From: Ephemerocybe angulata
Taxonomy: Eukaryota; Basidiomycota; Agaricomycetes; Agaricales; Psathyrellaceae
DNA length: 64,000 nucleotides
Direction: 5' to 3'
Assembly: GCA_013368325.1 (NCBI GenBank)
Contig: JAACJK010000001.1
Coordinates: 1,984,001 to 2,048,000 of the forward strand
How positions within the stretch are numbered: position 1 is the stretch's first letter; every line of letters starts with the position of its first letter. Below, one piece after another: positions 1-64,000 of the stretch. Below the pieces are notes generated by a model. That model searched no databases, was not told the DNA's origin, and was given only the letters and a program-made list of their open reading frames with translations. The position numbers were made by a program, and so were the translations under genes.

Positions 1-49
1 GAGTGTTCGTGAAGGAATTGTTGAGTGCAGGCTGCAAAGTTGTCAGGCA

Positions 50-116
50 TTTACAGAAGACGTGTACATACCTTGTAGAGGCTGAGCATATTTACAGAAG
101 ACGTGTACATACCTTG
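50..116. repeat. 41-bp tandem duplication containing a possible splice donor
   Basis: A 26-base stretch beginning tttacagaagacgtgtacat occurs at 50-75 and again at 91-116, so about 41 bp is tandemly duplicated. On the minus strand each copy carries a GTATGT donor-like motif directly after CAAG, at the end of the exon-like ORF described at 112-280. Confidence 0.75.
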
Positions 117-280
117 AGCTCCCTAAGTGACACCTCCTGTACCATGTCTTTAAGTTTCTGATGAACTACTTCCCAGAGTATGGAGATGTGAATGTTCTTG
201 GCAATCTCTGCTTCAAAAAACTGTGGCTCCATAACAGGGAAATAGCAGTTAAGCCTATACAACATGGTGGTTGGAATCAA
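112..280 (-). CDS. unrecognised exon-like fragment
   Basis: An open minus-strand segment encodes about 55 residues of ordinary composition (aromatic and charged residues, no low complexity) and runs into a GTATGT donor-like site at its 3' end. I do not recognise a family. It could be an exon of a gene that leaves the window on the left, or chance. The neighbouring duplication would duplicate the donor. Nothing supports a start codon here. Confidence 0.25.
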
Positions 281-1617
281 AAGCTCTTAGGTACCTTTTT
301 GCCTCAAATTGATACACCTAAGAGGTAGGTTTAACTAGATAACTGAGCTATTACAACTTTCACATTAATGTATTCACTGCCACATAGGATATCAAGGGAT
401 GACAGGAATGGGAACGGACAAATTTCTCTATAGCCAGAAGTAATGACTAGGCACAACACCTACCGAGAAGCGCTGCAGAAGCAGGCAGTAGGAAAGTGGG
501 GTCCCTCTCCAAGCAGAACCCAGGCTATCCTGCATGGTTGCAAAGGAAGGGACAAAGGAGAAGGAAAAAAGTTAGGGAGAAAGACAGTGGCAACAATGAT
601 ATCAGCTGTTAATAGCCCAGTGTGTGATTTGAGGTGTACAGTCATTTAACAAGTACCCACATTGCGGCTTCCATAGCAACAGGCCCCTATCAAAACACCA
701 GCTGCAGCAGCCTGCACTGGATTGTCCATTCTAGGCACTGAGAGGCCTTCAGACACACTCCTGCTCCTTCACCAGAGCAACGACCTGCTGTAGGGTACCT
801 TTTTTCTCCACTTCCTCGCCCGCCTGCCACCACCCGTCTAATGCCATCCCGCCTTCCATTCTTCCACTGACAACCAGCTCTCAGGGATCCTGCCAGATCA
901 AATTGAGCATAAGCACACTGTCTTGCTACTTAGAGACCGCAGGTACGCTAACATTGCTTCACTAGCTTACAGACAGGTCACCATTTTCATAGCCAGGCCC
1001 ATAGTCCCACAATTTTGCCTTGATCACCAGTACCAGTGCACGATGAAAGCACACAAAGTGCTGTGGCAGCGTACTTATACAACCAAAACATGGTAAGGTG
1101 CCCGTAGCAATGCAATGTAAATTCTAGGCCTGAAGGTGGCTTAGTATTCGAGATCGTGGACTACTTCTGCTGATTTAATTTACCTTGCTCCAGCTGTGGA
1201 ATGGCTCCCAGTGTTGTGCATGCATTTTGAAATCACAACTTATCGTACGTAGACAGCAAAGAGAAGGCCATTGGAATGACTTGGGCTGGGTGACTCAAAT
1301 TGTGATAAAACATGTGTCCATCCTGGCTAGTGCAGTCTATAAAAACTAATGTACTGGAATTTGCATACAAGGGTTAGTGCCAGTTTCAGGGGCGACTCCG
1401 AGCAAGATATAATGTCGTACTTGCTAACTCAATGTTTATGAGGTCAGACTGGACAGTGCTTTGGTTCCAAATATCTGAAGTGTCTACTTACCCTTCCAAC
1501 AGATTCTATGACACTGAGCAGCCGACTGGGACCCATGTAACTATTCATGAGTCTGAGAGTGTAATGAGGCACATTCACTGATAGACATGACCTCTGGGCC
1601 TTCATGCTACTTGCTGG
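281..1617. other. intergenic, nothing identified
   Basis: Only short ORFs without recognisable motifs were found, and no repeats or RNA gene signatures. It ends at the left edge of the decayed solo LTR. Confidence 0.5.
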
Positions 1618-2704
1618 TGATGTGATGTGCAGAGAAAAGACACAAATGATGAAGCTCGTTTGCAATCAAACCAACCACACAAACACAAAGGCTGAGTTCA
1701 TTGGAAAGAGAGTGGCGTGGCTGGAGGGTAAAGTTCTCAACAGTGACACACCCCAAACTACCAACGCGGGTAAGACTACACTCATTTAAGAGGCGTAGGC
1801 AAGTCTTATTTACTTAACGAACTGAGGAAGTGAAGTCTCGACTCAGTTAGAGAAGCAGTCTAGTTTCCTTTTGACGAGTCCTCAAAAGCCTTCGCGGCGT
1901 AATGAAAGAAACACAAGAGTATGATTGAGAGAGAGGTGGGGTCTGGAGTTGCGAGGCCTGCACTAAGTCATACACAGTGCAGGTCTGCTGATGATGCCGT
2001 GTCGCTATTGATGATTCTATTTTCCTTTTCTGGTTATGCGGGCTTATCTTCGGTGCTTGGATCCTCCATTTGTGGAGCCTCCTTGCATTCCAAGAGATTT
2101 GCCTCTGCTGGTACCCTATTTCCTATTCATCCTTTCCGTGACTCATCAGACAGAGGGAGAGAAACCCCCAAGCTGACAAGCTCTTATTGCGTGAAGTGCC
2201 CAGGGCTGAAGCCACCCAAGCCGTGGTCGGAATTCTCTGACGTGGCGCGGCAAGTTCTGAATACCGTCGATGCCGTTGCTCCTGCTGCCTGGTGCCTGTG
2301 CGCCGCCCTGTTTTCAACACTCCTTTCAGTGAGGGACGCTTTCTAGGGTCTAGACGGTCTGACTCGTTTGACGACTCGCCAGGTGTGATATCTTTGTATG
2401 GCAAGGAGGGGTTATTGTTGCTGGCACCCCACGTGTTTCGCATGCACCGGGACTCTAAGATATTTTGCACATTATTTGTCAAGCCTCTCAGCTATGGACT
2501 GAGAAGGCTTCAGTACTAATCCATCTTACTAGTGATCACCAGTATTCTCAGACGGCGTCTGAGTATCCTTTTCTTCTTAGTCTAGGTTCTGATCTTGGAG
2601 GCTGGTGTAAGCATATTGTCACTTAGTGCTCGAGTCGGTGCTATGACATAATGACCCTTACACATATGACTGTAAAACCGTGAAAATAGTCTACGGTCGT
2701 ATCA
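1618..2704. mobile_element. decayed solo LTR of the Gypsy family present at 18-32 kb
   Basis: The sequence is colinear with the LTR at 18211-19417: both begin TGATG(C/T)GATG(C/T)GC and end GGTC(A/G)TATCA, and they share the block around GAGAAAAGACACAAA and the terminal block ending in the TAAAACC(G)(C/T)G region. No gag or pol lies beside it, so it is a solo LTR left by LTR-LTR recombination. Many differences from the younger copy are CG in that copy versus TG or CA here, as expected from deamination of methylated CpG. The flanks CTGG (1614-1617) and CCGG (2705-2708) could be a 4-bp target duplication with one transition. Confidence 0.85.
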
Positions 2705-3664
2705 CCGGCTTTGAGGGCCAGGAGTGCAATAAATGAACAAGATGCAGTTAGTCTCGTAGCTATAGTGATCACATTACATGCTCGTTGTTATCTAGGTCAT
2801 TGTGTTTAGGGTCTGGACGAAATTAGGAGGGGTCGGGTCTGTGGTGCTATAGAGGGGATTGAATTGTGGCTGTGAGTTTGGGTCAAATCAGTGCACCTTT
2901 AAATCTATTCTCACAGAAGATGAGGAAAAGGGAATAAAGAGTGGGCTCCCTTTTGCCAAGGGGAAAGAAATCTGAGTCTAGACTTGCGAATAAAGCGATT
3001 TCCCAGTACCAGAAGCTCTCTGACATGCCACCACCCCTTGAATTCTCTTCACTAAACCTTTTTAAAGTCAATTTATGTACTGTATGTGATACAAATGGTA
3101 TATTCCGAGTTTAGGAGCACCTTGGCAATGGGTGAGGTGTTTGAAAGTGTGCAAGAGTGAAAACGGAATAAACTCTAGGTCAGCGACTACAGTACATGTC
3201 TACTACCTCTCTAAAGTTACGGTCAAGGAGGTATGCATTGAATTAGTTAAACAAACAGCTATTTTACTACTGACCTGTATTTATGTGGTAAGACCAGACA
3301 CTGAGATGCAAGACCTGGCCCAGGCATATTAATAAAGAAAAGGCATGGAGTGTAATGCTGCATCGGAGAAATAGTATATGAGGTCAGCAACTACCCTTTT
3401 CTTTGCTCTGGCACTCAATGCTGCCTATGACAGCATCATACCTCTCTTATAAAAACTGGGAGAGTGGAGTGGAACAATGTCTTCTTCCAGCTGTTCCAGC
3501 TGAAGTAAATACCTTCTTTAATTTGCAAAACAGATTCTTCTCTTTTCTAAAAATGTGAAGACAGAGACCATGCTCACCTTGTAAGGCAGAGTGGGCTGAA
3601 CTGGAGGTTTAGTAATTTAATGAGGTGCTAGGCAGTGACCATATACTCACCCAAGTATTGGAAA
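2705..3664. other. intergenic, nothing identified
   Basis: AT-rich sequence with only short ORFs; no motif, repeat or RNA gene was recognised. Confidence 0.45.
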
Positions 3665-3869
3665 TCACTTTCTCTGTGAAGTTGGTTCCAAATTTCCAGG
3701 CACAAATAAGATTCTAGTCAGAGACGGGCCCCTGCCTTTTCTACTCCTTTGTCGGCATTGGGGGTTTTTCTCCTCCTCCTTCTCGTTGAGGTTGTTGGCT
3801 TCCTCCAGCTTGATGTTGGCTTGGCTTCCTTTAGGTTTTTCAGTGCCTAGAATGATGGCTTCCATGTTC

Positions 3870-4140
3870 TCAGGTGTATCCAAAGCAGCCATCACTGGGG
3901 GAGGGGACATTGAAAAAAATTGGATAGATAACCTCCTGTGTGCGATCTTCGAACAAGTTGAGCACATTGGGGGCAGCGTCTGGGGTAGAAGGGTAATCCA
4001 AGTTATCTTTGACATCAATACCATAGTCAGTATGGAAGGCATAGAGTTCAGTATCAGGATTGTGCATGGTAATCTCCCAGGAGTCCGCGGGGTTGACGAG
4101 GGGCCTGCTGGGGCACTTTGCTCAGTGAAGAATTGGAAGG
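3870..4140 (-). CDS. unrecognised protein fragment
   Basis: The minus strand is open for about 90 codons with natural-looking composition, including a stretch with the pattern MHNPDTELYAFHTDYG followed by an Asp/Pro-rich segment. It continues into a stop at 3870. No family is recognised and no convincing start codon is visible upstream. It may be an exon remnant of a host gene or of an old transposon; the overlapping ORFs on the other frames look like shadows. Confidence 0.25.
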
Positions 4141-4683
4141 TGCTAACAGAGCCTTCCCCTCAGTCTTCCCCTCTATTATCTCAAGCACTGTCGGCTTTGC
4201 AGAGAGACTTATGAAGGACTCTTCTTCTGTACTGCAGTTTTATCCTCCTTCTTCTGAAGAGGAGTCTATGAAATAACTATTCTCCACTAGGGGCCAGCAA
4301 TGTGGCTCCAAGAGCTGTTCTCCTCTTTCTATATCTTTCTAATAACCCCAGAGAGTGTCGGGCTTCTCCACCTTCTGACCTCCCTTCTCTCTGCCCAGGC
4401 TTCTCTCTCCGCTATAGCCTCCCTCTACTCCCTCCACTCCTGTTCTTTCTTCTCTGGGACTTCTAGAAGTGTGAAGTAGGTCAAAAGTAATTCTCTCTCC
4501 TTGTCACTGTCAAGCCCTCGGTGGTCACAGTCCCTAATGGGGGAGATTGCCAGACCCGTAGTTCCCAAGAAGGGCTTTGCACAGTTGCTTGACTACAATG
4601 TCTTGTCGTAGAATAAGATCTGCCACCTGCTAGCTGCAGGAGGACCCTCTCTAGGAGTTGGGATTTTGTCTCCTGGCCTATTC
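4141..4683. other. no feature seen
   Basis: Pyrimidine-rich tracts around 4300-4460 and short ORFs only. Confidence 0.4.
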
Positions 4684-4932
4684 TCACATATCGAGAGGGG
4701 TGGGCCAGCATTTGTTCACAGTAATGCCTGAAATAAATGATTCGAATTCCAAAACCATGAGCAGCTGCATGGTTGCAGCATTAATGGTGCCTTTGTTGTG
4801 TGTGCTGATGGCAACATGTAGGCGGCTCAGGTATGCCAAGGTTTCTTGTGCCTGATTAAGATTTATATCCAACTGATACTTTGAGGATGGAGGTATCAAG
4901 GCCATTGAGCGGTGGTGGGTATAGTGGGACAA
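4684..4932 (-). CDS. unrecognised exon-like fragment
   Basis: An 82-codon minus-strand ORF has a plausible globular composition (a leucine/glutamine-rich central part, several His and Thr). No motif identifies it. It lies on the same strand as the fragment at 3870-4140 and could belong to the same lost gene. Confidence 0.25.
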   Translation of the reverse strand: MSHYTHHRSMALIPPSSKYQLDINLNQAQETLAYLSRLHVAISTHNKGTINAATMQLLMVLEFESFISGITVNKCWPTPLDM

Positions 4933-5351
4933 AAAATTGTTTCAGTGGGCTTGGCTCAATAGAAATGTTAATAGCAACGAGGTTGCTGTGCGCTCAAAAT
5001 AGAGAAAGTTTGAAATTCAGAGCAGGTTTGCCCATAGCTTTGCATATTCTGCTGTTTTGATAGAATGCTGCAATATTCTCTGTAATGAGTTGCAGCTCAG
5101 TATTGATACCTGAGGCAAAGTGCTTATTTTCTGGGAAAGGAGAATGTAATGAAAATAGAGCTGTGTCACTCAATGATAATAATGGCTGCTTTTACATCTA
5201 CTTTACTACACATATAAAAGCATCAGCAAAAAGGTGACTTGATTACTGGAGCTAAAATTTTGAAGCTATAATAGCTTCAGATACTTTCTGTAATAGGTTC
5301 AAGTACCAAACTGTGATACCCTAATAAACATATCTGTCTCTTGCTGTAATA
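4933..5351. other. AT-rich intergenic, nothing identified
   Basis: No ORF, repeat or RNA signature seen. Confidence 0.4.
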
Positions 5352-6077
5352 CTTAGTCCTCCACCTGTTCATGTGGACTCCATGTAGACTACCCAGAGTC
5401 TACTGGTAGACCAGTAGACTCTTGATATTTTATGGACTCTGATTAGTACACTTATTGTGGAGTCCATGTAGAGTTCATACCCCTCCACAATTAGTCTACC
5501 CCTCTCTACAGCCAGTCTACATCAGACTTAAAGTTTATAATTATTCCCAAGCCAGTGGAGTCCACATAGAGTCCATGTGGAGTCCATGTGAACTCTTATG
5601 ATCTCTACTTTGACAGAAAAAATAAATAAATGGCATGGCCCAGAATTGAACCTGAGACCTTGTGAATAGCTACTACTAAGCTTGGTGTGAGTGCTAGCCA
5701 CTAAGCTATCTGGTCTTATGTCAAAAATTATCTTGCTAATTGTAAGACTAGTTTTTACCTTCAATACTACAAAATAATGGCACCAGTATTATATAATAAA
5801 AATGATAGAACCAAAAATAGTCATTAGTATCAGTTCAGTGGTTTGAGTCCAATGGTAGTCCACATGCGTTCAGTGGCTTCAGTCCACAATCAGAGTCTAC
5901 ATGGACCCCACAGAGTCTGGCAGGGGGCGTGGACTGCTTGTGGACTATGTGTGGACTATTTGTGGACTGATTTTGGCCAGGGGCCTACCAAAAATTTGGC
6001 TTCCAGTCTACTGATATGCTATGGGATTCTTTGTGGAATCCATGTGAAGTCCACATAAACAGGTCAGGGAGTGTGAA
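5352..6077. mobile_element. MITE with terminal inverted repeats and motif-rich interior
   Basis: The left end (CACCTGTTCATGTGGACTCC at 5362-5381) is mirrored by the right end (about 6045-6077, reading CACACTCCCTGACCTG on the minus strand). The interior is packed with variants of GAGTCCATGTGGAGTCC in both orientations. A shorter relative lies at 17352-17610; shared internal blocks include GGCTTGGGAAT and AGAGTCCATAAAAT. No transposase is present, so this is a non-autonomous DNA element. The middle carries a tRNA-like Pol III unit that the 17-kb relative lacks. Confidence 0.7.
5617..5715 (-). ncRNA. tRNA-derived Pol III unit (SINE-like) inside the MITE
   Basis: On the minus strand an A-box match TAGCTTAGTGG (5708-5698) is followed about 45 nt later by a B-box match GGTTCAATTCT (5652-5642) and then by a run of six T (5622-5617) that fits a Pol III terminator. 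The surrounding sequence (GGTTCAATTCTGGGCCATGCC) resembles the T-arm and acceptor of a tRNA. The fold is not a clean cloverleaf, so a SINE head or tRNA pseudogene is likelier than a working tRNA. Confidence 0.6.
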
Positions 6078-6510
6078 TTACTCGTCTCTTAATCCAAAGA
6101 GATGAGAAATCTTAGCCAGGAACAAACTTTTCCTGCATCAAAGACTATGTAACTTTAGAGATTATGTCATTTTTCAAGAAGGCTGAAATGTCAACTCCTA
6201 GTCGATGTATCCTTTTTAGTTTGCATTTTTGTATTTTAATTTTATCCTTAAGTTTACCATTAGTATCTTATTTTAATTTTATGCTTAAGTTTACCATTGG
6301 TGTCTTATACCACAATATTCATCATGATTATTACCATAGTTGTGCACTTGGATCTGTTCAGCTAAATTCAACTTTCCTTGCAGCAATTTCAGCCAAAAAG
6401 CCAATTACAAAATAATAAAAATGCAGACATAAATAAGTCAAATGGATGTGGGTGCAAGTTAGACTACGCAGCAGACAGAAAATAGGCCTGAGAAAGATGA
6501 GAAGAAGTAC
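6078..6510. other. AT-rich target region of LINE-A with a short tandem repeat
   Basis: No gene. A 37-bp unit is repeated twice at 6232-6268 and 6269-6305 with a few substitutions (core CTTAAGTTTACCATT). The LINE-A insertion point follows. Confidence 0.6.
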
Positions 6511-6521
6511 ATGAACAGTAA

Positions 6522-6526
<5 letters not shown>
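6511..6526. repeat. LINE-A target site duplication, 3' copy
   Basis: ATGAACAGTAAGCTCT here is repeated exactly at 16336-16351, bracketing the 9.8-kb element. One further C upstream also matches. Confidence 0.95.
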
Positions 6527-6552
<26 letters not shown>

Positions 6553-6638
6553 GGTGGTGGCTATGAGGGGGGATGGGCAGCTAAGCTACACTCGCCCCCA
6601 TCCCCAGCTTAAGTATAGAGATAATGTTGCATCGAAAC

Positions 6639-6780
6639 GGGACCCGCTTCGCGGGTCCCCCAGCCGGGGTAAAAATCCTAGTGACGGACACCGGGGGGAG
6701 ACGAGCCGCACGGCTCGCCTCCGCCAACAACCTGGTTGCGCCAGGTTGCAACGAGGGCGGGCCCGAAGGGCCCGCCCTCG
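6639..6780 (-). other. ladder of four perfect stem-loops in the LINE-A 3' UTR
   Basis: Four hairpins lie between the ORF2 stop and the poly(A) tail: 6752-6780 (13-bp stem, 3-nt loop), 6728-6748 (8-bp stem, 5-nt loop), 6702-6717 (7-bp stem around CA) and 6639-6659 (9-bp stem, 3-nt loop). All stems are fully paired and GC-rich. Structured 3' UTRs are recognised by the reverse transcriptase in some LINEs; that role is inferred here. Confidence 0.85.
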
Positions 6781-6802
6781 TTCAGTAGTGTGGGACTCGA
6801 GC

Positions 6803-9800
6803 TTAGCGGTTCCATCCCGGAGGACGTCTAGCCGCCACGCCCCTACCCACTAACACCCCCACGTTCCGATGGCATTCCAAGGATTTTCCGAGAGTCGCCC
6901 CGTCGTCCAGAAGACCCTCCCAGGTGTCTTTGACGAGGCCCGCTACGATGGCCTTGGGCCCGTAGCGCTTCGCGTCTGACGCGAGGAGGTCAAAATCTAA
7001 CTTAGCGTTTATCATCTTCCACCACCTGTTAGTAATTTCTGGGACAGAGGGATAGAGTTCCGGGTCTGCCTCATCATCTATGACCCATTTGCACCTGAGT
7101 ACCCATATCAGCCAGGCTGATTCCGCTATCACTATCATGCGCAGGCGCTCCTGGCCTGGGGTAAGTTTCCTTTTCTTATTCGGGAGACCACAGACCAAGA
7201 TATCACCAAGTGTGGCTGGGGACAGCGGTGGTAGGCCCCTCCGGCGAAGGAGGCTGTTGGCCAAATCCCAGATCGTGCTCTGGCAGGAGCGGGGGCATTG
7301 CACGAGGAGGTGTTCTGCAGTTTCTCTGACCTGACAGTGTTGGCACAGGGCTCGGTCTGCGTAGGCTGGGTTGTCATTCCAGTTTACCCCGCAGGGTAAC
7401 GCCCCGTGCACTACCTTCCAAAGGAATGCGCGTATTTTCTTCTGCGTGACGTTCGGGCCGCGGATAGACATCCAGATCTCCTCCGTGGTGGGTTCAAAGC
7501 CCAGTTTTTGTCGAGCCGTGTTCTTTGCGAGGGCAATGTTAGCTAGGGTCTCACGTCGTTCGGAAACCTTCTTGCTGTTCCAGTCTCCTATCGCTGCGTA
7601 CAAGGAGGCTTGTGTCTGTGACGCCAGGCGCAAGCCTTGGACAATTTGGCTATGTTTCGTCGCGAAGCGTCTAACAGGTTCATTGAGGGGGTGTGAGGCG
7701 ACCGCCGAGGCGGCTGCCTCCTTCGCTTTCTTACGCATGCTGGCGTCTGTGAGGTCAGTGTATCCGCATAGCACCAGGAGCCCGGAGCGGCTTCGAAGTC
7801 GTGCCACTAGCGAGGGCATCAGTCGACGGCATTCGTGCTCTATCCAGCCGCCGTCCTCATTTATCTGGAGCCGGCTTGTCAAGTCTTCGATTAGCTTCAT
7901 GGACGGGACATACACCCGGAGGTGCTCGTGTTGTGGGGCACGGACCACGAAGTCGAAGAGTGCTACTGCAGTGGTCCACAATTGGGTCCGTGGTATGTCC
8001 AATCTGGAGATTGTGGCGAAGTCTGCCTCTGCCCGGCCCTCGAAGATGACCCCATAACCCGCCCTCTGGATCGGGTGAGAGGCCTTGGGAATGTGGATCG
8101 CTATGAAGGCTCGGGGTGGTGCGTACAGTAGGTCAGGGGTGGGGAGGGCCTTGAGAGGTGACCGGGACCACGGGCATTTGGTAGGTTCGAAAACGCGGAA
8201 GCCGCTTTCTAGCGAGGAATACGTCTCCAGTAGCGGATCGAAAACTTTTTTGGACTCGCTCAGGGCTAGCTGGGACGATACTAACTTATATCTTTCCGTC
8301 AGGGAGTCAACTGTGGGGAGTGGGGAACGAGGGTCCCATTTCTCGCCCAGCGAGTCGAGTTCAGACAGGGCTCTCTCGTGACACGCGATGGGGTCGGCGC
8401 ATCCGGCGTCGCGTGCACCCGTGAATTGGGCGCAATGGCAGGCGTGGTCGTTTGGCTCAGGAGGTCCGTTCTGGAGTGGCTCGACGAGCGTCGGAGGGTG
8501 CGGATAGTCGCTCACAAAGGCCTCTAGCTGGCCGACTGTGAATATTCCATGTATATCCCGCAGGCACTGCGGGATGCGGCCGTTCTCCCTGGTATTGGTG
8601 GTGCCCTGTTTTCCGGGGTGGTACCAAGCGGGGAGGGCTCGTCTAGTAGCTTCTGATAAGATAGGCGGCGCGTACCTTATATTATACTTCGCAGCTATTG
8701 ACAACATTCGGAAGATCGAGTCGGGTAGGGTGCTTGCCGCCCTCTGCTTGCGGGCGCTCCAGGTCTGGAGGAAGACGTGCATCGTCGCGTCCAGATCATC
8801 CACCTTTTGGCTATCGGGGATATCCTCCTCGATGAGTTGGTCAGCGACTATTGCCCAATCACCCCTCATGTCTGCTGCGTAACGGACTGACCGTTTTAGG
8901 TGTGTTGCTTCATTCCTGTGCACGATGTTCAGAACTTTCTTACCGCCTTGGGCGTATGGGAGAGATGCGACAGCGTGGCTCACCCCAACAGCTTTACCGC
9001 CCCACATGATCTTGTTTATAGTCTTAGCCACTGTCTTCTCAGCTTGCTCCGGCATACACTGAACCATCGCTTTGTATAGTGTTCGCGCGCCGGGTTCGAG
9101 TTTCGTAAGATAGCTCCTCCCTTCCAGGGAGGGGTTGGACTTAAGCCAGTACGACACCTTCTTCTCCAAAGTATCCAGTATCGGAGCCCAGATAGCCATT
9201 TGGTCGATTTTGTTCCCGACGTGAGCACCGAGGACGCGCACCGGCTCCCCGTCTCGTGCGATATGTACCCCATCTGGGAGTTGTGACTCTGGTTCGCCCG
9301 GTCGGCCCAGTCGGGTCTGAGCCACCTGTGCACGATACTCCTCGGCCCCCACTGGGACGATTTCTGTCTTCGTAACATTGAATTTTCCACCGGAGGCTCT
9401 GCACCACAGGTCAAGTATGATCTGCAGGTCAGAGAAGTTATCCTCCGCGGACAGGTAGACGGTGGTATCATCTGCGAAGAGTTTCGTGATAATTCTTGCA
9501 ATAGTTTCCTTGATCTTGAAGCCTTTTAGACCGGATTTTCTGAGCAGGTTCGCTAAGGATTCTATCGCTAGGTTGAAAAGTAAGCACGAAAGGGGGTCAC
9601 CCTGACGGACTCCCCTTATAACTCTGAAGGTTGTGCTAATTTCTCCGTTTATAATAACCACCGTCTCAGCATTGTCGTATAGTGACTTTATCACATTTTT
9701 GAAATGGTCCGGGAAGCCGAACTTGTCGAGCGTGGATTGTAGGAAGCGATGCGTAATCTTATCGTAAGCTTTCTCCTGGTCAAGGAAGACCAGGAGCCCA

Positions 9801-11647
9801 TTTTCCTCCTTGAGTTCGCACCAGTTGATCATCAGATTGACCAGTTCGGTGTGATCGTCGATTCTCCTGCCCTTCATGAAACCTGCTTGGTCCGGGTGAA
9901 TGAGCTTTAGCGCCACCGGCGCTAGACGAATGGTGAGCGCCTTCATGAAAGATTTGTAATCGGAGTTTAATACTGTTATCGGCCTGTAGTTCGCAATATC
10001 CGAGCGGTCGTTCTTCTTGTACAACGGGCACATCCACCCCTTCGCGAAGGAGGAGGTGGCAGAAATCCCATTCTCCTCAATGTCGTTAAAAGCATGTTGG
10101 AGGAGCGAGACGACGTCTGCAGCCTTCCCATTTCCGCCCGCCTTTACCTGTGTCTCCCAGCGCGTTATGAGGACTTTCCACAGGTCGGTTGTAATACCAT
10201 CTGGCCCCGACGCTTTACCGTTTGGCATGGACATCATTGCAGTCCTAACCTCGTCGCGCGTGAGATTCGTCTTGAGGTGTGTTGCATTGCCGTCGTCGAC
10301 TCTTGGGTCTAAGGAGGCGAGTACTTCTTCCGTTGCAGCCTCGCGTTCCTGCTCCGTGTGTTGCGTATCATTCTGTAGTTGTTCATGGTAATCTCGAGCT
10401 ATTTCTGCCATGTCGCATGACTTCCTTGCCGGTGGAGCGTTGGGTGTGTTCGGGTTTCTGAGGATCGGTATTGTGTCATGAGGTGCGCGTTCCTTGTTCG
10501 CTCCAATCCACTTTTTTCCAATGGTTTCCGTTTCTAACATCCAAAGTGTGGCCGTGTCCGCTCGGCGCTTATCCAGTTGCTGGCATTCGAGGTCCTTTAT
10601 CTCTTCAGCCAGTTTGTCGGTCAGTTCGTTCCTTTCCTCCGGCGTGGTCGAGTTATCATTTAGCACTGTTTCCAGTGCCTGTTTCAGCTCCGCGATTTTC
10701 TTGCGGGCTTTGGGGACCGCCGCCTTTGCGATTTCTCGTGCCTTGTCCCTCATCTTAACTTTTAGGTCTTCAAGTACCATCTGAGGACGGGGGTCGGTCG
10801 GATTGTTGGTTTGGCGAGTGGCGAGTTCTGCGGCGGTACAGAGCGTATCCATCTCTTCAAGGAACTTGTCGTGATTGAGGAGAAAGCTCGGTATTTCCCA
10901 GCGCCCTTTCCCAATGAAGGGCGCAGACAGATCATAAATCGTTGTTTGAATTAGTTCGTGGTCGGTATAGATCGGTTGGTCTATCGTAATGTTCCAGTCC
11001 CTTGTATCGTCCCAGAGTGACCGTTTGATGTAAATACGGTCAATCCTGGATCGGCACCCAGCCTGGGGGCCTGTTGTCGCTCGTGAGCGCCAGGTGTAGT
11101 GTGTAAGGTTCGGGTTTTCTCGCCGCCACCCGTCCACGAGGTGGAATTTCTCCAGCAGGTTCATCAGTGCATTTGCCATCGCAGCGCGGCACGCGCTCGG
11201 TGGTTCGCGGTCTCTGGCCTCCTCGACCATATTCAGGTCGCCAACTAGGAAATCCGGGTGGGGCCAGTCCGGGTTGTCGTCAAAGATCTTCGCGATGTCT
11301 TCCCAGAAACGTCCATTCCTCTCGGGGTCATTTGGGGCATACACACATAGGATATGCAGCTTGCCAGTCTCAGTTCTCCAGGGGATTGAGACCATCAGGG
11401 CTCTGCCGGCAATGACATCCCACGATTTAATGCCTTGACTTGTGCTCTTAATAACACGCCTATCGATGAGCATGGCAACACCTTCTGAACTTGTATTCAC
11501 ATCAAATAGTTCAGAGGAACTTTTAATGAACATAGTCTTGTCGTAGGTAGTCTGGATACGTGACGCACGTGCTCTGTTGAGGTGCGTCTCTTGGACCACA
11601 AGGATGCCGATTTTGTTGGCTCTCATGGTGGCTATGGCATCCGACAC
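6803..11647 (-). CDS. LINE-A ORF2: AP endonuclease - reverse transcriptase polyprotein
   Basis: A 1614-codon open frame. The N-terminal part is an APE-type endonuclease (QETH, GDLN, SRIDRIY and TDH motifs within the first ~220 residues), which nicks target DNA. The central reverse transcriptase has the fingers/palm blocks ending in FADD (the Y/FxDD catalytic motif) followed by a GGKFN block. The C-terminal third holds a possible degenerate RNase H-like segment and a Cys/His cluster (CQHC...HLLVQC) like the zinc-binding domain found after many LINE RTs. The true N-terminus lies upstream in another frame: the motif LTIGSVNINGAGS is encoded just before 11647, so one base appears lost near 11650. 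The initiator in this frame would be GTG, which is not a credible start. Confidence 0.93.
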   Translation of the reverse strand: MSDAIATMRANKIGILVVQETHLNRARASRIQTTYDKTMFIKSSSELFDVNTSSEGVAMLIDRRVIKSTSQGIKSWDVIAGRALMVSIPWRTETGKLHILCVYAPNDPERNGRFWEDIAKIFDDNPDWPHPDFLVGDLNMVEEARDREPPSACRAAMANALMNLLEKFHLVDGWRRENPNLTHYTWRSRATTGPQAGCRSRIDRIYIKRSLWDDTRDWNITIDQPIYTDHELIQTTIYDLSAPFIGKGRWEIPSFLLNHDKFLEEMDTLCTAAELATRQTNNPTDPRPQMVLEDLKVKMRDKAREIAKAAVPKARKKIAELKQALETVLNDNSTTPEERNELTDKLAEEIKDLECQQLDKRRADTATLWMLETETIGKKWIGANKERAPHDTIPILRNPNTPNAPPARKSCDMAEIARDYHEQLQNDTQHTEQEREAATEEVLASLDPRVDDGNATHLKTNLTRDEVRTAMMSMPNGKASGPDGITTDLWKVLITRWETQVKAGGNGKAADVVSLLQHAFNDIEENGISATSSFAKGWMCPLYKKNDRSDIANYRPITVLNSDYKSFMKALTIRLAPVALKLIHPDQAGFMKGRRIDDHTELVNLMINWCELKEENGLLVFLDQEKAYDKITHRFLQSTLDKFGFPDHFKNVIKSLYDNAETVVIINGEISTTFRVIRGVRQGDPLSCLLFNLAIESLANLLRKSGLKGFKIKETIARIITKLFADDTTVYLSAEDNFSDLQIILDLWCRASGGKFNVTKTEIVPVGAEEYRAQVAQTRLGRPGEPESQLPDGVHIARDGEPVRVLGAHVGNKIDQMAIWAPILDTLEKKVSYWLKSNPSLEGRSYLTKLEPGARTLYKAMVQCMPEQAEKTVAKTINKIMWGGKAVGVSHAVASLPYAQGGKKVLNIVHRNEATHLKRSVRYAADMRGDWAIVADQLIEEDIPDSQKVDDLDATMHVFLQTWSARKQRAASTLPDSIFRMLSIAAKYNIRYAPPILSEATRRALPAWYHPGKQGTTNTRENGRIPQCLRDIHGIFTVGQLEAFVSDYPHPPTLVEPLQNGPPEPNDHACHCAQFTGARDAGCADPIACHERALSELDSLGEKWDPRSPLPTVDSLTERYKLVSSQLALSESKKVFDPLLETYSSLESGFRVFEPTKCPWSRSPLKALPTPDLLYAPPRAFIAIHIPKASHPIQRAGYGVIFEGRAEADFATISRLDIPRTQLWTTAVALFDFVVRAPQHEHLRVYVPSMKLIEDLTSRLQINEDGGWIEHECRRLMPSLVARLRSRSGLLVLCGYTDLTDASMRKKAKEAAASAVASHPLNEPVRRFATKHSQIVQGLRLASQTQASLYAAIGDWNSKKVSERRETLANIALAKNTARQKLGFEPTTEEIWMSIRGPNVTQKKIRAFLWKVVHGALPCGVNWNDNPAYADRALCQHCQVRETAEHLLVQCPRSCQSTIWDLANSLLRRRGLPPLSPATLGDILVCGLPNKKRKLTPGQERLRMIVIAESAWLIWVLRCKWVIDDEADPELYPSVPEITNRWWKMINAKLDFDLLASDAKRYGPKAIVAGLVKDTWEGLLDDGATLGKSLECHRNVGVLVGRGVAARRPPGWNR

Positions 11648-12024
11648 TTGTAGTGGGTTTCCTCAGACCCTGCTCCGTTTATGTTTACGGAGCCTATCGT
11701 GAGCTGTGCTTTGGTCCTCGGCGCTCTCCTCATCGCGTTGGCACGCTCCAGCGCTTCCTCTTCGGGAACGGGCGCTTGATTTCCTACTTCAGGTTCTCCG
11801 GTCGCCGCGCTCACCTGGGCCGGGGGTGGTGGTACGGCTAGCGTGTTCTGGTGACCCAGCATAGCGGGCAGGGCCAGTTGCCTCATCGGCCGAGGTATAC
11901 GAGGTTGGGTTGGGTGGTTAGCGCTCGCAGGTATGTTCTGGGAGCGCGGCACTCCCCTGTGGGAGTGACGGACATTCTGGGGGGTGACGCCAGCACTCGA
12001 GGCTGTTGCAGGGACCTGCGTCAA
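11632..12024 (-). CDS. LINE-A ORF2 N-terminal segment, frameshifted from the main ORF2
   Basis: Starting at ATG 12024, this frame encodes a Pro/Ala-rich leader and then the first beta-strand of the AP endonuclease (LTIGSVNINGAG), running out of frame after about 15 more residues at a stop at 11632. Continuing in the frame of 6803-11647 restores a standard endonuclease start (DAIATMRANKIGILVVQETH). The overlap therefore marks a single-base deletion in one gene, not two genes. Together they give about 1740 residues. Confidence 0.85.
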   Translation of the reverse strand: MTQVPATASSAGVTPQNVRHSHRGVPRSQNIPASANHPTQPRIPRPMRQLALPAMLGHQNTLAVPPPPAQVSAATGEPEVGNQAPVPEEEALERANAMRRAPRTKAQLTIGSVNINGAGSEETHYKCRMP

Positions 12025-12853
12025 GGTAGTGGGAGCTGGACCCCGCGAGGGGCCCAGGTCGCCTCCAATCTCACCAAGTCTATCATCGAGGCCCGAACCA
12101 GCGACGGAGTCCGGAGCCTCTCCAGAACGAGGGAGGGGTAAGCCGGTGACGGTGGGAGCTGAACGACGAGAGAAGTAGTGAAGAATAGAAGGGATTACTA
12201 TTTACTGTGCGGGTGGTAATCACAACACCACACAGGGGCCTATTAAAACCGGGCTACCTCGGTTGGACGTACGGAGGACGGGCGAGACCAGTTAAGGTCT
12301 CAACCGTACCCCTTTCGCCGACATGCGGCCCGACTCGTCCTGATCTGAATAGATCGCCGGGTTTGGCACCCCGTCAAGGGGCACCCCAGCCTGGTGGTAC
12401 AACAGGGCTGGCTTAGACACAGGCTTTCCCTTAACCCCGGAGGGCAGGTATATGTGGGCCCGGTCAGTAGAAAAACGGCGGCTCAGTACGACTTACAGAG
12501 CTCCCACGGGTACCCCGGCATAATCCAGTGCTTATAGAGGAGAGACTCTAGATGCAGAAACTCTTTTTTCTTCTTGGGGGGCTAGGACTGACATAGAGGG
12601 CATTTTCCTGGACACTTATGGACCTAATCTACAGGTTAGATCAGGATTTGAGTGTCTTAGGATGTCTCGGTAGCTCGTTGGAATTCAGAGAAGTTCAGAG
12701 AGTTCAGATAAGGGTTATGGAGCATCAGACAAAAGGTGTATTTCAGGGCAGAGACAGGGCACAACATACAGGGACAAGGCTAATTTTACGGAGACTACGT
12801 GAGCTAGTAACACTAGGCTACGTAGAAAGTGAGCGAAGAAGGACGAAGGCGCT
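12025..12853 (-). other. LINE-A inter-ORF spacer
   Basis: About 830 bp between the ORF1 stop (12854-12856) and the first ATG of ORF2. No conserved protein motif is readable. It is long for a LINE inter-ORF spacer; an upstream extension of ORF2 is possible but not supported. Confidence 0.5.
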
Positions 12854-13080
12854 TCAGTTGCGGCCACCCCGGCCACGAGGGCCACCGCGTGTAGAGGCAT
12901 GACCGCGGGCACTGCCACGGCCCCTATAGGCCCCGCGGCCCGAGCCGCGGGCCGCGTGGTCAGTCGTGAAGTGACCCCTAGACTGGTTGGTGTTGGGTGC
13001 AGCGTGCAAGCCCGGGATGAAGTCGTTGTCGTTGTCAGGTTGGGGAGGGGGAGCTGAGACAACAGGGGCTGGTTGGCACT
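12854..13080 (-). pseudogene. LINE-A ORF1 C-terminal tail (RG-rich), cut off by MITE
   Basis: Reading across the MITE insertion point in the ORF1 frame, this segment stays open for about 75 codons to a TGA at 12856-12854. It is proline-rich at first and then becomes an arginine/glycine-rich tail (repeated RG and RGG motifs), typical of RNA-binding proteins. In the present allele the coding frame instead enters the MITE and stops at once, so this tail is disconnected from ORF1. The RG tail would add RNA affinity next to the zinc knuckle; that role is inferred. Confidence 0.8.
13077..13080. repeat. CACT target duplication of the MITE (left)
   Basis: CACT precedes the element and recurs at 13916-13919 after it. 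Four bases alone are weak evidence, but removing the element plus one CACT also restores the ORF1 reading frame. Confidence 0.6.
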
Positions 13081-13915
13081 AGTTATGGCTAAGGAATAAT
13101 GATTGCAAATAGATACAATGCTAGAATGGCCTCAATACAATGAGGAACTTTAATGATGGGCGACGAAATCTTTTAGCTGGCGACAAGATCTTTGCTGGTA
13201 CTTTAACATCATTGCGGCAAAATCATCATTGTTTGCAATCATTGTAAACTAGCCTTTGCAATCATTATCTACTGGCTATACTGCTTATAGCAAGATCAAT
13301 AGAAATTGATTGATTGATGGGATGATTATATAACCACCAAAAAGCCAATTTTGGACCTCACTCTCTTTATATTCTTTCCTCTCAGCTCAGCAATTGATAA
13401 ATATAGACTCACAGGCCCCTATATCCTCCCACCAAATACCCAGCAGGAAAGACCCAGGCAGAGAGGGGACTTGGCTCAAAAAACTCCTAAGTTCCAATGA
13501 TTGTAAATATACCTTCTTATGATGTCAAACAGTGCAATGATGTCAAAGAGTCTAATGATGTTAAACATCAGTCTAATGATGTTAAACAGCCAGAATAATG
13601 ATGTCAAATAGTCTAATGATGTTAAACAGTCAGCCTAATGATGCCAAATAGTCTAATGATGTTAAACAGTCAGCCTAATAATGTCAAATAGTCTAATGAT
13701 GTTAAACAGTTCAATAATGTTAAACAGTTTAATGATGTCAAATAGTTTAATGATGTCAAACAATGATGTCAAATAGTATAATGATGTCAAATGGTGTAAT
13801 GACGTCAAATAATGCAATGAGTGGGAATATATCTGTTTAGCATCATTAAAGTTCCTCATTGTATTGAGGCCATTCTAGCATTGTATCTATTTAAAATCAT
13901 TAGGGAAGCCATAAC
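13081..13915. mobile_element. 835-bp MITE inserted in LINE-A ORF1
   Basis: Terminal inverted repeats of about 75 bp: 13082-13158 begins GTTATGGCT and is the near-exact reverse complement of 13841-13915, which ends AGCCATAAC. Both contain the block AGATACAATGCTAGAATGG. There is no transposase. The interior is AT-rich and carries a minisatellite. The superfamily is undetermined; the 4-bp duplication and TIR sequence do not point clearly to one. Confidence 0.9.
13515..13825. repeat. minisatellite inside the MITE
   Basis: About a dozen imperfect copies of an approximately 18-bp unit, TAATGATGTCAAATAGTC or TAATGATGTTAAACAGTC, form a tandem array with occasional longer-period repeats (GTCAGCCTAATGATG). 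Confidence 0.85.
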
Positions 13916-15280
13916 CACTCTGGTTGGGTAGTGTGTGGGTTGGGGTCCAGGTCGAAGAATCCGGGGATGGACTTGAGAGGGCAGAGACCGGTTGGGTGAT
14001 CGCGTCCCCAGCAGCTGGCGCAATTCCAGTTGTTACGTTTGAACTTGGCGACACTACTAATCTCGAGGGCCTGGATGCGGAGGGACTTGAGGTGGATGCA
14101 GAAGGCACGCATACAAGCTTGCGACGTGGAGAAGGCCCGGGCGCCGATACGCCAGACGATCTCCGTGCTGCCGCGCTCCGTGACGCTGATGGGGGAGGCG
14201 GTGATGGAGTCCGTGATCCACTTGACGATGCCGTGGGGGACGAGGCCGACAGGAACGGCGTCGTACCTGTTCGGGTCGGCGCCGAGCCAGACCTGCAAGT
14301 CGCGGGAGTTCATGAGGAAGGTAGTTAGGAGCTTGACGACGGTGCCGCGGCTGGCCTCCGAGTCGTCCAGGTGAACGTCGCCCAGGACACCGATGAAGTC
14401 CAGGGGGAGGGCACGGACTGGGAGGAGGGAGAGGCAGTAGTCGGGGGTGGAGACGATCTTGAGGTCCAAGAAGCCTAGCTTTGTGTCTTTGGCGAAGCCG
14501 GTGGCGAGGAATAGCCTTGGGGAGCCCGCCGGGGCCCCTCTTCCCATCTCCGATGCGTACACCCGGATCTTCTCTGCTTGTTCGGCTGGGAGGAAGGCCG
14601 TGAGAGCCTTCTTGATTTTCTCGACGGCGAGCTGGGTAGGGTCGCCGGGTCGGAGGTAGGCAGGGATGGCGATGAGCTTCTGGCCGGGGACTCCACCCCA
14701 GAAAACTCGGGAGCCATCGTCCATGTGCAAGAAGGCATCCTCTGGGTGCAAGCCCACCATCGCTGCATCGTGTTGAGCACGCGTGAGGATGGCGAGCTGA
14801 GCGGCGGTGTAGGACTTGCCGAGGAACTCCGTGGTGGCTGCAGGCGGAATCATGTGGGGCGGCACAGCGTGGCCTCCGAAAGATGGAGCTGGGGCAGTAG
14901 ACGCAGTGACGGTGGGGGTGGGCGCTGCTGTCGAGGCCGGTACTGGAAGTCCAGGGGGCGGGATGGGGGCCGAGATGGAGGGCAAGACGTCGGCTGGGGC
15001 TTGGGCAGCGGCTGCCGCACGCGCATGGGCTGCCTGGAGGTAGCCAGCTGCTGCGACTGGGTGGAGGGGAGGTATGTCGGGGGGTGGGGCCTGCGGCGGT
15101 ACGATCCAGTCCTTGTCTTCGTTGAGGAACTGGTCCCAGTCCTGATCCTCCTCCGGGGTCCGTCACGTACTCCAGTCCATCGTCAATCCCGGACATGGCT
15201 TCGCCTATACCCTCGTCTTCGGGTGCAGGCGAGGAGGGGGAGAACGCCGGGGACTGTGGGGTAGCCGGAGTGGGCGCAGC
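13916..15280 (-). pseudogene. LINE-A ORF1: gag-like RNA-binding protein (main part)
   Basis: The frame encodes a Pro/Ala-rich N-terminal region, an acidic patch, a globular middle (about 250 residues) and a zinc knuckle CASC-WGRD-H-PTGL-C (CX2CX4HX4C) near the C-terminus: the layout of a LINE ORF1 nucleocapsid-like protein that coats element RNA. Two lesions are visible. In a run of four C (15154-15157, minus CCCC) one base too many shifts the frame. At 13915 the MITE replaces the natural C-terminus with seven codons ending in a stop inside the MITE repeat. The upstream part continues across two predicted introns to 15756. Confidence 0.85.
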
Positions 15281-15336
15281 CTGGTTTGGTGTGTCAGTAC
15301 TCAATCTCGGGCTTCGTGGTCCACCTCGAGACGTAC
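15281..15336 (-). other. predicted spliceosomal intron b in LINE-A ORF1
   Basis: On the minus strand: GTACGT donor (15336-15331), TACTGAC branch-point match (15299-15293) and CCAG acceptor ending at 15281. It is 56 bp, phase 0. The unspliced frame hits a TGA inside it; splicing joins two Pro/Ala-rich segments in frame. Confidence 0.6.
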
Positions 15337-15426
15337 CTCTGGGGCGGGCGTGGCCGAACGACGGGGCTCAGGGACAGGAGGGGCCGGGGTGGAGTTCGCA
15401 GGCACGGCTGTAAGAGCAGCAGTACT
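15337..15426 (-). CDS. LINE-A ORF1 predicted exon 2
   Basis: Thirty codons, open and in frame with the exons on both sides, Pro/Ala/Thr-rich like the rest of the ORF1 N-terminus. Without splicing this segment has no usable start. Confidence 0.5.
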
Positions 15427-15486
15427 CTAGAGGGACGCGACGTGAGTGTTAGAGGTGTACCTCGCGGTGCGAGAACTGGTGCTTAC
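15427..15486 (-). other. predicted spliceosomal intron a in LINE-A ORF1
   Basis: On the minus strand: GTAAGC donor at 15486-15481, a CTAAC branch-point match, and CTAG acceptor ending at 15427. It is 60 bp, phase 0, and contains an in-frame stop if retained. Confidence 0.55.
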
Positions 15487-15756
15487 CAGAGGTGGGACAT
15501 CAGCGGGGGCAGGCTCAGGTGCGGGCTCGATTTCCATCGCCTCGTCCTCAGATGAGTCCGGTGGGGCGGGCTAAACGCTATCGGCGGTTGGGGTGGGGTC
15601 CAGGGCAGCGAGGGCTACTGCAGCGGCAGCGGCGGCGGTGGCGGTGGAGCGCCTGGTGGGGGTTCTGGTGGTGGTGGTCTTGGGGGTCTTCGCCTTGGCG
15701 GAGGCGGTAGACGAGGACTTTGCGGCAGTGACTAATGAAGTCTTTTGAGGGGCCAT
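15487..15756 (-). pseudogene. LINE-A ORF1 predicted exon 1, with in-frame TAG
   Basis: Begins at ATG 15756 and encodes a Ser/Thr/Lys-rich basic N-terminus with an Ala run, then an in-frame TAG at 15573-15571, then an acidic Pro/Glu-rich stretch up to the intron a donor. The frame after the TAG is open and matches the style of the following exons, so the stop looks like a point mutation (CAG to TAG is the simplest). Confidence 0.6.
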
Positions 15757-16334
15757 TCTGTGGACGGAGGGAGAGACGACGTACCTGGGGTTTCGAGTTT
15801 GGTCTTAAGCTGGGGGCCCGAGTCCGTTTCCTTGGGGTGGGTTTGCGGGCGATGGGGCTGTTTGGTTCGGTGGTCCGTGCGCCTTGACGTCTGGCTGTTT
15901 CCTATTGGACGGTGTTGGGAGGATTGTCTTACAAACGGCAGGAGGAGTGCATGGTGGATAAGTCAGGAACGGTGTCTAGGTAAGGGGGGCCTCGCTATTG
16001 GTCGAGGGAAGAGGACGGGCGAAAGCGGGGGTCGTCGAGGGCTGAGTAAGAGCCGGTATTCGTCATCGCCGGGGAGAGATGAGCCGCCCACTCCACTAGG
16101 GTCTAGGGCACCAGAGGGCTGGGAGGGGATTCCAACGACGAGAGGAGGGAGGAGGACGGGCTATGTACTGCATGCTGCAGGGAGGGAGCTGTGGGGAGCG
16201 GTCGTGATAATCGACCCCGAGGTTTGCCAGCGTGTCGTCGGAGATTTAAACCTCTGACGATGCTGGTCGGATGACCTCGGCCCCTTTCCCGTGGGAAAAA
16301 ACCTCGAACATGGTGGTTCGAGTTCAAGGGGCCC
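15757..16334 (-). promoter_or_regulatory. LINE-A 5' UTR with terminal hairpins
   Basis: The 5' end of the element. Perfect hairpins lie close to the terminus: 16303-16322 (7-bp stem, 6-nt loop) and 16285-16298 (6-bp stem). Full-length LINEs usually carry an internal promoter here; none can be defined by eye. Confidence 0.6.
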
Positions 16335-16335
16335 C

Positions 16336-16351
16336 ATGAACAGTAAGCTCT
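16336..16351. repeat. LINE-A target site duplication, 5' copy
   Basis: ATGAACAGTAAGCTCT, identical to 6511-6526. Confidence 0.95.
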
Positions 16352-16720
16352 AAAACTAGACTTACCAACTTGCTCAAATATGTCTCATATGGGTAGATAG
16401 AGGTAGATGGTCTGTCTAGGAGGCTGTGTATGTGAGTTGAGCTGGTCCTGCTGCATCCTGATTATTTTCTTCCCATTGGTAATAGCATTTTAATCCATAC
16501 CAAGGATCCCAGCAACAAGCTGCATACAGTCGCAAAGTTGTACATGATCACCGAGGATGGCGCACTGCACGAGGGAAAGAACTCCACCTCTCCCTGCTTT
16601 TCTGTGTTCCCCTTCCCCTATCCCGCGCTCCTGAGCACTACATGAACCCCTTGCTTCTCATCCTCAATGCCAAGATAGCGTTCCGACGATTCTTCAGGCT
16701 ACTGCAAGAAAACCATCTCA
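16352..16720. other. intergenic, nothing identified
   Basis: Host flank of LINE-A; only short ORFs. Confidence 0.4.
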
Positions 16721-16739
16721 ATAGATTGTGTCTAGAGTA

Positions 16740-17070
16740 CTGAGAGCTCATCAAATTGACCATCGAGCTGGTGGACTTGTTGTATCACCCACTAATCGTA
16801 AGTATAGCTGCTCAATTTTCTCATAGTGACCGGGTTGGGGGTACAGGTGCCACTGAGGATGAGGATGAGGATGAAAATATGGATGAGAATGAAGATATGG
16901 ACAGGAAAGACACTGATAAGATTGACAGAGATGGAACTAACAGAGAGAAGACAATCACACCGGAAAGTCGAGGCAGACATGCTGGCGGGAAGCGCAGGGT
17001 CAAATATTCAAGGCTCGGCAAAGAAATCAAGGATCTTGGCCCCAATGTTTCTCATGAGGAAACCAGGGTA
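16740..17070 (+). CDS. unrecognised gene fragment with acidic repeat
   Basis: An open segment (ELVDLLYHP...) may be followed by a 49-bp intron (GTAAGT at about 16799 to CAG at about 16847), then a Glu/Asp-rich stretch (repeated DE/DEN), a basic stretch and the sequence GKEIKDLGPNVSHEET, ending at a GTACGT donor-like site. I see no start codon and no family I can name. A remnant of a transposon-associated or host gene is possible. Confidence 0.3.
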
Positions 17071-17351
17071 CGTCTGACCTGCTCTCGCAAACTCGATTTC
17101 TAACCAGCCACTTCAGACAAACCTCTTAACCAGAAAGATAAAGTGAACCTATATTCAACCGGTTTGCACTGATAGAGGGCACAGATCTGGGTGGTAAAAA
17201 CACCCTGGTCCCTGTCTTTTAGACAGGCTATCTACCTCCATCCACCTGTATGGGATGTATTTGATCCAGTTTTATTTGGGTAATATCAAGAGACCTTGCT
17301 GCTATCCTTGGCAGGTAGCACACTTTGAGATCAGCAAGATGGGTACTTTAC

Positions 17352-17610
17352 ACTCCCTCACCTGTTCACATAGACTCCATGCAGACTCTACAAAGAGTCC
17401 AGCCAGAGTCTATGGAGTCCATGTGGAGTCTATGTGGCTTGGGAATGGAACTGGCTATAGAGGAGAGGTAGACTGATCATGGAGGGGGTATGGACTCCTC
17501 TCTATAATGAGTCCACTGTCAGAGTCCATAAAATACCCAGAGTCTACTGATAGACCAGTGGACTCTGGACAGCCATGTGGAGTCCACATAAATAGGTGGG
17601 GAACTGACAC
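17352..17610. mobile_element. short MITE, relative of the 5.3-kb element
   Basis: Terminal inverted repeats: CACCTGTTCACATAGACTCC near the left end and the reverse complement of CACCTATTTATGTGGACTCC near the right. The interior shares GGCTTGGGAAT, GGTAGACT and AGAGTCCATAAAAT blocks with 5352-6077 but lacks the Pol III unit. Confidence 0.7.
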
Positions 17611-18206
17611 TCTTTTTGTTTTATGGTGACCAGTGCATTAACTGCTCCGCAGTGCTAGTTGGGATGACTGGCTCTACACTATGGGCCGCCATCTTGCCGG
17701 ATGTGGGGAGAGGGAGGAGACATATAGTATTTTGCTCTTGAGCAACTTATACACTACATTGCAAAGGAAGGGTGAAGTTGGAAGCAAAACTTGTCCATCG
17801 TGTAAGACAGTTATTTGGTGCAGTGAGGAGGTGTTCATCAAGGGCAATACATGGAGCACTGAGTGCATAAGCTATGTAAGCAGATGTTTTGGAGATGAGA
17901 TAAAGGGTTTGCAGCATTCCTAAGGACTCACCCAATGTTGCTTGAGTGTTGTACTATTCCATAGGGACTGTAATTGATAGAAAGATGTGCAGATTTATCT
18001 GCACCATGCATACATAGCAATGCTACCCATGTACCTCTATATCAGTGTTTCTCCTGCATTATGATAGGGCCCAACGACTTTAGAATCAGTAGCAGCAGCT
18101 AAGTAGATTTCCAAAAGTGCAGTCTAAACTAGTACTGCTGCGAGGTGAGTAGAAGAAACTAAAGATCCCTTCCCATCCTTTTCTCGACTTCACAGATATA
18201 CCTCTT
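17611..18206. other. intergenic, nothing identified
   Basis: Short ORFs only. This is the host flank on the 3' side of the Gypsy element. Confidence 0.4.
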
Positions 18207-18210
18207 ACGT
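18207..18210. repeat. Gypsy target duplication ACGT (3' side)
   Basis: ACGT directly abuts the LTR end and is repeated at 32645-32648 on the far side of the element. Confidence 0.75.
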
Positions 18211-19417
18211 TGATGCGATGCGCGGAGAAAAGACACAAACGATGACAATCATTTGCAACCAACCAACCACACAAACACAAAGGCCGAGTTCGTTGGAAGA
18301 GAGCAGCGTGGCCGGAGGGTACAATTCTCAACGGTTACACACCACACAAAACCAACTCCAAGAAGAGACTACGCTCGTGAGAGGCATAGGCAAGTCTATT
18401 TAACTAAGCGGACTGAGGAAGTAGTATGTCTCGACTTAGTAAGCAAAGCTTTCCAGTTTCCGTTTCACGAATCCTCAAAAGCCGACGCGGCGTAATGAAA
18501 GAGACACAAAGTACGATTGAGAGAGAGAGATTAAATCTGAAGTATACAAGCTAGAGAAACTAAGTGCTACGCGGTTTTACTTTTATAGTGTGACCCCCTT
18601 GGTCACAGTCACACCGCCTACGATTTTCCTTCAATTTTCTAGGGTGCTGAGTCGTGCGGTCGCGAGGCTTGAGTCGGTTGTTGCTTGGTTTCGCGCTAAG
18701 TTGGACGCGGCGCAGCATGCCGAGGATGCTGCTCCGTTATTGATGACCCTATTTTCCTTTTATGGTGACGTGGGCTTATCCCTCTCGCGCTTGGACTCTC
18801 CGTTGTGGAGTTCCCTTGCATTTCAAGGGACTCACCCCTGTTATTCCTGTTTATCCTTTTCCGTTTGTTGTCGGACAGCCTGGGGCTGACGAGACTGCCT
18901 CGCGTGAAATGCGTAAGTCTGAAGCCGCCCAAGCCGAGATTCGGGTTTTACCGACGTGGTCAGGAAACTCCAAGTGCCGCGGGTGCCGTTGCTCCTGCTG
19001 CCTAGTATCCCGGCGCTGCCTTGCCTTTCCTTGCTCGATTGAGCGGGGATCCTTTGTTTGAGAATCCAGACAGCCTGACTCGCTATCCGACTCGGCAGGT
19101 GTGGTACCCTTGGATGGCGAGGAGGGGTTGTTGTTGCTGGCGCCCTAAGTGTTTCGCTCGCACCAGGACTCTAAGACCTTTCGTACACGACTTGTCAAAC
19201 CGCTCAGTTACCCTGAGGCGGTTTCAGTACTAATCCGTCTTACTAGTGATCACCAGTATCCCCTACTCAAGCGGCGTCTGAAGTGCTCCCTTTTGTCTCA
19301 ACCCAGGTTCTGATCTTGGAGGCCGATGTAAGCGGTGTAGTACTTAGTGCTTGAGTCAGTGCTACGACCTTCACACATACGACCGTAAAACCGCGAAAAT
19401 AGTCCACGGTCATATCA
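18211..19417 (-). repeat. Gypsy 3' LTR (complete)
   Basis: 1207 bp; in element sense it begins TGATATGACC and ends CGCATCGCATCA. Colinear with the solo LTR at 1618-2704 and with the two pieces at 31056-31562 (inverted) and 31958-32644. Confidence 0.93.
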
Positions 19418-19430
19418 TCTCCCCCAAACT
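19418..19430 (-). promoter_or_regulatory. polypurine tract upstream of the 3' LTR
   Basis: In element sense AGTTTGGGGGAGA directly precedes the LTR: the position and composition of the plus-strand primer. The same 12-mer recurs at 23568-23579 and a shorter version at 22516-22525. Confidence 0.8.
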
Positions 19431-20065
19431 AGGTCTCGACTGTCCCCAGTCGGATGTGCGGCGTGCACGGTCTCCATTTCCAGCTTGATTTGGCGCGGCA
19501 GCCGAGCAACTGCTCCCGCTTCCTCGGCTACCGACGTGCGCTTGTTTCGCCCGGGCGCTTAGCCTTCTGCTTCTTTCCTAATTTCACAAGTCCCATTTAG
19601 CCGGCGCGAGTGATTCTGTCAGAACCGCTCAAGCCCAACTTCTGTTTCCCTGCTAATTTGGCCAGCGTGGCTCGGAAAGAAGCGGGTCCGGTGTTTAAAC
19701 ACGTCCCGGCTTCTTTCCTAGTTCTGGGCGGTTTAAGCGCCTTGTTTTGAACTCTCGTCGAACTCTTCTCCCTTAGCGTTCTTCTTACCCAGTTCGTGGC
19801 TCGAAACATACGCCGTTCTATGTCAGAGTTGGCTCTGACATGAGAGGTTCTTCCTTTTCCATTCTGGTTCCTACGCAGTGTCGGTTCTAATGTCGCCGTT
19901 TCGAACGAGGGTCGAACTTGCCGTTTAGCGCGCTTCTTCCCAAGTTCCGGCTAGACATACAGGCCGCTTCTTTCTTGTCATAGGTATGTTTCCTAGTTCC
20001 TCTTCCTTTTGAGCTGCTTATTACGATCCCATCGCGATGAGGCTTTGTAGAGGAGGGGCGAAAGC
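19431..20065 (+). promoter_or_regulatory. upstream region of the antisense gene pair, with a perfect hairpin
   Basis: 635 bp without an ORF. A 9-bp perfect stem with loop TTGG lies at 19820-19841 (ATGTCAGAG / CTCTGACAT). The region also has repeated pyrimidine-rich TTCTTTCCTA-like blocks. It ends at a TATA box and is the presumed promoter of the gene at 20112. Confidence 0.5.
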
Positions 20066-20072
20066 TATAAAA
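20066..20072 (+). promoter_or_regulatory. TATA box of antisense gene 1
   Basis: TATAAAA lies 40 bp upstream of the ATG at 20112, a spacing that leaves a short 5' UTR. Confidence 0.65.
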
Positions 20073-20267
20073 GCCGTTTCAACGCGTGAGTTTAAGACCA
20101 GTTTTCTCAACATGGATTCTCTCGCAACCCGCTTCCCTACTCTCTACTCTGCCTCTCGCGCCATCCAACCCTACTGCTGCACCGGAGGCAGCGGCGTTCC
20201 ACCTGGTAAGACCAATCGCAAGCGCGGCATCATGAAGCACCACCTTGAAAGCATGGTTCATGAGATG

Positions 20268-20322
20268 GTAAGTCGGTTTCCCTTTGTTTACAGATCCCTG
20301 CTGATGCTGCTCCATGCGTTAG
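20268..20322 (+). other. intron 1 of antisense gene 1
   Basis: 55 bp, GTAAGT...TTAG with CTGAT branch match; phase 0. Confidence 0.7.
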
Positions 20323-20553
20323 GCTGCAGCCGCTGCGGACTTCGATCTCGGGGAGGACCCCATCTTCGAATGTTTTCGTCAGCACGTCTCTCGCCTCTGG
20401 CTAGCACTCGATGGGTCATCATACTCGAACCGCCTGGCCCTCCCTTTGTTCTGGTGGCTCGAAGCCAATCCCCTGCCCCGAGAGAGCTTCCTCGGGTTTC
20501 CAGGTCCTGACCCCGCTCCACCAGTCCTCGCCGGTGCCGCTCGGAGCCCCTCC

Positions 20554-20612
20554 GTAAGTCCCTGTTGCTTCTCCTTTTTCCGATTTTCGATCTGACTTAT
20601 GGGGTTTCACAG
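20554..20612 (+). other. intron 2 of antisense gene 1
   Basis: 59 bp, GTAAGT...ACAG with CTGAC branch match; phase 0. Confidence 0.75.
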
Positions 20613-21470
20613 GTCTCAGATCTCATTTTTCCTTTCAAGCTTGAAGAGACCGATAGTTCACCAAACCAAAGTCTGTTGTCTTTCGGTCCCCCTCATGACT
20701 TTGCTGACGGCGGCCTTGCACCACCACCTCCACCGCCTGGATTCTCCTCTTGACCATCATTCCTCTACGACGCCCCTGCCTGGTTTCCGCTGCGTGACGC
20801 CGCGTATGACTCGTTAGTGGCCGACACCGCTGCTGTGTCCAGGCTTCGACAGTTCATCGAGGTGCCAAGTCGGGTTCGCCCTCCCACCGGGGAGAGTGGA
20901 CCTGTAGCGGGGCCCTCCAATGTCCTCACGTCGCCAGCCACACCCATCAAGCAGGCTCAGGAGCCGCGCTTATCTACAGCGGGTTCGTCCCCTCAGCAAG
21001 CCATCTCTATCCCTTCCGACTCGCCTCCGCCGCCCAAGAAGCGCAAGACCGACGATTCGAAGGAGAGGAAGAAGCGCGAGAAGGGTAAGGGTCGTGCTGG
21101 AGCGGGTCCCTCAGGCGAGGTGCCAGAGACTCCGGTCAAGACGGTAGGAGTGACGCCGCACGAGGGAATGTGCAAGCACGCCATGTACTTGTTCCGCCCT
21201 GACGACACATTCCACCCAGCTGGTATCACCCCGCCCGACATCCTCCTTCCTTACCCCAACAACTTCAAGAAGAGGCTCGTTGATCCGGATGGGAACGAGC
21301 TGCCAAACGGGCACTGGGCGTATGGTGCCGAGAAGAACCTGACCGACGAGAACCCGGCGACGATCAGGGAGGACGGGGCTACGAAGATGTATCGGGAAGG
21401 TCCCTTGACTGACGCCGCCCCGTTCTTCAAGACCCTCACCAAGCCGGCGGTTCAGAACCCCGAATCTCGC

Positions 21471-21527
21471 GTAAGTCATTCCGTTTTTCTGTCCCATTCT
21501 TTTTCTTACTCCCTGTTATGTTGATAG
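21471..21527 (+). other. intron 3 of antisense gene 1
   Basis: 57 bp, GTAAGT...ATAG; phase 0. It joins two segments whose frames are both open only when it is removed. Confidence 0.7.
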
Positions 21528-21711
21528 CACCGCTTCGCCTCTGCTACCTACGCGGGTCGAGGTATCGACTGTACAGGCGGAGACCTCTTGGGAGGTACTC
21601 TCTGCAACCAGTGTGCTGCTACCAAGGCCGCCTGCTGTGGGTACCAGTTCACGGCGCCCCGTCCCGTCCGAGATGGGTCCCTTTCCCTGATAGACGAGCT
21701 CGCACCGCGTC

Positions 21712-21762
21712 GTAAGTCCAATTTATTTCCTCCTTTCTTATTAATTTCTAACTATTTTCTAG
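21712..21762 (+). other. intron 4 of antisense gene 1
   Basis: 51 bp, GTAAGT...CTAG with TCTAAC branch match; phase 1, completed by the GA at the next exon start. Confidence 0.75.
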
Positions 21763-22421
21763 GAGTCCAAACCCTGGCCCGCCTGATCATGCAGGAGCTG
21801 GGGTCCGCTCGAGTCCTCTACGCTTTGTACGAGGACGCTGAGGAGCGGGCTCTGGCATACGCGAAGGATCTGTCCAACAGGTTCCGACGCAACGCCAATA
21901 GCTCCTGGCACAACCACTTGCGCCAGTTGGTAGGCGACGCGGTGGATCTCGACGAGTTGACCGAGATTATCGCATTCACCGAAGCTGACCCGCTTACCCA
22001 GGTGGAGTTCCACCCTCGCACCCAGAACACCCTTCTGACTAGGGTCACGGACGAGTCCATCACCATCGATGCCCGTGCTCGTGTTGGAACCGCCTCGCCT
22101 TCCCAAGACGTGCTCGAGCACGACTTGCCTCCCGCCCCGCCTGCACCTCGTCAGTTCAATCCTCGAAGCGCGAGGATCATGCTCAACCATCAGGCGGCGC
22201 GACAGGAGAAGCGTGAGCAGCAGGCAGCCCAGGGTAAGGGCAAGGGGAAGGAGAAGGTACGAGAGTCGGTCGACAAGAGGATCTACATCGGGGGAGACCT
22301 GACGTCAGACGAAGAAGAGAAGGAGGAGGAGGAGGCCGCTCCTGCCAGCGTCGACGAGGAGGGCGATACCGAGGTCGAGAGTGAGAATGGTGAGTCCGGG
22401 GAGCACGAGGTTGTTGGGTAG

Positions 22422-22984
22422 AGGATGCGTTAGTTTGTAGTTGTTTGTTGTACGCTGCCTCCCCTTTTCTCGTTCCCTTTCTTCGGTAAGTTCCACTCTT
22501 TTTCTCGTTACGTGTCCCCCAAACTAACTCCTTACTTCGTAGTCGACCTCGTCCCGTGTTCCCTTGTACGTTTGTGTCGGACTTCGCTTTCCGTTTATTC
22601 CTTTATATTTGTATCCTATCATCCTTGTACCCTTATCTTGTAGTCCTGTTTTTGTAGTTCCATTGTCTTGTCCTGTTTGTTACCCAATTACCACTTGTCT
22701 TGCTCCAATCTTAGTGTGTGACCTTATGTGAGCCTCTGAATCTGACTTGGTAAGGTGTCTCCGGATCTGAGTCAATCACCATGTTAGTGCCGACTTGTAT
22801 CCTTTTGAGTTGGAGTTGTATTGGGAATATTGATCGGGTTGAGCTCCAGAAGAATTCAAACCCACGTCCCCCTCCCACAAACTCAGACTGATCGTCCCCG
22901 GTCAGAGTCTCACACCGAGACACACCCCGCTCGAGAAACCCATGGAATATTCACAACTTGGAGCAGGCGGGGTCTCACCCGCGA
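22422..22984 (+). promoter_or_regulatory. intergenic region between the two antisense genes
   Basis: 560 bp without an ORF of note, T-rich and pyrimidine-rich, containing CCCCCAAACT at 22516-22525. Presumed to hold the 3' UTR of gene 1 and the promoter of gene 2. Confidence 0.5.
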
Positions 22985-22991
22985 TATAAAA
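22985..22991 (+). promoter_or_regulatory. TATA box of antisense gene 2
   Basis: TATAAAA 45 bp upstream of ATG 23036, nearly the same spacing as in gene 1. Confidence 0.65.
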
Positions 22992-23035
22992 CACAAAGCC
23001 AGGCCGTCTGGCCCTGTCAAACCGCCTCAGATAAC

Positions 23036-24620
23036 ATGGCCAATTCCAGTAGTACAACCGCCGCGCGTTCAAGCACATCTGTTATCACCAAAGGGTATGA
23101 CACCCTATCGTCGACAACCAAATACTTGAAGCGGCAGCAAGCCTTCGAGGCGCGTGATGACCCGGCGTTGAGAGAGTACGCTACGCGCATGATGGCAGGC
23201 CGTACGTTCCGCACTCCCGTTCCCACACCGCTCGTCTTGACGTGACCCTGTAGCTGGCATGGATCGAGTCCGAGTCCGCCACCCTGCGCGAATCCTACGT
23301 TGGAAAGTTTCTCACCAAGGTGAACAACTTCCTAACAGAATTCAACACAGCCAGTCAGCAGGCCGGCATGGAGAATCACTTCCCCCGCGCCTTCAAGGAT
23401 CGCATCCAGCTGCTGCGCGAGCGAAGCCAAGCTGCTCAGTCCGGTCAGACCTACTTTGATTCTACCATGACAGACCTCGGGCCGCTCCCTGACTTTGGGC
23501 CAAGCAACGCAGGCCGCCCAACCCAGAAGCGCATGGTGAGCGCCTATTTGATTGCCGGTTAAGCGCCCTCCCCCAAACTGACTCATTACTCCCCAGTTGA
23601 GCGAGTGGGCCACTGGCAACCGCGCAGCACCCACAACTCGCCCTGCTCCACCCCGTACGCACTTCTCCATGTACCGCCTTATGCAGGTATACGCTGACGA
23701 CACTGTTATGACCAGAGTCGGTCCCAGCGCCGCGCGACACCGCGCACACTCGCTCAGTCCTGGCGGAGGCAGGGAAGGTGACCGCGTCGATGCCCTCCGC
23801 GTCCTTGGACGAGGAGGAACTCCACCAAGCCTCCGCTTTACTCTCCGCACATATGAACGTGGCGCTGTTCGAGATCGAGCAGCTACTCGCAATCCACGCC
23901 TTACTTCGACGCTCGTGGGAGGATACTCAGACGCGCCAACAGACGCTCCAAGCTGCCCGCGAGGCGAACGAAGCCGCAGCCATGAACGCTGCCATCGCCG
24001 CCACCGCTCAGCAGATGCAGCAAGAGCAGCGCGAGGCGAAGGCCGCGCCAGGTCCTGCCGTAGAGGCGAAGAAGGAGATGAAGAAGCAGGGGAAGGTGGT
24101 CGCGAGCGGGGAGATTTCGGCGAAGGAGAAGAAACGTCGTGGGAAGGAGGAGAAGAAGAAGGAGGTACAGAAAGGTTCCAAGACCGAGAAAGAGGTGACG
24201 GAGAAGAAGGAGCAACAGAAGGAGGTCAAGAAGGGGGAAGTTCAGGAAACCTCCAAGCAGGAGGTCACCTGAACCACGCGGAGCAACAAGACCGCGGAGA
24301 CGAAGGAAGAGACGTCGAAGCCGGGCGCATGGACGCGCCGCGACCCCATCCCCAAGACTGCTTGGTCCCCGTCGAAGAAGGTACAGCCCGCCACACCCGC
24401 ACGCGGCGCCGTGGTCGGTGTACCTGCCTCCTCCAGTGAGACCCGCGCTCGTACCGTCGCTGAACCATCCGAGCCCGCCCTGCATGAAGCAGATGAAGTG
24501 GTATCAATCCCCACGTCCGAAGATGAAGAGGCGATGTCTGTTGACGAACCCGAAGGGTCAGTGTCGGTGTACGAGGATGGCAGCTCGCCTGCTGAAGAAA
24601 GCGACGAGGCATCCGCCTAA
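23036..24620 (+). pseudogene. antisense accessory gene 2: coiled-coil Lys/Glu-rich protein
   Basis: Predicted exons: 23036-23201, 23254-23535, 23597-23654, 23716-24620. Introns are 52, 61 and 61 bp with GTACGT or GTGAGC donors and CTGAC-type branch points. Phases match for introns 2 and 3; at intron 1 the exons are out of phase by one base, so either the junction is slightly different or this copy has an indel. An in-frame TGA at 24270-24272 is followed by open frame to TAA 24618-24620. The product begins Ser/Thr-rich, has an Ala/Gln/Glu-rich helical region with heptad-like spacing, then a long Lys/Glu-rich stretch (probable coiled coil) and an acidic Ser/Glu C-terminus. No family is recognised. 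The stop overlaps the integrase stop on the other strand. Confidence 0.7.
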
Positions 24621-25984
24621 TCTTCCTCCGCATTTTCCTCCAAGGTTTGTAGTTTCCCCATTCCCATAAAATTAAAATCCCTGTGTTCCCCTTGTTCCCC
24701 ATCATCCAAAGATAGTTCCATTTCTTCCAGTGTATTATTATCAATATCTATGTTTTCCATGAAGTCCTTTCCCAGAGGTATAGCCTTCCTGGGGTAGTAA
24801 GGAACCACCCTAAAAGCGCCAACCTTGCTCTGATGCACCGCTCCATTGAGTTCCGCCAAGATATACGCGCTGCCCAGGTTTCGTGATACCACAACCATGG
24901 GACCCAGATAACGCGGCTTCATCTTCTTATTCAGGCTCAACTCAATGTTTGTGTTACACATTAGTACCAAGTCACCCCGTTTGAAATTCCAGTTCTTGAT
25001 AGTAGCCCTATTAGCTTCCGCGTAGGTGGCGACACGACGCCGTTTCTCCTCGCTGATCCTGGTCATGACCGTACTGACGTAAGTCTGATGTTTAGCCAGA
25101 GCCTTAGCCCGGGAGGCTATCAAGTCCTCCGTAGACATCATACCCATGGGCGGCTCAGTCAACCAAGTAGCTTCCTGTACGTCAAGCGGCATGACAGGTT
25201 CCGCGCTGGTCAGGAGAAAGAAAGGCGAGCATCCCAGGCGCTTTCGGATGGTAATACGGTCTGCCCACATAACATGGTGGAAGAACCAATACCACTTACT
25301 TGTGTCACCCCCCGTGGCTTTGTACAGGCTCTGGCGGACATCCCAATGAGGCCGCTCGATCTTCCCGTTTGCCCTCGAGTTGTATCCTGAGATAGCAATT
25401 TTCTTAATCCCATACTTCTTCTCGAGCCATTCCACTGCCGCAATCATGGGCTTCCCGTTGTCAGTGACAATTTCCCTTAGGCAGCCCCATCGACAGATAA
25501 TGTCCTCGAAAAGCCAGGCGCCTACAGCCACCACACTTTCCTTTCGGAGCGGCCTCCCTTCCATCCAAGATGTCAAATGGTCTCGCCCATGCACGATGTA
25601 CCCACAGCCGTTGCTGGCCGGGCTCATGTGCATGACATTGATGTGCACCGTCTGGAACACCGACGGGGTTTCAGTCACAATCGGAGGGATCTTAACTAGG
25701 AGCTTCTGGCGCTGTTGACAGAGGAGACACGTCTTAACGTAGTTTTCAACGTCCCGATCCAGCTCTGGCCACCATACCCGCTTCAAAAGTAATCCCTTGG
25801 TAGCGAAGGTCCCGCGGTGCCCCATAGCATCGTGGGCGGCTTTAAGCATATACATGCGTTTCTCTGAGCCCACGACCAACTGATGCATACCGTACCCATT
25901 TTCTTTCCTGAAGAGTCGACCATCTTTCCCCAAGAAGAAGTGTTGCGCCGCCCGTTTGAACTTATCCCATTCCCCTTTTTCCAC
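24617..25984 (-). pseudogene. Gypsy integrase
   Basis: 455 codons. An N-terminal zinc-binding region (AHDAMGHRG ... CLLC, HHCC type) precedes the catalytic core. The second and third acidic residues are visible in VTDNGKP (about residue 173) and NGKIERP (about 208). The first is not: where family members carry Asp in a VH(I/V)D context, this copy reads VHINVM (about residue 113), an Asp-to-Asn change explained by one G-to-A transition. Strand transfer activity should be lost. A basic C-terminal domain follows. It is in the same frame as RT-RNase H, separated by TGA at 25990-25988 and at 26074-26072, so originally one polyprotein. Confidence 0.9.
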
Positions 25985-26071
25985 ACCTCATGGCATTCGC
26001 GTCCTGTCTTTTTGCAAGAACCAGAGACGAATTATAGGTAACCAAGCATCCATGCGCAATGCGGACGCCGT

Positions 26072-28303
26072 TCACCATTCAGAAGGGTAATCCTCATCTG
26101 AATGTTCCGGCAGCACCTCTACGTTTACGAGGATATCGCTAGTTGTGGGACCTTGTGGGTCCCTGGTGCACCTATTGGCCTCTAACATATTGATGGCTGC
26201 CATCTGAGTGGCGTCACTATGAAAACCCGTTTCTACCCAAGTTTCGGACGCCTCCTCTTCACAAATCTCCTGTAGATAACCTCCCCTCATATCAATGAGG
26301 TGCTTGAAGTCTTCAAACTCGAGCGGCTCAGGATCCTCAGGGTTAGGCTTGGAGAATGTGATGGGTTCATCCGGGTCTATGTCCATTATTTCCTCGAACT
26401 CCTTTCTAGGCAGGTCGCCTGGTTGTGCACGCTGCCTGGAGAGACCGTCCGCTGCGAACGTCTTTCCTGGCACATGTTGTAACTTGAACTGGAACTTCCG
26501 AACTTGTTCGATCCAACGGTTAATGGTGGCATTCGGTCCCAACTGAGGATTCTTGAGCATCCCCTGGATATACTGCGCATCCGTCTCCACGATGAGCGGC
26601 CTAGCCATGATGAGCATGTACTCATTTTCCTTGAGTGCTCTCACCAAGCCATAGAGTTCTTGCTTGGGCTGAGAGTAGTTAGCTTCAGGCGGCTTCAGCA
26701 GGGTCGACCCGAACTTAGCATAATGCCATTTCTTGGGGTCAGTTGGGTCCTGCTGACTGATGTACCATCCAACTGCAATGTACAAGGTGTCTACTGAGAG
26801 CTTGACTGGCATCCCAGAAGTGACATCCAGTGGTTTTAATACTGGCGCCTCGCTTACCGCCGTTTTCAGGTCCTCCATTGCTGCGTCCTGCTCAGGCCCC
26901 CACTCGAACCTTATCTCCTTTTTCGTGAGCTTCTGGATGGCGCTAGCCCGTGTGGCATATCCCGGAATAAAGATCCTGAACGTGCCAACGGTTCCTAGGA
27001 ATGCTCTGACATCCGAAACGTCGCAACAAGGACCCCATCTGGAGATTACTCCTACGTGGTCCTCAGTTGGTTTCCTGCCCTCGTATGAGCACAAGTGCCC
27101 TACCACTGTGAATTCTGGCACACACAGGAACGTTTTCTTTCCAGAAAACATACCCCCGCAATACTTCATCCTTTGTATAATCCTATTGACCACTGTTAAA
27201 TGTTCCCAAACAAACCTTCGAATCCCAGGATGCTCGGGAATAGTTTCGAAGCCGCCTCCTGGCAGTTCGTACCGCGTTTTCGGTCCCCTTACTGGCACAT
27301 CGTCTACGAACGGCTCAGTCCATTCCGGGATCTCAGGTTGAAGGATAGTAGTTACATCTTCGTGGAAGATGGGTACAGAGTTAGTCCAGCCCATGGGTAG
27401 CGTTACAAGCCGCATGGCTCCAAACGGTGTTTGGAAAGTGGTCAGGTCCTGATACCACTCATCCAGAATCCGCTCGTCATATCCTATGTACAAGTCCATG
27501 GTGGTACCGCATGCATACCCTGCGAACCTGGCCGCCAATTCCTCGGTGAGAGGTGGGAGGCCTGAGTGTGCAATGGTTACAGCGTTAAGCGGCTCCAAAG
27601 AATGTACGAGGCGTAGACTTTTTCCATCCTTCTTGAGAACGCAGAACCAACAGCTCCTATATGAGGATGACGAGGGTTCATACACCCCAGAATCTATTTT
27701 GCCTTTGATGATATAGCAGATTTGTGAGAACAGGAAAGGAGGGATGGGGATTTTCTTCAGGACCCAGGGTTCGTGCGGAACAGTAGGGATTTTTACTGGA
27801 GGGAAGAAGTCCTCACGGAACTTGCCCCGCTCAGACTCTTCCCATGCAAAAGCCTCGTTTTGTTCAACCATTAGATGGTGCGCCAGCTTCCTTTCTTCAT
27901 CCGTCCAGAACCCTGGATGGGCTTTATCGAACATCTCCATCCTTTCTTGCGTGTACCGCCCCTTGGGTGTGAACTCAGGCGTGTGCGTAGGCAATTCGGG
28001 CATCCCTGCCAAGGGATCTCCCTTAATTTTGCGTACCACTTGGAACTCCTCCGGAACTATTCCATATACTGGCCTTACTTTCTTGTCAACTGGTTTGTAC
28101 TTGGTTCCTTTGGAAACTCCTTTCACCCCGCCTGCTTTGTTCGGATTACCCGAAGGTTGTGACTCGGCGCTTGTTTTAGCGCCCGTCTGGAGGTATTGTT
28201 CGAACACGTCTTTTGCCTTTTGATCATCCGTTTCCTTTAATGCCTGTTGTAGATATATGGTTTTCAACTCATTTTCTGTGAAGCCCTCTTTCTGACCCGG
28301 CAC
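26072..28303 (-). pseudogene. Gypsy reverse transcriptase - RNase H
   Basis: 743 codons. RT motifs in order: fingers (SYRSCWFCVLKKDGKSLRLV), motif A with TTMDLY (catalytic Asp about residue 268), TPFGAMRLVTLPMGWTNS, and the FVDD active site (about residue 332). RNase H follows (LSVDTLYIAVGWYISQ ... KQELYGLVRAL ... ETDAQYI ... HVPGKTFAADGLSR). The frame opens at GTG 28303, not a real start; upstream it was joined to protease in another frame, so an indel separates them. The TGA at 26074-26072 interrupts the link to integrase. Confidence 0.92.
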
Positions 28304-28367
28304 TGCGAGGCCTGAGAGCCGCTCTCGTCCATTTCCACCAACAGTGCGACCTCTCCTTGATCATCGA

Positions 28368-28751
28368 TCAAATCCTCGAGAGCCGAAAATGCTCTCCCGC
28401 TTCAGCCTCGAACTGCGCAGGAATCTTCCCTCTAGGGTAGGAAGGGATAGTGATTCTGCGCTCGTTGTTCGGGTCAGTCAGCGTGATGGTATGGCTACCG
28501 TCTGCGTGGCAGGCCGATACTGCCCTCATGACTGCTAAGAACGGCCTTCCCAGTAAGAAGCGGTACGCAGCATTGCGTACAACATGAAGCTGCACATATG
28601 CTACCATGCCGTTTCCGCAATCTATGGGCACATTCCTAGCCAATCCTAAAGAGGAAGCCGTGGTCTTGTTAGAGGACTGAAGTCCAATCACAAAGTCCGG
28701 ATCCCAGCCAATGCCCAACTTCAATGCTGACTCCTCACTGCACAAACACAC
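28368..28751 (-). pseudogene. Gypsy aspartic protease region
   Basis: Reading in the frame that includes this segment, the active-site-like loop FDEGSQV is followed by the hydrophobic/flap-type pattern and RFLLGRPFLAV near the C-terminal side, as in retroviral-type proteases of basidiomycete Gypsy elements (DEG replacing the canonical DSG/DTG). It is out of frame with both the upstream ORF (28721-29662) and the RT ORF, so the polyprotein carries at least two frameshifts here. Confidence 0.75.
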
Positions 28752-29662
28752 TTGAGAGCCTTCATCAAAGATGGCCTCTCCATGTTTCGCGTTGTTGATG
28801 CGGGAAAGAAAGCGTGAATGGGTAGTGATTCTGAAGCGGTGATCAGGGGTTTGCCCCTCTGCCGAGCGGGGTCGTCGGTCTGCAGGAAGATTTCAACCGG
28901 GTCGGGGATAATGAGTGACCCGTCGGGTATGCGTTCCACGCCGTCTGCTTGATACGCCTCTCCGAGGGGTAAATCCTCAGGTCCCAACTGCACAAAAGTT
29001 TCCACCATTGGTGTAGCCTCCATACTGTTTTCCGAACCGGTCTCCCCTAGGAATATGCCTAGCAACTCCTTTTCAGCCTCTTCCTCCGTCAAGCCTAAGT
29101 TCAAGTTGATCTCCATCAGTTCCTCTGATAACGCCGCTTGAAGTCTTCTCGCGGCGTCTCGTTCGGATTCTGACTTTGCCCCAGCCGGTCTCCTTTTCTT
29201 CATGATTTCTTGTGCCGCCGTGCGGGCAGCTGGAGACAGAGACAAGAGGTCCTGGATGGTTACAGGGTAAGTCATTTTAAAGACCTCGCTGATCACCTCC
29301 ACAACCCTTGCTTTGTCAATATTGCTAGTCCGCTTGGGCTGTACCCCTTTTTCTACCTGTCTAGGCAGCTTGGGATCAGGTCGCGCCCCAGGCGCTTCCT
29401 CCCTCCTTTTCGCCGGGACGGGCTGCATCCGTAGAGGGGGAACATCGACATAGGGGAACATCTTCGGCCTAGGCGGCGAGATGATTTCCAAGCTGTGTGG
29501 TTCCAGCCTCTGTTTTGTATTGTTTTTGGGTTTTCCTATTTTTCTGACTACCTCTTCTTCTTCTTCATCTTCGCTCTCTGTTTCTGTTTCTACTGAAGCT
29601 GCCCGGGGCTTACTTCGACTCGCTCGAGGAGGATTCGGGGGTCCCTTCCTCGAGCTCTTCAA
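28721..29662 (-). pseudogene. Gypsy gag-pol linker region
   Basis: 313 codons, charged and proline-rich, with a region predicted to be helical (VEVISEVFKMTYPVTIQDLL) and no enzymatic motif. It lies between gag and protease and overlaps the gag stop. The frame step relative to gag happens at a run of five T (minus GATTTTTGA, about 29661-29665): either a one-base loss in a T run or a -1 frameshift site. The first codon in this frame is TTG, so it was not a separate gene. Confidence 0.75.
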
Positions 29663-31055
29663 AAATCCCGTTCCTGGTTGGCTCGCGTGTTAATCGTGTA
29701 TTGCTCAATGGCACCAACCCGCTTGCCCAGATCTTGGACCGCTAAGAGAACATCACGAGCTGTGGGTTCAGGGGGAGGCAGCGCAGCTGGGGCCGGAGTC
29801 TCCTTTCCCATCGCAGACAAGATTTGGTTGGTCATGCCTGCGATAGTCTGGTGGAAGACTTCATGGGTCACCAACTCGTCATCCCACTCCTGTCCATAGG
29901 CGTCGTAATAAGGGGTGTGTTCTTCCTGATAATTGACCGATGCGCCTCCCGCCCAGGCCTGATCTACTCTTTGTTTCATAGTAGATCCGTCTGTGTGACG
30001 AGAGCGCACAAAGGTATTATTCACGTAGATAGGACCCCTCGGAATCTGTTGAGTAAACTTCCCGGCTGCCCTATCCTTTTCTATTTCTGCGCACTCGCCT
30101 ATGCCATGACCTGCCACCCCGCAGTAGAAGCACGAGAAGCTAGCACCAGGCGGCTTAGGATACATGCCTGGTTTCATCGCACCGTTTGCCCCTCCTGGAG
30201 GTGCATACAGCGGCTTCTGAGCTTGGACGTAGGTCTGACGAGCCGCTCCAGTTTCTAGGGCGCTTAGCTTGGCGCTTAATTTCTGAATTTCTGTTTTGAA
30301 AGTATCCATGCCTGCAAAGACATCCTGGAAATGAGAAGAGAAGTCTTCCTGCTTGACTTCAGCTTCACGAGCTACTGACATCTTGCCGCTAGGGCTCGAC
30401 CTCTTATACGTAGCTTGTGACTCTTCCTCGGCGAGAAGTCCAAATGGTCCATCTGCCGCAGCGTCAACCAGTTTAGTGGCATGTTCCATGACTTCCATGA
30501 TTCCCCAAGGATCTTCCAAGGTGCGACCATCGGCAACCCCTTTGGTCTCCAACCTTTCCCTTAACACTTCCCGGAAGCTGGGCTTCAGACATTCCAAGAA
30601 CCGCTTGACCAAGTCACAGTTCGACACCAGCGGCGGCACCTCTTCGATGAGCAGCTTCGCCTCTGCTTTGAACCCCAACATAAAGTCGTAATAGCCAGGC
30701 CGCTCATCTTTTCCAATGGGACGGACGATTAACGCAGCACAGAGCTTTTCAAGCCGTTCTATGGATCCTCCTTTATAGCGCACAGTCTTAGGTAGGGTAC
30801 TTTCCAGGGCCTTTCTCCAGTTTGCCCAACTAAAGGGAGCTTGTCCTCCCATCAGCTGTGCCCATTTTCTAGCAATATCCAAGTCTAGGTAGGCCAATGC
30901 TTGTTCTACCACTTCCTGGTCCTTGTCTAAGATCCCGGCCGCCTTGGCTGCCACTTCTACGCCGTTCAAGAACTTGATCGCGCTTGCGGGCGAAGCGGGA
31001 TCATAAGTAGGCCTGTTAGTGGAGAAGAGACTAGGCATCTTATCCTTCCTACTCC
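29659..31055 (-). pseudogene. Gypsy gag (main part)
   Basis: The 459-codon frame (first Met at 31038) encodes a helical capsid-type domain of the retrotransposon gag kind in the first ~200 residues and a zinc knuckle CFYC-GVAG-H-GIGE-C (CX2CX4HX4C) near residue 305. Upstream of 31055 the gene is broken by an inversion; the matching N-terminal coding sequence, ending SSNSGNA, sits on the plus strand at 31921-31957 and joins in frame as ...GNA|RSRKDKMPSLF. Gag packages the element RNA. It ends at a TGA in a T run, overlapping the next frame. Confidence 0.88.
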
Positions 31056-31562
31056 AGCATCCTCGGCATGCTGCGCCGCGTCCAACTTAGCGCGAAACCA
31101 AGCAACAACCGACTCAAGCCTCGCGACCGCACGACTCAGCACCCTAGAAAATTGAAGGAAAATCGTAGGCGGTGTGACTGTGACCAAGGGGGTCACACTA
31201 TAAAAGTAAAACCGCGTAGCACTTAGTTTCTCTAGCTTGTATACTTCAGATTTAATCTCTCTCTCTCAATCGTACTTTGTGTCTCTTTCATTGCGCCACG
31301 TCAGCTTTTGAGGATTCGTGAAACGGAAACTGGATGAGTCGAGTCATACTACTTCCTCAGTCTGCTTAGTTAAATAGACTTGCCTACGCCTCTCACGAGC
31401 GTAGTCTCTTCTTGGAGTTGGTTTTGTGTGGTGTGTAACCATCGAGAATTGTACCCTCCGGCCACGCCGCTCTCTTCCAACGAACTCGGCCTTTGTGTTT
31501 GTGTGGTTGGTTGGTTGCAAACGATTGTCATTGTTTGTGTCTTTTCTCCGCGCATCGCATCA
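31056..31562 (-). repeat. Gypsy 5' LTR, inverted piece
   Basis: 507 bp matching the reverse complement of 18211-18730, with about 13 bp less around the position equivalent to 18440. Confidence 0.9.
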
Positions 31563-31957
31563 AATTGGAGCCCACCGCGAGGGAGGTGAAGAATCAGTTT
31601 CACACCTCCTCTCCAACAAAGTAGAACAGGAAAAGGGGTTGCTTTGAGCAAAAGCAACAAAAACCAACACACCTACTTCAAGCGGGTCGAAACCCGTAGC
31701 TACTAGGCAAACTAGGAACTCTCAGTCAGCTGGTGCAGTCGACGTTAGACAGTATCCCAGCACGAGAAAAGTAAAGGCAGCAAAGAGTCGAAGAGCAGAC
31801 ACTCCAGACTCGACAGAACAGGAAACTTTCGAAGAGGCTCTTGAACAATTTGGGAGCCCGCTTACCAAATTATCTTCAGAATCGGAAATAGAATCGGAAC
31901 TCTTGTTACCAAAGAGAAAAATGGGTGATTCAGACAGTAGCAACTCGGGCAATGCCA
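31563..31957 (+). other. Gypsy leader with primer-binding site and gag 5' coding sequence
   Basis: Three bases after the LTR end, TGGAGCCCACCGCGAG (31566-31581) begins with TGG and could pair with a tRNA 3' end (tRNA ending GGTGGGCTCCA); this is the expected primer-binding site. From about 31648 a frame is open for over 100 codons, rich in Ser/Thr/Glu, with its only ATG at 31921 and ending at the inversion junction in phase with gag at 31055. Confidence 0.75.
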
Positions 31958-32644
31958 GCTCCGTTATTGATGACCCTATTTTCCTTTTATGGTGACGCGG
32001 GCTTATCCCTCTCGCGCTTGGACTCTCCGTTGTGGAGTTCCCTTGCATTTCAAGGGACTCACCCCTGTTATTCCTGTTTATCCTTTTCCGTTTGTTGTCG
32101 GACAGCCTGGGGCTGACGAGACTGCCTCGCGTGAAATGCGCAAGTCTGAAGCCGCCCAAGCCGAGATTCGGGTTTTACCGACGCGGTCGGGAAACTCCAA
32201 GTGCCGCGGGTGCCATTGCTCCTGCTGCCTGGTATCCCTGCGCTGCCTTGCCTTTCCTTGCTCTATTGAGCGGGGATCCTTTGTTTGAGAATCCAGACGG
32301 CCTGACTCGCTATCCGACTCGGCAGGTGTGGTACCCTTGGATGGCGAGGAGGGGTTGTTGTTGCTGGCGCCCTAAGTGTTTCGCTCGCACCAGGACTCTA
32401 AGACCTTTCGTACACGACTTGTCAAACCGCTCAGTTACCCTGAGGCGGTTTCAGTACTAATCCGTCTTACTAGTGATCACCAGTATCCCCTACTCAAGCG
32501 GCGTCTGAAGTGCTCCCTTTTGTCTCAACCCAGGTTCTGATCTTGGAGGCCGATGTAAGCGGTGTAGTACTTAGTGCTCGAGTCAGTGCTACGACCTTTG
32601 CACATACGACCGTAAAACCGCGAAAATAGTCCACAGTCATATCA
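31958..32644 (-). repeat. Gypsy 5' LTR, non-inverted piece
   Basis: Colinear with 18731-19417; differences are few. In element sense it starts with TGATATGAC. Confidence 0.92.
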
Positions 32645-32648
32645 ACGT
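32645..32648. repeat. Gypsy target duplication ACGT (5' side)
   Basis: Matches 18207-18210. Confidence 0.75.
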
Positions 32649-33529
32649 TTATGACCCAGGATCTAAAACTTGATTGATGACAGAGAGGAAATAGCCCCAT
32701 CCTGAGCTCATTCTTTTGCCGCTCATACCCATGGCCAACTACCATCTGACAGTAAAACAAGAGTAAAATATCGATTAAGCAAAAGGAACACAGCTAGTAA
32801 TGCAACAAGTAGTACAGGCAAGAATCAAGTCAAGTCTAACTTATCTATTATTCTAACCTCATATCAAATTTAAGCTTTATATGATGACTTTTTTGTGAAC
32901 CGAACCCAAGCGCTAAGCCTAATAATGAATGACCTTGATTGGCTGTAAGTTTGCTACAGTAGTAGAGCGAGGAAGGTAAGAACCCCCTTGGGAGCATTAA
33001 TAAGTATACTATTCTGGAGCTCTTTTTTATGAGTGTGCAAAGCACAAGGTAACACCCAAAAAAAAAAAAAATCATGAGGTTGTCAGACTCATGACTATTT
33101 ATTGCTCTTAGAACCTCGCTGCGCCTCCTCTCCCAGGTTGAGAGGATCTGGTCAAGCCTAGAGGTGCGGTCTCTTGCAAAACATGTGCAGAGCTGAAGGA
33201 TGTCTTTCTTATACTCCCGCCATTTGGCTTGAACCACATTGCTTAGTTGATGCTGGCTAGTATAATGCATGAACAGTTGATGTTTAGGCTCAGATAGTTT
33301 CATAATATTTTATGAAAATAGGGTAGTATGCCCTAGACTAGGCATACTAGCCATGGCTTCCATTGCATAGTTAGAAGTTGCACTAGGCAGGAGGTATAGT
33401 AATAGCACATTCACAGGTTTCAGATTGATTTCAAATTTCACTGCTGAATACTAGCATAGCAGTTGCGTACATAATCTATTAATAAGGTCATTGAGGTCCA
33501 ATTCAAATAGAAAGCTCTGGTTCTGGCAA
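32649..33529. other. intergenic with a short poly(A) run, nothing identified
   Basis: AT-rich sequence with a run of about 16 A at 33057-33072. The minus ORF at 32848-33303 has no recognisable motif and could be chance. Confidence 0.4.
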
Positions 33530-33730
33530 ACCATTCTGCCAGGGCCGTCTTCACTGCCCGATCTGTGGGGATACTCACTCCCAGAATGAGCATCGTCATC
33601 AGTGCAGCAGTTGCAAGGGCAATGCCAAAGCCAACCCTCCAGTTGTCCCTACCCCTCCAGGTGCAGATTGCCCTCATTCGTGGAAGTGCCTGGCCTGCCG
33701 CAAGGACGGACACAGAGCCTCTGACTGTAA

Positions 33731-34753
33731 GTGTCCCTTCTGGACCACTGCTTTGACTATGCCTGGGCTGTGGCCAAGTATTCTGAGGTACGTGCTCATC
33801 AACAGCGCAGCCGCACTAGCACTCACACCCTTAGCTCGACAGACAGCAAGATTAGGGTTTTGAGTTTCAATATCGCTAAGAACTATGCGTACTTAGATAT
33901 TATTCAGGATCGTCTGAAGGATGAATTCAATATTTTGTTTATCCAAGAACCCCCTTGGCAGACTATAAGACAAGCACCCTCCACGGTAAGCAAGGAGGGA
34001 GCCGACGTTATTGGAGCACCCCACCACCCCAACTGGCTGTGTATGGCAAGACTCCCTGAGCCTGGTTCAAGACCCCGTGTTCTGACCTATATTTCTAACA
34101 GGCTAGCGCACTGGCGCCCTGCCTACCGTCGAGACCTCCTTGATGACCGCGACATCATGATCGTGTCCCTGTTTGGGCGTGATCGGGTGCTGCACTTTAT
34201 GAACGTCTACTCAGATGACCATCACCGCACCATCAAGCTTCTTGCTGAGAAGGCCGACGACCTGCCTGCCCTATCCTACATGGGCGGCGACTTTAACTGT
34301 CACTCTAGGGAGTGGGACCCACGGGTCTTACACCACAGGCTGACAGCTATCCTCCTACTGGAGACAGCAGCCAGACTGGGCTTGGAACTGACCAAGTTCA
34401 CTAACCCGGGCCCGACATATGTGTCGCGCGCCGATCCCAATGTTCACTCAGTCATTGACTTGGTGTTTGTGCCTTGCTCCGAGGTGCTCGCATCACAGCC
34501 ATCACGGCTGGGTGATCCAGAGCTGATCCCATCAGGGTCACCTGATCCCATAACCAGGGGCCCATCAGACCATTATCCGGTGGCCTGTAGCATTGTGCAC
34601 CGCCAATCTCCCCCAGTGGCAAGGCGGCGCACCATCAAACCTGACAGCGATGAGGAGGCCGAGTTCGTCTCAGAGCTGGCAGGAGTTATTGGGGGCTTAA
34701 GCAGCACCCTGTTACCACTGCCGACGAGGTGGAGGACTTTGCGCAGGCAATAG
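33731..34753 (+). pseudogene. LINE-B ORF2 endonuclease domain (copy 1)
   Basis: APE-type endonuclease motifs FIQEPPW, GGDFNC, SVIDLVFV and PSDHYPV are all present (active centre intact by eye). The frame is lost at about 34695-34753 because one G is missing compared with the copies at 42375-44240 and 49908-53807. The ORF1 tail normally preceding it is partly present, with zinc knuckle CLACRKDGHRASDCKC. Confidence 0.85.
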
Positions 34754-35466
34754 CCGGCGCGTGCAACGAGGCATGGCTACGCCATTCCAAGGAATTCAAG
34801 GTGAAACCGCACTCGAAGGAGTGGTGGGATGCCGGATGTGACGCCGCATTGGCTGAATACAGGGCCGATCAGACCCTGGCCGGCTACAAGGCATTAAGAA
34901 CTGCTACCAAGGCAGCCAAGCGCAAGTTCTTTGATGCTCGCATCAAGGAGGTTGCAGAAACCAACAAGCGCCCCTGGGACCTCATGGCCTGGGTCAAGGA
35001 GCGCAAGAACCCGCCATGCGAGGCTATCCAGTTTAATGGGCAGCCTTGTCACGAGCTGAGCGACCTCTGGGATGCCCTGCACAGCACCTACAATGCCGCC
35101 TCTGACAGGGCGGTAGATGTATCTATCCTGAACGAGCTCCCTCAGGAGCCTGTCCGTGACTGGCGAGGGTTCTCGGTTCTTCAGCTCACCCAAGCAGTAC
35201 AAGCGTGCTCAGCACACTCCGCACCAGGGCCGGACCATGTTATGTGGAGGCACCTGAAGCGCATTCTGGCTCATCCCGATTGTGTGGAGGCCTTCGTTTC
35301 TTTGGCAGACAGCTGTATTCGTACAGGCCGGTGGCCAAAACATTTCAAAGAGTCGCTCTCTGTGGTTATTCCAAAACCCGGGAAGCCCTCCTACGATACA
35401 CCCAAGGCTTTCCGGCCGATCGTGCTTCTCAACACGATTTGGAAGCTCATTGAGAAGATGATCTGA
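34729..35466 (+). pseudogene. LINE-B ORF2 linker and RT N-terminus (copy 1)
   Basis: Continues the previous fragment after the lost base; encodes the linker helix region and first RT blocks (IPKPGKPSYDTPKAFRPIVLLN). It ends at TGA where the intact copies read TCA (ATGATCTCA), a C-to-G transversion. Confidence 0.85.
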
Positions 35467-35870
35467 AATAGGTTCCAGTTCGAGATGATCAAGTATGACT
35501 TGGTCGACCCGAACCAGACGGGTGGAGTGCGACAGCGCTCCACTGAAGACGCCGGCCTCGTCCTCACACACTTAGTGCGTACGGGCTGTGCATAGGGGCA
35601 GGACACGAGTGTGATCGCGTTTGATCTGGCTCAGTTCTTCCCCTCAATCAACCACCAGTTCCTTCTGGCGTGCAGAAGCTGGGTTTCCACCCCTCGGTGG
35701 TACCTTCTTCGAGTCCTACTTGGTAGGGAGGGAAACACGCTATGCGTGGAACAACTTCGTATCAGAACCGCTGCTGGCAGACGTGGGGGTGGGGCAAGGG
35801 TTGGCTCTCTCTCCTGTTCTGTCTGCAATAGTCATCGCTCCTATTATGAAGCTGTATCGGAGACTGGAAC

Positions 35871-37573
35871 ACAGCAAGTCAGAGCTCTTCCACTTCACTT
35901 GGAAGAGGACAGGCTTTAACCGGCCCCTCGACCTTGGATTTGCGCCCTTTACCGGGGCGACACCACTGCGACCGAAGACCTATTGGAGGTACCTCGGCTT
36001 CTTCTTTGACCGCAAGCTCACATTCACGGAGCACCTGCGGTTCTATACCACCAAGGCCCTCACAACCGTTATGGCAATGAGGATGCTGGGCAACTCGAAC
36101 CGGGGCCTTACTCCGAAACACAAGCGTACCCTATACTGTGCATGCGTGATGCCTATCGCGACGTACGGGCACAGGCTCTGGTACTTTGAGGGTGCTAAGA
36201 ACGTCGGTGTCCTTAAGCAACTCACATCCATGCAGCGTAAAGCAGCATGCTGGATCACCGGTGCCTTCCGCACCTCCCCCACCGGTGGGGTCGAGTCCCT
36301 GGCAGGACTCGCCCCCATTCGGCTTCACCTTCAGAAGCTGTCCAAAAGAGCGATCTTTAGGACAGCCACTCTGTCCGACACACACCCCCTGCGAGCGTTG
36401 CTGGGGGCTGAATTCAGGGGCACAGCCGTGCCCAATTACCGTGCTGCGATCTGGTTGCCGAGGCATGGGCGCCGGAGGACTGTTCGCGACACTATAACCC
36501 AAACCAGCGCCCAGCTGGGAGAACTCACAGAGGTATTTTCTCCATGTGCGGAAGAGAATGCCCCTGGATCTCGGCTTATGGACTTGTACTCGGAACGAGT
36601 GGAGTTCAATGTCTACGCGGGGAAGGGCTTGGAAGGCTTGGCTGTGCGCCGGGCTGAGCTCGACCTCTTGTATTGGCAAGCTTCGGATGAGCTGCACACC
36701 GCGTGCTTTGGGACGGACTGCTCCATCCCGAGGAACGAACGCCACCAGGCTGCCTCTGCGTACGTGATGACGCAAGGCGACCGGGACGACAAGACCTCTG
36801 CCCGATGGGTAGCAGGACGGGTTCTCTCTGCGGATGCAGAGCTCTTTGCAATCCAAGCGGCTGTTGCTTCTGCTGTTCAGCGGAACGACTGTCGCAAGAT
36901 TATCATCTTCACTGACCACATCGCCTCAGCGAAGCGGGCAGTGGACCCCTCTGTCCACTCTGGACAGGCTCACTCCCTTTCAGTCTGCAAGGCCCTCGCG
37001 GCATGGTTTGCCCTCTCCGTGGACCATTGCATTGAATTCGTTCAGGTCCCCTCCAAACTGGAGTGGGCCCTGCAGCACGACGCGCACCTGCATGCGCGTG
37101 GGTTGCCGGCGGTCCCTGTGGGGGCACGCCCAGCCACATCGCTTGACTATGTGCGCCGGAAGGTCACAGAGTCTGCTATCAGCTCCTGGCACACCCAGTT
37201 CCTCGCTGAGGGGTACAGGGGGAGCCAGTTCCTACAGCTCCACGCCCCTGACGGGTCAATCCTCCAGCCAGCGTACGCCAAGGGCGGCACTTGGCTTAAT
37301 TCTGTGGCTGACGATAATCACTTGTGCGCACGGGTGTGCAGGTGCATTCTCAACCACGCCCCAATCGGCGAGTATTACTCTCGGTTCAACATCCCGGAGG
37401 AACACTCCTGCACGTGCGGTGCGCCCACCCAGACACGCCGCCACCTCTTTGAAGGGTGCCCCGACCTTCCTGCCACCCAGCGGACTCCGAGATTGCTCAA
37501 GGAGCTTGTTGGCTACCTTGTCGCGAACCCGACCTCATTCGGATTCCGGCCTGCCTCCGAGGGGGTCGGATGA
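35871..37573 (+). pseudogene. LINE-B ORF2 C-terminal part (thumb, RNase H, zinc knuckle)
   Basis: Open to a TGA after ...PASEGVG. Contains the thumb region, RNase H (DAELFAIQAAVASA, IIIFTDHIASA) and the terminal CTCG...HLFEGC cluster. The RT catalytic block (LISYVDD) is absent from this fragment. The frame runs on from the host copy at 35621, which would give a 650-codon fusion without the active site. Confidence 0.85.
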
Positions 37574-38108
37574 CAGGCTTGGGCAGGCCTGGGCATGTCC
37601 AGGGTGTTCTCCAGTGCCAATCCTTAAGCGGGACGGGCAGGTGTGGGTGTGGGTGGGGCCCCCGTGCCGGGCTGACCTGGGGGGACGGTTGCTCACGCGA
37701 CCTCTTCCTGGGGCGGGCTGGTGCTGGGTCTGGGGAGCTGTGCAGTTAGTAGCTTCGGCGAAACCGGCGGCATCTTGGACTTGGCTTGGAGGGTTCCTGC
37801 GTGCATCTGTGCCTTGCTATTCCGGCGTTGGTGGTGCCAGCGGGTTCCAAAGGCGTGCTCGGGCTTCGCCCTCGCGGCCAATCGGCCTCTCCTTTCTGCC
37901 TACACATTGCACTCCATGACGTGCGGACTAGGCTTCGCTGGACCCCGATCGTCCCTCAGGGCCGACCGCGGTCTGTATCTCGCCCAGGGGCTGCGTTATG
38001 CCTTGTCTCTTTTCCCTCAAATGTCGATTACGCTGTAGTAGTTTACGACCGGTCTGCCTCTGCGCCCCGGAATATCAAATAGGATTTAAAAAAAAAAAAA
38101 AAAAAAAA
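35871..38108 (+). mobile_element. LINE-B insertion 2: 5'-truncated copy nested in copy 1
   Basis: Starts abruptly inside ORF2, just after the YVDD region (ACAGCAAGTC), and runs through RNase H, the 3' UTR and the A-tail (ends 38108). GACTGGAAC precedes it (35862-35870) and follows its poly(A) (38109-38117), consistent with a 9-bp target duplication in copy 1. Confidence 0.8.
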
Positions 38109-40501
38109 GACTGGAACGGGGCCTTGGCTCTGTTCTCATCTCCTATGTCGACGACGGGACTCTTATAGTCCAGTCTCCATCCATCGAGGAGAATTGCACC
38201 ATGCTGTTTCATGCATATGCCATCATCTTTGATCTAGTCAGGAAGGCAGGACTGGCGCTGGAACACAGCAAGTCAGAGCTCTTTAACTTCACTTGGAAGA
38301 GGACAGGCTTTAACCAGCCCCTCGACCTTGGATTTGCGCCCTTTACAGGGGCGACACCATTGCAACCGGAGACCTATTGGAGGTACCTCGGCTTCTTCTT
38401 TGACCGCAAGCTCACGTTCACGGAGCACCTGCGGTTCTATACCACCAAGGCCCTCACAACCGTTATGGCAATGAGGATGCTGGGCAACTCGAACCGGGGC
38501 CTTACTCCGAAACACAAGCGTACCCTATACCGTGCATGCGTGATGCCTATCGCGACGTACGGGCACAGGCTCTGGTACTTTGAGGGTGCTAAGAACGTCG
38601 GTGTCCTTAAGCAACTCACATCCATGCAGCGTAAAGCAGCATGCTGGATCACCGGTGCCTTCCGCACCTCCCCCACCGGTGGGGTCGAGTCCCTGGCAGG
38701 ACTCGCCCCCATTCGGCTTCACCTTCAGAAGCTGTCCAAAAGAGCGATCTTTAGGACAGCCACTCTGTCCGACACACACCCCCTGCGAGCGTTGCTGGGG
38801 GCTGAATTCAGGGGCACAGCCGTGCCCAATTACCGTGCTGCGATCTGGTTGCCGAGGCATGGGCGCCGGAGGACTGTTCGCGACACTATAACCCAAACCA
38901 GCGCCCAGCTGGGAGAACTCACAGAGGTATTTTCTCCATGTGCGGAAGAGAATTCCCCTGGATCTCGGCTTATGGACTTGTACTCGGAACGAGTGGAGTT
39001 CAATGTCTACGCGGGGAAGGGCTTGGAAGGCTTGGCTGTGCGCCGGGCTGAGCTCGACCTCTTGTATTGGCAAGCTTCGGATGAGCTGCACACCGCGTGC
39101 TTTGGGACGGACTGCTCCATCCCGAGGAACGAACGCCACCAGGCTGCCTCTGCGTACGTGATGACGCAAGGCGACCGGGACGACAAGACCTCTGCCCGAT
39201 GGGTAGCAGGACGGGTTCTCTCTGCGGATGCAGAGCTCTTTGCAATCCAAGCGGCTGTTGCTTCTGCTGTTCAGCGGAACGACTGTCGCAAGATTATCAT
39301 CTTCACTGACCACATCGCCTCAGCGAAGCGGGCAGTGGACCCCTCTGTCCACTCTGGACAGGCTCACTCCCTTTCAGTCTGCAAGGCCCTCGCGGCATGG
39401 TTTGCCCTCTCCGTGGACCATTGCATTGAATTCGTTCAGGTCCCCTCCAAACTGGAGTGGGCCCTGCAGCACGACGCGCACCTGCATGCGCGTGGGTTGC
39501 CGGCGGTCCCTGTGGGGGCACGCCCAGCCACATCGCTTGACTATGTGCGCCGGAAGGTCACAGAGTCTGCTATCAGCTCCTGGCACACCCAGTTCCTCGC
39601 TGAGGGGTACAGGGGGAGCCAGTTCCTACAGCTCCACGCCCCTGACGGGTCAATCCTCCAGCCAGCGTACGCCAAGGGCGGCACTTGGCTTAATTCTGTG
39701 GCTGACGATAATCACTTGTGCGCACGGGTGTGCAGGTGCATTCTCAACCACGCCCCAATCGGCGAGTATTACTCTCGGTTCAACATCCCGGAGGAACACT
39801 CCTGCACGTGCGGTGCGCCCACCCAGACACGCCGCCACCTCTTTGAAGGGTGCCCCGACCTTCCTGCCACCCAGCGGACTCCGAGATTGCTCAAGGAGCT
39901 TGTTGGCTACCTTGTCGCGAACCCGACCTCATTCGGATTCCGGCCTGCCTCCGAGGGGGTCGGATGACAGGCTTGGGCAGGCCTGGGCATGTCCAGGGTG
40001 TTCTCCAGTGCCAATCCTTAAGCGGGACGGGCAGGTGTGGGTGTGGGTGGGGCCCCCGTGCCGGGCTGACCTGGGGGGACGGTTGCTCACGCGACCTCTT
40101 CCTGGGGCGGGCTGGTGCTGGGTCTGGGGAGCTGTGCAGTTAGTAGCTTCGGCGAAACCGGCGGCATCTTGGACTTGGCTTGGAGGGTTCCTGCGTGCAT
40201 CTGTGCCTTGCTATTCCGGCGTTGGTGGTGCCAGCGGGTTCCAAAGGCGTGCTCGGGCTTCGCCCTCGCGGCCAATCGGCCTCTCCTTTCTGCCTACACA
40301 TTGCACTCCATGACGTGCGGACTAGGCTTCGCTGGACCCCGATCGTCCCTCAGGGCCGACCGCGGTCTGTATCTCGCCCAGGGGCTGCGTTATGCCTTGT
40401 CTCTTTTCCCTCAAATGTCGATTACGCTGTAGTAGTTTACGACCGGTCTGCCTCTGCGCCCCGGAATATCAAATAGGATTTAAAAAAAAAAAAAAAAAAA
40501 A
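38109..40501 (+). mobile_element. LINE-B tandem unit 1
   Basis: 2393 bp from GACTGGAACGGGG through LISYVDD, RNase H and 3' UTR to a poly(A) of about 20. It shares diagnostic differences (for example TTTAACTTC and CAGCCCCTCG) with the next unit rather than with 35871-38108. The ORF from 38201 to 39967 covers ORF2 downstream of the active site. Confidence 0.88.
38201..39967 (+). pseudogene. LINE-B ORF2 C-terminal fragment (tandem unit 1)
   Basis: 588 codons identical or nearly identical to the C-terminal part of intact ORF2: thumb, RNase H and terminal Cys/His cluster. It lacks the endonuclease and most of the RT; the YVDD motif is encoded just upstream (38146-38157) in the same unit. Confidence 0.85.
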
Positions 40502-41674
40502 GACTGGAACGGGGCCTTGGCTCTGTTCTCATCTCCTATGTCGACGACGGGACTCTTATAGTCCAGTCTCCATCCATCGAGGAGAATTGCACCATGCTGT
40601 TTCATGCATATGCCATCATCTTTGATCTAGTCAGGAAGGCAGGACTGGCGCTGGAACACAGCAAGTCAGAGCTCTTTAACTTCACTTGGAAGAGGACAGG
40701 CTTTAACCAGCCCCTCGACCTTGGATTTGCGCCCTTTACAGGGGCGACACCATTGCAACCGGAGACCTATTGGAGGTACCTCGGCTTCTTCTTTGACCGC
40801 AAGCTCACGTTCACGGAGCACCTGCGGTTCTATACCACCAAGGCCCTCACAACCGTTATGGCAATGAGGATGTTGGGCAACTCGAACCGGGGCCTTACTC
40901 CAAAACACAAGCGTACCCTGTACCGTGCATGCGTGATGCCTATCGCGACGTACGGGCACAGGCTCTGGTATTTTGAGGGTGCTAAGAACATCGGTGTCCT
41001 TAAGCAACTCACATCCATGCAGCGTAAAGCGGCATGCTGGATCACAGGTGCCTTCCGCACCTCCCCCACCGGTGGGGTCGAGTCCCTGGCAGGGCTCGCC
41101 CCCATTCGGCTTCATCTTCAGAAGCTGTCCAAAAGAGTGATCTTTAGGACAGCCACTCTGTCCGGAAGGGCTTGGAAGGCTTGGCTGTGCGCCGGGCTGA
41201 GCTCGACCTCCTGTATTGGCAAGCTTCGGATGAGCTGCACACTGCGTGCTTTGGGACAGACTGCTCTATCCCGAGGAACGAACGCCACCAGGCTGCCTCT
41301 GCGTACGTGATGATGCAGGGCGACCGGGACGACAAGACCTCTGCCCAATGGGTAGCAGGACGGGTTCTCTCTGCGGACGCAGAGCTCTTTGCAATCCAAG
41401 CGGCTGTTGCCTCTGCTGTTCAGCGGAACGACTGTCACAAGATTATCATCTTCACTGACTACATCGCCTCAGCAAAGCGGGTGGCGCGCGGACTAGGCTT
41501 CGCTGGACCCCGATCGTCCCTTAGGGCCGACCGCGGTCTGTATCTCGCCCAGGGGCTGCGTTATGCCTTGTCTCTTTTCCCTCAAATGTCGATTACGCTG
41601 TAGTAGTTTACGACCGGTCTGCCTCTGCGCCCCGGAATATCAAATAGGATTTAAAAAAAAAAAAAAAAAAAAAA
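40502..41674 (+). mobile_element. LINE-B tandem unit 2, internally deleted
   Basis: Starts at the same nucleotide as the previous unit (GACTGGAACGGGG) and ends in a poly(A). Two internal deletions: about 240 bp at 41165 (within the region between thumb and RNase H) and about 980 bp at about 41481 (RNase H to 3' UTR). It retains short ORF2 pieces (40594-41310; 41172-41603). Confidence 0.88.
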
Positions 41675-41743
41675 GACTGGAACGGGGCCTTGGCTCTGTT
41701 CTCATCTCCTATGTCGACGACGGGACTCTTATAGTCCAGTCTC
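41675..41743 (+). mobile_element. LINE-B tandem unit 3, only 69 bp, ending at the inversion point
   Basis: Third occurrence of GACTGGAACGGGG...; it stops within the YVDD coding region at AGTCCAGTCTC, where inverted LINE-B begins. Confidence 0.9.
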
Positions 41744-42374
41744 TGTGAGTTGCTTAAGGACACCGACGTTCTTAGCACCCTCAAAGTACCAGAGCCTGTG
41801 CCCGTACGTCGCGATAGGCATCACGCATGCACGGTATAGGGTACGCTTGTGTTTCGGAGTAAGGCCCCGGTTCGAGTTGCCCAGCATCCTCATTGCCATA
41901 ACGGTTGTGAGGGCCTTGGTGGTATAGAACCGCAGGTGCTCCGTGAATGTGAGCTTGCGGTCAAAGAAGAAGCCGAGGTACCTCCAATAGGTCTTCGGTC
42001 GCAGTGGTGTCGCCCCGGTAAAGGGCGCAAATCCAAGGTCGAGGGGCCGGTTAAAGCCTGTCCTCTTCCAAGTGAAGTGGAAGAGCTCTGACTTGCTGTG
42101 TTCCAGTCTCCGATACAGCTTCATAATAGGAGCGATGACTATTGCAGACAGAACAGGAGAGAGAGCCAACCCTTGCCCCACCCCCACGTCTGCCAGCAGC
42201 GGTTCTGATACGAAGTTGTTCCACGCATAGCGTGTTTCCCTCCCTACCAAGTAGGACTCGAAGAAGGTACCACCGAGGGGTGGAAACCCAGCTTCTGCAC
42301 GCCAGAAGGAACTGGTGGTTGATTGAGGGGAAGAACTGAGCCAGATCAAACGCGATCACACTCGTGTCCTGCCC

Positions 42375-44240
42375 CTATGCACAGCCCGTACGCACTAAGT
42401 GTGTGAGGACGAGGCCGGCGTCTTCAGTGGAGCGCTGTCGCACTCCACCCGTCTGGTTCGGGTCGACCAAGTCATACTTGATCATCTCGAACTGGAACCT
42501 ATTTGAGATCATCTTCTCAATGAGCTTCCAAATCGTGTTGAGAAGCACGATCGGCCGGAAAGCCTTGGGTGTATCGTAGGAGGGCTTCCCGGGTTTTGGA
42601 ATAACCACAGAGAGCGACTCTTTGAAATGTTTTGGCCACCGGCCTGTACGAATACAGCTGTCTGCCAAAGAAACGAAGGCCTCCACACAATCAGGATGAG
42701 CCAGAATGCGCTTCAGGTGCCTCCACATAACATGGTCCGGCCCTGGTGCGGAGTGTGCTGAGCACGCTTGTACTGCTTGGGTGAGCTGAAGAACCGAGAA
42801 CCCTCGCCAGTCACGGACAGGCTCCTGAGGGAGCTCGTTCAGGATAGATACATCTACCGCCCTGTCAGAGGCGGCATTGTAGGTGCTGTGCAGGGCATCC
42901 CAGAGGTCGCTCAGCTCGTGACAAGGCTGCCCATTAAACTGGATAGCCTCGCATGGCGGGTTCTTGCGCTCCTTGACCCAGGCCATGAGGTCCCAGGGGC
43001 GCTTGTTGGTTTCTGCAACCTCCTTGATGCGAGCATCAAAGAACTTGCGCTTGGCTGCCTTGGTAGCAGTTCTTAATGCCTTGTAGCCGGCCAGGGTCTG
43101 ATCGGCCCTGTATTCAGCCAATGCGGCGTCACATCCGGCATCCCACCACTCCTTCGAGTGCGGTTTCACCTTGAATTCCTTGGAATGGCGTAGCCATGCC
43201 TCGTTGCACTCGCCGGCTATTGCCTGCGCAAAGTCCTCCACCTCGTCGGCAGTGGTAACAGGGTGCTGCTTAAGCCCCCCAATAACTCCTGCCAGCTCTG
43301 AGACGAACTCGGCCTCCTCATCGCTGTCAGGTTTGATGGTGCGCCGCCTTGCCACTGGGGGAGATTGGCGGTGCACAATGCTACAGGCCACCGGATAATG
43401 GTCTGATGGGCCCCTGGTTATGGGATCAGGTGACCCTGATGGGATCAGCTCTGGATCACCCAGCCGTGATGGCTGTGATGCGAGCACCTCGGAGCAAGGC
43501 ACAAACACCAAGTCAATGACTGAGTGAACATTGGGATCGGCGCGCGACACATATGTCGGGCCCGGGTTAGTGAACTTGGTCAGTTCCAAGCCCAGTCTGG
43601 CTGCTGTCTCCAGTAGGAGGATAGCTGTCAGCCTGTGGTGTAAGACCCGTGGGTCCCACTCCCTAGAGTGACAGTTAAAGTCGCCGCCCATGTAGGATAG
43701 GGCAGGCAGGTCGTCGGCCTTCTCAGCAAGAAGCTTGATGGTGCGGTGATGGTCATCTGAGTAGACGTTCATAAAGTGCAGCACCCGATCACGCCCAAAC
43801 AGGGACACGATCATGATGTCGCGGTCATCAAGGAGGTCTCGACGGTAGGCAGGGCGCCAGTGCGCTAGCCTGTTAGAAATATAGGTCAGAACACGGGGTC
43901 TTGAACCAGGCTCAGGGAGTCTTGCCATACACAGCCAGTTGGGGTGGTGGGGTGCTCCAATAACGTCGGCTCCCTCCTTGCTTACCGTGGAGGGTGCTTG
44001 TCTTATAGTCTGCCAAGGGGGTTCTTGGATAAACAAAATATTGAATTCATCCTTCAGACGATCCTGAATAATATCTAAGTACGCATAGTTCTTAGCGATA
44101 TTGAAACTCAAAACCCTAATCTTGCTGTCTGTCGAGCTAAGGGTGTGAGTGCTAGTGCGGCTGCGCTGTTGATGAGCACGTACCTCAGAATACTTGGCCA
44201 CAGCCCAGGCATAGTCAAAGCAGTGGTCCAGAAGGGACAC
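42375..44240 (-). pseudogene. LINE-B ORF2 endonuclease-RT N-terminal part (inverted copy)
   Basis: 621 codons: full AP endonuclease and RT finger region, open where the plus-strand arm is broken, and terminated by the shared TAG. The downstream part continues out of frame at 41729-42349 and lacks the RT catalytic block. Confidence 0.87.
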
Positions 44241-44671
44241 TTACAGTCAGAGGCTCTGTGTCCGTCCCGGCGGCATGCCAGGCACTTCCACAAATGGGGG
44301 CACTCCACACCCGGCGGGGTGGGGAGAACTGGAGGGTTAGCTTTGGCGTTGCCCTTGCAGCCGCCGCACTGATGACGATGCTCGTTCTGGGAGTGAGGAC
44401 CCCCACAGATCGGGCACCAGAGACGGCCTTGGCAGGCTTTGGTTGGGTGCCCCCACTTCCAGCACGTCTGGCAGAGAGGGGTCCCGGGAGAGGCACGTGC
44501 AGCCTGAATGACGCACTTTTGGCCGTAGATGAGCAGCTCCTTCTTTATGAGGCGCTGGGCGCGGAGTCCCTGCTGGGAGTCCCAGATGTCAAAGAACACG
44601 TCACAGCGAGTGCTGCTCTTCGAGTTCCTGACGACGCGAGGGGGACCAGCCAAAACGAGATCAGATCTCAA
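44108..44671 (-). pseudogene. LINE-B ORF1 C-terminal zinc-knuckle fragment (inverted copy)
   Basis: 187 codons covering the last third of ORF1, with knuckles CQTCWKWGHPTKAC, CPICGGPHSQNEH and CLACRRDGHRASDC. The N-terminal two thirds are missing because the copy is truncated at 44683. Confidence 0.85.
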
Positions 44672-44683
44672 TGGCGAGGCCTC

Positions 44684-44856
44684 GAATTGTCATACCTAAT
44701 CTGCTTATCTGTACTTAGCCACCCTGTAGGCATCCTGAGTCCCTTAGTTCAGTACCCTGACTATTGGGACTTCAGGTGTGTAGTATTTCGCTTAAATGAG
44801 ATTCAATTCAGTACCCTGACTATTGGGACTTTAGTTCACCACTGCAGATTTTCACA
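44684..44856 (+). repeat. Copia 5' LTR, partial
   Basis: Matches the right half of the 3' LTR (55538-55853), ending GCAGATTTTCACA; about 30 bp present in the 3' LTR between TTATCT and GTACTTAGCC is missing. Its left half has been lost at the LINE-B junction. Confidence 0.88.
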
Positions 44857-45015
44857 AGTTATGAAGCCCTGCGCTCTGAAGTCCTCTCCTTTCGTCGTTT
44901 CTTCTGCGCTCACCCACTGCATACACGGCCGTCCCCTGTTCCCCACAGTTTCACGCCCATACGCTCCGCTTTGTCCACCTGTGAGTTCTGCTCTCGTCCT
45001 GGCGGCGATGAGGTG

Positions 45016-45750
45016 TCAGTCAGCATGGGGTTGAATAGAGGAAGAGGGATCAACAGGATCCGGAACAGCACTTGCATTTCCAGCAAACTCTGTGACAGAG
45101 GAGCTTGCAGTCGCACTAGCAGCAGCCTGGGGGGTACCCGCAGCCTCCTGAGCCTTCTCCTGAGCCTTCTTCGCAGCCTGCTGACACTTCTTGCTCTGGT
45201 GGCCTCCCTGAGCGACGTACTCGCGCGCTTTGCGCTGCGCACTGGCGAAGGCATAGCAGGTAGCCTGAGCGTGGCCAGGACGACAGCAGAACTCGCAGGT
45301 GGACGAAGCGGAGGCAGCAACGGACATGGCGGCGGCAGACTGGGTGTCTGTGCTGAGACCTCGACGCTGTACCTCCTCAGTGAGGAAGGCCTGGGTGACC
45401 GTCTCCTTGTCCAGCTTGTCCATGAGGAGGAGGAGGAGATGAAGTGCGAATACTCATCAGGGAGGGCTCGGATGAGGACCATGGAGGCTAGCTCCTTGTC
45501 CAGGGTGCTGAGGTCGAACTCCTTGGGCCTGAAGGTCTGGCACAGCTTCATAGCCTCATCGACGCGGTTGATAAGCGTCTGGAGGGTCTCCTCCTCCTGC
45601 TTCCGGATGGAAAACAGGTCATCGTACGCATTGAAGCAACTCCCAGCGTGTTTCTGGCGGTAGGTCACCTCCAGAGTGGTCCACATGGCCTTAGGGTTGT
45701 CCCTGCAGCCGTCTACGAGTGTCTTCTGGCCCTCCTCTGCTACACGCGAT
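45016..45750 (-). pseudogene. Copia gag middle and C-terminus, inverted
   Basis: On the minus strand the sequence reads as a Copia gag: NPKAMWTTLEVTYRQ, the long helical region, LDKELASMVLIRALPDEY, then after a frameshift near 45423 the zinc knuckle CEFC-CRPG-H-AQAT-C (CX2CX4HX4C). It is opposite in orientation to the integrase and RT next to it. The gag N-terminus is not upstream; it lies at 56555. The exact left edge of the inversion (about 44980-45020) cannot be set by eye. Confidence 0.82.
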
Positions 45751-46220
45751 CCCATCTGTGAGCCCTGCCTGGCTGGCATAATGCACTCTGCGCCCTTCCC
45801 CTCTACTGGCCATCGTGCCCTCGTCCCCCTTGAGCTCATCCACTCTGACCTCTGCGGCCCCTTCTCTGTCTCTATCGCTACTGGGTCTCGTTCATTGACG
45901 ACTTCACACGCTACCGCATCGTCTACATGCTCAAGAGGAAGAGCGAAACATTTGGGGCCTTCAAAAGCTTCAAAGCGCTCGCAGAGACCCAGCTAGGCCG
46001 AAAGGTCAAGTCTCTGCATGACAACAAGGGTGGGGAGTACATGTCCTCCGAGTTCGACGGTTTCTGCGATGCTGAGGGCATCCAGAGGCGCCATACCACC
46101 CGGAACCGCCCCCAGCAGAATGGAGATGCAGAGCGAGCGAACTGCACCATGCTAGATGCGATGCTAGCCCAGGCTAAGCTGCCTCCCTCCTTCTGGGTCG
46201 CTGTCTTGGCACTCAGGTGA
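45751..46220 (+). pseudogene. Copia integrase (N-terminal and core)
   Basis: Begins within the zinc finger (CEPCLAG), then IHSDLCGPF (first catalytic Asp), after a frameshift FIDDFTRYRIVYMLKRK, HDNKGGEY (second Asp, with an extra Lys compared with the usual DNGGEY), and NGDAERANCTM (catalytic Glu). Terminated by TGA at the frame lesion near 46218. The preceding HHCC histidines are on the displaced fragment at 55979-56200. Confidence 0.85.
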
Positions 46221-46722
46221 AGGTGTGGAACTGCCTGCCTACCTCTGCGCTTCTTGGCAAGACGCCGTATGAGGGGTATGGTAAGAAGCCGGACTTGAGT
46301 CGCTTCAGAGTGTTTGGATGCACGGCCTATGTCTTTGTGCAGAGGGACAAGCGCAAGAAGCTGGAGTCACACATGGAGAAATGTGTCTTTGTGGGCTACC
46401 CTCAGCGAGTGAAGGGCTGGAATTTCTACAACCCACTCACCAGGAAGCACATCACGTCTGAATGTGCCGAGTTTGACGAGCGCTACTTCCCTGGTACCTC
46501 TACCACCCAGCACCCACCCCTTCAGCTCGTCGTTCCTCCTGCCCCTGCGCCAGAGGTCCCTGGTATCCCAGGCATTGAGCTCGATGCTCCAGCCGCGCCT
46601 CCCTCTGTTCCTCAGCCTCCAGAGCCCATTGTTGCTCATCCAGCCCCTGTCCCTGCCCCTGTTGCTCCCCCACTGCTTCAGCTCCACCTCCTGCTGATCC
46701 TGCTCCGGAACCTCTTCCAGAG
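46217..46722 (+). pseudogene. Copia integrase C-terminal region
   Basis: Continues integrase one base out of frame: KVWNCLPTSALLGKTPYE, then RVFGCTAYVFVQRDKRKKLESHMEKCVFVGYPQ, the conserved integrase C-terminal block of Copia elements, then a Pro/Val-rich linker. The frame is lost again near 46670. Confidence 0.85.
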
Positions 46723-47477
46723 TTGGCCCCTTTGCCTCCTGCGCTCCCCGCACCTCCCAGACGCCGTGGGCGCACTCCTGTGCCTCAGGAGCCTGTCCGA
46801 CGCTCGAATCGCGAGTCAAAGAAGCCAGGGGAGTGGTGGAAAGTTCCTGTGCCTGCTCAGTGTGCTCCTACGCCGCCATTGCCTCCTGCGCGCTCCCCCT
46901 CGCCATCTCCATCTCCAGAACCTGCTTCAGCTCCAGCTCCTGTCCCTTCACCTTCTCCATTGCCTGAGCCTGCCCCAGCGCCGCCAAATCCTATATGGCA
47001 GGCCCGGGAGCCTACTCCTGCAATTGGTCCAGATAGTGATGATGACTTGGCCGGTTATGGTGAGGACAACAGAGACTTCGCTGGCGCTGCAGGCCCTACA
47101 GGTGATCCTCGCAACTACAAGCAGGCTGTGGCTGGTCCGGACCATGTAGAGTGGCATGCAGCTGCAACAGAAGAGGTCCTGACTCTCATTGTGAATGGAG
47201 TCTGGGATATAGTTGAGCTTCCACCTGGTGCAAAGGCTATTGACTGTGGCTTCATCTTCAAGACTAAGCACAATGCAGATGGGACTCTGGAGCGATGCAA
47301 GGCGTATTTAGTCGCCATGGGGTGCAGCCAGCGTCCTGGAGTCGACTACACCGAGACACATGCCCCTACATTCTGTCCTGCTGTGTTCCGAGCCACCCTC
47401 GCTGCTGCTGGCATTGAGGACATGGAGCTTCGCTCTGTGGACTTCTTCTCTGCCTTCACCAATGGTGACTTGGACGA
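46723..47477 (+). pseudogene. Copia reverse transcriptase, N-terminal part
   Basis: Pro-rich linker, then WHAAATEEVLTLIVNGVWDIVELP, CGFIFKTKHNADGTLERCKAYLVAMG, TETHAPTF and DFFSAFTNGDLDE: the first RT blocks, with the motif A Asp in VDFFSAF. Interrupted at GDLDEVIYM by the LINE-B insertion; it resumes at 54344. Confidence 0.88.
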
Positions 47478-47491
47478 GGTCATCTACATGC
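47478..47491. repeat. LINE-B target duplication, 5' copy
   Basis: GGTCATCTACATGC, repeated exactly at 54344-54357 after the poly(A). Confidence 0.95.
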
Positions 47492-47635
47492 CAAAAACGC
47501 TTCTTGATCCTCAACCACTACCTTCCTATTTGGGACAACTCAACACACCTGCTCAACGTCGACCCCCAGCTTGTACGAAGGCATAGACAGTCGTTCATCG
47601 ACCGTCTATAGGCTTACTGAACACCTCGCATTCCG
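47492..47635 (+). promoter_or_regulatory. LINE-B 5' UTR
   Basis: 144 bp; contains a hairpin at about 47583-47611 (ATAGAC.GTCG / CGAC.GTCTAT with one mismatch). An internal promoter is expected here but not identifiable by eye. Confidence 0.55.
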
Positions 47636-49915
47636 ATGGCGGACCCTCCAGGCCGCCGCGCACGGTCCTCGCCCCCCAGGAGCGACTCCGGAGCCTCGAC
47701 TCCTGTCTCCACAGGATCCCAGCATCCTAGCCGACCCTCCTCCCGCCTTGGCGGCCTCCAGCCGCCCAGCCGCACCCAGTCTGTCACTAGAGAGACGTAC
47801 CGCACCACTGTCCCTGCCCTTCGCACCCTGCCGACCTCTGAATCCTCGGAGCAAGGCGCCGGGGGCGAAGTCCGAGGACGACAACCCCACAGCACCTCCC
47901 ACCCAGCCTCTGTGAGTGGGCGCTCTACCCCCAGGAACCCCGCCGCCTTTGCCCAGCTTGCTATTCAGCAGCAGGAAGCCGGCCATGCTCCCCCTCCACC
48001 CCCTGTTCGCCCCTTCCAGGACACAGACCACTCGATGGCCTCTCAGTCGCCACCCGGCTCCCGTTACTCGTCCCTGGCCCCGGAGGATGGACCACCTCCT
48101 ACCCAGGAGGAGTGGTACCCCACCATCACGAACGTCGCCCCCACCCTGGACGCAGTCTCCCAGTTCTTCCGCACCATGCCTCCCCCCACGGATGCGGCGC
48201 TGCAGGGCGAGGTCGAAAACCTCGCTGACTCCCTGCGTCTCATGATTGAGGCCATCACACAGACCCGATGGGGTCCGCACCTTTCGCCTGGCGAGTTCCC
48301 AGAGGACCCGGACCATACGATTCGTCGTAGTGTGCCCCTCCCTCCTCCTGGACGCCCTGTCAACCCGGATACTCGTCCTCCCTCACCCAGCTGGGCTGGA
48401 AGGGACCATGTGTTCCACCCTCCATACGACCCTGCCCAAGACTCTGCTCTCTCTGGAGGCAGGGGCTTCCAGCAGCGCCGTATCGAACCTCAGCAGCGCG
48501 CCCCACAGCAGGGGCAAGCATCCCGGGGGCCCCCAAAGCCTTCCAAACCCTCTGCCCTGACCCGGGGTAAGAAACCCTCTGCCCCAGCCGCTCCCGGCCC
48601 GGATTCTGCTGTGCAGGATGTCGAAATGGGAGAGGCTTCTCAGAAGCTTCCTAATCCGGCCCCCTCTGGCCAGAAGCCTCAGGCTGTGCGCCCCGGGGCC
48701 CATGTGGCTCCCAGGCCCCAGCCTAAAGCGCCTGCGGTTCCTTTCCAGCGCTCTATTCCGGCCGGTCTCCCCTCCAACCCCCGAGATGCCCGCTTTACCA
48801 AGCGCAAGCCCACTTCCTTTGCAGCTGCTGCGAAAACTGCGCCTTCTTCGAAGGTGGCAGGGCTCGTGGAGCTTGCTAGGGCCGCGCCCCATGTCTCGGC
48901 TGACGACATCCTCAGGATGCATGCCATCGCTCAGGGAACTCCCTCCTCGGCTTCTGTGAAGAAGAAGAAGAAGAACCCCTCACATACCACAGCGGGACCC
49001 TCGCGCAAGCAGGTCCTGGTGGAATTCAAGCCGGACAGGAATCCTGGCAACTCAGTCCCATACGACACGGTGCGCGACGGTGTGAACCGTTGCCTCCGTC
49101 AGTATGATCCTCAGACGCGCACCCAGATGCTGGCAGGCGCAGTCGCATACGGTGGCTGGTCTCTGACCCTCACTGAAGTCCCCGCGCAGGTCGAAGTTGA
49201 CCACATCCGAGGATATCTCCATCGTAAGCTGCCGGACGCGGTCGCTTGGGTTGGCCTCCCTTCGTCCAAGAGCTTTCTCAGGCTCCCGAACGTTCCTTTC
49301 ATCCTCGACGCTAAGTCCAACCTACGCATCAAGCCTGAGGACATTGCCCGCGCGTTTGAGGCCTCGCCATTGAGATCTGATCTCGTTTTGGCTGGTCCTC
49401 CTCGCGTCGTCAGGAACTCGAAGAGCAGCACTCGCTGTGACGTGTTCTTTGACATCTGGGATTCCCAACAGGGACTCCGCGCCCAGCGCCTCATAAAGAA
49501 GGAGCTGCTTATCTACGGCCAAAAGTGCGTCATTCAGGCTGCACGTGCCTCTCCCGGGACCCCTCTCTGCCAGACGTGCTGGAAGTGGGGGCACCCAACC
49601 AAAGCCTGCCAAGGCCGTCTCCGGTGCCCGATCTGTGGGGGTCCTCACTCCCAGAACGAGCATCGTCATCAGTGCGGCGGCTGCAAGGGCAACGCCAAAG
49701 CTAACCCTCCAGTTCTCCCCACCCCGCCGGGTGTGGAGTGCCCCCATTTGTGGAAGTGCCTGGCATGCCGCCGGGACGGCCACAGAGTTTTTGACCGCAA
49801 GTGTCCCTTCTGGGACCATCGCTTTGACCGCGCTTGGGCCGCGGCCAAGTATTCCGAGGTACGTGCTCACCAACAGCGCGGCCGCTCTAGCACTCACACC
49901 CTTCCTTATGTCTAG
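47636..49915 (+). CDS. LINE-B ORF1: nucleocapsid-like zinc-knuckle protein
   Basis: 759 codons from ATG 47636 to TAG 49913-49915. Residues 1-430 are Pro/Ser/Ala-rich and probably disordered; residues about 440-640 form a globular segment (KKKKKNPSHTTAG ... VPYDTVRDGVNRCLRQYDPQTRTQM), resembling the RNA-recognition-like part of LINE gag proteins. The C-terminus has three zinc knuckle-like clusters: CQTCWKWGHPTKAC (CX2CX4HX4C, about 644), CPICGGPHSQNEHRHQC (about 663) and CLACRRDGH (about 706). In the third, the final Cys present in other copies (HRASDC) is Arg here (HRVFDR), with a Cys two residues further. The protein would bind element RNA. The stop overlaps the ORF2 start in ATGTCTAG. Confidence 0.92.
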   Translation: MADPPGRRARSSPPRSDSGASTPVSTGSQHPSRPSSRLGGLQPPSRTQSVTRETYRTTVPALRTLPTSESSEQGAGGEVRGRQPHSTSHPASVSGRSTPRNPAAFAQLAIQQQEAGHAPPPPPVRPFQDTDHSMASQSPPGSRYSSLAPEDGPPPTQEEWYPTITNVAPTLDAVSQFFRTMPPPTDAALQGEVENLADSLRLMIEAITQTRWGPHLSPGEFPEDPDHTIRRSVPLPPPGRPVNPDTRPPSPSWAGRDHVFHPPYDPAQDSALSGGRGFQQRRIEPQQRAPQQGQASRGPPKPSKPSALTRGKKPSAPAAPGPDSAVQDVEMGEASQKLPNPAPSGQKPQAVRPGAHVAPRPQPKAPAVPFQRSIPAGLPSNPRDARFTKRKPTSFAAAAKTAPSSKVAGLVELARAAPHVSADDILRMHAIAQGTPSSASVKKKKKNPSHTTAGPSRKQVLVEFKPDRNPGNSVPYDTVRDGVNRCLRQYDPQTRTQMLAGAVAYGGWSLTLTEVPAQVEVDHIRGYLHRKLPDAVAWVGLPSSKSFLRLPNVPFILDAKSNLRIKPEDIARAFEASPLRSDLVLAGPPRVVRNSKSSTRCDVFFDIWDSQQGLRAQRLIKKELLIYGQKCVIQAARASPGTPLCQTCWKWGHPTKACQGRLRCPICGGPHSQNEHRHQCGGCKGNAKANPPVLPTPPGVECPHLWKCLACRRDGHRVFDRKCPFWDHRFDRAWAAAKYSEVRAHQQRGRSSTHTLPYV

Positions 49916-52900
49916 CTCGACAGACAGCAAGATTAGGGTTCTGAGTTTCAATATTGCTAAGAACTATGCGTACTTAGATATTATTCTGGATCGTCTAAAG
50001 GATGAATTCGATATTCTGTTTATCCAAGAACCCCCTTGGCAGACTATAAGACAGGCGCCCTCCACGGTAAGCAAAGAAGGAGCCGATGTTATTGGAGCAC
50101 CCCGCCACCCCAACTGGCTGTGTATGGCGAGACTCCCTGAGCCTGGTTCAAGACCCCGTGTTCTGACCTATATTTCTAACAGGCTAGCGCACTGGCGCCC
50201 TGCCTACCGTCGAGACCTCCTTGATGACCGCGACATCATGATTGTGTCCCTGTTTGGGCGTGATCGGGTGCTGCACTTTATGAACGTCTACTCAGACGAC
50301 CAACACCGCGCCATCAAGCTCCTTGCTGAGAAGGCCGACGCCTTGCCTGCCCTATCTTACATGGGCGGCGACTTCAACTGTCACTCTAGGGAGTGGGACC
50401 CACGGGTCTTACACCACAGGACGACGGCTATCCTCCTGCTGGAGACAGCAGCCAGACTGGGCTTGGAATTGACCAAGTTCACTAACCCGGGCCCGACGTA
50501 TGTGTCGCGCGCCGATCCCAATGTTCACTCAGTTATTGACTTGGTGTTTGTGCCTTGCTCCGAGGTGCTCGCATCACAGCCATCACGACTGGGTGATCCA
50601 GAGCTGATCCCATCAGGGTCACCTGACCCCATAACCAGGGGCCCATCGGACCACTATCCGGTGGCCTGTAGCATTGTGCACCGCCAATCTCCTCCAGCGG
50701 CAAGGCGGCGCACCATCAAACCTGACAGCGATGAGGAGGCCGAGTTCGTCTCAGAGCTGGCAGGAGTTATTGGGGGGCTTAAGCAGCACCCTGTTACCAC
50801 TGCCGACGAGGTGGAGGACTTTGCGCAGGCAATAGCCGGCGAGTGCAACGAGGCATGGCTACGCCATTCCAAGGAATTCAAGGTGAAACCGCACTCAAAG
50901 GAGTGGTGGGATGCCGGATGTGACGCCGCGCTAGCTGCATACAGGGCCGATCAGACCCTGGCTGGCTACAAGGCATTAAGATCTGCTACCAAGGCAGCCA
51001 AGCGCAAGTTCTTTGATGCTCGCATCAAGGAGGTTGCAGAAACCAACAAGCGCCCCTGGGACCTCATGGCCTGGGTCAAGGAGCGCAAGAATCCGCCATG
51101 CGAGGCTATCCAGTTTAACGGGCAGCCTTGTCACGAGCTGAGCGACCTATGGGACGCCCTGCACAACACCTACAATGCCGCCTCTGACAGGGCGGTAGAT
51201 GTATCTATCCTGAACGAGCTCCCCCAGGAGCCTGTCCGTGACTGGCGAGGGTTCTCGGTTCTAGAGCTCACCCAAGCATTACAAGCGTGCTCAGCACGCT
51301 CCGCACCAGGGCCGGACCATGTTACGTGGAGGCACCTGAAGCGCATCCTGGCTCACCCCGATTGTGTGGAGGCCTTCGTTTCTTTGGCAGACGGCTGTAT
51401 GTGTACAGGCCGGTGGCCAAAGCATTTCAAAGAGTCGCTCTCCGTGGTTATTCCAAAACCCGGGAAGCCCTCCTATGATACACCCAAGGCTTTCCGGCCG
51501 ATCGTGCTTCTCAACACGATGGGGAAGCTCATTGAGAAGATGATCTCAAATAGGTTCCAATTCGAGATGATCAAGTATGACTTGGTCGACCCGAACCAGA
51601 CGGGTGGAGTACGACAGCGCTCCACTGAAGACGCCGGCCTCGTCCTCACGCACTTGGTGCGCACGGGCTGGGCAAAGGGGCAGGACACGAGTGTGATCGC
51701 ATTCGATCTGGCTCAGTTCTTCCCCTCAATCAACCACCAGTTCCTTCTGGCGGTCCTGCAGAAGCTGGGTTTCCACCCCTCGGTGGTGACCTTCTTCGAG
51801 TCCTACTTGGTAGGAAGGGAAACACGCTATGCGTGGAACAACTTCGTATCAGAACCGCTGCTGGCAGACGTGGGGGTGGGGCAAGGGTCGGCTCTCTCTC
51901 CTGTTCTGTCTGCAATAGTCATCGCTCCTATTATGAAGCTGTATCGGAGACTGGAACGGGGCCTTGGCTCTGTTCTCATCTCCTATGTCGACGATGGGAC
52001 TCTCATAGTCCAGTCTCCATCCATCGAGGAGAATTGCACCATGCTGTTTCATGCATATGCAATCATCTTCGATCTAGTCAGGAAAGCAGGACTGGCGCTG
52101 GAACACAGCAAGTCGGAGCTCTTTCACTTCACCTGGAAGAGGACAGGCTTTAACCGGCCCCTCGACCTTGGATTTGCGCCCTTTACAGGGGCGACACCAC
52201 TGCGACCGAAGACCTATTGGAGGTACCTCGGCTTCTTCTTCGACCGCAAGCTCACATTCACGGAACACCTGCGGTTCTATACCACCAAGGCCCTCACAAC
52301 CGTTATGGCAATGAGGATGTTGGGCAACTCGAATCGGGGCCTTACTCCGAAACACAAGCGCACCCTGTACCGTGCATGCGTGATGCCTATCGCGACATAC
52401 GGGCACAGGCTCTGGTACTTTGAGGGTGCTAAGAATGTCGGTGTCCTTAAGCAACTCACATCCATGCAGCGTAAAGCGGCATGCTGGATCACAGGTGCCT
52501 TCCGCACCTCCCCCACTGGTGGGGTCGAGTCCCTGGCAGGGCTCGCCCCCATTCGGCTTCACCTTCAGAAGCTGTCCAAAAGAGCGATCTTTAGGACAGC
52601 CACTCTGTCCGACACACACCCCCTGCGAGCGTTGCTGGGGGCTGAATTCAGGGGCACAGCCGTGCCCAATTACCGTGCTGCGATCTGGTTGCCGAGGCAT
52701 GGGCGCCGGAGGACTGTTCGCGACACTATAACCCAAACCAGCGCCCAGCTGGGAGAACTCACAGAGGTATTCGCTCCATGTGCGGAAGAGAATGCCCCTG
52801 GATCTCGGCTTATGGACTTGTACTCGGAACGAGTGGAGTTCAATGTCTACGTGGGGAAGGGCTTGGAAGGCTTGGCTGTGCGCCGGGCTGAGCTCGACCT

Positions 52901-53807
52901 CCTGTATTGGCAAGCTTCGGAAGAGCTGCACACCGCGTGCTTTGGGACGGACTGCTCCGTCCCGAGGAACGAACGCCACCAGGCTGCCTCTGCGTACGTG
53001 ATGACGCAGGGCGACCGGGACGACAAGACCTCTGCCCGATGGGTAGCAGGACGGGTTCTCTCTGCGGACGCAGAGCTCTTTGCAATCCAAGCGGCTGTTG
53101 CCTCTGCTGTTCAGCGGAACGACTGTCACAAGATTATCATCTTCACTGACCACATCGCCTCGGCGAAGCGGTCAGTGGACCCCTCTGTCCACTCTGGGCA
53201 GGCTCACTCCCTTTCAGTCTGCAAGGCCCTCGCGGCATGGTTTGCCCTCTCCGTGGACCATTGCATTGAATTCGTTCAGGTCCCCTCCAAACTGGAGTGG
53301 GCCCTGCAGCACGACGCGCACCTGCATGCACGTGGGTTGCCGGCGGTCCCTGCGGGGGCACGCCCAGCCACATCGCTTGACTATGTGCGCCGAAAGGTCA
53401 CAGAGTCTGCTATCAGCTCCTGGCACACCCAGTTCCTCGCTGAGGGGTACAGGGGGAGCCAGTTCCTGCAGCTCCACGCCCTTGACGGGTCAATCCTCCA
53501 GCCAGCGTACGCCAAGGGCGGCACTTGGCTCAATTCTGTGGCTGACGATAATCACTTGTGCGCACGGGTGTGCAGGTGCATTCTCAACCACGCCCCAATC
53601 GGCGAGTATTACTCTCGGTTCAACATCCCGGAGGAACACTCCTGCACGTGCGGTGCGCCCACCCAGACGCGCCGCCACCTCTTTGAAGGATGCCCCGACC
53701 TTCCTGCCACCCAGCGGACTCCGAGATTGCTCAAGGAGCTTGTTGGTTATCTTGTCGCGAACCCGACCTCATTCGGGTTCCGGCCTGCCCCCGAGGGGGT
53801 CGGATGA
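49908..53807 (+). CDS. LINE-B ORF2: AP endonuclease - reverse transcriptase - RNase H
   Basis: About 1299 codons from ATG 49908 (overlapping the ORF1 stop by 8 nt) to TGA. Domains: APE endonuclease, residues 1-230 (FIQEPPW, GGDFNC, SVIDLVFV, SDHYPV); linker helices; RT, about 490-800, with PKAFRPIVLLN, FDLAQFFPSINH (motif A), GVGQGSALSP and SYVDD (about 692-696); RNase H, about 1030-1150 (DAELFAIQAAVASA, IIIFTDHIASA); terminal Cys/His cluster CTCG...HLFEGC (about 1245). All catalytic motifs look intact. It performs target-primed reverse transcription. An upstream in-frame extension to 49545 is open but overlaps ORF1's knuckles and is not needed; the overlap fits termination-reinitiation or scanning. 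Confidence 0.95.
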   Translation: MSSSTDSKIRVLSFNIAKNYAYLDIILDRLKDEFDILFIQEPPWQTIRQAPSTVSKEGADVIGAPRHPNWLCMARLPEPGSRPRVLTYISNRLAHWRPAYRRDLLDDRDIMIVSLFGRDRVLHFMNVYSDDQHRAIKLLAEKADALPALSYMGGDFNCHSREWDPRVLHHRTTAILLLETAARLGLELTKFTNPGPTYVSRADPNVHSVIDLVFVPCSEVLASQPSRLGDPELIPSGSPDPITRGPSDHYPVACSIVHRQSPPAARRRTIKPDSDEEAEFVSELAGVIGGLKQHPVTTADEVEDFAQAIAGECNEAWLRHSKEFKVKPHSKEWWDAGCDAALAAYRADQTLAGYKALRSATKAAKRKFFDARIKEVAETNKRPWDLMAWVKERKNPPCEAIQFNGQPCHELSDLWDALHNTYNAASDRAVDVSILNELPQEPVRDWRGFSVLELTQALQACSARSAPGPDHVTWRHLKRILAHPDCVEAFVSLADGCMCTGRWPKHFKESLSVVIPKPGKPSYDTPKAFRPIVLLNTMGKLIEKMISNRFQFEMIKYDLVDPNQTGGVRQRSTEDAGLVLTHLVRTGWAKGQDTSVIAFDLAQFFPSINHQFLLAVLQKLGFHPSVVTFFESYLVGRETRYAWNNFVSEPLLADVGVGQGSALSPVLSAIVIAPIMKLYRRLERGLGSVLISYVDDGTLIVQSPSIEENCTMLFHAYAIIFDLVRKAGLALEHSKSELFHFTWKRTGFNRPLDLGFAPFTGATPLRPKTYWRYLGFFFDRKLTFTEHLRFYTTKALTTVMAMRMLGNSNRGLTPKHKRTLYRACVMPIATYGHRLWYFEGAKNVGVLKQLTSMQRKAACWITGAFRTSPTGGVESLAGLAPIRLHLQKLSKRAIFRTATLSDTHPLRALLGAEFRGTAVPNYRAAIWLPRHGRRRTVRDTITQTSAQLGELTEVFAPCAEENAPGSRLMDLYSERVEFNVYVGKGLEGLAVRRAELDLLYWQASEELHTACFGTDCSVPRNERHQAASAYVMTQGDRDDKTSARWVAGRVLSADAELFAIQAAVASAVQRNDCHKIIIFTDHIASAKRSVDPSVHSGQAHSLSVCKALAAWFALSVDHCIEFVQVPSKLEWALQHDAHLHARGLPAVPAGARPATSLDYVRRKVTESAISSWHTQFLAEGYRGSQFLQLHALDGSILQPAYAKGGTWLNSVADDNHLCARVCRCILNHAPIGEYYSRFNIPEEHSCTCGAPTQTRRHLFEGCPDLPATQRTPRLLKELVGYLVANPTSFGFRPAPEGVG

Positions 53808-54343
53808 CAGGCTTAGGCAGGCCTGGGCATGTCCAGTGTGTTCTCCAGTGCCAATCCTTAAGCAGGACGGGCAGGTGTGGATGTGGGTGGGGGCCCCCGT
53901 GCCGGGCTGACCCGGGGGGACGGTTGCTCACGCGACCTCCTTCTGGGGCGGGCTGGTGCTGGGTCTGGGGAGCTGTGCAGTTAGTAGCTTCGGCGAAACC
54001 GGCGGCATCTTGGACTTGGCTTGGAGGGTTCTTGTGTGCATCTGTGCCTTGCTATTCCGGCGATTGGTGGTGCCAGCGGGTTCCAAAGGCGCGCTCGGGC
54101 TTCGCCCTCGCGGCCAATCGGCCTCTCCTTTCTGCCTACACATCGCACTCCATGGCGTGCGGACTAGGCTTCGCTGGACCCCGATCGTCCCTTAGGGCCG
54201 ACCGCAGTCTGTATCTCGCCCAGGGGCTGCGTTATGCCTTGTCTCTTTTCCCTCAAATGTCGATTACGCTGTAGTAGTTTACGACCGGTCTGCCTCTGCG
54301 CCCCGGAATATCAAATAGGATTTAAAAAAAAAAAAAAAAAAAA
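53808..54343 (+). other. LINE-B 3' UTR and poly(A)
   Basis: About 515 bp of GC-rich sequence ending CGGAATATCAAATAGGATTT then A20. The same 3' terminus is found at 38060-38108, 40460-40501, 41630-41674 and 55925-55978. Short ORFs here are shadows. Confidence 0.9.
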
Positions 54344-54357
54344 GGTCATCTACATGC
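54344..54357. repeat. LINE-B target duplication, 3' copy
   Basis: GGTCATCTACATGC, identical to 47478-47491. Confidence 0.95.
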
Positions 54358-55511
54358 GCCAGCCTGAGGGCTTCCACCAAGGTCCGCCCAACATGGTTTG
54401 CAAGCTCAACAAGGCCCTCTATGGTCTCAAGCAGGGCGCCAGGCAGTGGAATCTGAAGCTGCACTCTGCGCTTTTGGAGATGGGCTTCACCCGGCTTGTT
54501 GCTGACCGCTCGGTGTACATCTATGCCAAGGACGGCGTCCGCATCATTGTCCCTGTCTATATTGATGACATGACCCTCGCTTCCAAGGACAAGGCTGCCT
54601 TGGACCGCACAGTTGAAGACTGGGCAAGTGCTTCAAGCTCAGGGACTTGGGTGAGACCAAGTTCATTCTGGGTGTTGAGATCTCCAGGAACCGTCCCCTT
54701 CGCTCCATCTCCCTCTCCCAGCGCCAGTACATCCTCGACCTCCTAGAGCGCTATAGTATGTCCAACTGCAACCCTGTGGGCACCCCTCTTCCTCCCAGCA
54801 TCAAGCTCTCCAAGACCATGGGTCCCAAGACACCAGAGGAAGTGGCGCACATGCGCACTGTTCCCTACCTGAGTGCCCTTGGTGCCATCCTCTACCTTGC
54901 CACCATGACACGCCCTGACAACTCCTATGCTGTTAGCTTCCTTGGCCGCTTCAGCTCCAACCCAGGCCCTGCGCACTGGGCAGTCCTCAAGCACCTCCTT
55001 CGCTACCTCAAGGGCACCATGGACTACAAGCTCACCTACTGCGGTGATGGCGCCACTGTTAGGTTTGAGACCTATTGTGATGCCTCCCATGGTGACTGCC
55101 TTGACTCTGGTCGCTCTACTGGTGCATATGTGACTACCATTGCTGGTGGTGCTGTGGCCTATTGTTGCGCTTTCCAGCACAGAGGCAGAGTACATGGCTG
55201 CTGTGGAGGCTGGCAAGGAGATTCTATGGATGCGCAACATCCTTGGGGAGTCTGGGTTCCCTCAGGAGGGTGCTTCGCTGCTTCACATTGACAACCAGTC
55301 TGCTATCAGCGTCAGCAAGAACCCGGAGCACTTTGGGTGCATGAAGCACCTTTACTTGCGCTTCTTCTGGCTCAGAGATGTGGCCAACAGTGGCCGCATT
55401 CAGCCTGTGCGCATCCCTGGTACTGAGCAGCCTGCTGATGGGCTCACCAAGGCTCTTGCCCTCCCTCTGGTTCGCCTTGCAAGGGACCGCATGGGAGTTC
55501 TGTTGGACTAG
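54344..55511 (+). pseudogene. Copia reverse transcriptase C-terminal part and RNase H
   Basis: Resumes exactly at VIYM with RQPEGFHQ..., LNKALYGLKQGARQWN, the active site VYIDDMTLA, after a frameshift near 54640 GETKFILGVEI and SQRQYILDLLERY, then RNase H (TYCDASHGD; after a second frameshift near 55165 LSSTEAEYMAA, HIDNQSAI, ADGLTKAL) and a TAG just before the 3' LTR. The motif order is standard Copia; the frameshifts show it was decaying independently of the LINE insertion. Confidence 0.9.
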
Positions 55512-55537
55512 GGGAGTGTGTTACAGTCAGGGGAGTG

Positions 55538-55853
55538 TGTTGAGAGTGGTTGACTTGGTAACTACACTCTTATCCAACCTTATCCATAGGCAGATCAGCC
55601 TTATCCATCCTTATCTGCGCATTTTCTCTATTATCTCATTTAATCTTCTACCTTATCATATTTAATCTGCTTATCTCTCATGTGACTGCTCATTTGATGT
55701 TCAACTTGTACTTAGCCACCCTGTAGGCATCCTGAGTCCCTTAGCTCAGTACCCTGACTATTGGGACTTCAGGTGTGTAGTATTTCGCTTAAATGACATT
55801 CAGTTCAGTACCCTGACTATTGGGACTTCAGTTCACCACTGCAGATTTTCACA
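55538..55853 (+). repeat. Copia 3' LTR
   Basis: Begins TGTTGAGAGTGG after a purine-rich GGGGAGTG (polypurine tract) and ends GATTTTCACA. GGGGAGTGTGTT is duplicated just upstream (55511-55522), so a start at about 55518 is also possible. The right half matches 44684-44856. Confidence 0.85.
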
Positions 55854-55939
55854 TAGGGCCGACCACTGTCTGTATCTCGCTCAGGGGCTGCGTTATCCCT
55901 TGTCTCTCTTCTGCCTCTGCGCCCTGGAATATCAAATAG

Positions 55940-55978
<39 letters not shown>
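55854..55978 (+). mobile_element. LINE-B 3' fragment (about 125 bp) with a long A-tail
   Basis: Starts TAGGGCCGACC, matching the last part of the LINE-B 3' UTR with a short internal deletion, ends AAATAGGATTT and about 35 A. It abuts the Copia LTR end on the left and inverted Copia coding sequence on the right; no target duplication is seen. Confidence 0.9.
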
Positions 55979-55979
<1 letters not shown>

Positions 55980-56555
55980 AGAGGAGGGGAGAGAGATACC
56001 CGTGGCGAGACCACCAGAGGAGAGCTTGTGGATGTCCGCAGAGTTGTGGTGACAGAGGTGCTCGTGCCAGAGCTGCAAGTCAAGCGGGCATGTCGAAATC
56101 GCGTAGGCCGCCTCAGCAACAGGTAGAGTCGCACCCTCGATGAACGCAGCATTGTTGGGGGTGATGCGGGCTTGGAATAGTGTCATACCAGTGTGCATGA
56201 AGTGAGAATTGAGAACTCGCAGCAGCGAGAACGCGTGTAAGCTCTACGGATCGCATCCTCTTCCCATCTACACCTGGATCGATGATCACAGTACCAACTC
56301 AGCGCATTTGGCCTCAAAAGCATCACGAATTTTCTGATGAGCAGCGGAGGAGGTCGCTAACTGCGCAGACTGAGAGGAGGCAGTGGCACCTGCGACCTGG
56401 GGCGAGGAATCGACCTCCCGGGACACAGGGTGTGTGCTGGCACCAGAAATGATGTGCTAGAGACCGTGGACTTTAAGCCAGGACTCAGAATTCCCGGACC
56501 AGGTGGTGTAGTTGGTCCCGTTGAGCTTCGCGAAGTTTGGCAATGACAACGACAT
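55979..56555 (-). pseudogene. Copia gag N-terminus joined to protease end and GAG-pre-integrase, inverted
   Basis: On the minus strand from ATG 56555: LPNFAKLNGTNYTTW (gag start), an in-frame TAG at 56459-56457 (CAG-to-TAG is the simplest origin), up to KCAELVL near 56295. It then jumps directly to protease C-terminal sequence (PGVDGKRMRSVELTRVL), TGMTLFQARITPNN and LWHEHLCHHNSADIHKL (GAG-pre-integrase HHCC), ending at SLPSS next to the LINE-B A-tail. The segment missing between is the piece at 45016-45750; the piece that should follow starts at 45751. Confidence 0.85.
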
Positions 56556-56850
56556 AGGGGGCAGAGATATGAGCGAAATGGTGAGGGGTGCAGGACAGAG
56601 GCTGAGCAGAAGGGGGACAGAAAGCGGCATAGCAAGCGAGGCTTAAGCGCGAACTATCTGCAGTTCGCAGGGATGAGAGCGGTGGTGGCGTAGTGTGGGT
56701 GTGTGCATGGAAAGTCCGGAACAGATAAGGTCCGAGCGCATGAAAAGCAAAATGGTACGATTTTAGGCTAAGCAAGAAAGCCGGGGGCTGAAAGTGCGAT
56801 AAGAAGGTCCCCAGTCTGGGCAACTGAGGTAGATCTACCTGCATGTACAT
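56556..56850 (-). other. Copia-type pyrimidine-rich leader, inverted
   Basis: On the minus strand, a C/T-rich stretch leads into the gag ATG at 56555, as expected of the leader between LTR and gag. No LTR follows on its upstream side. Confidence 0.5.
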
Positions 56851-58037
56851 TGGAGAAAGAAAGGTTTGAATCTAATTTAAAGTTCAGCTTTCAGATTGGA
56901 ATTGGACTTCAGACTGAACAGTTTCAGTTCAAACTTTAGATAGAAGCTCAAATTTGAATTATACAAAAAAGCTTACCGCTCGACACACCCAGCCTTATTT
57001 AATCATGCCAAAGATTAGGGTAAGGTAAATTTCCTCTAGACATCTGAAAGATGCCTTGAGGCTTCAGGAGCTTCATTGATTGCTGCTGTGATTAGTGAAA
57101 AAGCTCTATTCACTCTGCTAGGCAATCATCTTTGGAATGACAATAACTTGAAGGTTGAATTGTGTCATCCTGATTCTAATAATCCAAACTTTTACAACTA
57201 CAATATTCAGATATTTTTATAATTCTATTGTCTTCTCGCACCTATTATAGATTGGAGGGAGGGGTAGACTGGCTGTCTCATTCCCCACCAGCTTCATTTA
57301 AAATTGTTTACCAGAACCTGTATTTAAAACTGAATAGCAATCAAAAATAGCCCCACAGCGGTTTGCACAACAGATATCTATTTCACAGTTCTTAGTGCAG
57401 GTCCAACTATCGAACACTGGCAGCACATTATTATTATGAAGAACTCACTACTTGCAGACATTGGTCCAGGCTATCTTGGTTTTCTGGTTTTTTTTTGGGA
57501 TTTGATAAGAGGTTGCCAAGACCTAAGACTTCAGACTTTGGAAAAAAGTTTATTTCTTGTAGGAGTAGGCAAGTGTTGTTCTATTGGCATGATAAAATGG
57601 TGAAGGAGCAGAGAAGAATGAATAAGGGTGCTAACCCAAATTCCTCCAAGCTCCTCCCTAATTACAGTTAACTCAGCCTTAAGAGCTTATTCTTCACATC
57701 TCAGAGTTAATATCCCCCCACCAGCCAATGAGGAGCTCGATGAAAGCCATCACAGTGGACTCTGTGGGCAAGATTTAGAGATTGGGTCAGAAATATTGAG
57801 AAAATTGAAGGCAGTTATTGACTTACCCTTTAGAGCCTGGCTGATCATCAGTTCTTTCTTTTGAGTGCACTTTACCTGCATGGAGCAACAGAGAAGGTTC
57901 TGCAAGGTGCAGAAAGCCATGATCTTGACAGTTCTGCAGAATAAGGGTTCTATCTTGCTATTGCGCAGACCTTCAGCACCAAAGAGAGCATGCGCAATAC
58001 TATCATAGGCTTTAGATACAGGAAGGGTTTGATACTA
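56851..58037. other. AT-rich intergenic, nothing identified
   Basis: Only short ORFs. A 17-bp stretch (ATAGGCTTTAGATACAG) is duplicated at about 58006-58055. Confidence 0.4.
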
Positions 58038-58358
58038 TCAATAGGCTTTAGATACAGAAAGGAATTCTGGAAGAGTTTGAAGGTTGTCCATGCAGACAAT
58101 CTGGAAGGGGGAACAGTTCACTTCATGAAGAGCTACCTCGATGAGGTCTGCTATCTTCCACCTGCACCACATCTCCCTGACCCACTTCTGCTGGATAGTG
58201 TAATTAGGGAAACTGGCTGCTTCCCCCACAGATGTGAACATCTTGTGGTCTACTTCAGTAGTGAGGGCATCATAAGCTTTGAAGTACTTGCAAATAGCTA
58301 CTGCATCAGATCGAGTCAAACCTTGAGGAGTGTGCCTCCCAGCTGGGAAGCTGCTCAT
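58038..58358 (-). CDS. unrecognised exon-like fragment
   Basis: A 106-codon minus-strand ORF of natural composition (AVAICKYFKAYDALTTEVDH..., Trp-rich middle WVREMWCRWKIADL). No family or start is recognised. It may be a remnant of a host gene. Confidence 0.3.
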   Translation of the reverse strand: MSSFPAGRHTPQGLTRSDAVAICKYFKAYDALTTEVDHKMFTSVGEAASFPNYTIQQKWVREMWCRWKIADLIEVALHEVNCSPFQIVCMDNLQTLPEFLSVSKAY

Positions 58359-58488
58359 ATCAAAGCAGCCCTTCCATATTTGTCTGAATCAGCTTGATTG
58401 ACCTTGGATCTAGGCGCAGAGCAACCAGGTTCATCCCACCACGACCCTATTCCAGCGTGGTATAAGTGCTAAGATCCCGTCATCCATA

Positions 58489-58775
58489 GTGTCTGGTTGT
58501 CAGATTCCCATTGACCTTGTCCTGCGATCAAGTGATGATGTCCTCATCGGGGCACACAAGGAAAATCTAGAGGCACACAGCGATGGATTTCCGAGGGCTG
58601 ATTCCATCGAAGACACACACAAGCCAGTTGATCTCACCAAGATGGCTGAGATTCTGAACCACCTCATGCATGGTATGCACAAGGCAAAGTTTGGTCTACT
58701 CACAATGTTGTCGTATGACACTGTGTTTGCACTTGGAGAAGCGGCTGAGAAGTATATTGTCTATCTGGTGATCAC
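58489..58775 (+). pseudogene. BTB/POZ-like protein fragment
   Basis: The pattern IPIDLVLRSSDDVLIGAHKENLEAHSDGFP matches the start of fungal BTB domains (substrate-adaptor or oligomerisation domains), and FALGEAAEKYIVYL matches a later helix. A CCATAG acceptor-like site precedes it and a GTGATC donor-like site follows, so this may be a single exon. The usual continuation of the domain is absent and the neighbouring ankyrin exon is on the other strand. Probably a gene relic. Confidence 0.5.
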
Positions 58776-58856
58776 TGTTGAAGTACAATGCACATGTTTC
58801 TATGGCTCGCCCATTGTACTCTTCATCTTCACATGAGCGCTGCCTCTTTCTTTGTT

Positions 58857-59128
58857 CTATAGTGCCTTGATGGTGCCTTCACTGTGATAGAGCTGTGAAG
58901 CAGCCACCATCAAAGCAGTTTTCTCCTCTGTGTTGGTTAGAGTGAGATCGATTCTACCCATTGCGCAAAGGAGGTTGATAATGCCTACATGCACAATCAA
59001 TGAAGCTAATATTACAGGTGTAGTTTTACCACAGTCCCTGATATTAAGGTCAATCTTAGGCCATGTACGGAGACCTGCAATGGTGTTCTCGTCGTTGTCG
59101 GTAACCACCTGTATCAAACGCTGGGTTG
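58857..59128 (-). CDS. ankyrin-repeat exon
   Basis: On the minus strand, after a possible TACAG acceptor at about 59129, the frame reads DNDENTIAGL..., LNIRDCGKTTPVILASLIVHVGIINLLCAMGRIDL and TNTEEKTALMVAASQLYH, ending in TAG at 58859-58857. This is two ankyrin-type repeats (the TPVILAS and TALMVAA helices). Upstream exons were not traced convincingly. Confidence 0.55.
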
Positions 59129-59504
59129 AAGGTGGAATACTGAGGTGTATACACAGGGAAGGGGCAGTGGGGGTGAGGAGGATAGGGAAGGGATGATGAG
59201 CAGAGGAGGAGGGGGTTGCAGAGCAGCCCTGAGGCATAAACGGGTATCATCGCCATCGTGCTCCTTGTCACCATTGCTCCTCATTGTCACCATTATTGTT
59301 GGGTCTCGGTTGCATGATAAAATTGACATGTCATACAACTACTTCTATATCTGCTGAATAAATAATTCATTGATCTCTTTCCTATCTTTTGGAAGGATGA
59401 GTTCTGAGTCCCAACAGGCTATCTACAACTATGTGAGAATGGCTTCTGTGACCAATTGTCATATATCTGCCTAACTGCTAATAGGGATGGCCTATAGTGC
59501 TCAG
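59129..59504. other. no certain gene; possible upstream introns/exons of the ankyrin gene
   Basis: Pro-rich and Asp/Gly-rich short minus-strand frames that could include an exon; no motif. Confidence 0.3.
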
Positions 59505-59690
59505 TCAACTTGCTAAATTCCTCGTCATTTTCATACCAGCGCCAGCGTGAATCTGCGAGCTGAGATTGTAGATTGCAAATTTTGGGTGCACATGTGACCT
59601 TAGCTTTGAGAAGTTGTCGTATGGTAAAGTGAAGATCTGGAATGTAGGTGTTGTCTCTCTACCAGTAAATGTAAGGCTCTTGCGTGTCAC
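59505..59690 (-). CDS. unrecognised exon-like fragment
   Basis: A 61-codon minus-strand ORF containing LRSHVHPKFAIYNLSSQ, which resembles the end of HNH-type or ankyrin-associated fungal proteins, but the match is only an impression. It lies on the same strand as the ankyrin exon. Confidence 0.25.
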   Translation of the reverse strand: MTRKSLTFTGRETTPTFQIFTLPYDNFSKLRSHVHPKFAIYNLSSQIHAGAGMKMTRNLAS

Positions 59691-60181
59691 ATATTCTATT
59701 TCTTGAATATGTATGAAGGTGTATTCCCACCCTCTGGCCTATGTACAGAAGTGCAGCACCAGCATAGCTCTCCAGCTGGTTCTCTCAGCAGCTAAGACTG
59801 CACACGAGTCCGGATCAGCCAGCAGGTACCCGTGATTTAACACGTGAGAAACACCCATCTGACCCAGACCTGCGGGCCAGGTAACCCATGGAAAAGGACC
59901 TGTAAGGCTCTGGGTGCCAGTTTCAAGGCCATGTATACCCGCCATGGGTACTCAATGTACAAACAATATAAATACTCTATATTCACTACTGTAAACTATA
60001 GCTATACATCCCCTGTCCCAATGTCCAAGTGTTTGGACTCCTTAGCTTTCACCTCAGTCACACAGTACAGACACCTACTTAGGTGCTAAAACATTAATTT
60101 CCGGCACCTAAGTAGGTACCCCCCTGGTCCTGTCCAGGCCTTGGAAATGTTACCAGGGCCAGATTTTTGTCCATAGCAGGC
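59691..60181. other. intergenic, nothing identified
   Basis: Short ORFs only. Confidence 0.4.
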
Positions 60182-60182
60182 T

Positions 60183-60975
60183 GTACTTCACACTCCCCCA
60201 GGAGTCCTGTAGGACTCCGGCTTGTCTGTTGGACTTCTGGTGAACTTCCAATGGACTTCTGCCGGACTTACCATAAAAGGTGCATTTCTATTAGAAGTCC
60301 ATTAGAAGTCCACCGGAAGTCCAACAGGAGTCCAATAAAAGTCCAGCTTGTCCGGTAAAGTCCAGTTGAGTCCGGTTAGTCCGGTTGAGACTTGAAAATC
60401 CAGTTCAAGTCCAGTTGGAGTCTAGCTAGACTCTTATGGTATTTTGGTAATTTAATACATATTGTTATGACTTCCATATATATCTGATATCTGTTGGACT
60501 TCTAGTAGACACTTTTAACAATTCATATCTACTTTAAGTGTCTTGCTACACTTGAAAACAGATTTCTGCTAGATTCTGGACATCTTGCTTCCTGCTGGAC
60601 TCTTGCTGGACTTTTATTTTTATTTTGTATAAACATAGCCATCACTTTTTGATGCTTATATCAATCAGAAGTTTCCAAAAATCTCCAATAATGGCCTGGA
60701 AAAATGCAAAATACTTTCTGAACATCGAGTGTAAATTGTCTTCTGACAATGTGAATGATAGCATCAGCAAGTAATATGATGGGTTTCCAATGCTTGACAA
60801 TAATGAGGGCATCACCTGTCACTATTAGGCTTTTATGATTGTACCTTAGTTATAACTGATGTGACTAGCCTGTTCTACTTGCTCCCAAAGTCTAGCTGGA
60901 TAGTCCACTGGACCGGCAGGACTCCAGTTGGACTGGACACTTGCCGGACTGTGCCGGACTCTAATTTGGCAGGTA
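60183..60975. mobile_element. MITE-like repeat of the ACACTCCC family (right end unclear)
   Basis: Begins CTTCACACTCCCCCAGGAGT, the same terminus as the next element, and its interior is filled with variants of GGACTTCTGGTGGACTTCC and GTCCAGTTGGAGTCC in both orientations. A matching right terminal repeat is not clear; the next element begins almost immediately. Confidence 0.5.
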
Positions 60976-60981
60976 TTCTGT

Positions 60982-61755
60982 ACTTCACACTCCCCCAGGA
61001 TTCCTGTAGGACCGGTGAACTTTCAGTGGAATTCCAGTGAACTTTTACCAAAAGTGATTTTATGAAACAATGTCTGGTGGAAGTTCAGTGAACTTCCACT
61101 GAACTTCCAACGAACTTCTGCTGGAATTCCTACAGGAATCCAAAATGTTTAGTTCAGTTCAGTATGCTCAATAGGAGTTCAGTAAAAGTTCGCTAATATT
61201 CCACTGGACTTCCAGTGAACTCTTGCTAGACTAATGGTAGATTGATATAAAGCTTTATTTGTTCATATTATTTGATGCTTCTCATACAGGCTGACTAATT
61301 ATTCTCACAAGTCTTTTTCATCATTTTCCTGTTATAGACAACATCTTTTATAATGTTCTCACACTCATGTCTCAGAACTCAGTCTATTTTTATCTCAAAA
61401 CTCGATGTTTGGAAATTTGCATTTTCTGACACTATTTCTGAAGATATTATGTAAGTTTTTGATGATATCAGCATCAAATCATGATATGTAAAAATACCTT
61501 CATGTTTTTCTCACACTCTACTGCCTGTAAAACTGTTCTACAGGACCTGTCCTGCTGAACTTTCCAATTGACCTGGAGGAATTCCAGTGTACTGAACTCC
61601 TACTGGCTAATACTGAACTCCTCCTGAACTGAACTGAACTCTAGTGGAAAATCAGAACTCAAAATTTGGCTGGAATTCCAGTGGAAGTTCAGAAAGTTCA
61701 CTGGAATCTGGAATTCCTCCTAAACTCCTACAGGAATAATGGGGCAGTGCGAAGT
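60982..61755. mobile_element. 774-bp MITE with terminal inverted repeats
   Basis: Left terminus at 60982-61011 (ACTTCACACTCCCCCAGGAT...) pairs with the right terminus at 61726-61755 (reverse complement ACTTCGCACTGCCCCATTAT...), both followed by TCCTGTAGGA. The outer thirds carry repeated GGAACTTCCACTGAACTTCC-like motifs; the centre is AT-rich. No coding capacity. Confidence 0.75.
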
Positions 61756-62049
61756 CCTCATATCTGGGACAGTAGGTCATTGCTTTTTCCTCTTACATAT
61801 CTTTTATTTGACATAACTCTCACCTTATTGTCAAGCCAGGGGCACGACAGCAACTAAACCTTCGACTTACTCAGAACAACGAGTATAGAGGTGCAGATTC
61901 ACTTGGGCATATGTATTCTGGATAAATATTGCATCACAGGTACACAAAGAGGAAGGAAAGGCATACATGGCCTGAATACTACAGTTTTACGGATATTTCA
62001 CAGAGCTGGAGCTATGTCAACCTTGAGAAGGATATAGGTAAACTCGCTT
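61756..62049. other. no feature seen
   Basis: Short intergenic stretch. Confidence 0.4.
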
Positions 62050-62831
62050 TCAGATGATCTCAATGTAGTCATTTGTGAGATCAATGAGGCTAGGGGAGGT
62101 AGCCTCATTCGACGAGTTCAGGTGAATATGCTTCTCCATAACATAGACAGAGTCACCAGTGAGGTCAAACTCATTATCAATGGAGTCCTCCGGGCCATGT
62201 TTCCACTTTAAGGAAGTGGGGTAAGGGGAGGAAGGGGTGGGAGAGACATCAGACACTGGGGAGGATGGAGTGCAAAGTTTGCCCACTGCATTAGAGACGC
62301 CTTAAATAGAGGATCCACAGGGTATATGTAGCGCACAACCATCACTTTGAGAGGCAGGTGGTACAGGGAAGACGGATAGCCTCTTCGGAGACATGATTGC
62401 TGACATGGTGGGTAAGTATCTGCATACAATAGAAGGGCTATACTCACAGCTGCGACCCGATTTGAGCGCTTTGAGCGATGCCTTGAATTCATTGACAAGG
62501 AGATGGAGCTTCTCCACATCATCTGCCACAAAAACTGAAGGCTTAGTAAATCTACATCCACCTTGGATTCCATTGGGTCTGAGGCACTGCAGGTCTCTCA
62601 GCACGTTGAGGGTCAGAGTAAGTTCTGTGGACGCACCACCATCTTAATTACACCAATATCTCTGCGATTGTTTCGATTGTGACCCAGAATGACCTTGGCC
62701 TTGTGGTACCGCCCTAACACTGGACACGCAGATGCAGGCAGACTGCCTTGAAGCTCAAGTACAATGGCTTGAAGGTAGGGGCTAGCCGACTTCCTCATCT
62801 CCTCTGCACGCTGTATAAACTGAGGGTGCAT
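62050..62831 (-). CDS. unrecognised minus-strand gene remnant
   Basis: Three open segments on the minus strand follow each other: 62831-62613 (EMRKSASPYLQAIVLELQGSLPASACPVLGR...), 62604-62450 (DLQCLRPNGIQGGCRF...VADDVEKLHLLVNEF) and 62286-62050 (acidic, Ser/Asp-rich, STOP at 62050). A GTGAGT donor and TGTCAG acceptor would remove about 50 bp near 62400-62450. The first two segments differ by one frame. Composition looks like a real protein, but I cannot name a family. Confidence 0.4.
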
Positions 62832-64000
62832 CCCTCAGAATTGTTATATCTTTTCGTCTGTGATGAGGGGTGTATCCATGTCGAACGCAGTCTAGATAAG
62901 TGGTAGGTGGTGATGAGGATTTACATTAGTAATCATCCTTTGGGCTTTGTCCCCCATCCGTCAGAGTTAAATATAGGCTTCCATTCTATTGCAGTTGGCT
63001 CTGGTACAAGCCCTGACCGGTTCCCATGCCTGTGTTTAATCAGGGGCGTCAATCTCGAGTCGATCTATTTGAGAGAACGCCTAGGCCCAAGCTCCACATC
63101 ATGTAAGTCTGTGCACATGAAGCTTGGACCGACACCTGTCAATGAGCTTTCGACAACTCTCAATGTGTGCATATAGTATGCAATTGGTATGGTCACTGAA
63201 CTCAGAGGAGTTCAAAGCCTCTGAACCTCGAAAGTGCATATGAGTGCATCTGCCGGTGTACAAGTCTGCTTTAGCCTTGCACTCTGGCCTGAGTACGTGG
63301 ATGCAAACTGTCTATGTACTGACACTGGGGATGCCCACACCAGGGTGCTCAGTGTGATACTGTATTATGAGTCTATATCTGGTTGAAGACACCCACTGAT
63401 GGATTCACCCCAGCTTTGACATCACATGAATGTGGGTGTGCTGTTGGCTTATGACACGAGTGAATGGAGGGGTGCTGACAATGTACTTATATACAGTCAA
63501 CACCACAATAACCCATACTGGTGAAAACCCATAACTTGCCATAACCTGTAGGCTTTCCTGTCCACTGAGTTGGTTTGCAGGGAAATTGGACCAAAGCAAC
63601 ACATATATCTGCATAAGAGAGTGCAGGGACAACAGCCGTACAATTGACTGTGCACCTGAATTGTATTCTGCACAATGATAGATGCTTGATGACTGGTTCG
63701 GTGCTATTTAGGGCCTGCGCACTTGTTCTGGAGACACTTGGAGCCAAAGCCCTCTGCCACATATACAGTCGAGTATGTTATTCAGACGCACAAGCTGCGT
63801 CCAACCTTCTCCTTCCAGATCGCCGAATTCAGGCGCACCTGATCAGTAATCCCAATGCATAGTGTTCCTCATAGCCTCTGCAGTTCAACTCTGTATATAA
63901 TTCTAAGAATAGTATAGAATCTGAAGATATAAGCATACTATCCACGGGTAATAACCTTTTCCTGAATTGAGACAATGAATCCTGTGGTCGATTTAAGCGC
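62832..64000. other. intergenic to window end, nothing identified
   Basis: Only short ORFs without motifs. Confidence 0.4.

Follow-up and report, generated by a model that had tools for sequence, protein, structure and literature searches.

Paired multi-intron genes antisense to gag-pol in a Ty3/Gypsy retrotransposon of the mushroom Ephemerocybe angulata

The LTR element HTLV-1 has at its 3' end a spliced nuclear gene in antisense orientation, HBZ, which opposes the action of Tax. HBZ is named in PMC11963269, which along with PMC7264820 covers the antisense accessory ORFs (aORF-3R) that plant Ty3/Gypsy elements carry, exemplified by gene23 of maize Grande, rice RIRE2 and Silene Retand; an initial annotation of the present locus likewise noted that some plant Gypsy elements carry antisense ORFs between the integrase and the 3' LTR. 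Grande gene23 is described as having a promoter of its own and encoding a nuclear product, and the TRP28 product of Retand is thought to be able to bind DNA (PMC7264820, PMC11963269), while the word 'intron' is absent from the main texts of both sources. In animals, CERV of the C. elegans element Cer1 is described as an accessory nuclear protein that is made from a spliced mRNA and is needed for export of the genomic RNA (PMC10309623). As for fungi, antisense noncoding RNA from transposons is described in a mildew (PMC10648671), the word 'antisense' is absent from the main text of a survey of fungal LTR elements (PMC3248453), and among titles and abstract openings, with subscription journals mostly outside this coverage, we found none that reports protein genes lying antisense in Gypsy elements of fungi.

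Here we describe two genes, A and B, that are almost certainly genuine genes of a fungal retrotransposon. They differ from the plant aORF-3R in their fungal host, in forming a tandem pair in the family to which the element belongs, in having several introns each, in the Zn2Cys6-like spacing of A and in the lack of a match to TRP28 (PF04195; Pfam, E<=1), which was found neither in A and B nor in five products of sister loci. With respect to Grande gene23, they show putative TATA boxes and basic stretches that could correspond to its own promoter and nuclear product. Like HBZ, A and B are antisense, contain introns and lie in the 3' part of their LTR element; unlike it, they have TATA boxes that fall within the internal region, at a distance of about 650 bp or more from the LTR, four (A) and three (B) introns, and no match to the bZIP family (Pfam, E<=1). 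They resemble CERV in being accessory genes of an LTR element whose products, proposed to be nuclear, would be made from spliced mRNA, but they are antisense, an arrangement that the abstract of PMC10309623 does not describe.

The window, i.e., the whole 64,000-nucleotide stretch of E. angulata DNA analysed here, contains a Ty3/Gypsy element of 14.4 kb (18211-32644) with gag-pol on the minus strand (Table 1). The element has the reverse transcriptase-RNase H followed by the integrase, a pair of LTRs and a polypurine tract, and is thus a Ty3/Gypsy LTR retrotransposon. In pol, Pfam detects RT_RNaseH and Integrase_H2C2 above the cut-off and RVT_1 below it. The best solved relatives of the reverse transcriptase/RNase H are 4ol8 (E 8.9e-23) and Ty3 (7q5b), and those of the integrase are PFV (E 2.7e-11) and Ty3 (E 2e-7). 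No Pfam match was found for the gag-like ORF. The junction of polypurine tract and LTR is common to the window element and three sister loci (L059, L063 and L064), and ACGT(T) can be seen by eye at both ends of the element.

Table 1. Features of the window element and its antisense genes (positions in the window)
Feature	Position	Strand	Remarks
3' LTR	18211..19417	-	Match to the 5' LTR: 98.1% (683 bp) and 95.4% (522 bp)
Polypurine tract	19418..19425	-	Adjoins the 3' LTR; minus-strand reading GGGGGAGA, then TGAT across the junction
Gene A TATA box	20066..20073	+	TATAAAAG; 46 bp 5' of the ATG
Gene A	20112..22421	+	Five exons: 20112-20267, 20323-20553, 20613-21470, 21528-21711, 21763-22421
Gene A exon 4	21528..21711	+	Six-Cys cluster CX2CX6CX10CX2CX6C
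Gene B TATA box	22985..22992	+	TATAAAAC; 51 bp 5' of the ATG
Gene B	23036..24620	+	Four exons: 23036-23201, 23254-23535, 23597-23654, 23716-24620
Integrase part of pol	24617..25987	-	pol stop at 24617-24619
Reverse transcriptase/RNase H part of pol	26072..28360	-	Nearest solved relative is Ty3
gag-like ORF	29659..31086	-	CCHC-type stretch CFYCGVAGHGIGEC, by eye
5' LTR and leader	31055..32644	-	About 31055-31957 inverted in the window copy

Both genes are on the plus strand, antisense to gag-pol, between the integrase and the 3' LTR, where the initial annotation had assembled two multi-exon genes. Each is preceded by the TATAAAA motif that had been pointed out, though at a distance from the ATG beyond the 40-45 bp given for it (Table 1). 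The five exons of A (156, 231, 858, 184 and 659 nt) all join in phase across four GT-AG introns (20268-20322, 20554-20612, 21471-21527 and 21712-21762; phases 0,0,0,1), giving a product of 697 amino acids in copies L013/L014, while the window copy is broken by one internal TGA at 20751. Gene B has three introns (23202-23253, 23536-23596 and 23655-23715), and its intact copies encode 473 amino acids (475 in L017) with intron phases 0,0,1. All six introns for which coordinates had been proposed are GT-AG, the seventh being that at 23202-23253, and the one phase problem reported among the seven could be located in B, where it results from an 11-bp deletion in exon 1 of the window copy (166 nt, as against 177 nt in 10/10 other copies). 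Read in the frame that intact copies use, this copy of B is further broken by a TGA at 24270. The stop codons of pol (24617-24619, minus) and B (24618-24620, plus) interleave.

The A/B module is present, whole or in part, at ten places in the genome besides the window and in one position in all eleven, and its frames are conserved there, as expected if it is encoded by the element. Gene A is open in 6/9 copies that hold its start and gene B in 8/11 copies. The dN/dS is 0.207 for A, 0.107 for B and 0.052 for pol, and the similar dS values of the three (0.078, 0.084 and 0.089, respectively) indicate a shared history. The gene structures are more than a product of chance. When nine copies other than that in the window are compared, codon positions 1/2/3 diverge by 2.1/1.6/5.5% (A) and 1.3/0.8/5.6% (B), compared with 4.0% in the introns of A, 6.9% in those of B and 6.6% in the spacer between the genes; the third position is the most variable in 9/9 exons, exceeding each of the other two by a factor of at least 2.3. 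Frame-breaking indels per kb number 0.96 (A) and 0.70 (B) in exons, and 25 in the spacer, 36 in the introns of A and 5.8 in those of B. Thus, both genes are under purifying selection of the protein type, while introns and spacer drift. Splice sites are kept over the eleven copies (GT in 73/74 donors and AG in 74/74 acceptors).

These statistics bear on two other readings. It is conceivable that the antisense RNA and not the protein matters, convergent transcription limiting the element by dsRNA or interference with the frames being incidental; the interleaved stops mean that the transcripts of B and pol would overlap, and a possible role of this kind has been proposed for plants in the review PMC7264820. 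We consider this decidedly unlikely in view of the selection on protein (dN/dS of 0.21 for A and 0.11 for B, few frame-breaking indels in exons, drifting introns), though A and B may have a second, RNA-level role beside that of the proteins. It is also unlikely, if less so, that A and B repress the element for copy-number control instead of helping it. Self-limitation is compatible with selection among copies, and HBZ, antisense and spliced, offers a parallel in its opposition to Tax, but cheaters easily lose a self-limiting gene, and yet most copies of A and B are open.

Four sister loci, with integrases 45-69% identical, hold antisense intron-containing genes at the equivalent position. The three intron positions and phases of B are matched in two of these genes, L063B and L059B, which align with each other at 25-27% identity (E about 1e-18 to 1e-20), both with intron phases 0,0,0,1. 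Gene B aligns collinearly with this family, the first intron falling by eye at the same residue and phase, and the similarity by sequence alone is weak (hhalign P 0.009, probability 4%). Loci of the L063B/L059B type have integrases 69% identical to that of the window family, and the copies of this group examined (2 of 8) hold only the B-like gene, so that gene A is not universal. In the A-like gene of L060, CX8C is seen by eye where A has CX6C; profile comparison of A with one stretch of this gene detected no similarity, and BLAST found no match to B for the L060 B-like gene or the L061 gene. In one element examined from a remoter Gypsy group, there is no space for an antisense gene at this place.

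Capped searches relying on shared short words matched A to two E. angulata proteins (7992 scored), B to none (7954 scored) and the L063B/L059B family, in which RGTKR is invariant, to ten annotated proteins, all from E. angulata (7999 scored); no relative of any of them outside this species was found among the 7954-7999 proteins scored, nor an integrase relative in viral contigs by the same kind of search. A and relatives of B are thus already annotated in E. angulata, as hypothetical proteins. The multi-intron structure and TATA boxes resemble those of host genes, and transduction of cellular genes by LTR elements is discussed in PMC7264820, so a one-off capture of host genes by the window family has to be weighed. 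We regard it as very improbable: the module occupies 11 places, selection on it is purifying and its dS is near the pol value, and in two sister loci B has relatives whose introns match. Since they are kept intact across copies and similar genes occur in some related elements, A and B are probably the element's own machinery and not captured host DNA, although they may ultimately derive from an ancient host gene.

The Zn2Cys6 DNA-binding domain of fungi (PF00172) has the spacing CX2CX6CX5-12CX2CX6-8C. Residues 420-451 of A have exactly this spacing, which none of 200,000 shuffles reproduced, and two of the six Cys are lost in the window copy. A gives no hit to Pfam Zn_clus (PF00172) at E<=1, and hence we do not assign it to that family. 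Together with the nuclear-signal-like KKRK at residue 271, the cluster accounts for the Cys-clustered protein with a basic stretch that had been noticed earlier. For the B family, the predicted fold comprises a helical bundle at the N terminus plus a long helix, regions in which the block-mean pLDDT is 73-95. The predicted model of A, at pLDDT 34, cannot be interpreted, and fold searches gave a best E of 0.64. Plant env-like genes occupy the interval between pol and the 3' LTR (PMC7264820), raising the alternative that A and B are structural or envelope-like and not regulatory. This is highly improbable given their antisense orientation, the lack of a hydrophobic segment in the six proteins inspected (best 19-residue mean 1.06) and the basic nuclear-signal-like stretches and acidic tails of the module proteins.

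We think it rather likely, taking the statement as a whole, that A and B are element genes with their own promoters, spliced, whose products are nuclear, element-specific regulators. Transcription would start at promoters of their own, run antisense to gag-pol and be followed by splicing. In the full-length genomic RNA the introns would lie antisense and hence go unrecognised, which would let them survive retrotransposition; this idea of the initial annotation fits the finding that no copy reaching across an intron has lost it. Gene A would encode a Zn2Cys6-like protein, putatively DNA-binding, that bears a nuclear signal as well as an acidic tail, and B its helical/coiled-coil partner. The two may target the LTR or chromatin of their own element, activating or de-silencing it, by analogy with VANC of plant VANDALs, which are not LTR elements. 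VANC of Arabidopsis is an element-encoded anti-silencing factor acting on its own noncoding DNA (PMC10398659). The likeness to VANC includes fast divergence between families and, by proposal for A and B, action on own noncoding DNA; in contrast to VANC, no tandem target motif was found in the window element. Separately, GGCGCTTA is a post hoc lead for a DNA target of the module. Alternatively, A and B could have a supporting role for the genomic RNA, like that of CERV in Cer1. More tentatively, and with some doubt on our part, a fungal Gypsy clade may have kept an antisense multi-intron module since before its families split. The module would encode nuclear factors that evolve fast and are self-specific (a zinc-cluster protein and a coiled-coil partner) and that switch on or de-silence the element's own LTR; it would be a fungal LTR-element counterpart of VANC whose introns persist only through their backward orientation in the genomic RNA.

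In plants, Gypsy elements are known to carry accessory genes in antisense, and the window family extends them to a second kingdom. Its genes have several introns each, are paired in the window family and can be seen from codon statistics to be under selection at the protein level. Gene predictors record such element genes as hypothetical proteins, as they have in E. angulata, and this calls for caution. A and B are also a natural example of introns surviving retrotransposition through orientation, and in mushrooms the function of such antisense genes would be amenable to experiment.

The Ty3/Gypsy element of the window is read on the minus strand, and its parts are listed below together with the two antisense genes, A and B, that lie between its integrase and its 3' LTR.

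Coordinates of the window element and its antisense genes
Feature	Position	Strand	Introns
gag-like ORF	31086-29659	minus	
RT-RNase H	28360-26072	minus	
Integrase	25987-24617	minus	
Polypurine tract	19425-19418	minus	
3' LTR	19417-18211	minus	
Gene A	ATG 20112, stop 22419-22421	plus	four, phases 0,0,0,1
Gene B	ATG 23036, stop 24618-24620	plus	three, phases 0,0,1 in intact copies (from exon lengths)

The introns measure 51-59 bp in the window copy of gene A and 52-61 bp in gene B. The TATAAAA boxes reported in the initial annotation are present before each ATG, at distances of 46 bp (A) and 51 bp (B) instead of the 40-45 bp given there. The single phase problem that it noted is real and corresponds to an 11-bp deletion in exon 1 of gene B; at 24270 the gene also has a TGA that is in register with the reading frame of intact copies. 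Gene A carries a single internal TGA and lacks two of its six clustered Cys; the window copy of the module is thus broken. The independently annotated DFP72DRAFT_843330 (P0001), listed as a hypothetical protein, has, by eye, four junctions identical to those of gene A and departs from it within exons 2 and 3. The sequence ACGT(T), seen by eye at each end of the element, suggests a target-site duplication. At the right end, approximately 900 bp of the 5' LTR (~31055-31957), comprising the LTR end and leader, are inverted, and therefore this copy is not usable as a normal template. Elsewhere in the window, 62-bp inverted repeats (97% complementary) at 13097-13902 flank an array of ~18-bp AATGATGTCAAA-type repeats, which looks like a small non-autonomous element; several LINE-like endonuclease-RT copies in either orientation (33700-45000 and 49500-53800) and Copia-like ORFs (around 44-48 kb and at 54.6 kb) were noted by eye.

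The proposal that the module might recur at the same position in other copies is borne out, as a DNA search of the genome (58.7 Mb, 232 contigs) with window 21000-22400 matched at least 11 places including the window, one of them in two rows. Protein matches indicate the mushroom Ephemerocybe angulata, or a very close relative, as the source. Ten non-window places were fetched, and their aligned stretches show 93-96% identity. Eight of these are alignable across ~18.2-27.9 kb, L018 among them with an internal deletion, while L011 and L017 are without the left end and L011 is also rearranged. The two parts into which the inversion divides the 5' LTR are contiguous in the 3' LTR of eight of the ten fetched copies, and L011 and L017 gave no match there. 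Judged by a fixed model, gene A is open in six (L010, L012-L016) of the nine copies holding its start, counting L015, in which one donor is lost (GT to AT); it is not open in the window (stop), L009 (two one-base losses) and L018 (deletion). Gene B is open in 8 of 11 copies (L009, L011-L015, L017 and L018); apart from the window, it is disrupted in L010 by a one-base shift close to its end and in L016 by a single stop. L013 and L014, which are nearly identical and separated by 15.2 kb on the same contig (G000:C152:1009101-1034068), probably form a tandem array with a shared LTR.

L013/L014 and the further close pairs L009/L010 and L012/L018 make the copies non-independent, and the rates are descriptive only: over nine copies, excluding the window and L014, divergence at codon positions 1, 2 and 3 is 2.1, 1.6 and 5.5% in gene A and 1.3, 0.8 and 5.6% in gene B, with 4.0% in the introns of A, 6.9% in those of B and 6.6% in the A-B spacer. 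Nei-Gojobori dN/dS is 0.207 for A and 0.107 for B, and 0.052 for a part of pol (nine copies), with dS of 0.078, 0.084 and 0.089, respectively; L014 is included for pol but excluded for A and B, and from the indel rates. Counted in eight copies against L013, distinct frame-breaking indels number 2 for the exons of A and 1 for those of B (0.96 and 0.70 per kb), 15 for the spacer (25 per kb), and 8 and 1 for the introns of A and B (36 and 5.8 per kb); exons additionally hold four (A) and one (B) in-frame indels. Splice sites are kept at 73 of 74 GT donors and all 74 AG acceptors. The noncoding stretch between the LTR and gene A (19420-20060, 643 alignment columns) varies by just 2.1%, similar to an LTR piece (2.05%) and far below the spacer, which may reflect promoter constraint or homogenisation between copies.

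The predicted product of gene A (697 aa) contains a PPPPKKRK stretch, an acidic tail (24 Asp/Glu in the final 60 residues) and a CX2CX6CX10CX2CX6C cluster at residues 420-451, a spacing that arose in none of 200,000 shuffles and that is the same as in fungal Zn2Cys6 domains; Pfam gave no Zn_clus match at E<=1. For the B family, the predicted model of its representative P0005 has a helical bundle (1-122), a disordered linker holding an RGTKR stretch, a high-confidence long helix (196-244) and a mostly disordered tail. Fold and structure searches returned no informative relatives of this family, and no membrane-like segment was found in the six proteins examined.

We propose that A and B would each be expressed from their own promoter, spliced and translated, and that their products would re-enter the nucleus and act on the element. 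The full-length RNA would hold their introns backwards and so retain them, and reverse transcription would restore them in working form. LTR activation or de-silencing by A and B is our first choice, self-limitation of the element and RNA export being the main alternatives. Relative to six other copies, the window copy has 154 private substitutions in 19420-24620; C>T or G>A changes account for 85 of them, and 62 fall at CpG, a pattern resembling methylation decay, as would be expected were copies methylated. By this indirect sign, a silencing pressure that de-silencing could counter may exist.

A spliced antisense gene is known from a retrovirus, viz., HBZ. In the sections of the literature examined, the plant elements Retand, Grande and RIRE2 carry antisense genes at the corresponding place (PMC7264820, PMC11963269), and it is this antisense position that A and B share with them. 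A and B differ in their fungal host, several introns per gene, pairing of genes and zinc-cluster spacing, features for which those sections hold no precedent.

An integrase search of the genome, with 93 of 258 candidates scored, gave 11 places of the window family, eight at 66-69% identity, 27 near full length at 60-61%, seven at 43-46%, fragments and one group at 25-28%; the post-integrase region was examined in two of the eight, one of the 27, one of the seven and one member of the 25-28% group. L063 and L059 (69%) each have one antisense gene ahead of the polypurine tract. Both genes have a TATA box, and both contain four introns (phases 0,0,0,1 at codons 56/58, 117/119, 146/153 and 165/177); their products, L063B and L059B, are 25-27% identical (E ~1e-18 to 1e-20). 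The introns of intact gene B (phase 0 at codons 59 and 153, phase 1 at codon 172) match three of these four, that at codon 117/119 being missing. Profile comparison places B 36-124 onto P0005 33-119 with weak statistics (P 0.009, probability 4%), and in that alignment the first introns, by eye, coincide in both flanking residues and phase. The motif ahead of the penultimate intron reads GTKRS, GTKRP and TQKRT in the comparison of L063B, L059B and B, and RGTKR is invariant across ten annotated E. angulata relatives. Just past the LTR of the 69% element L059, the stretch L059:3727-4442 is, by eye, almost identical in sequence to L060's B-like gene, indicating an element, or a fragment of one, from another family at that place.

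L060/L064 (60-61%) has two antisense genes in the order of the A-B module. The B-like gene has five introns and open exons; the A-like gene has, by eye, a KKIK stretch, six Cys (CX2CX8CX10CX2CX6C), a phase-1 intron shortly past them and an acidic tail, but its frame from the likely ATG reaches a stop in the copy examined, and one stretch of it showed no similarity to A when the two were compared as profiles. L061 (45%) has, by eye, a single antisense gene (207 aa, one intron) ahead of the likely polypurine tract. The relic L062:1-2201 keeps an A-like gene's 3' end and a B-like gene's 5' end, apparently with the B-like first intron, with no integrase within 35 kb among the matches listed. In the remoter L065 (27%, one copy), the integrase has, by eye, a chromodomain-like tail and the likely polypurine tract lies within the final codons of pol, leaving no space for an antisense gene. 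Thus, in this small sample of sequences, post-integrase antisense genes, present in the sister loci and absent from L065, look like a feature of the group to which the window element belongs, and B looks like a more general part of the module than A.
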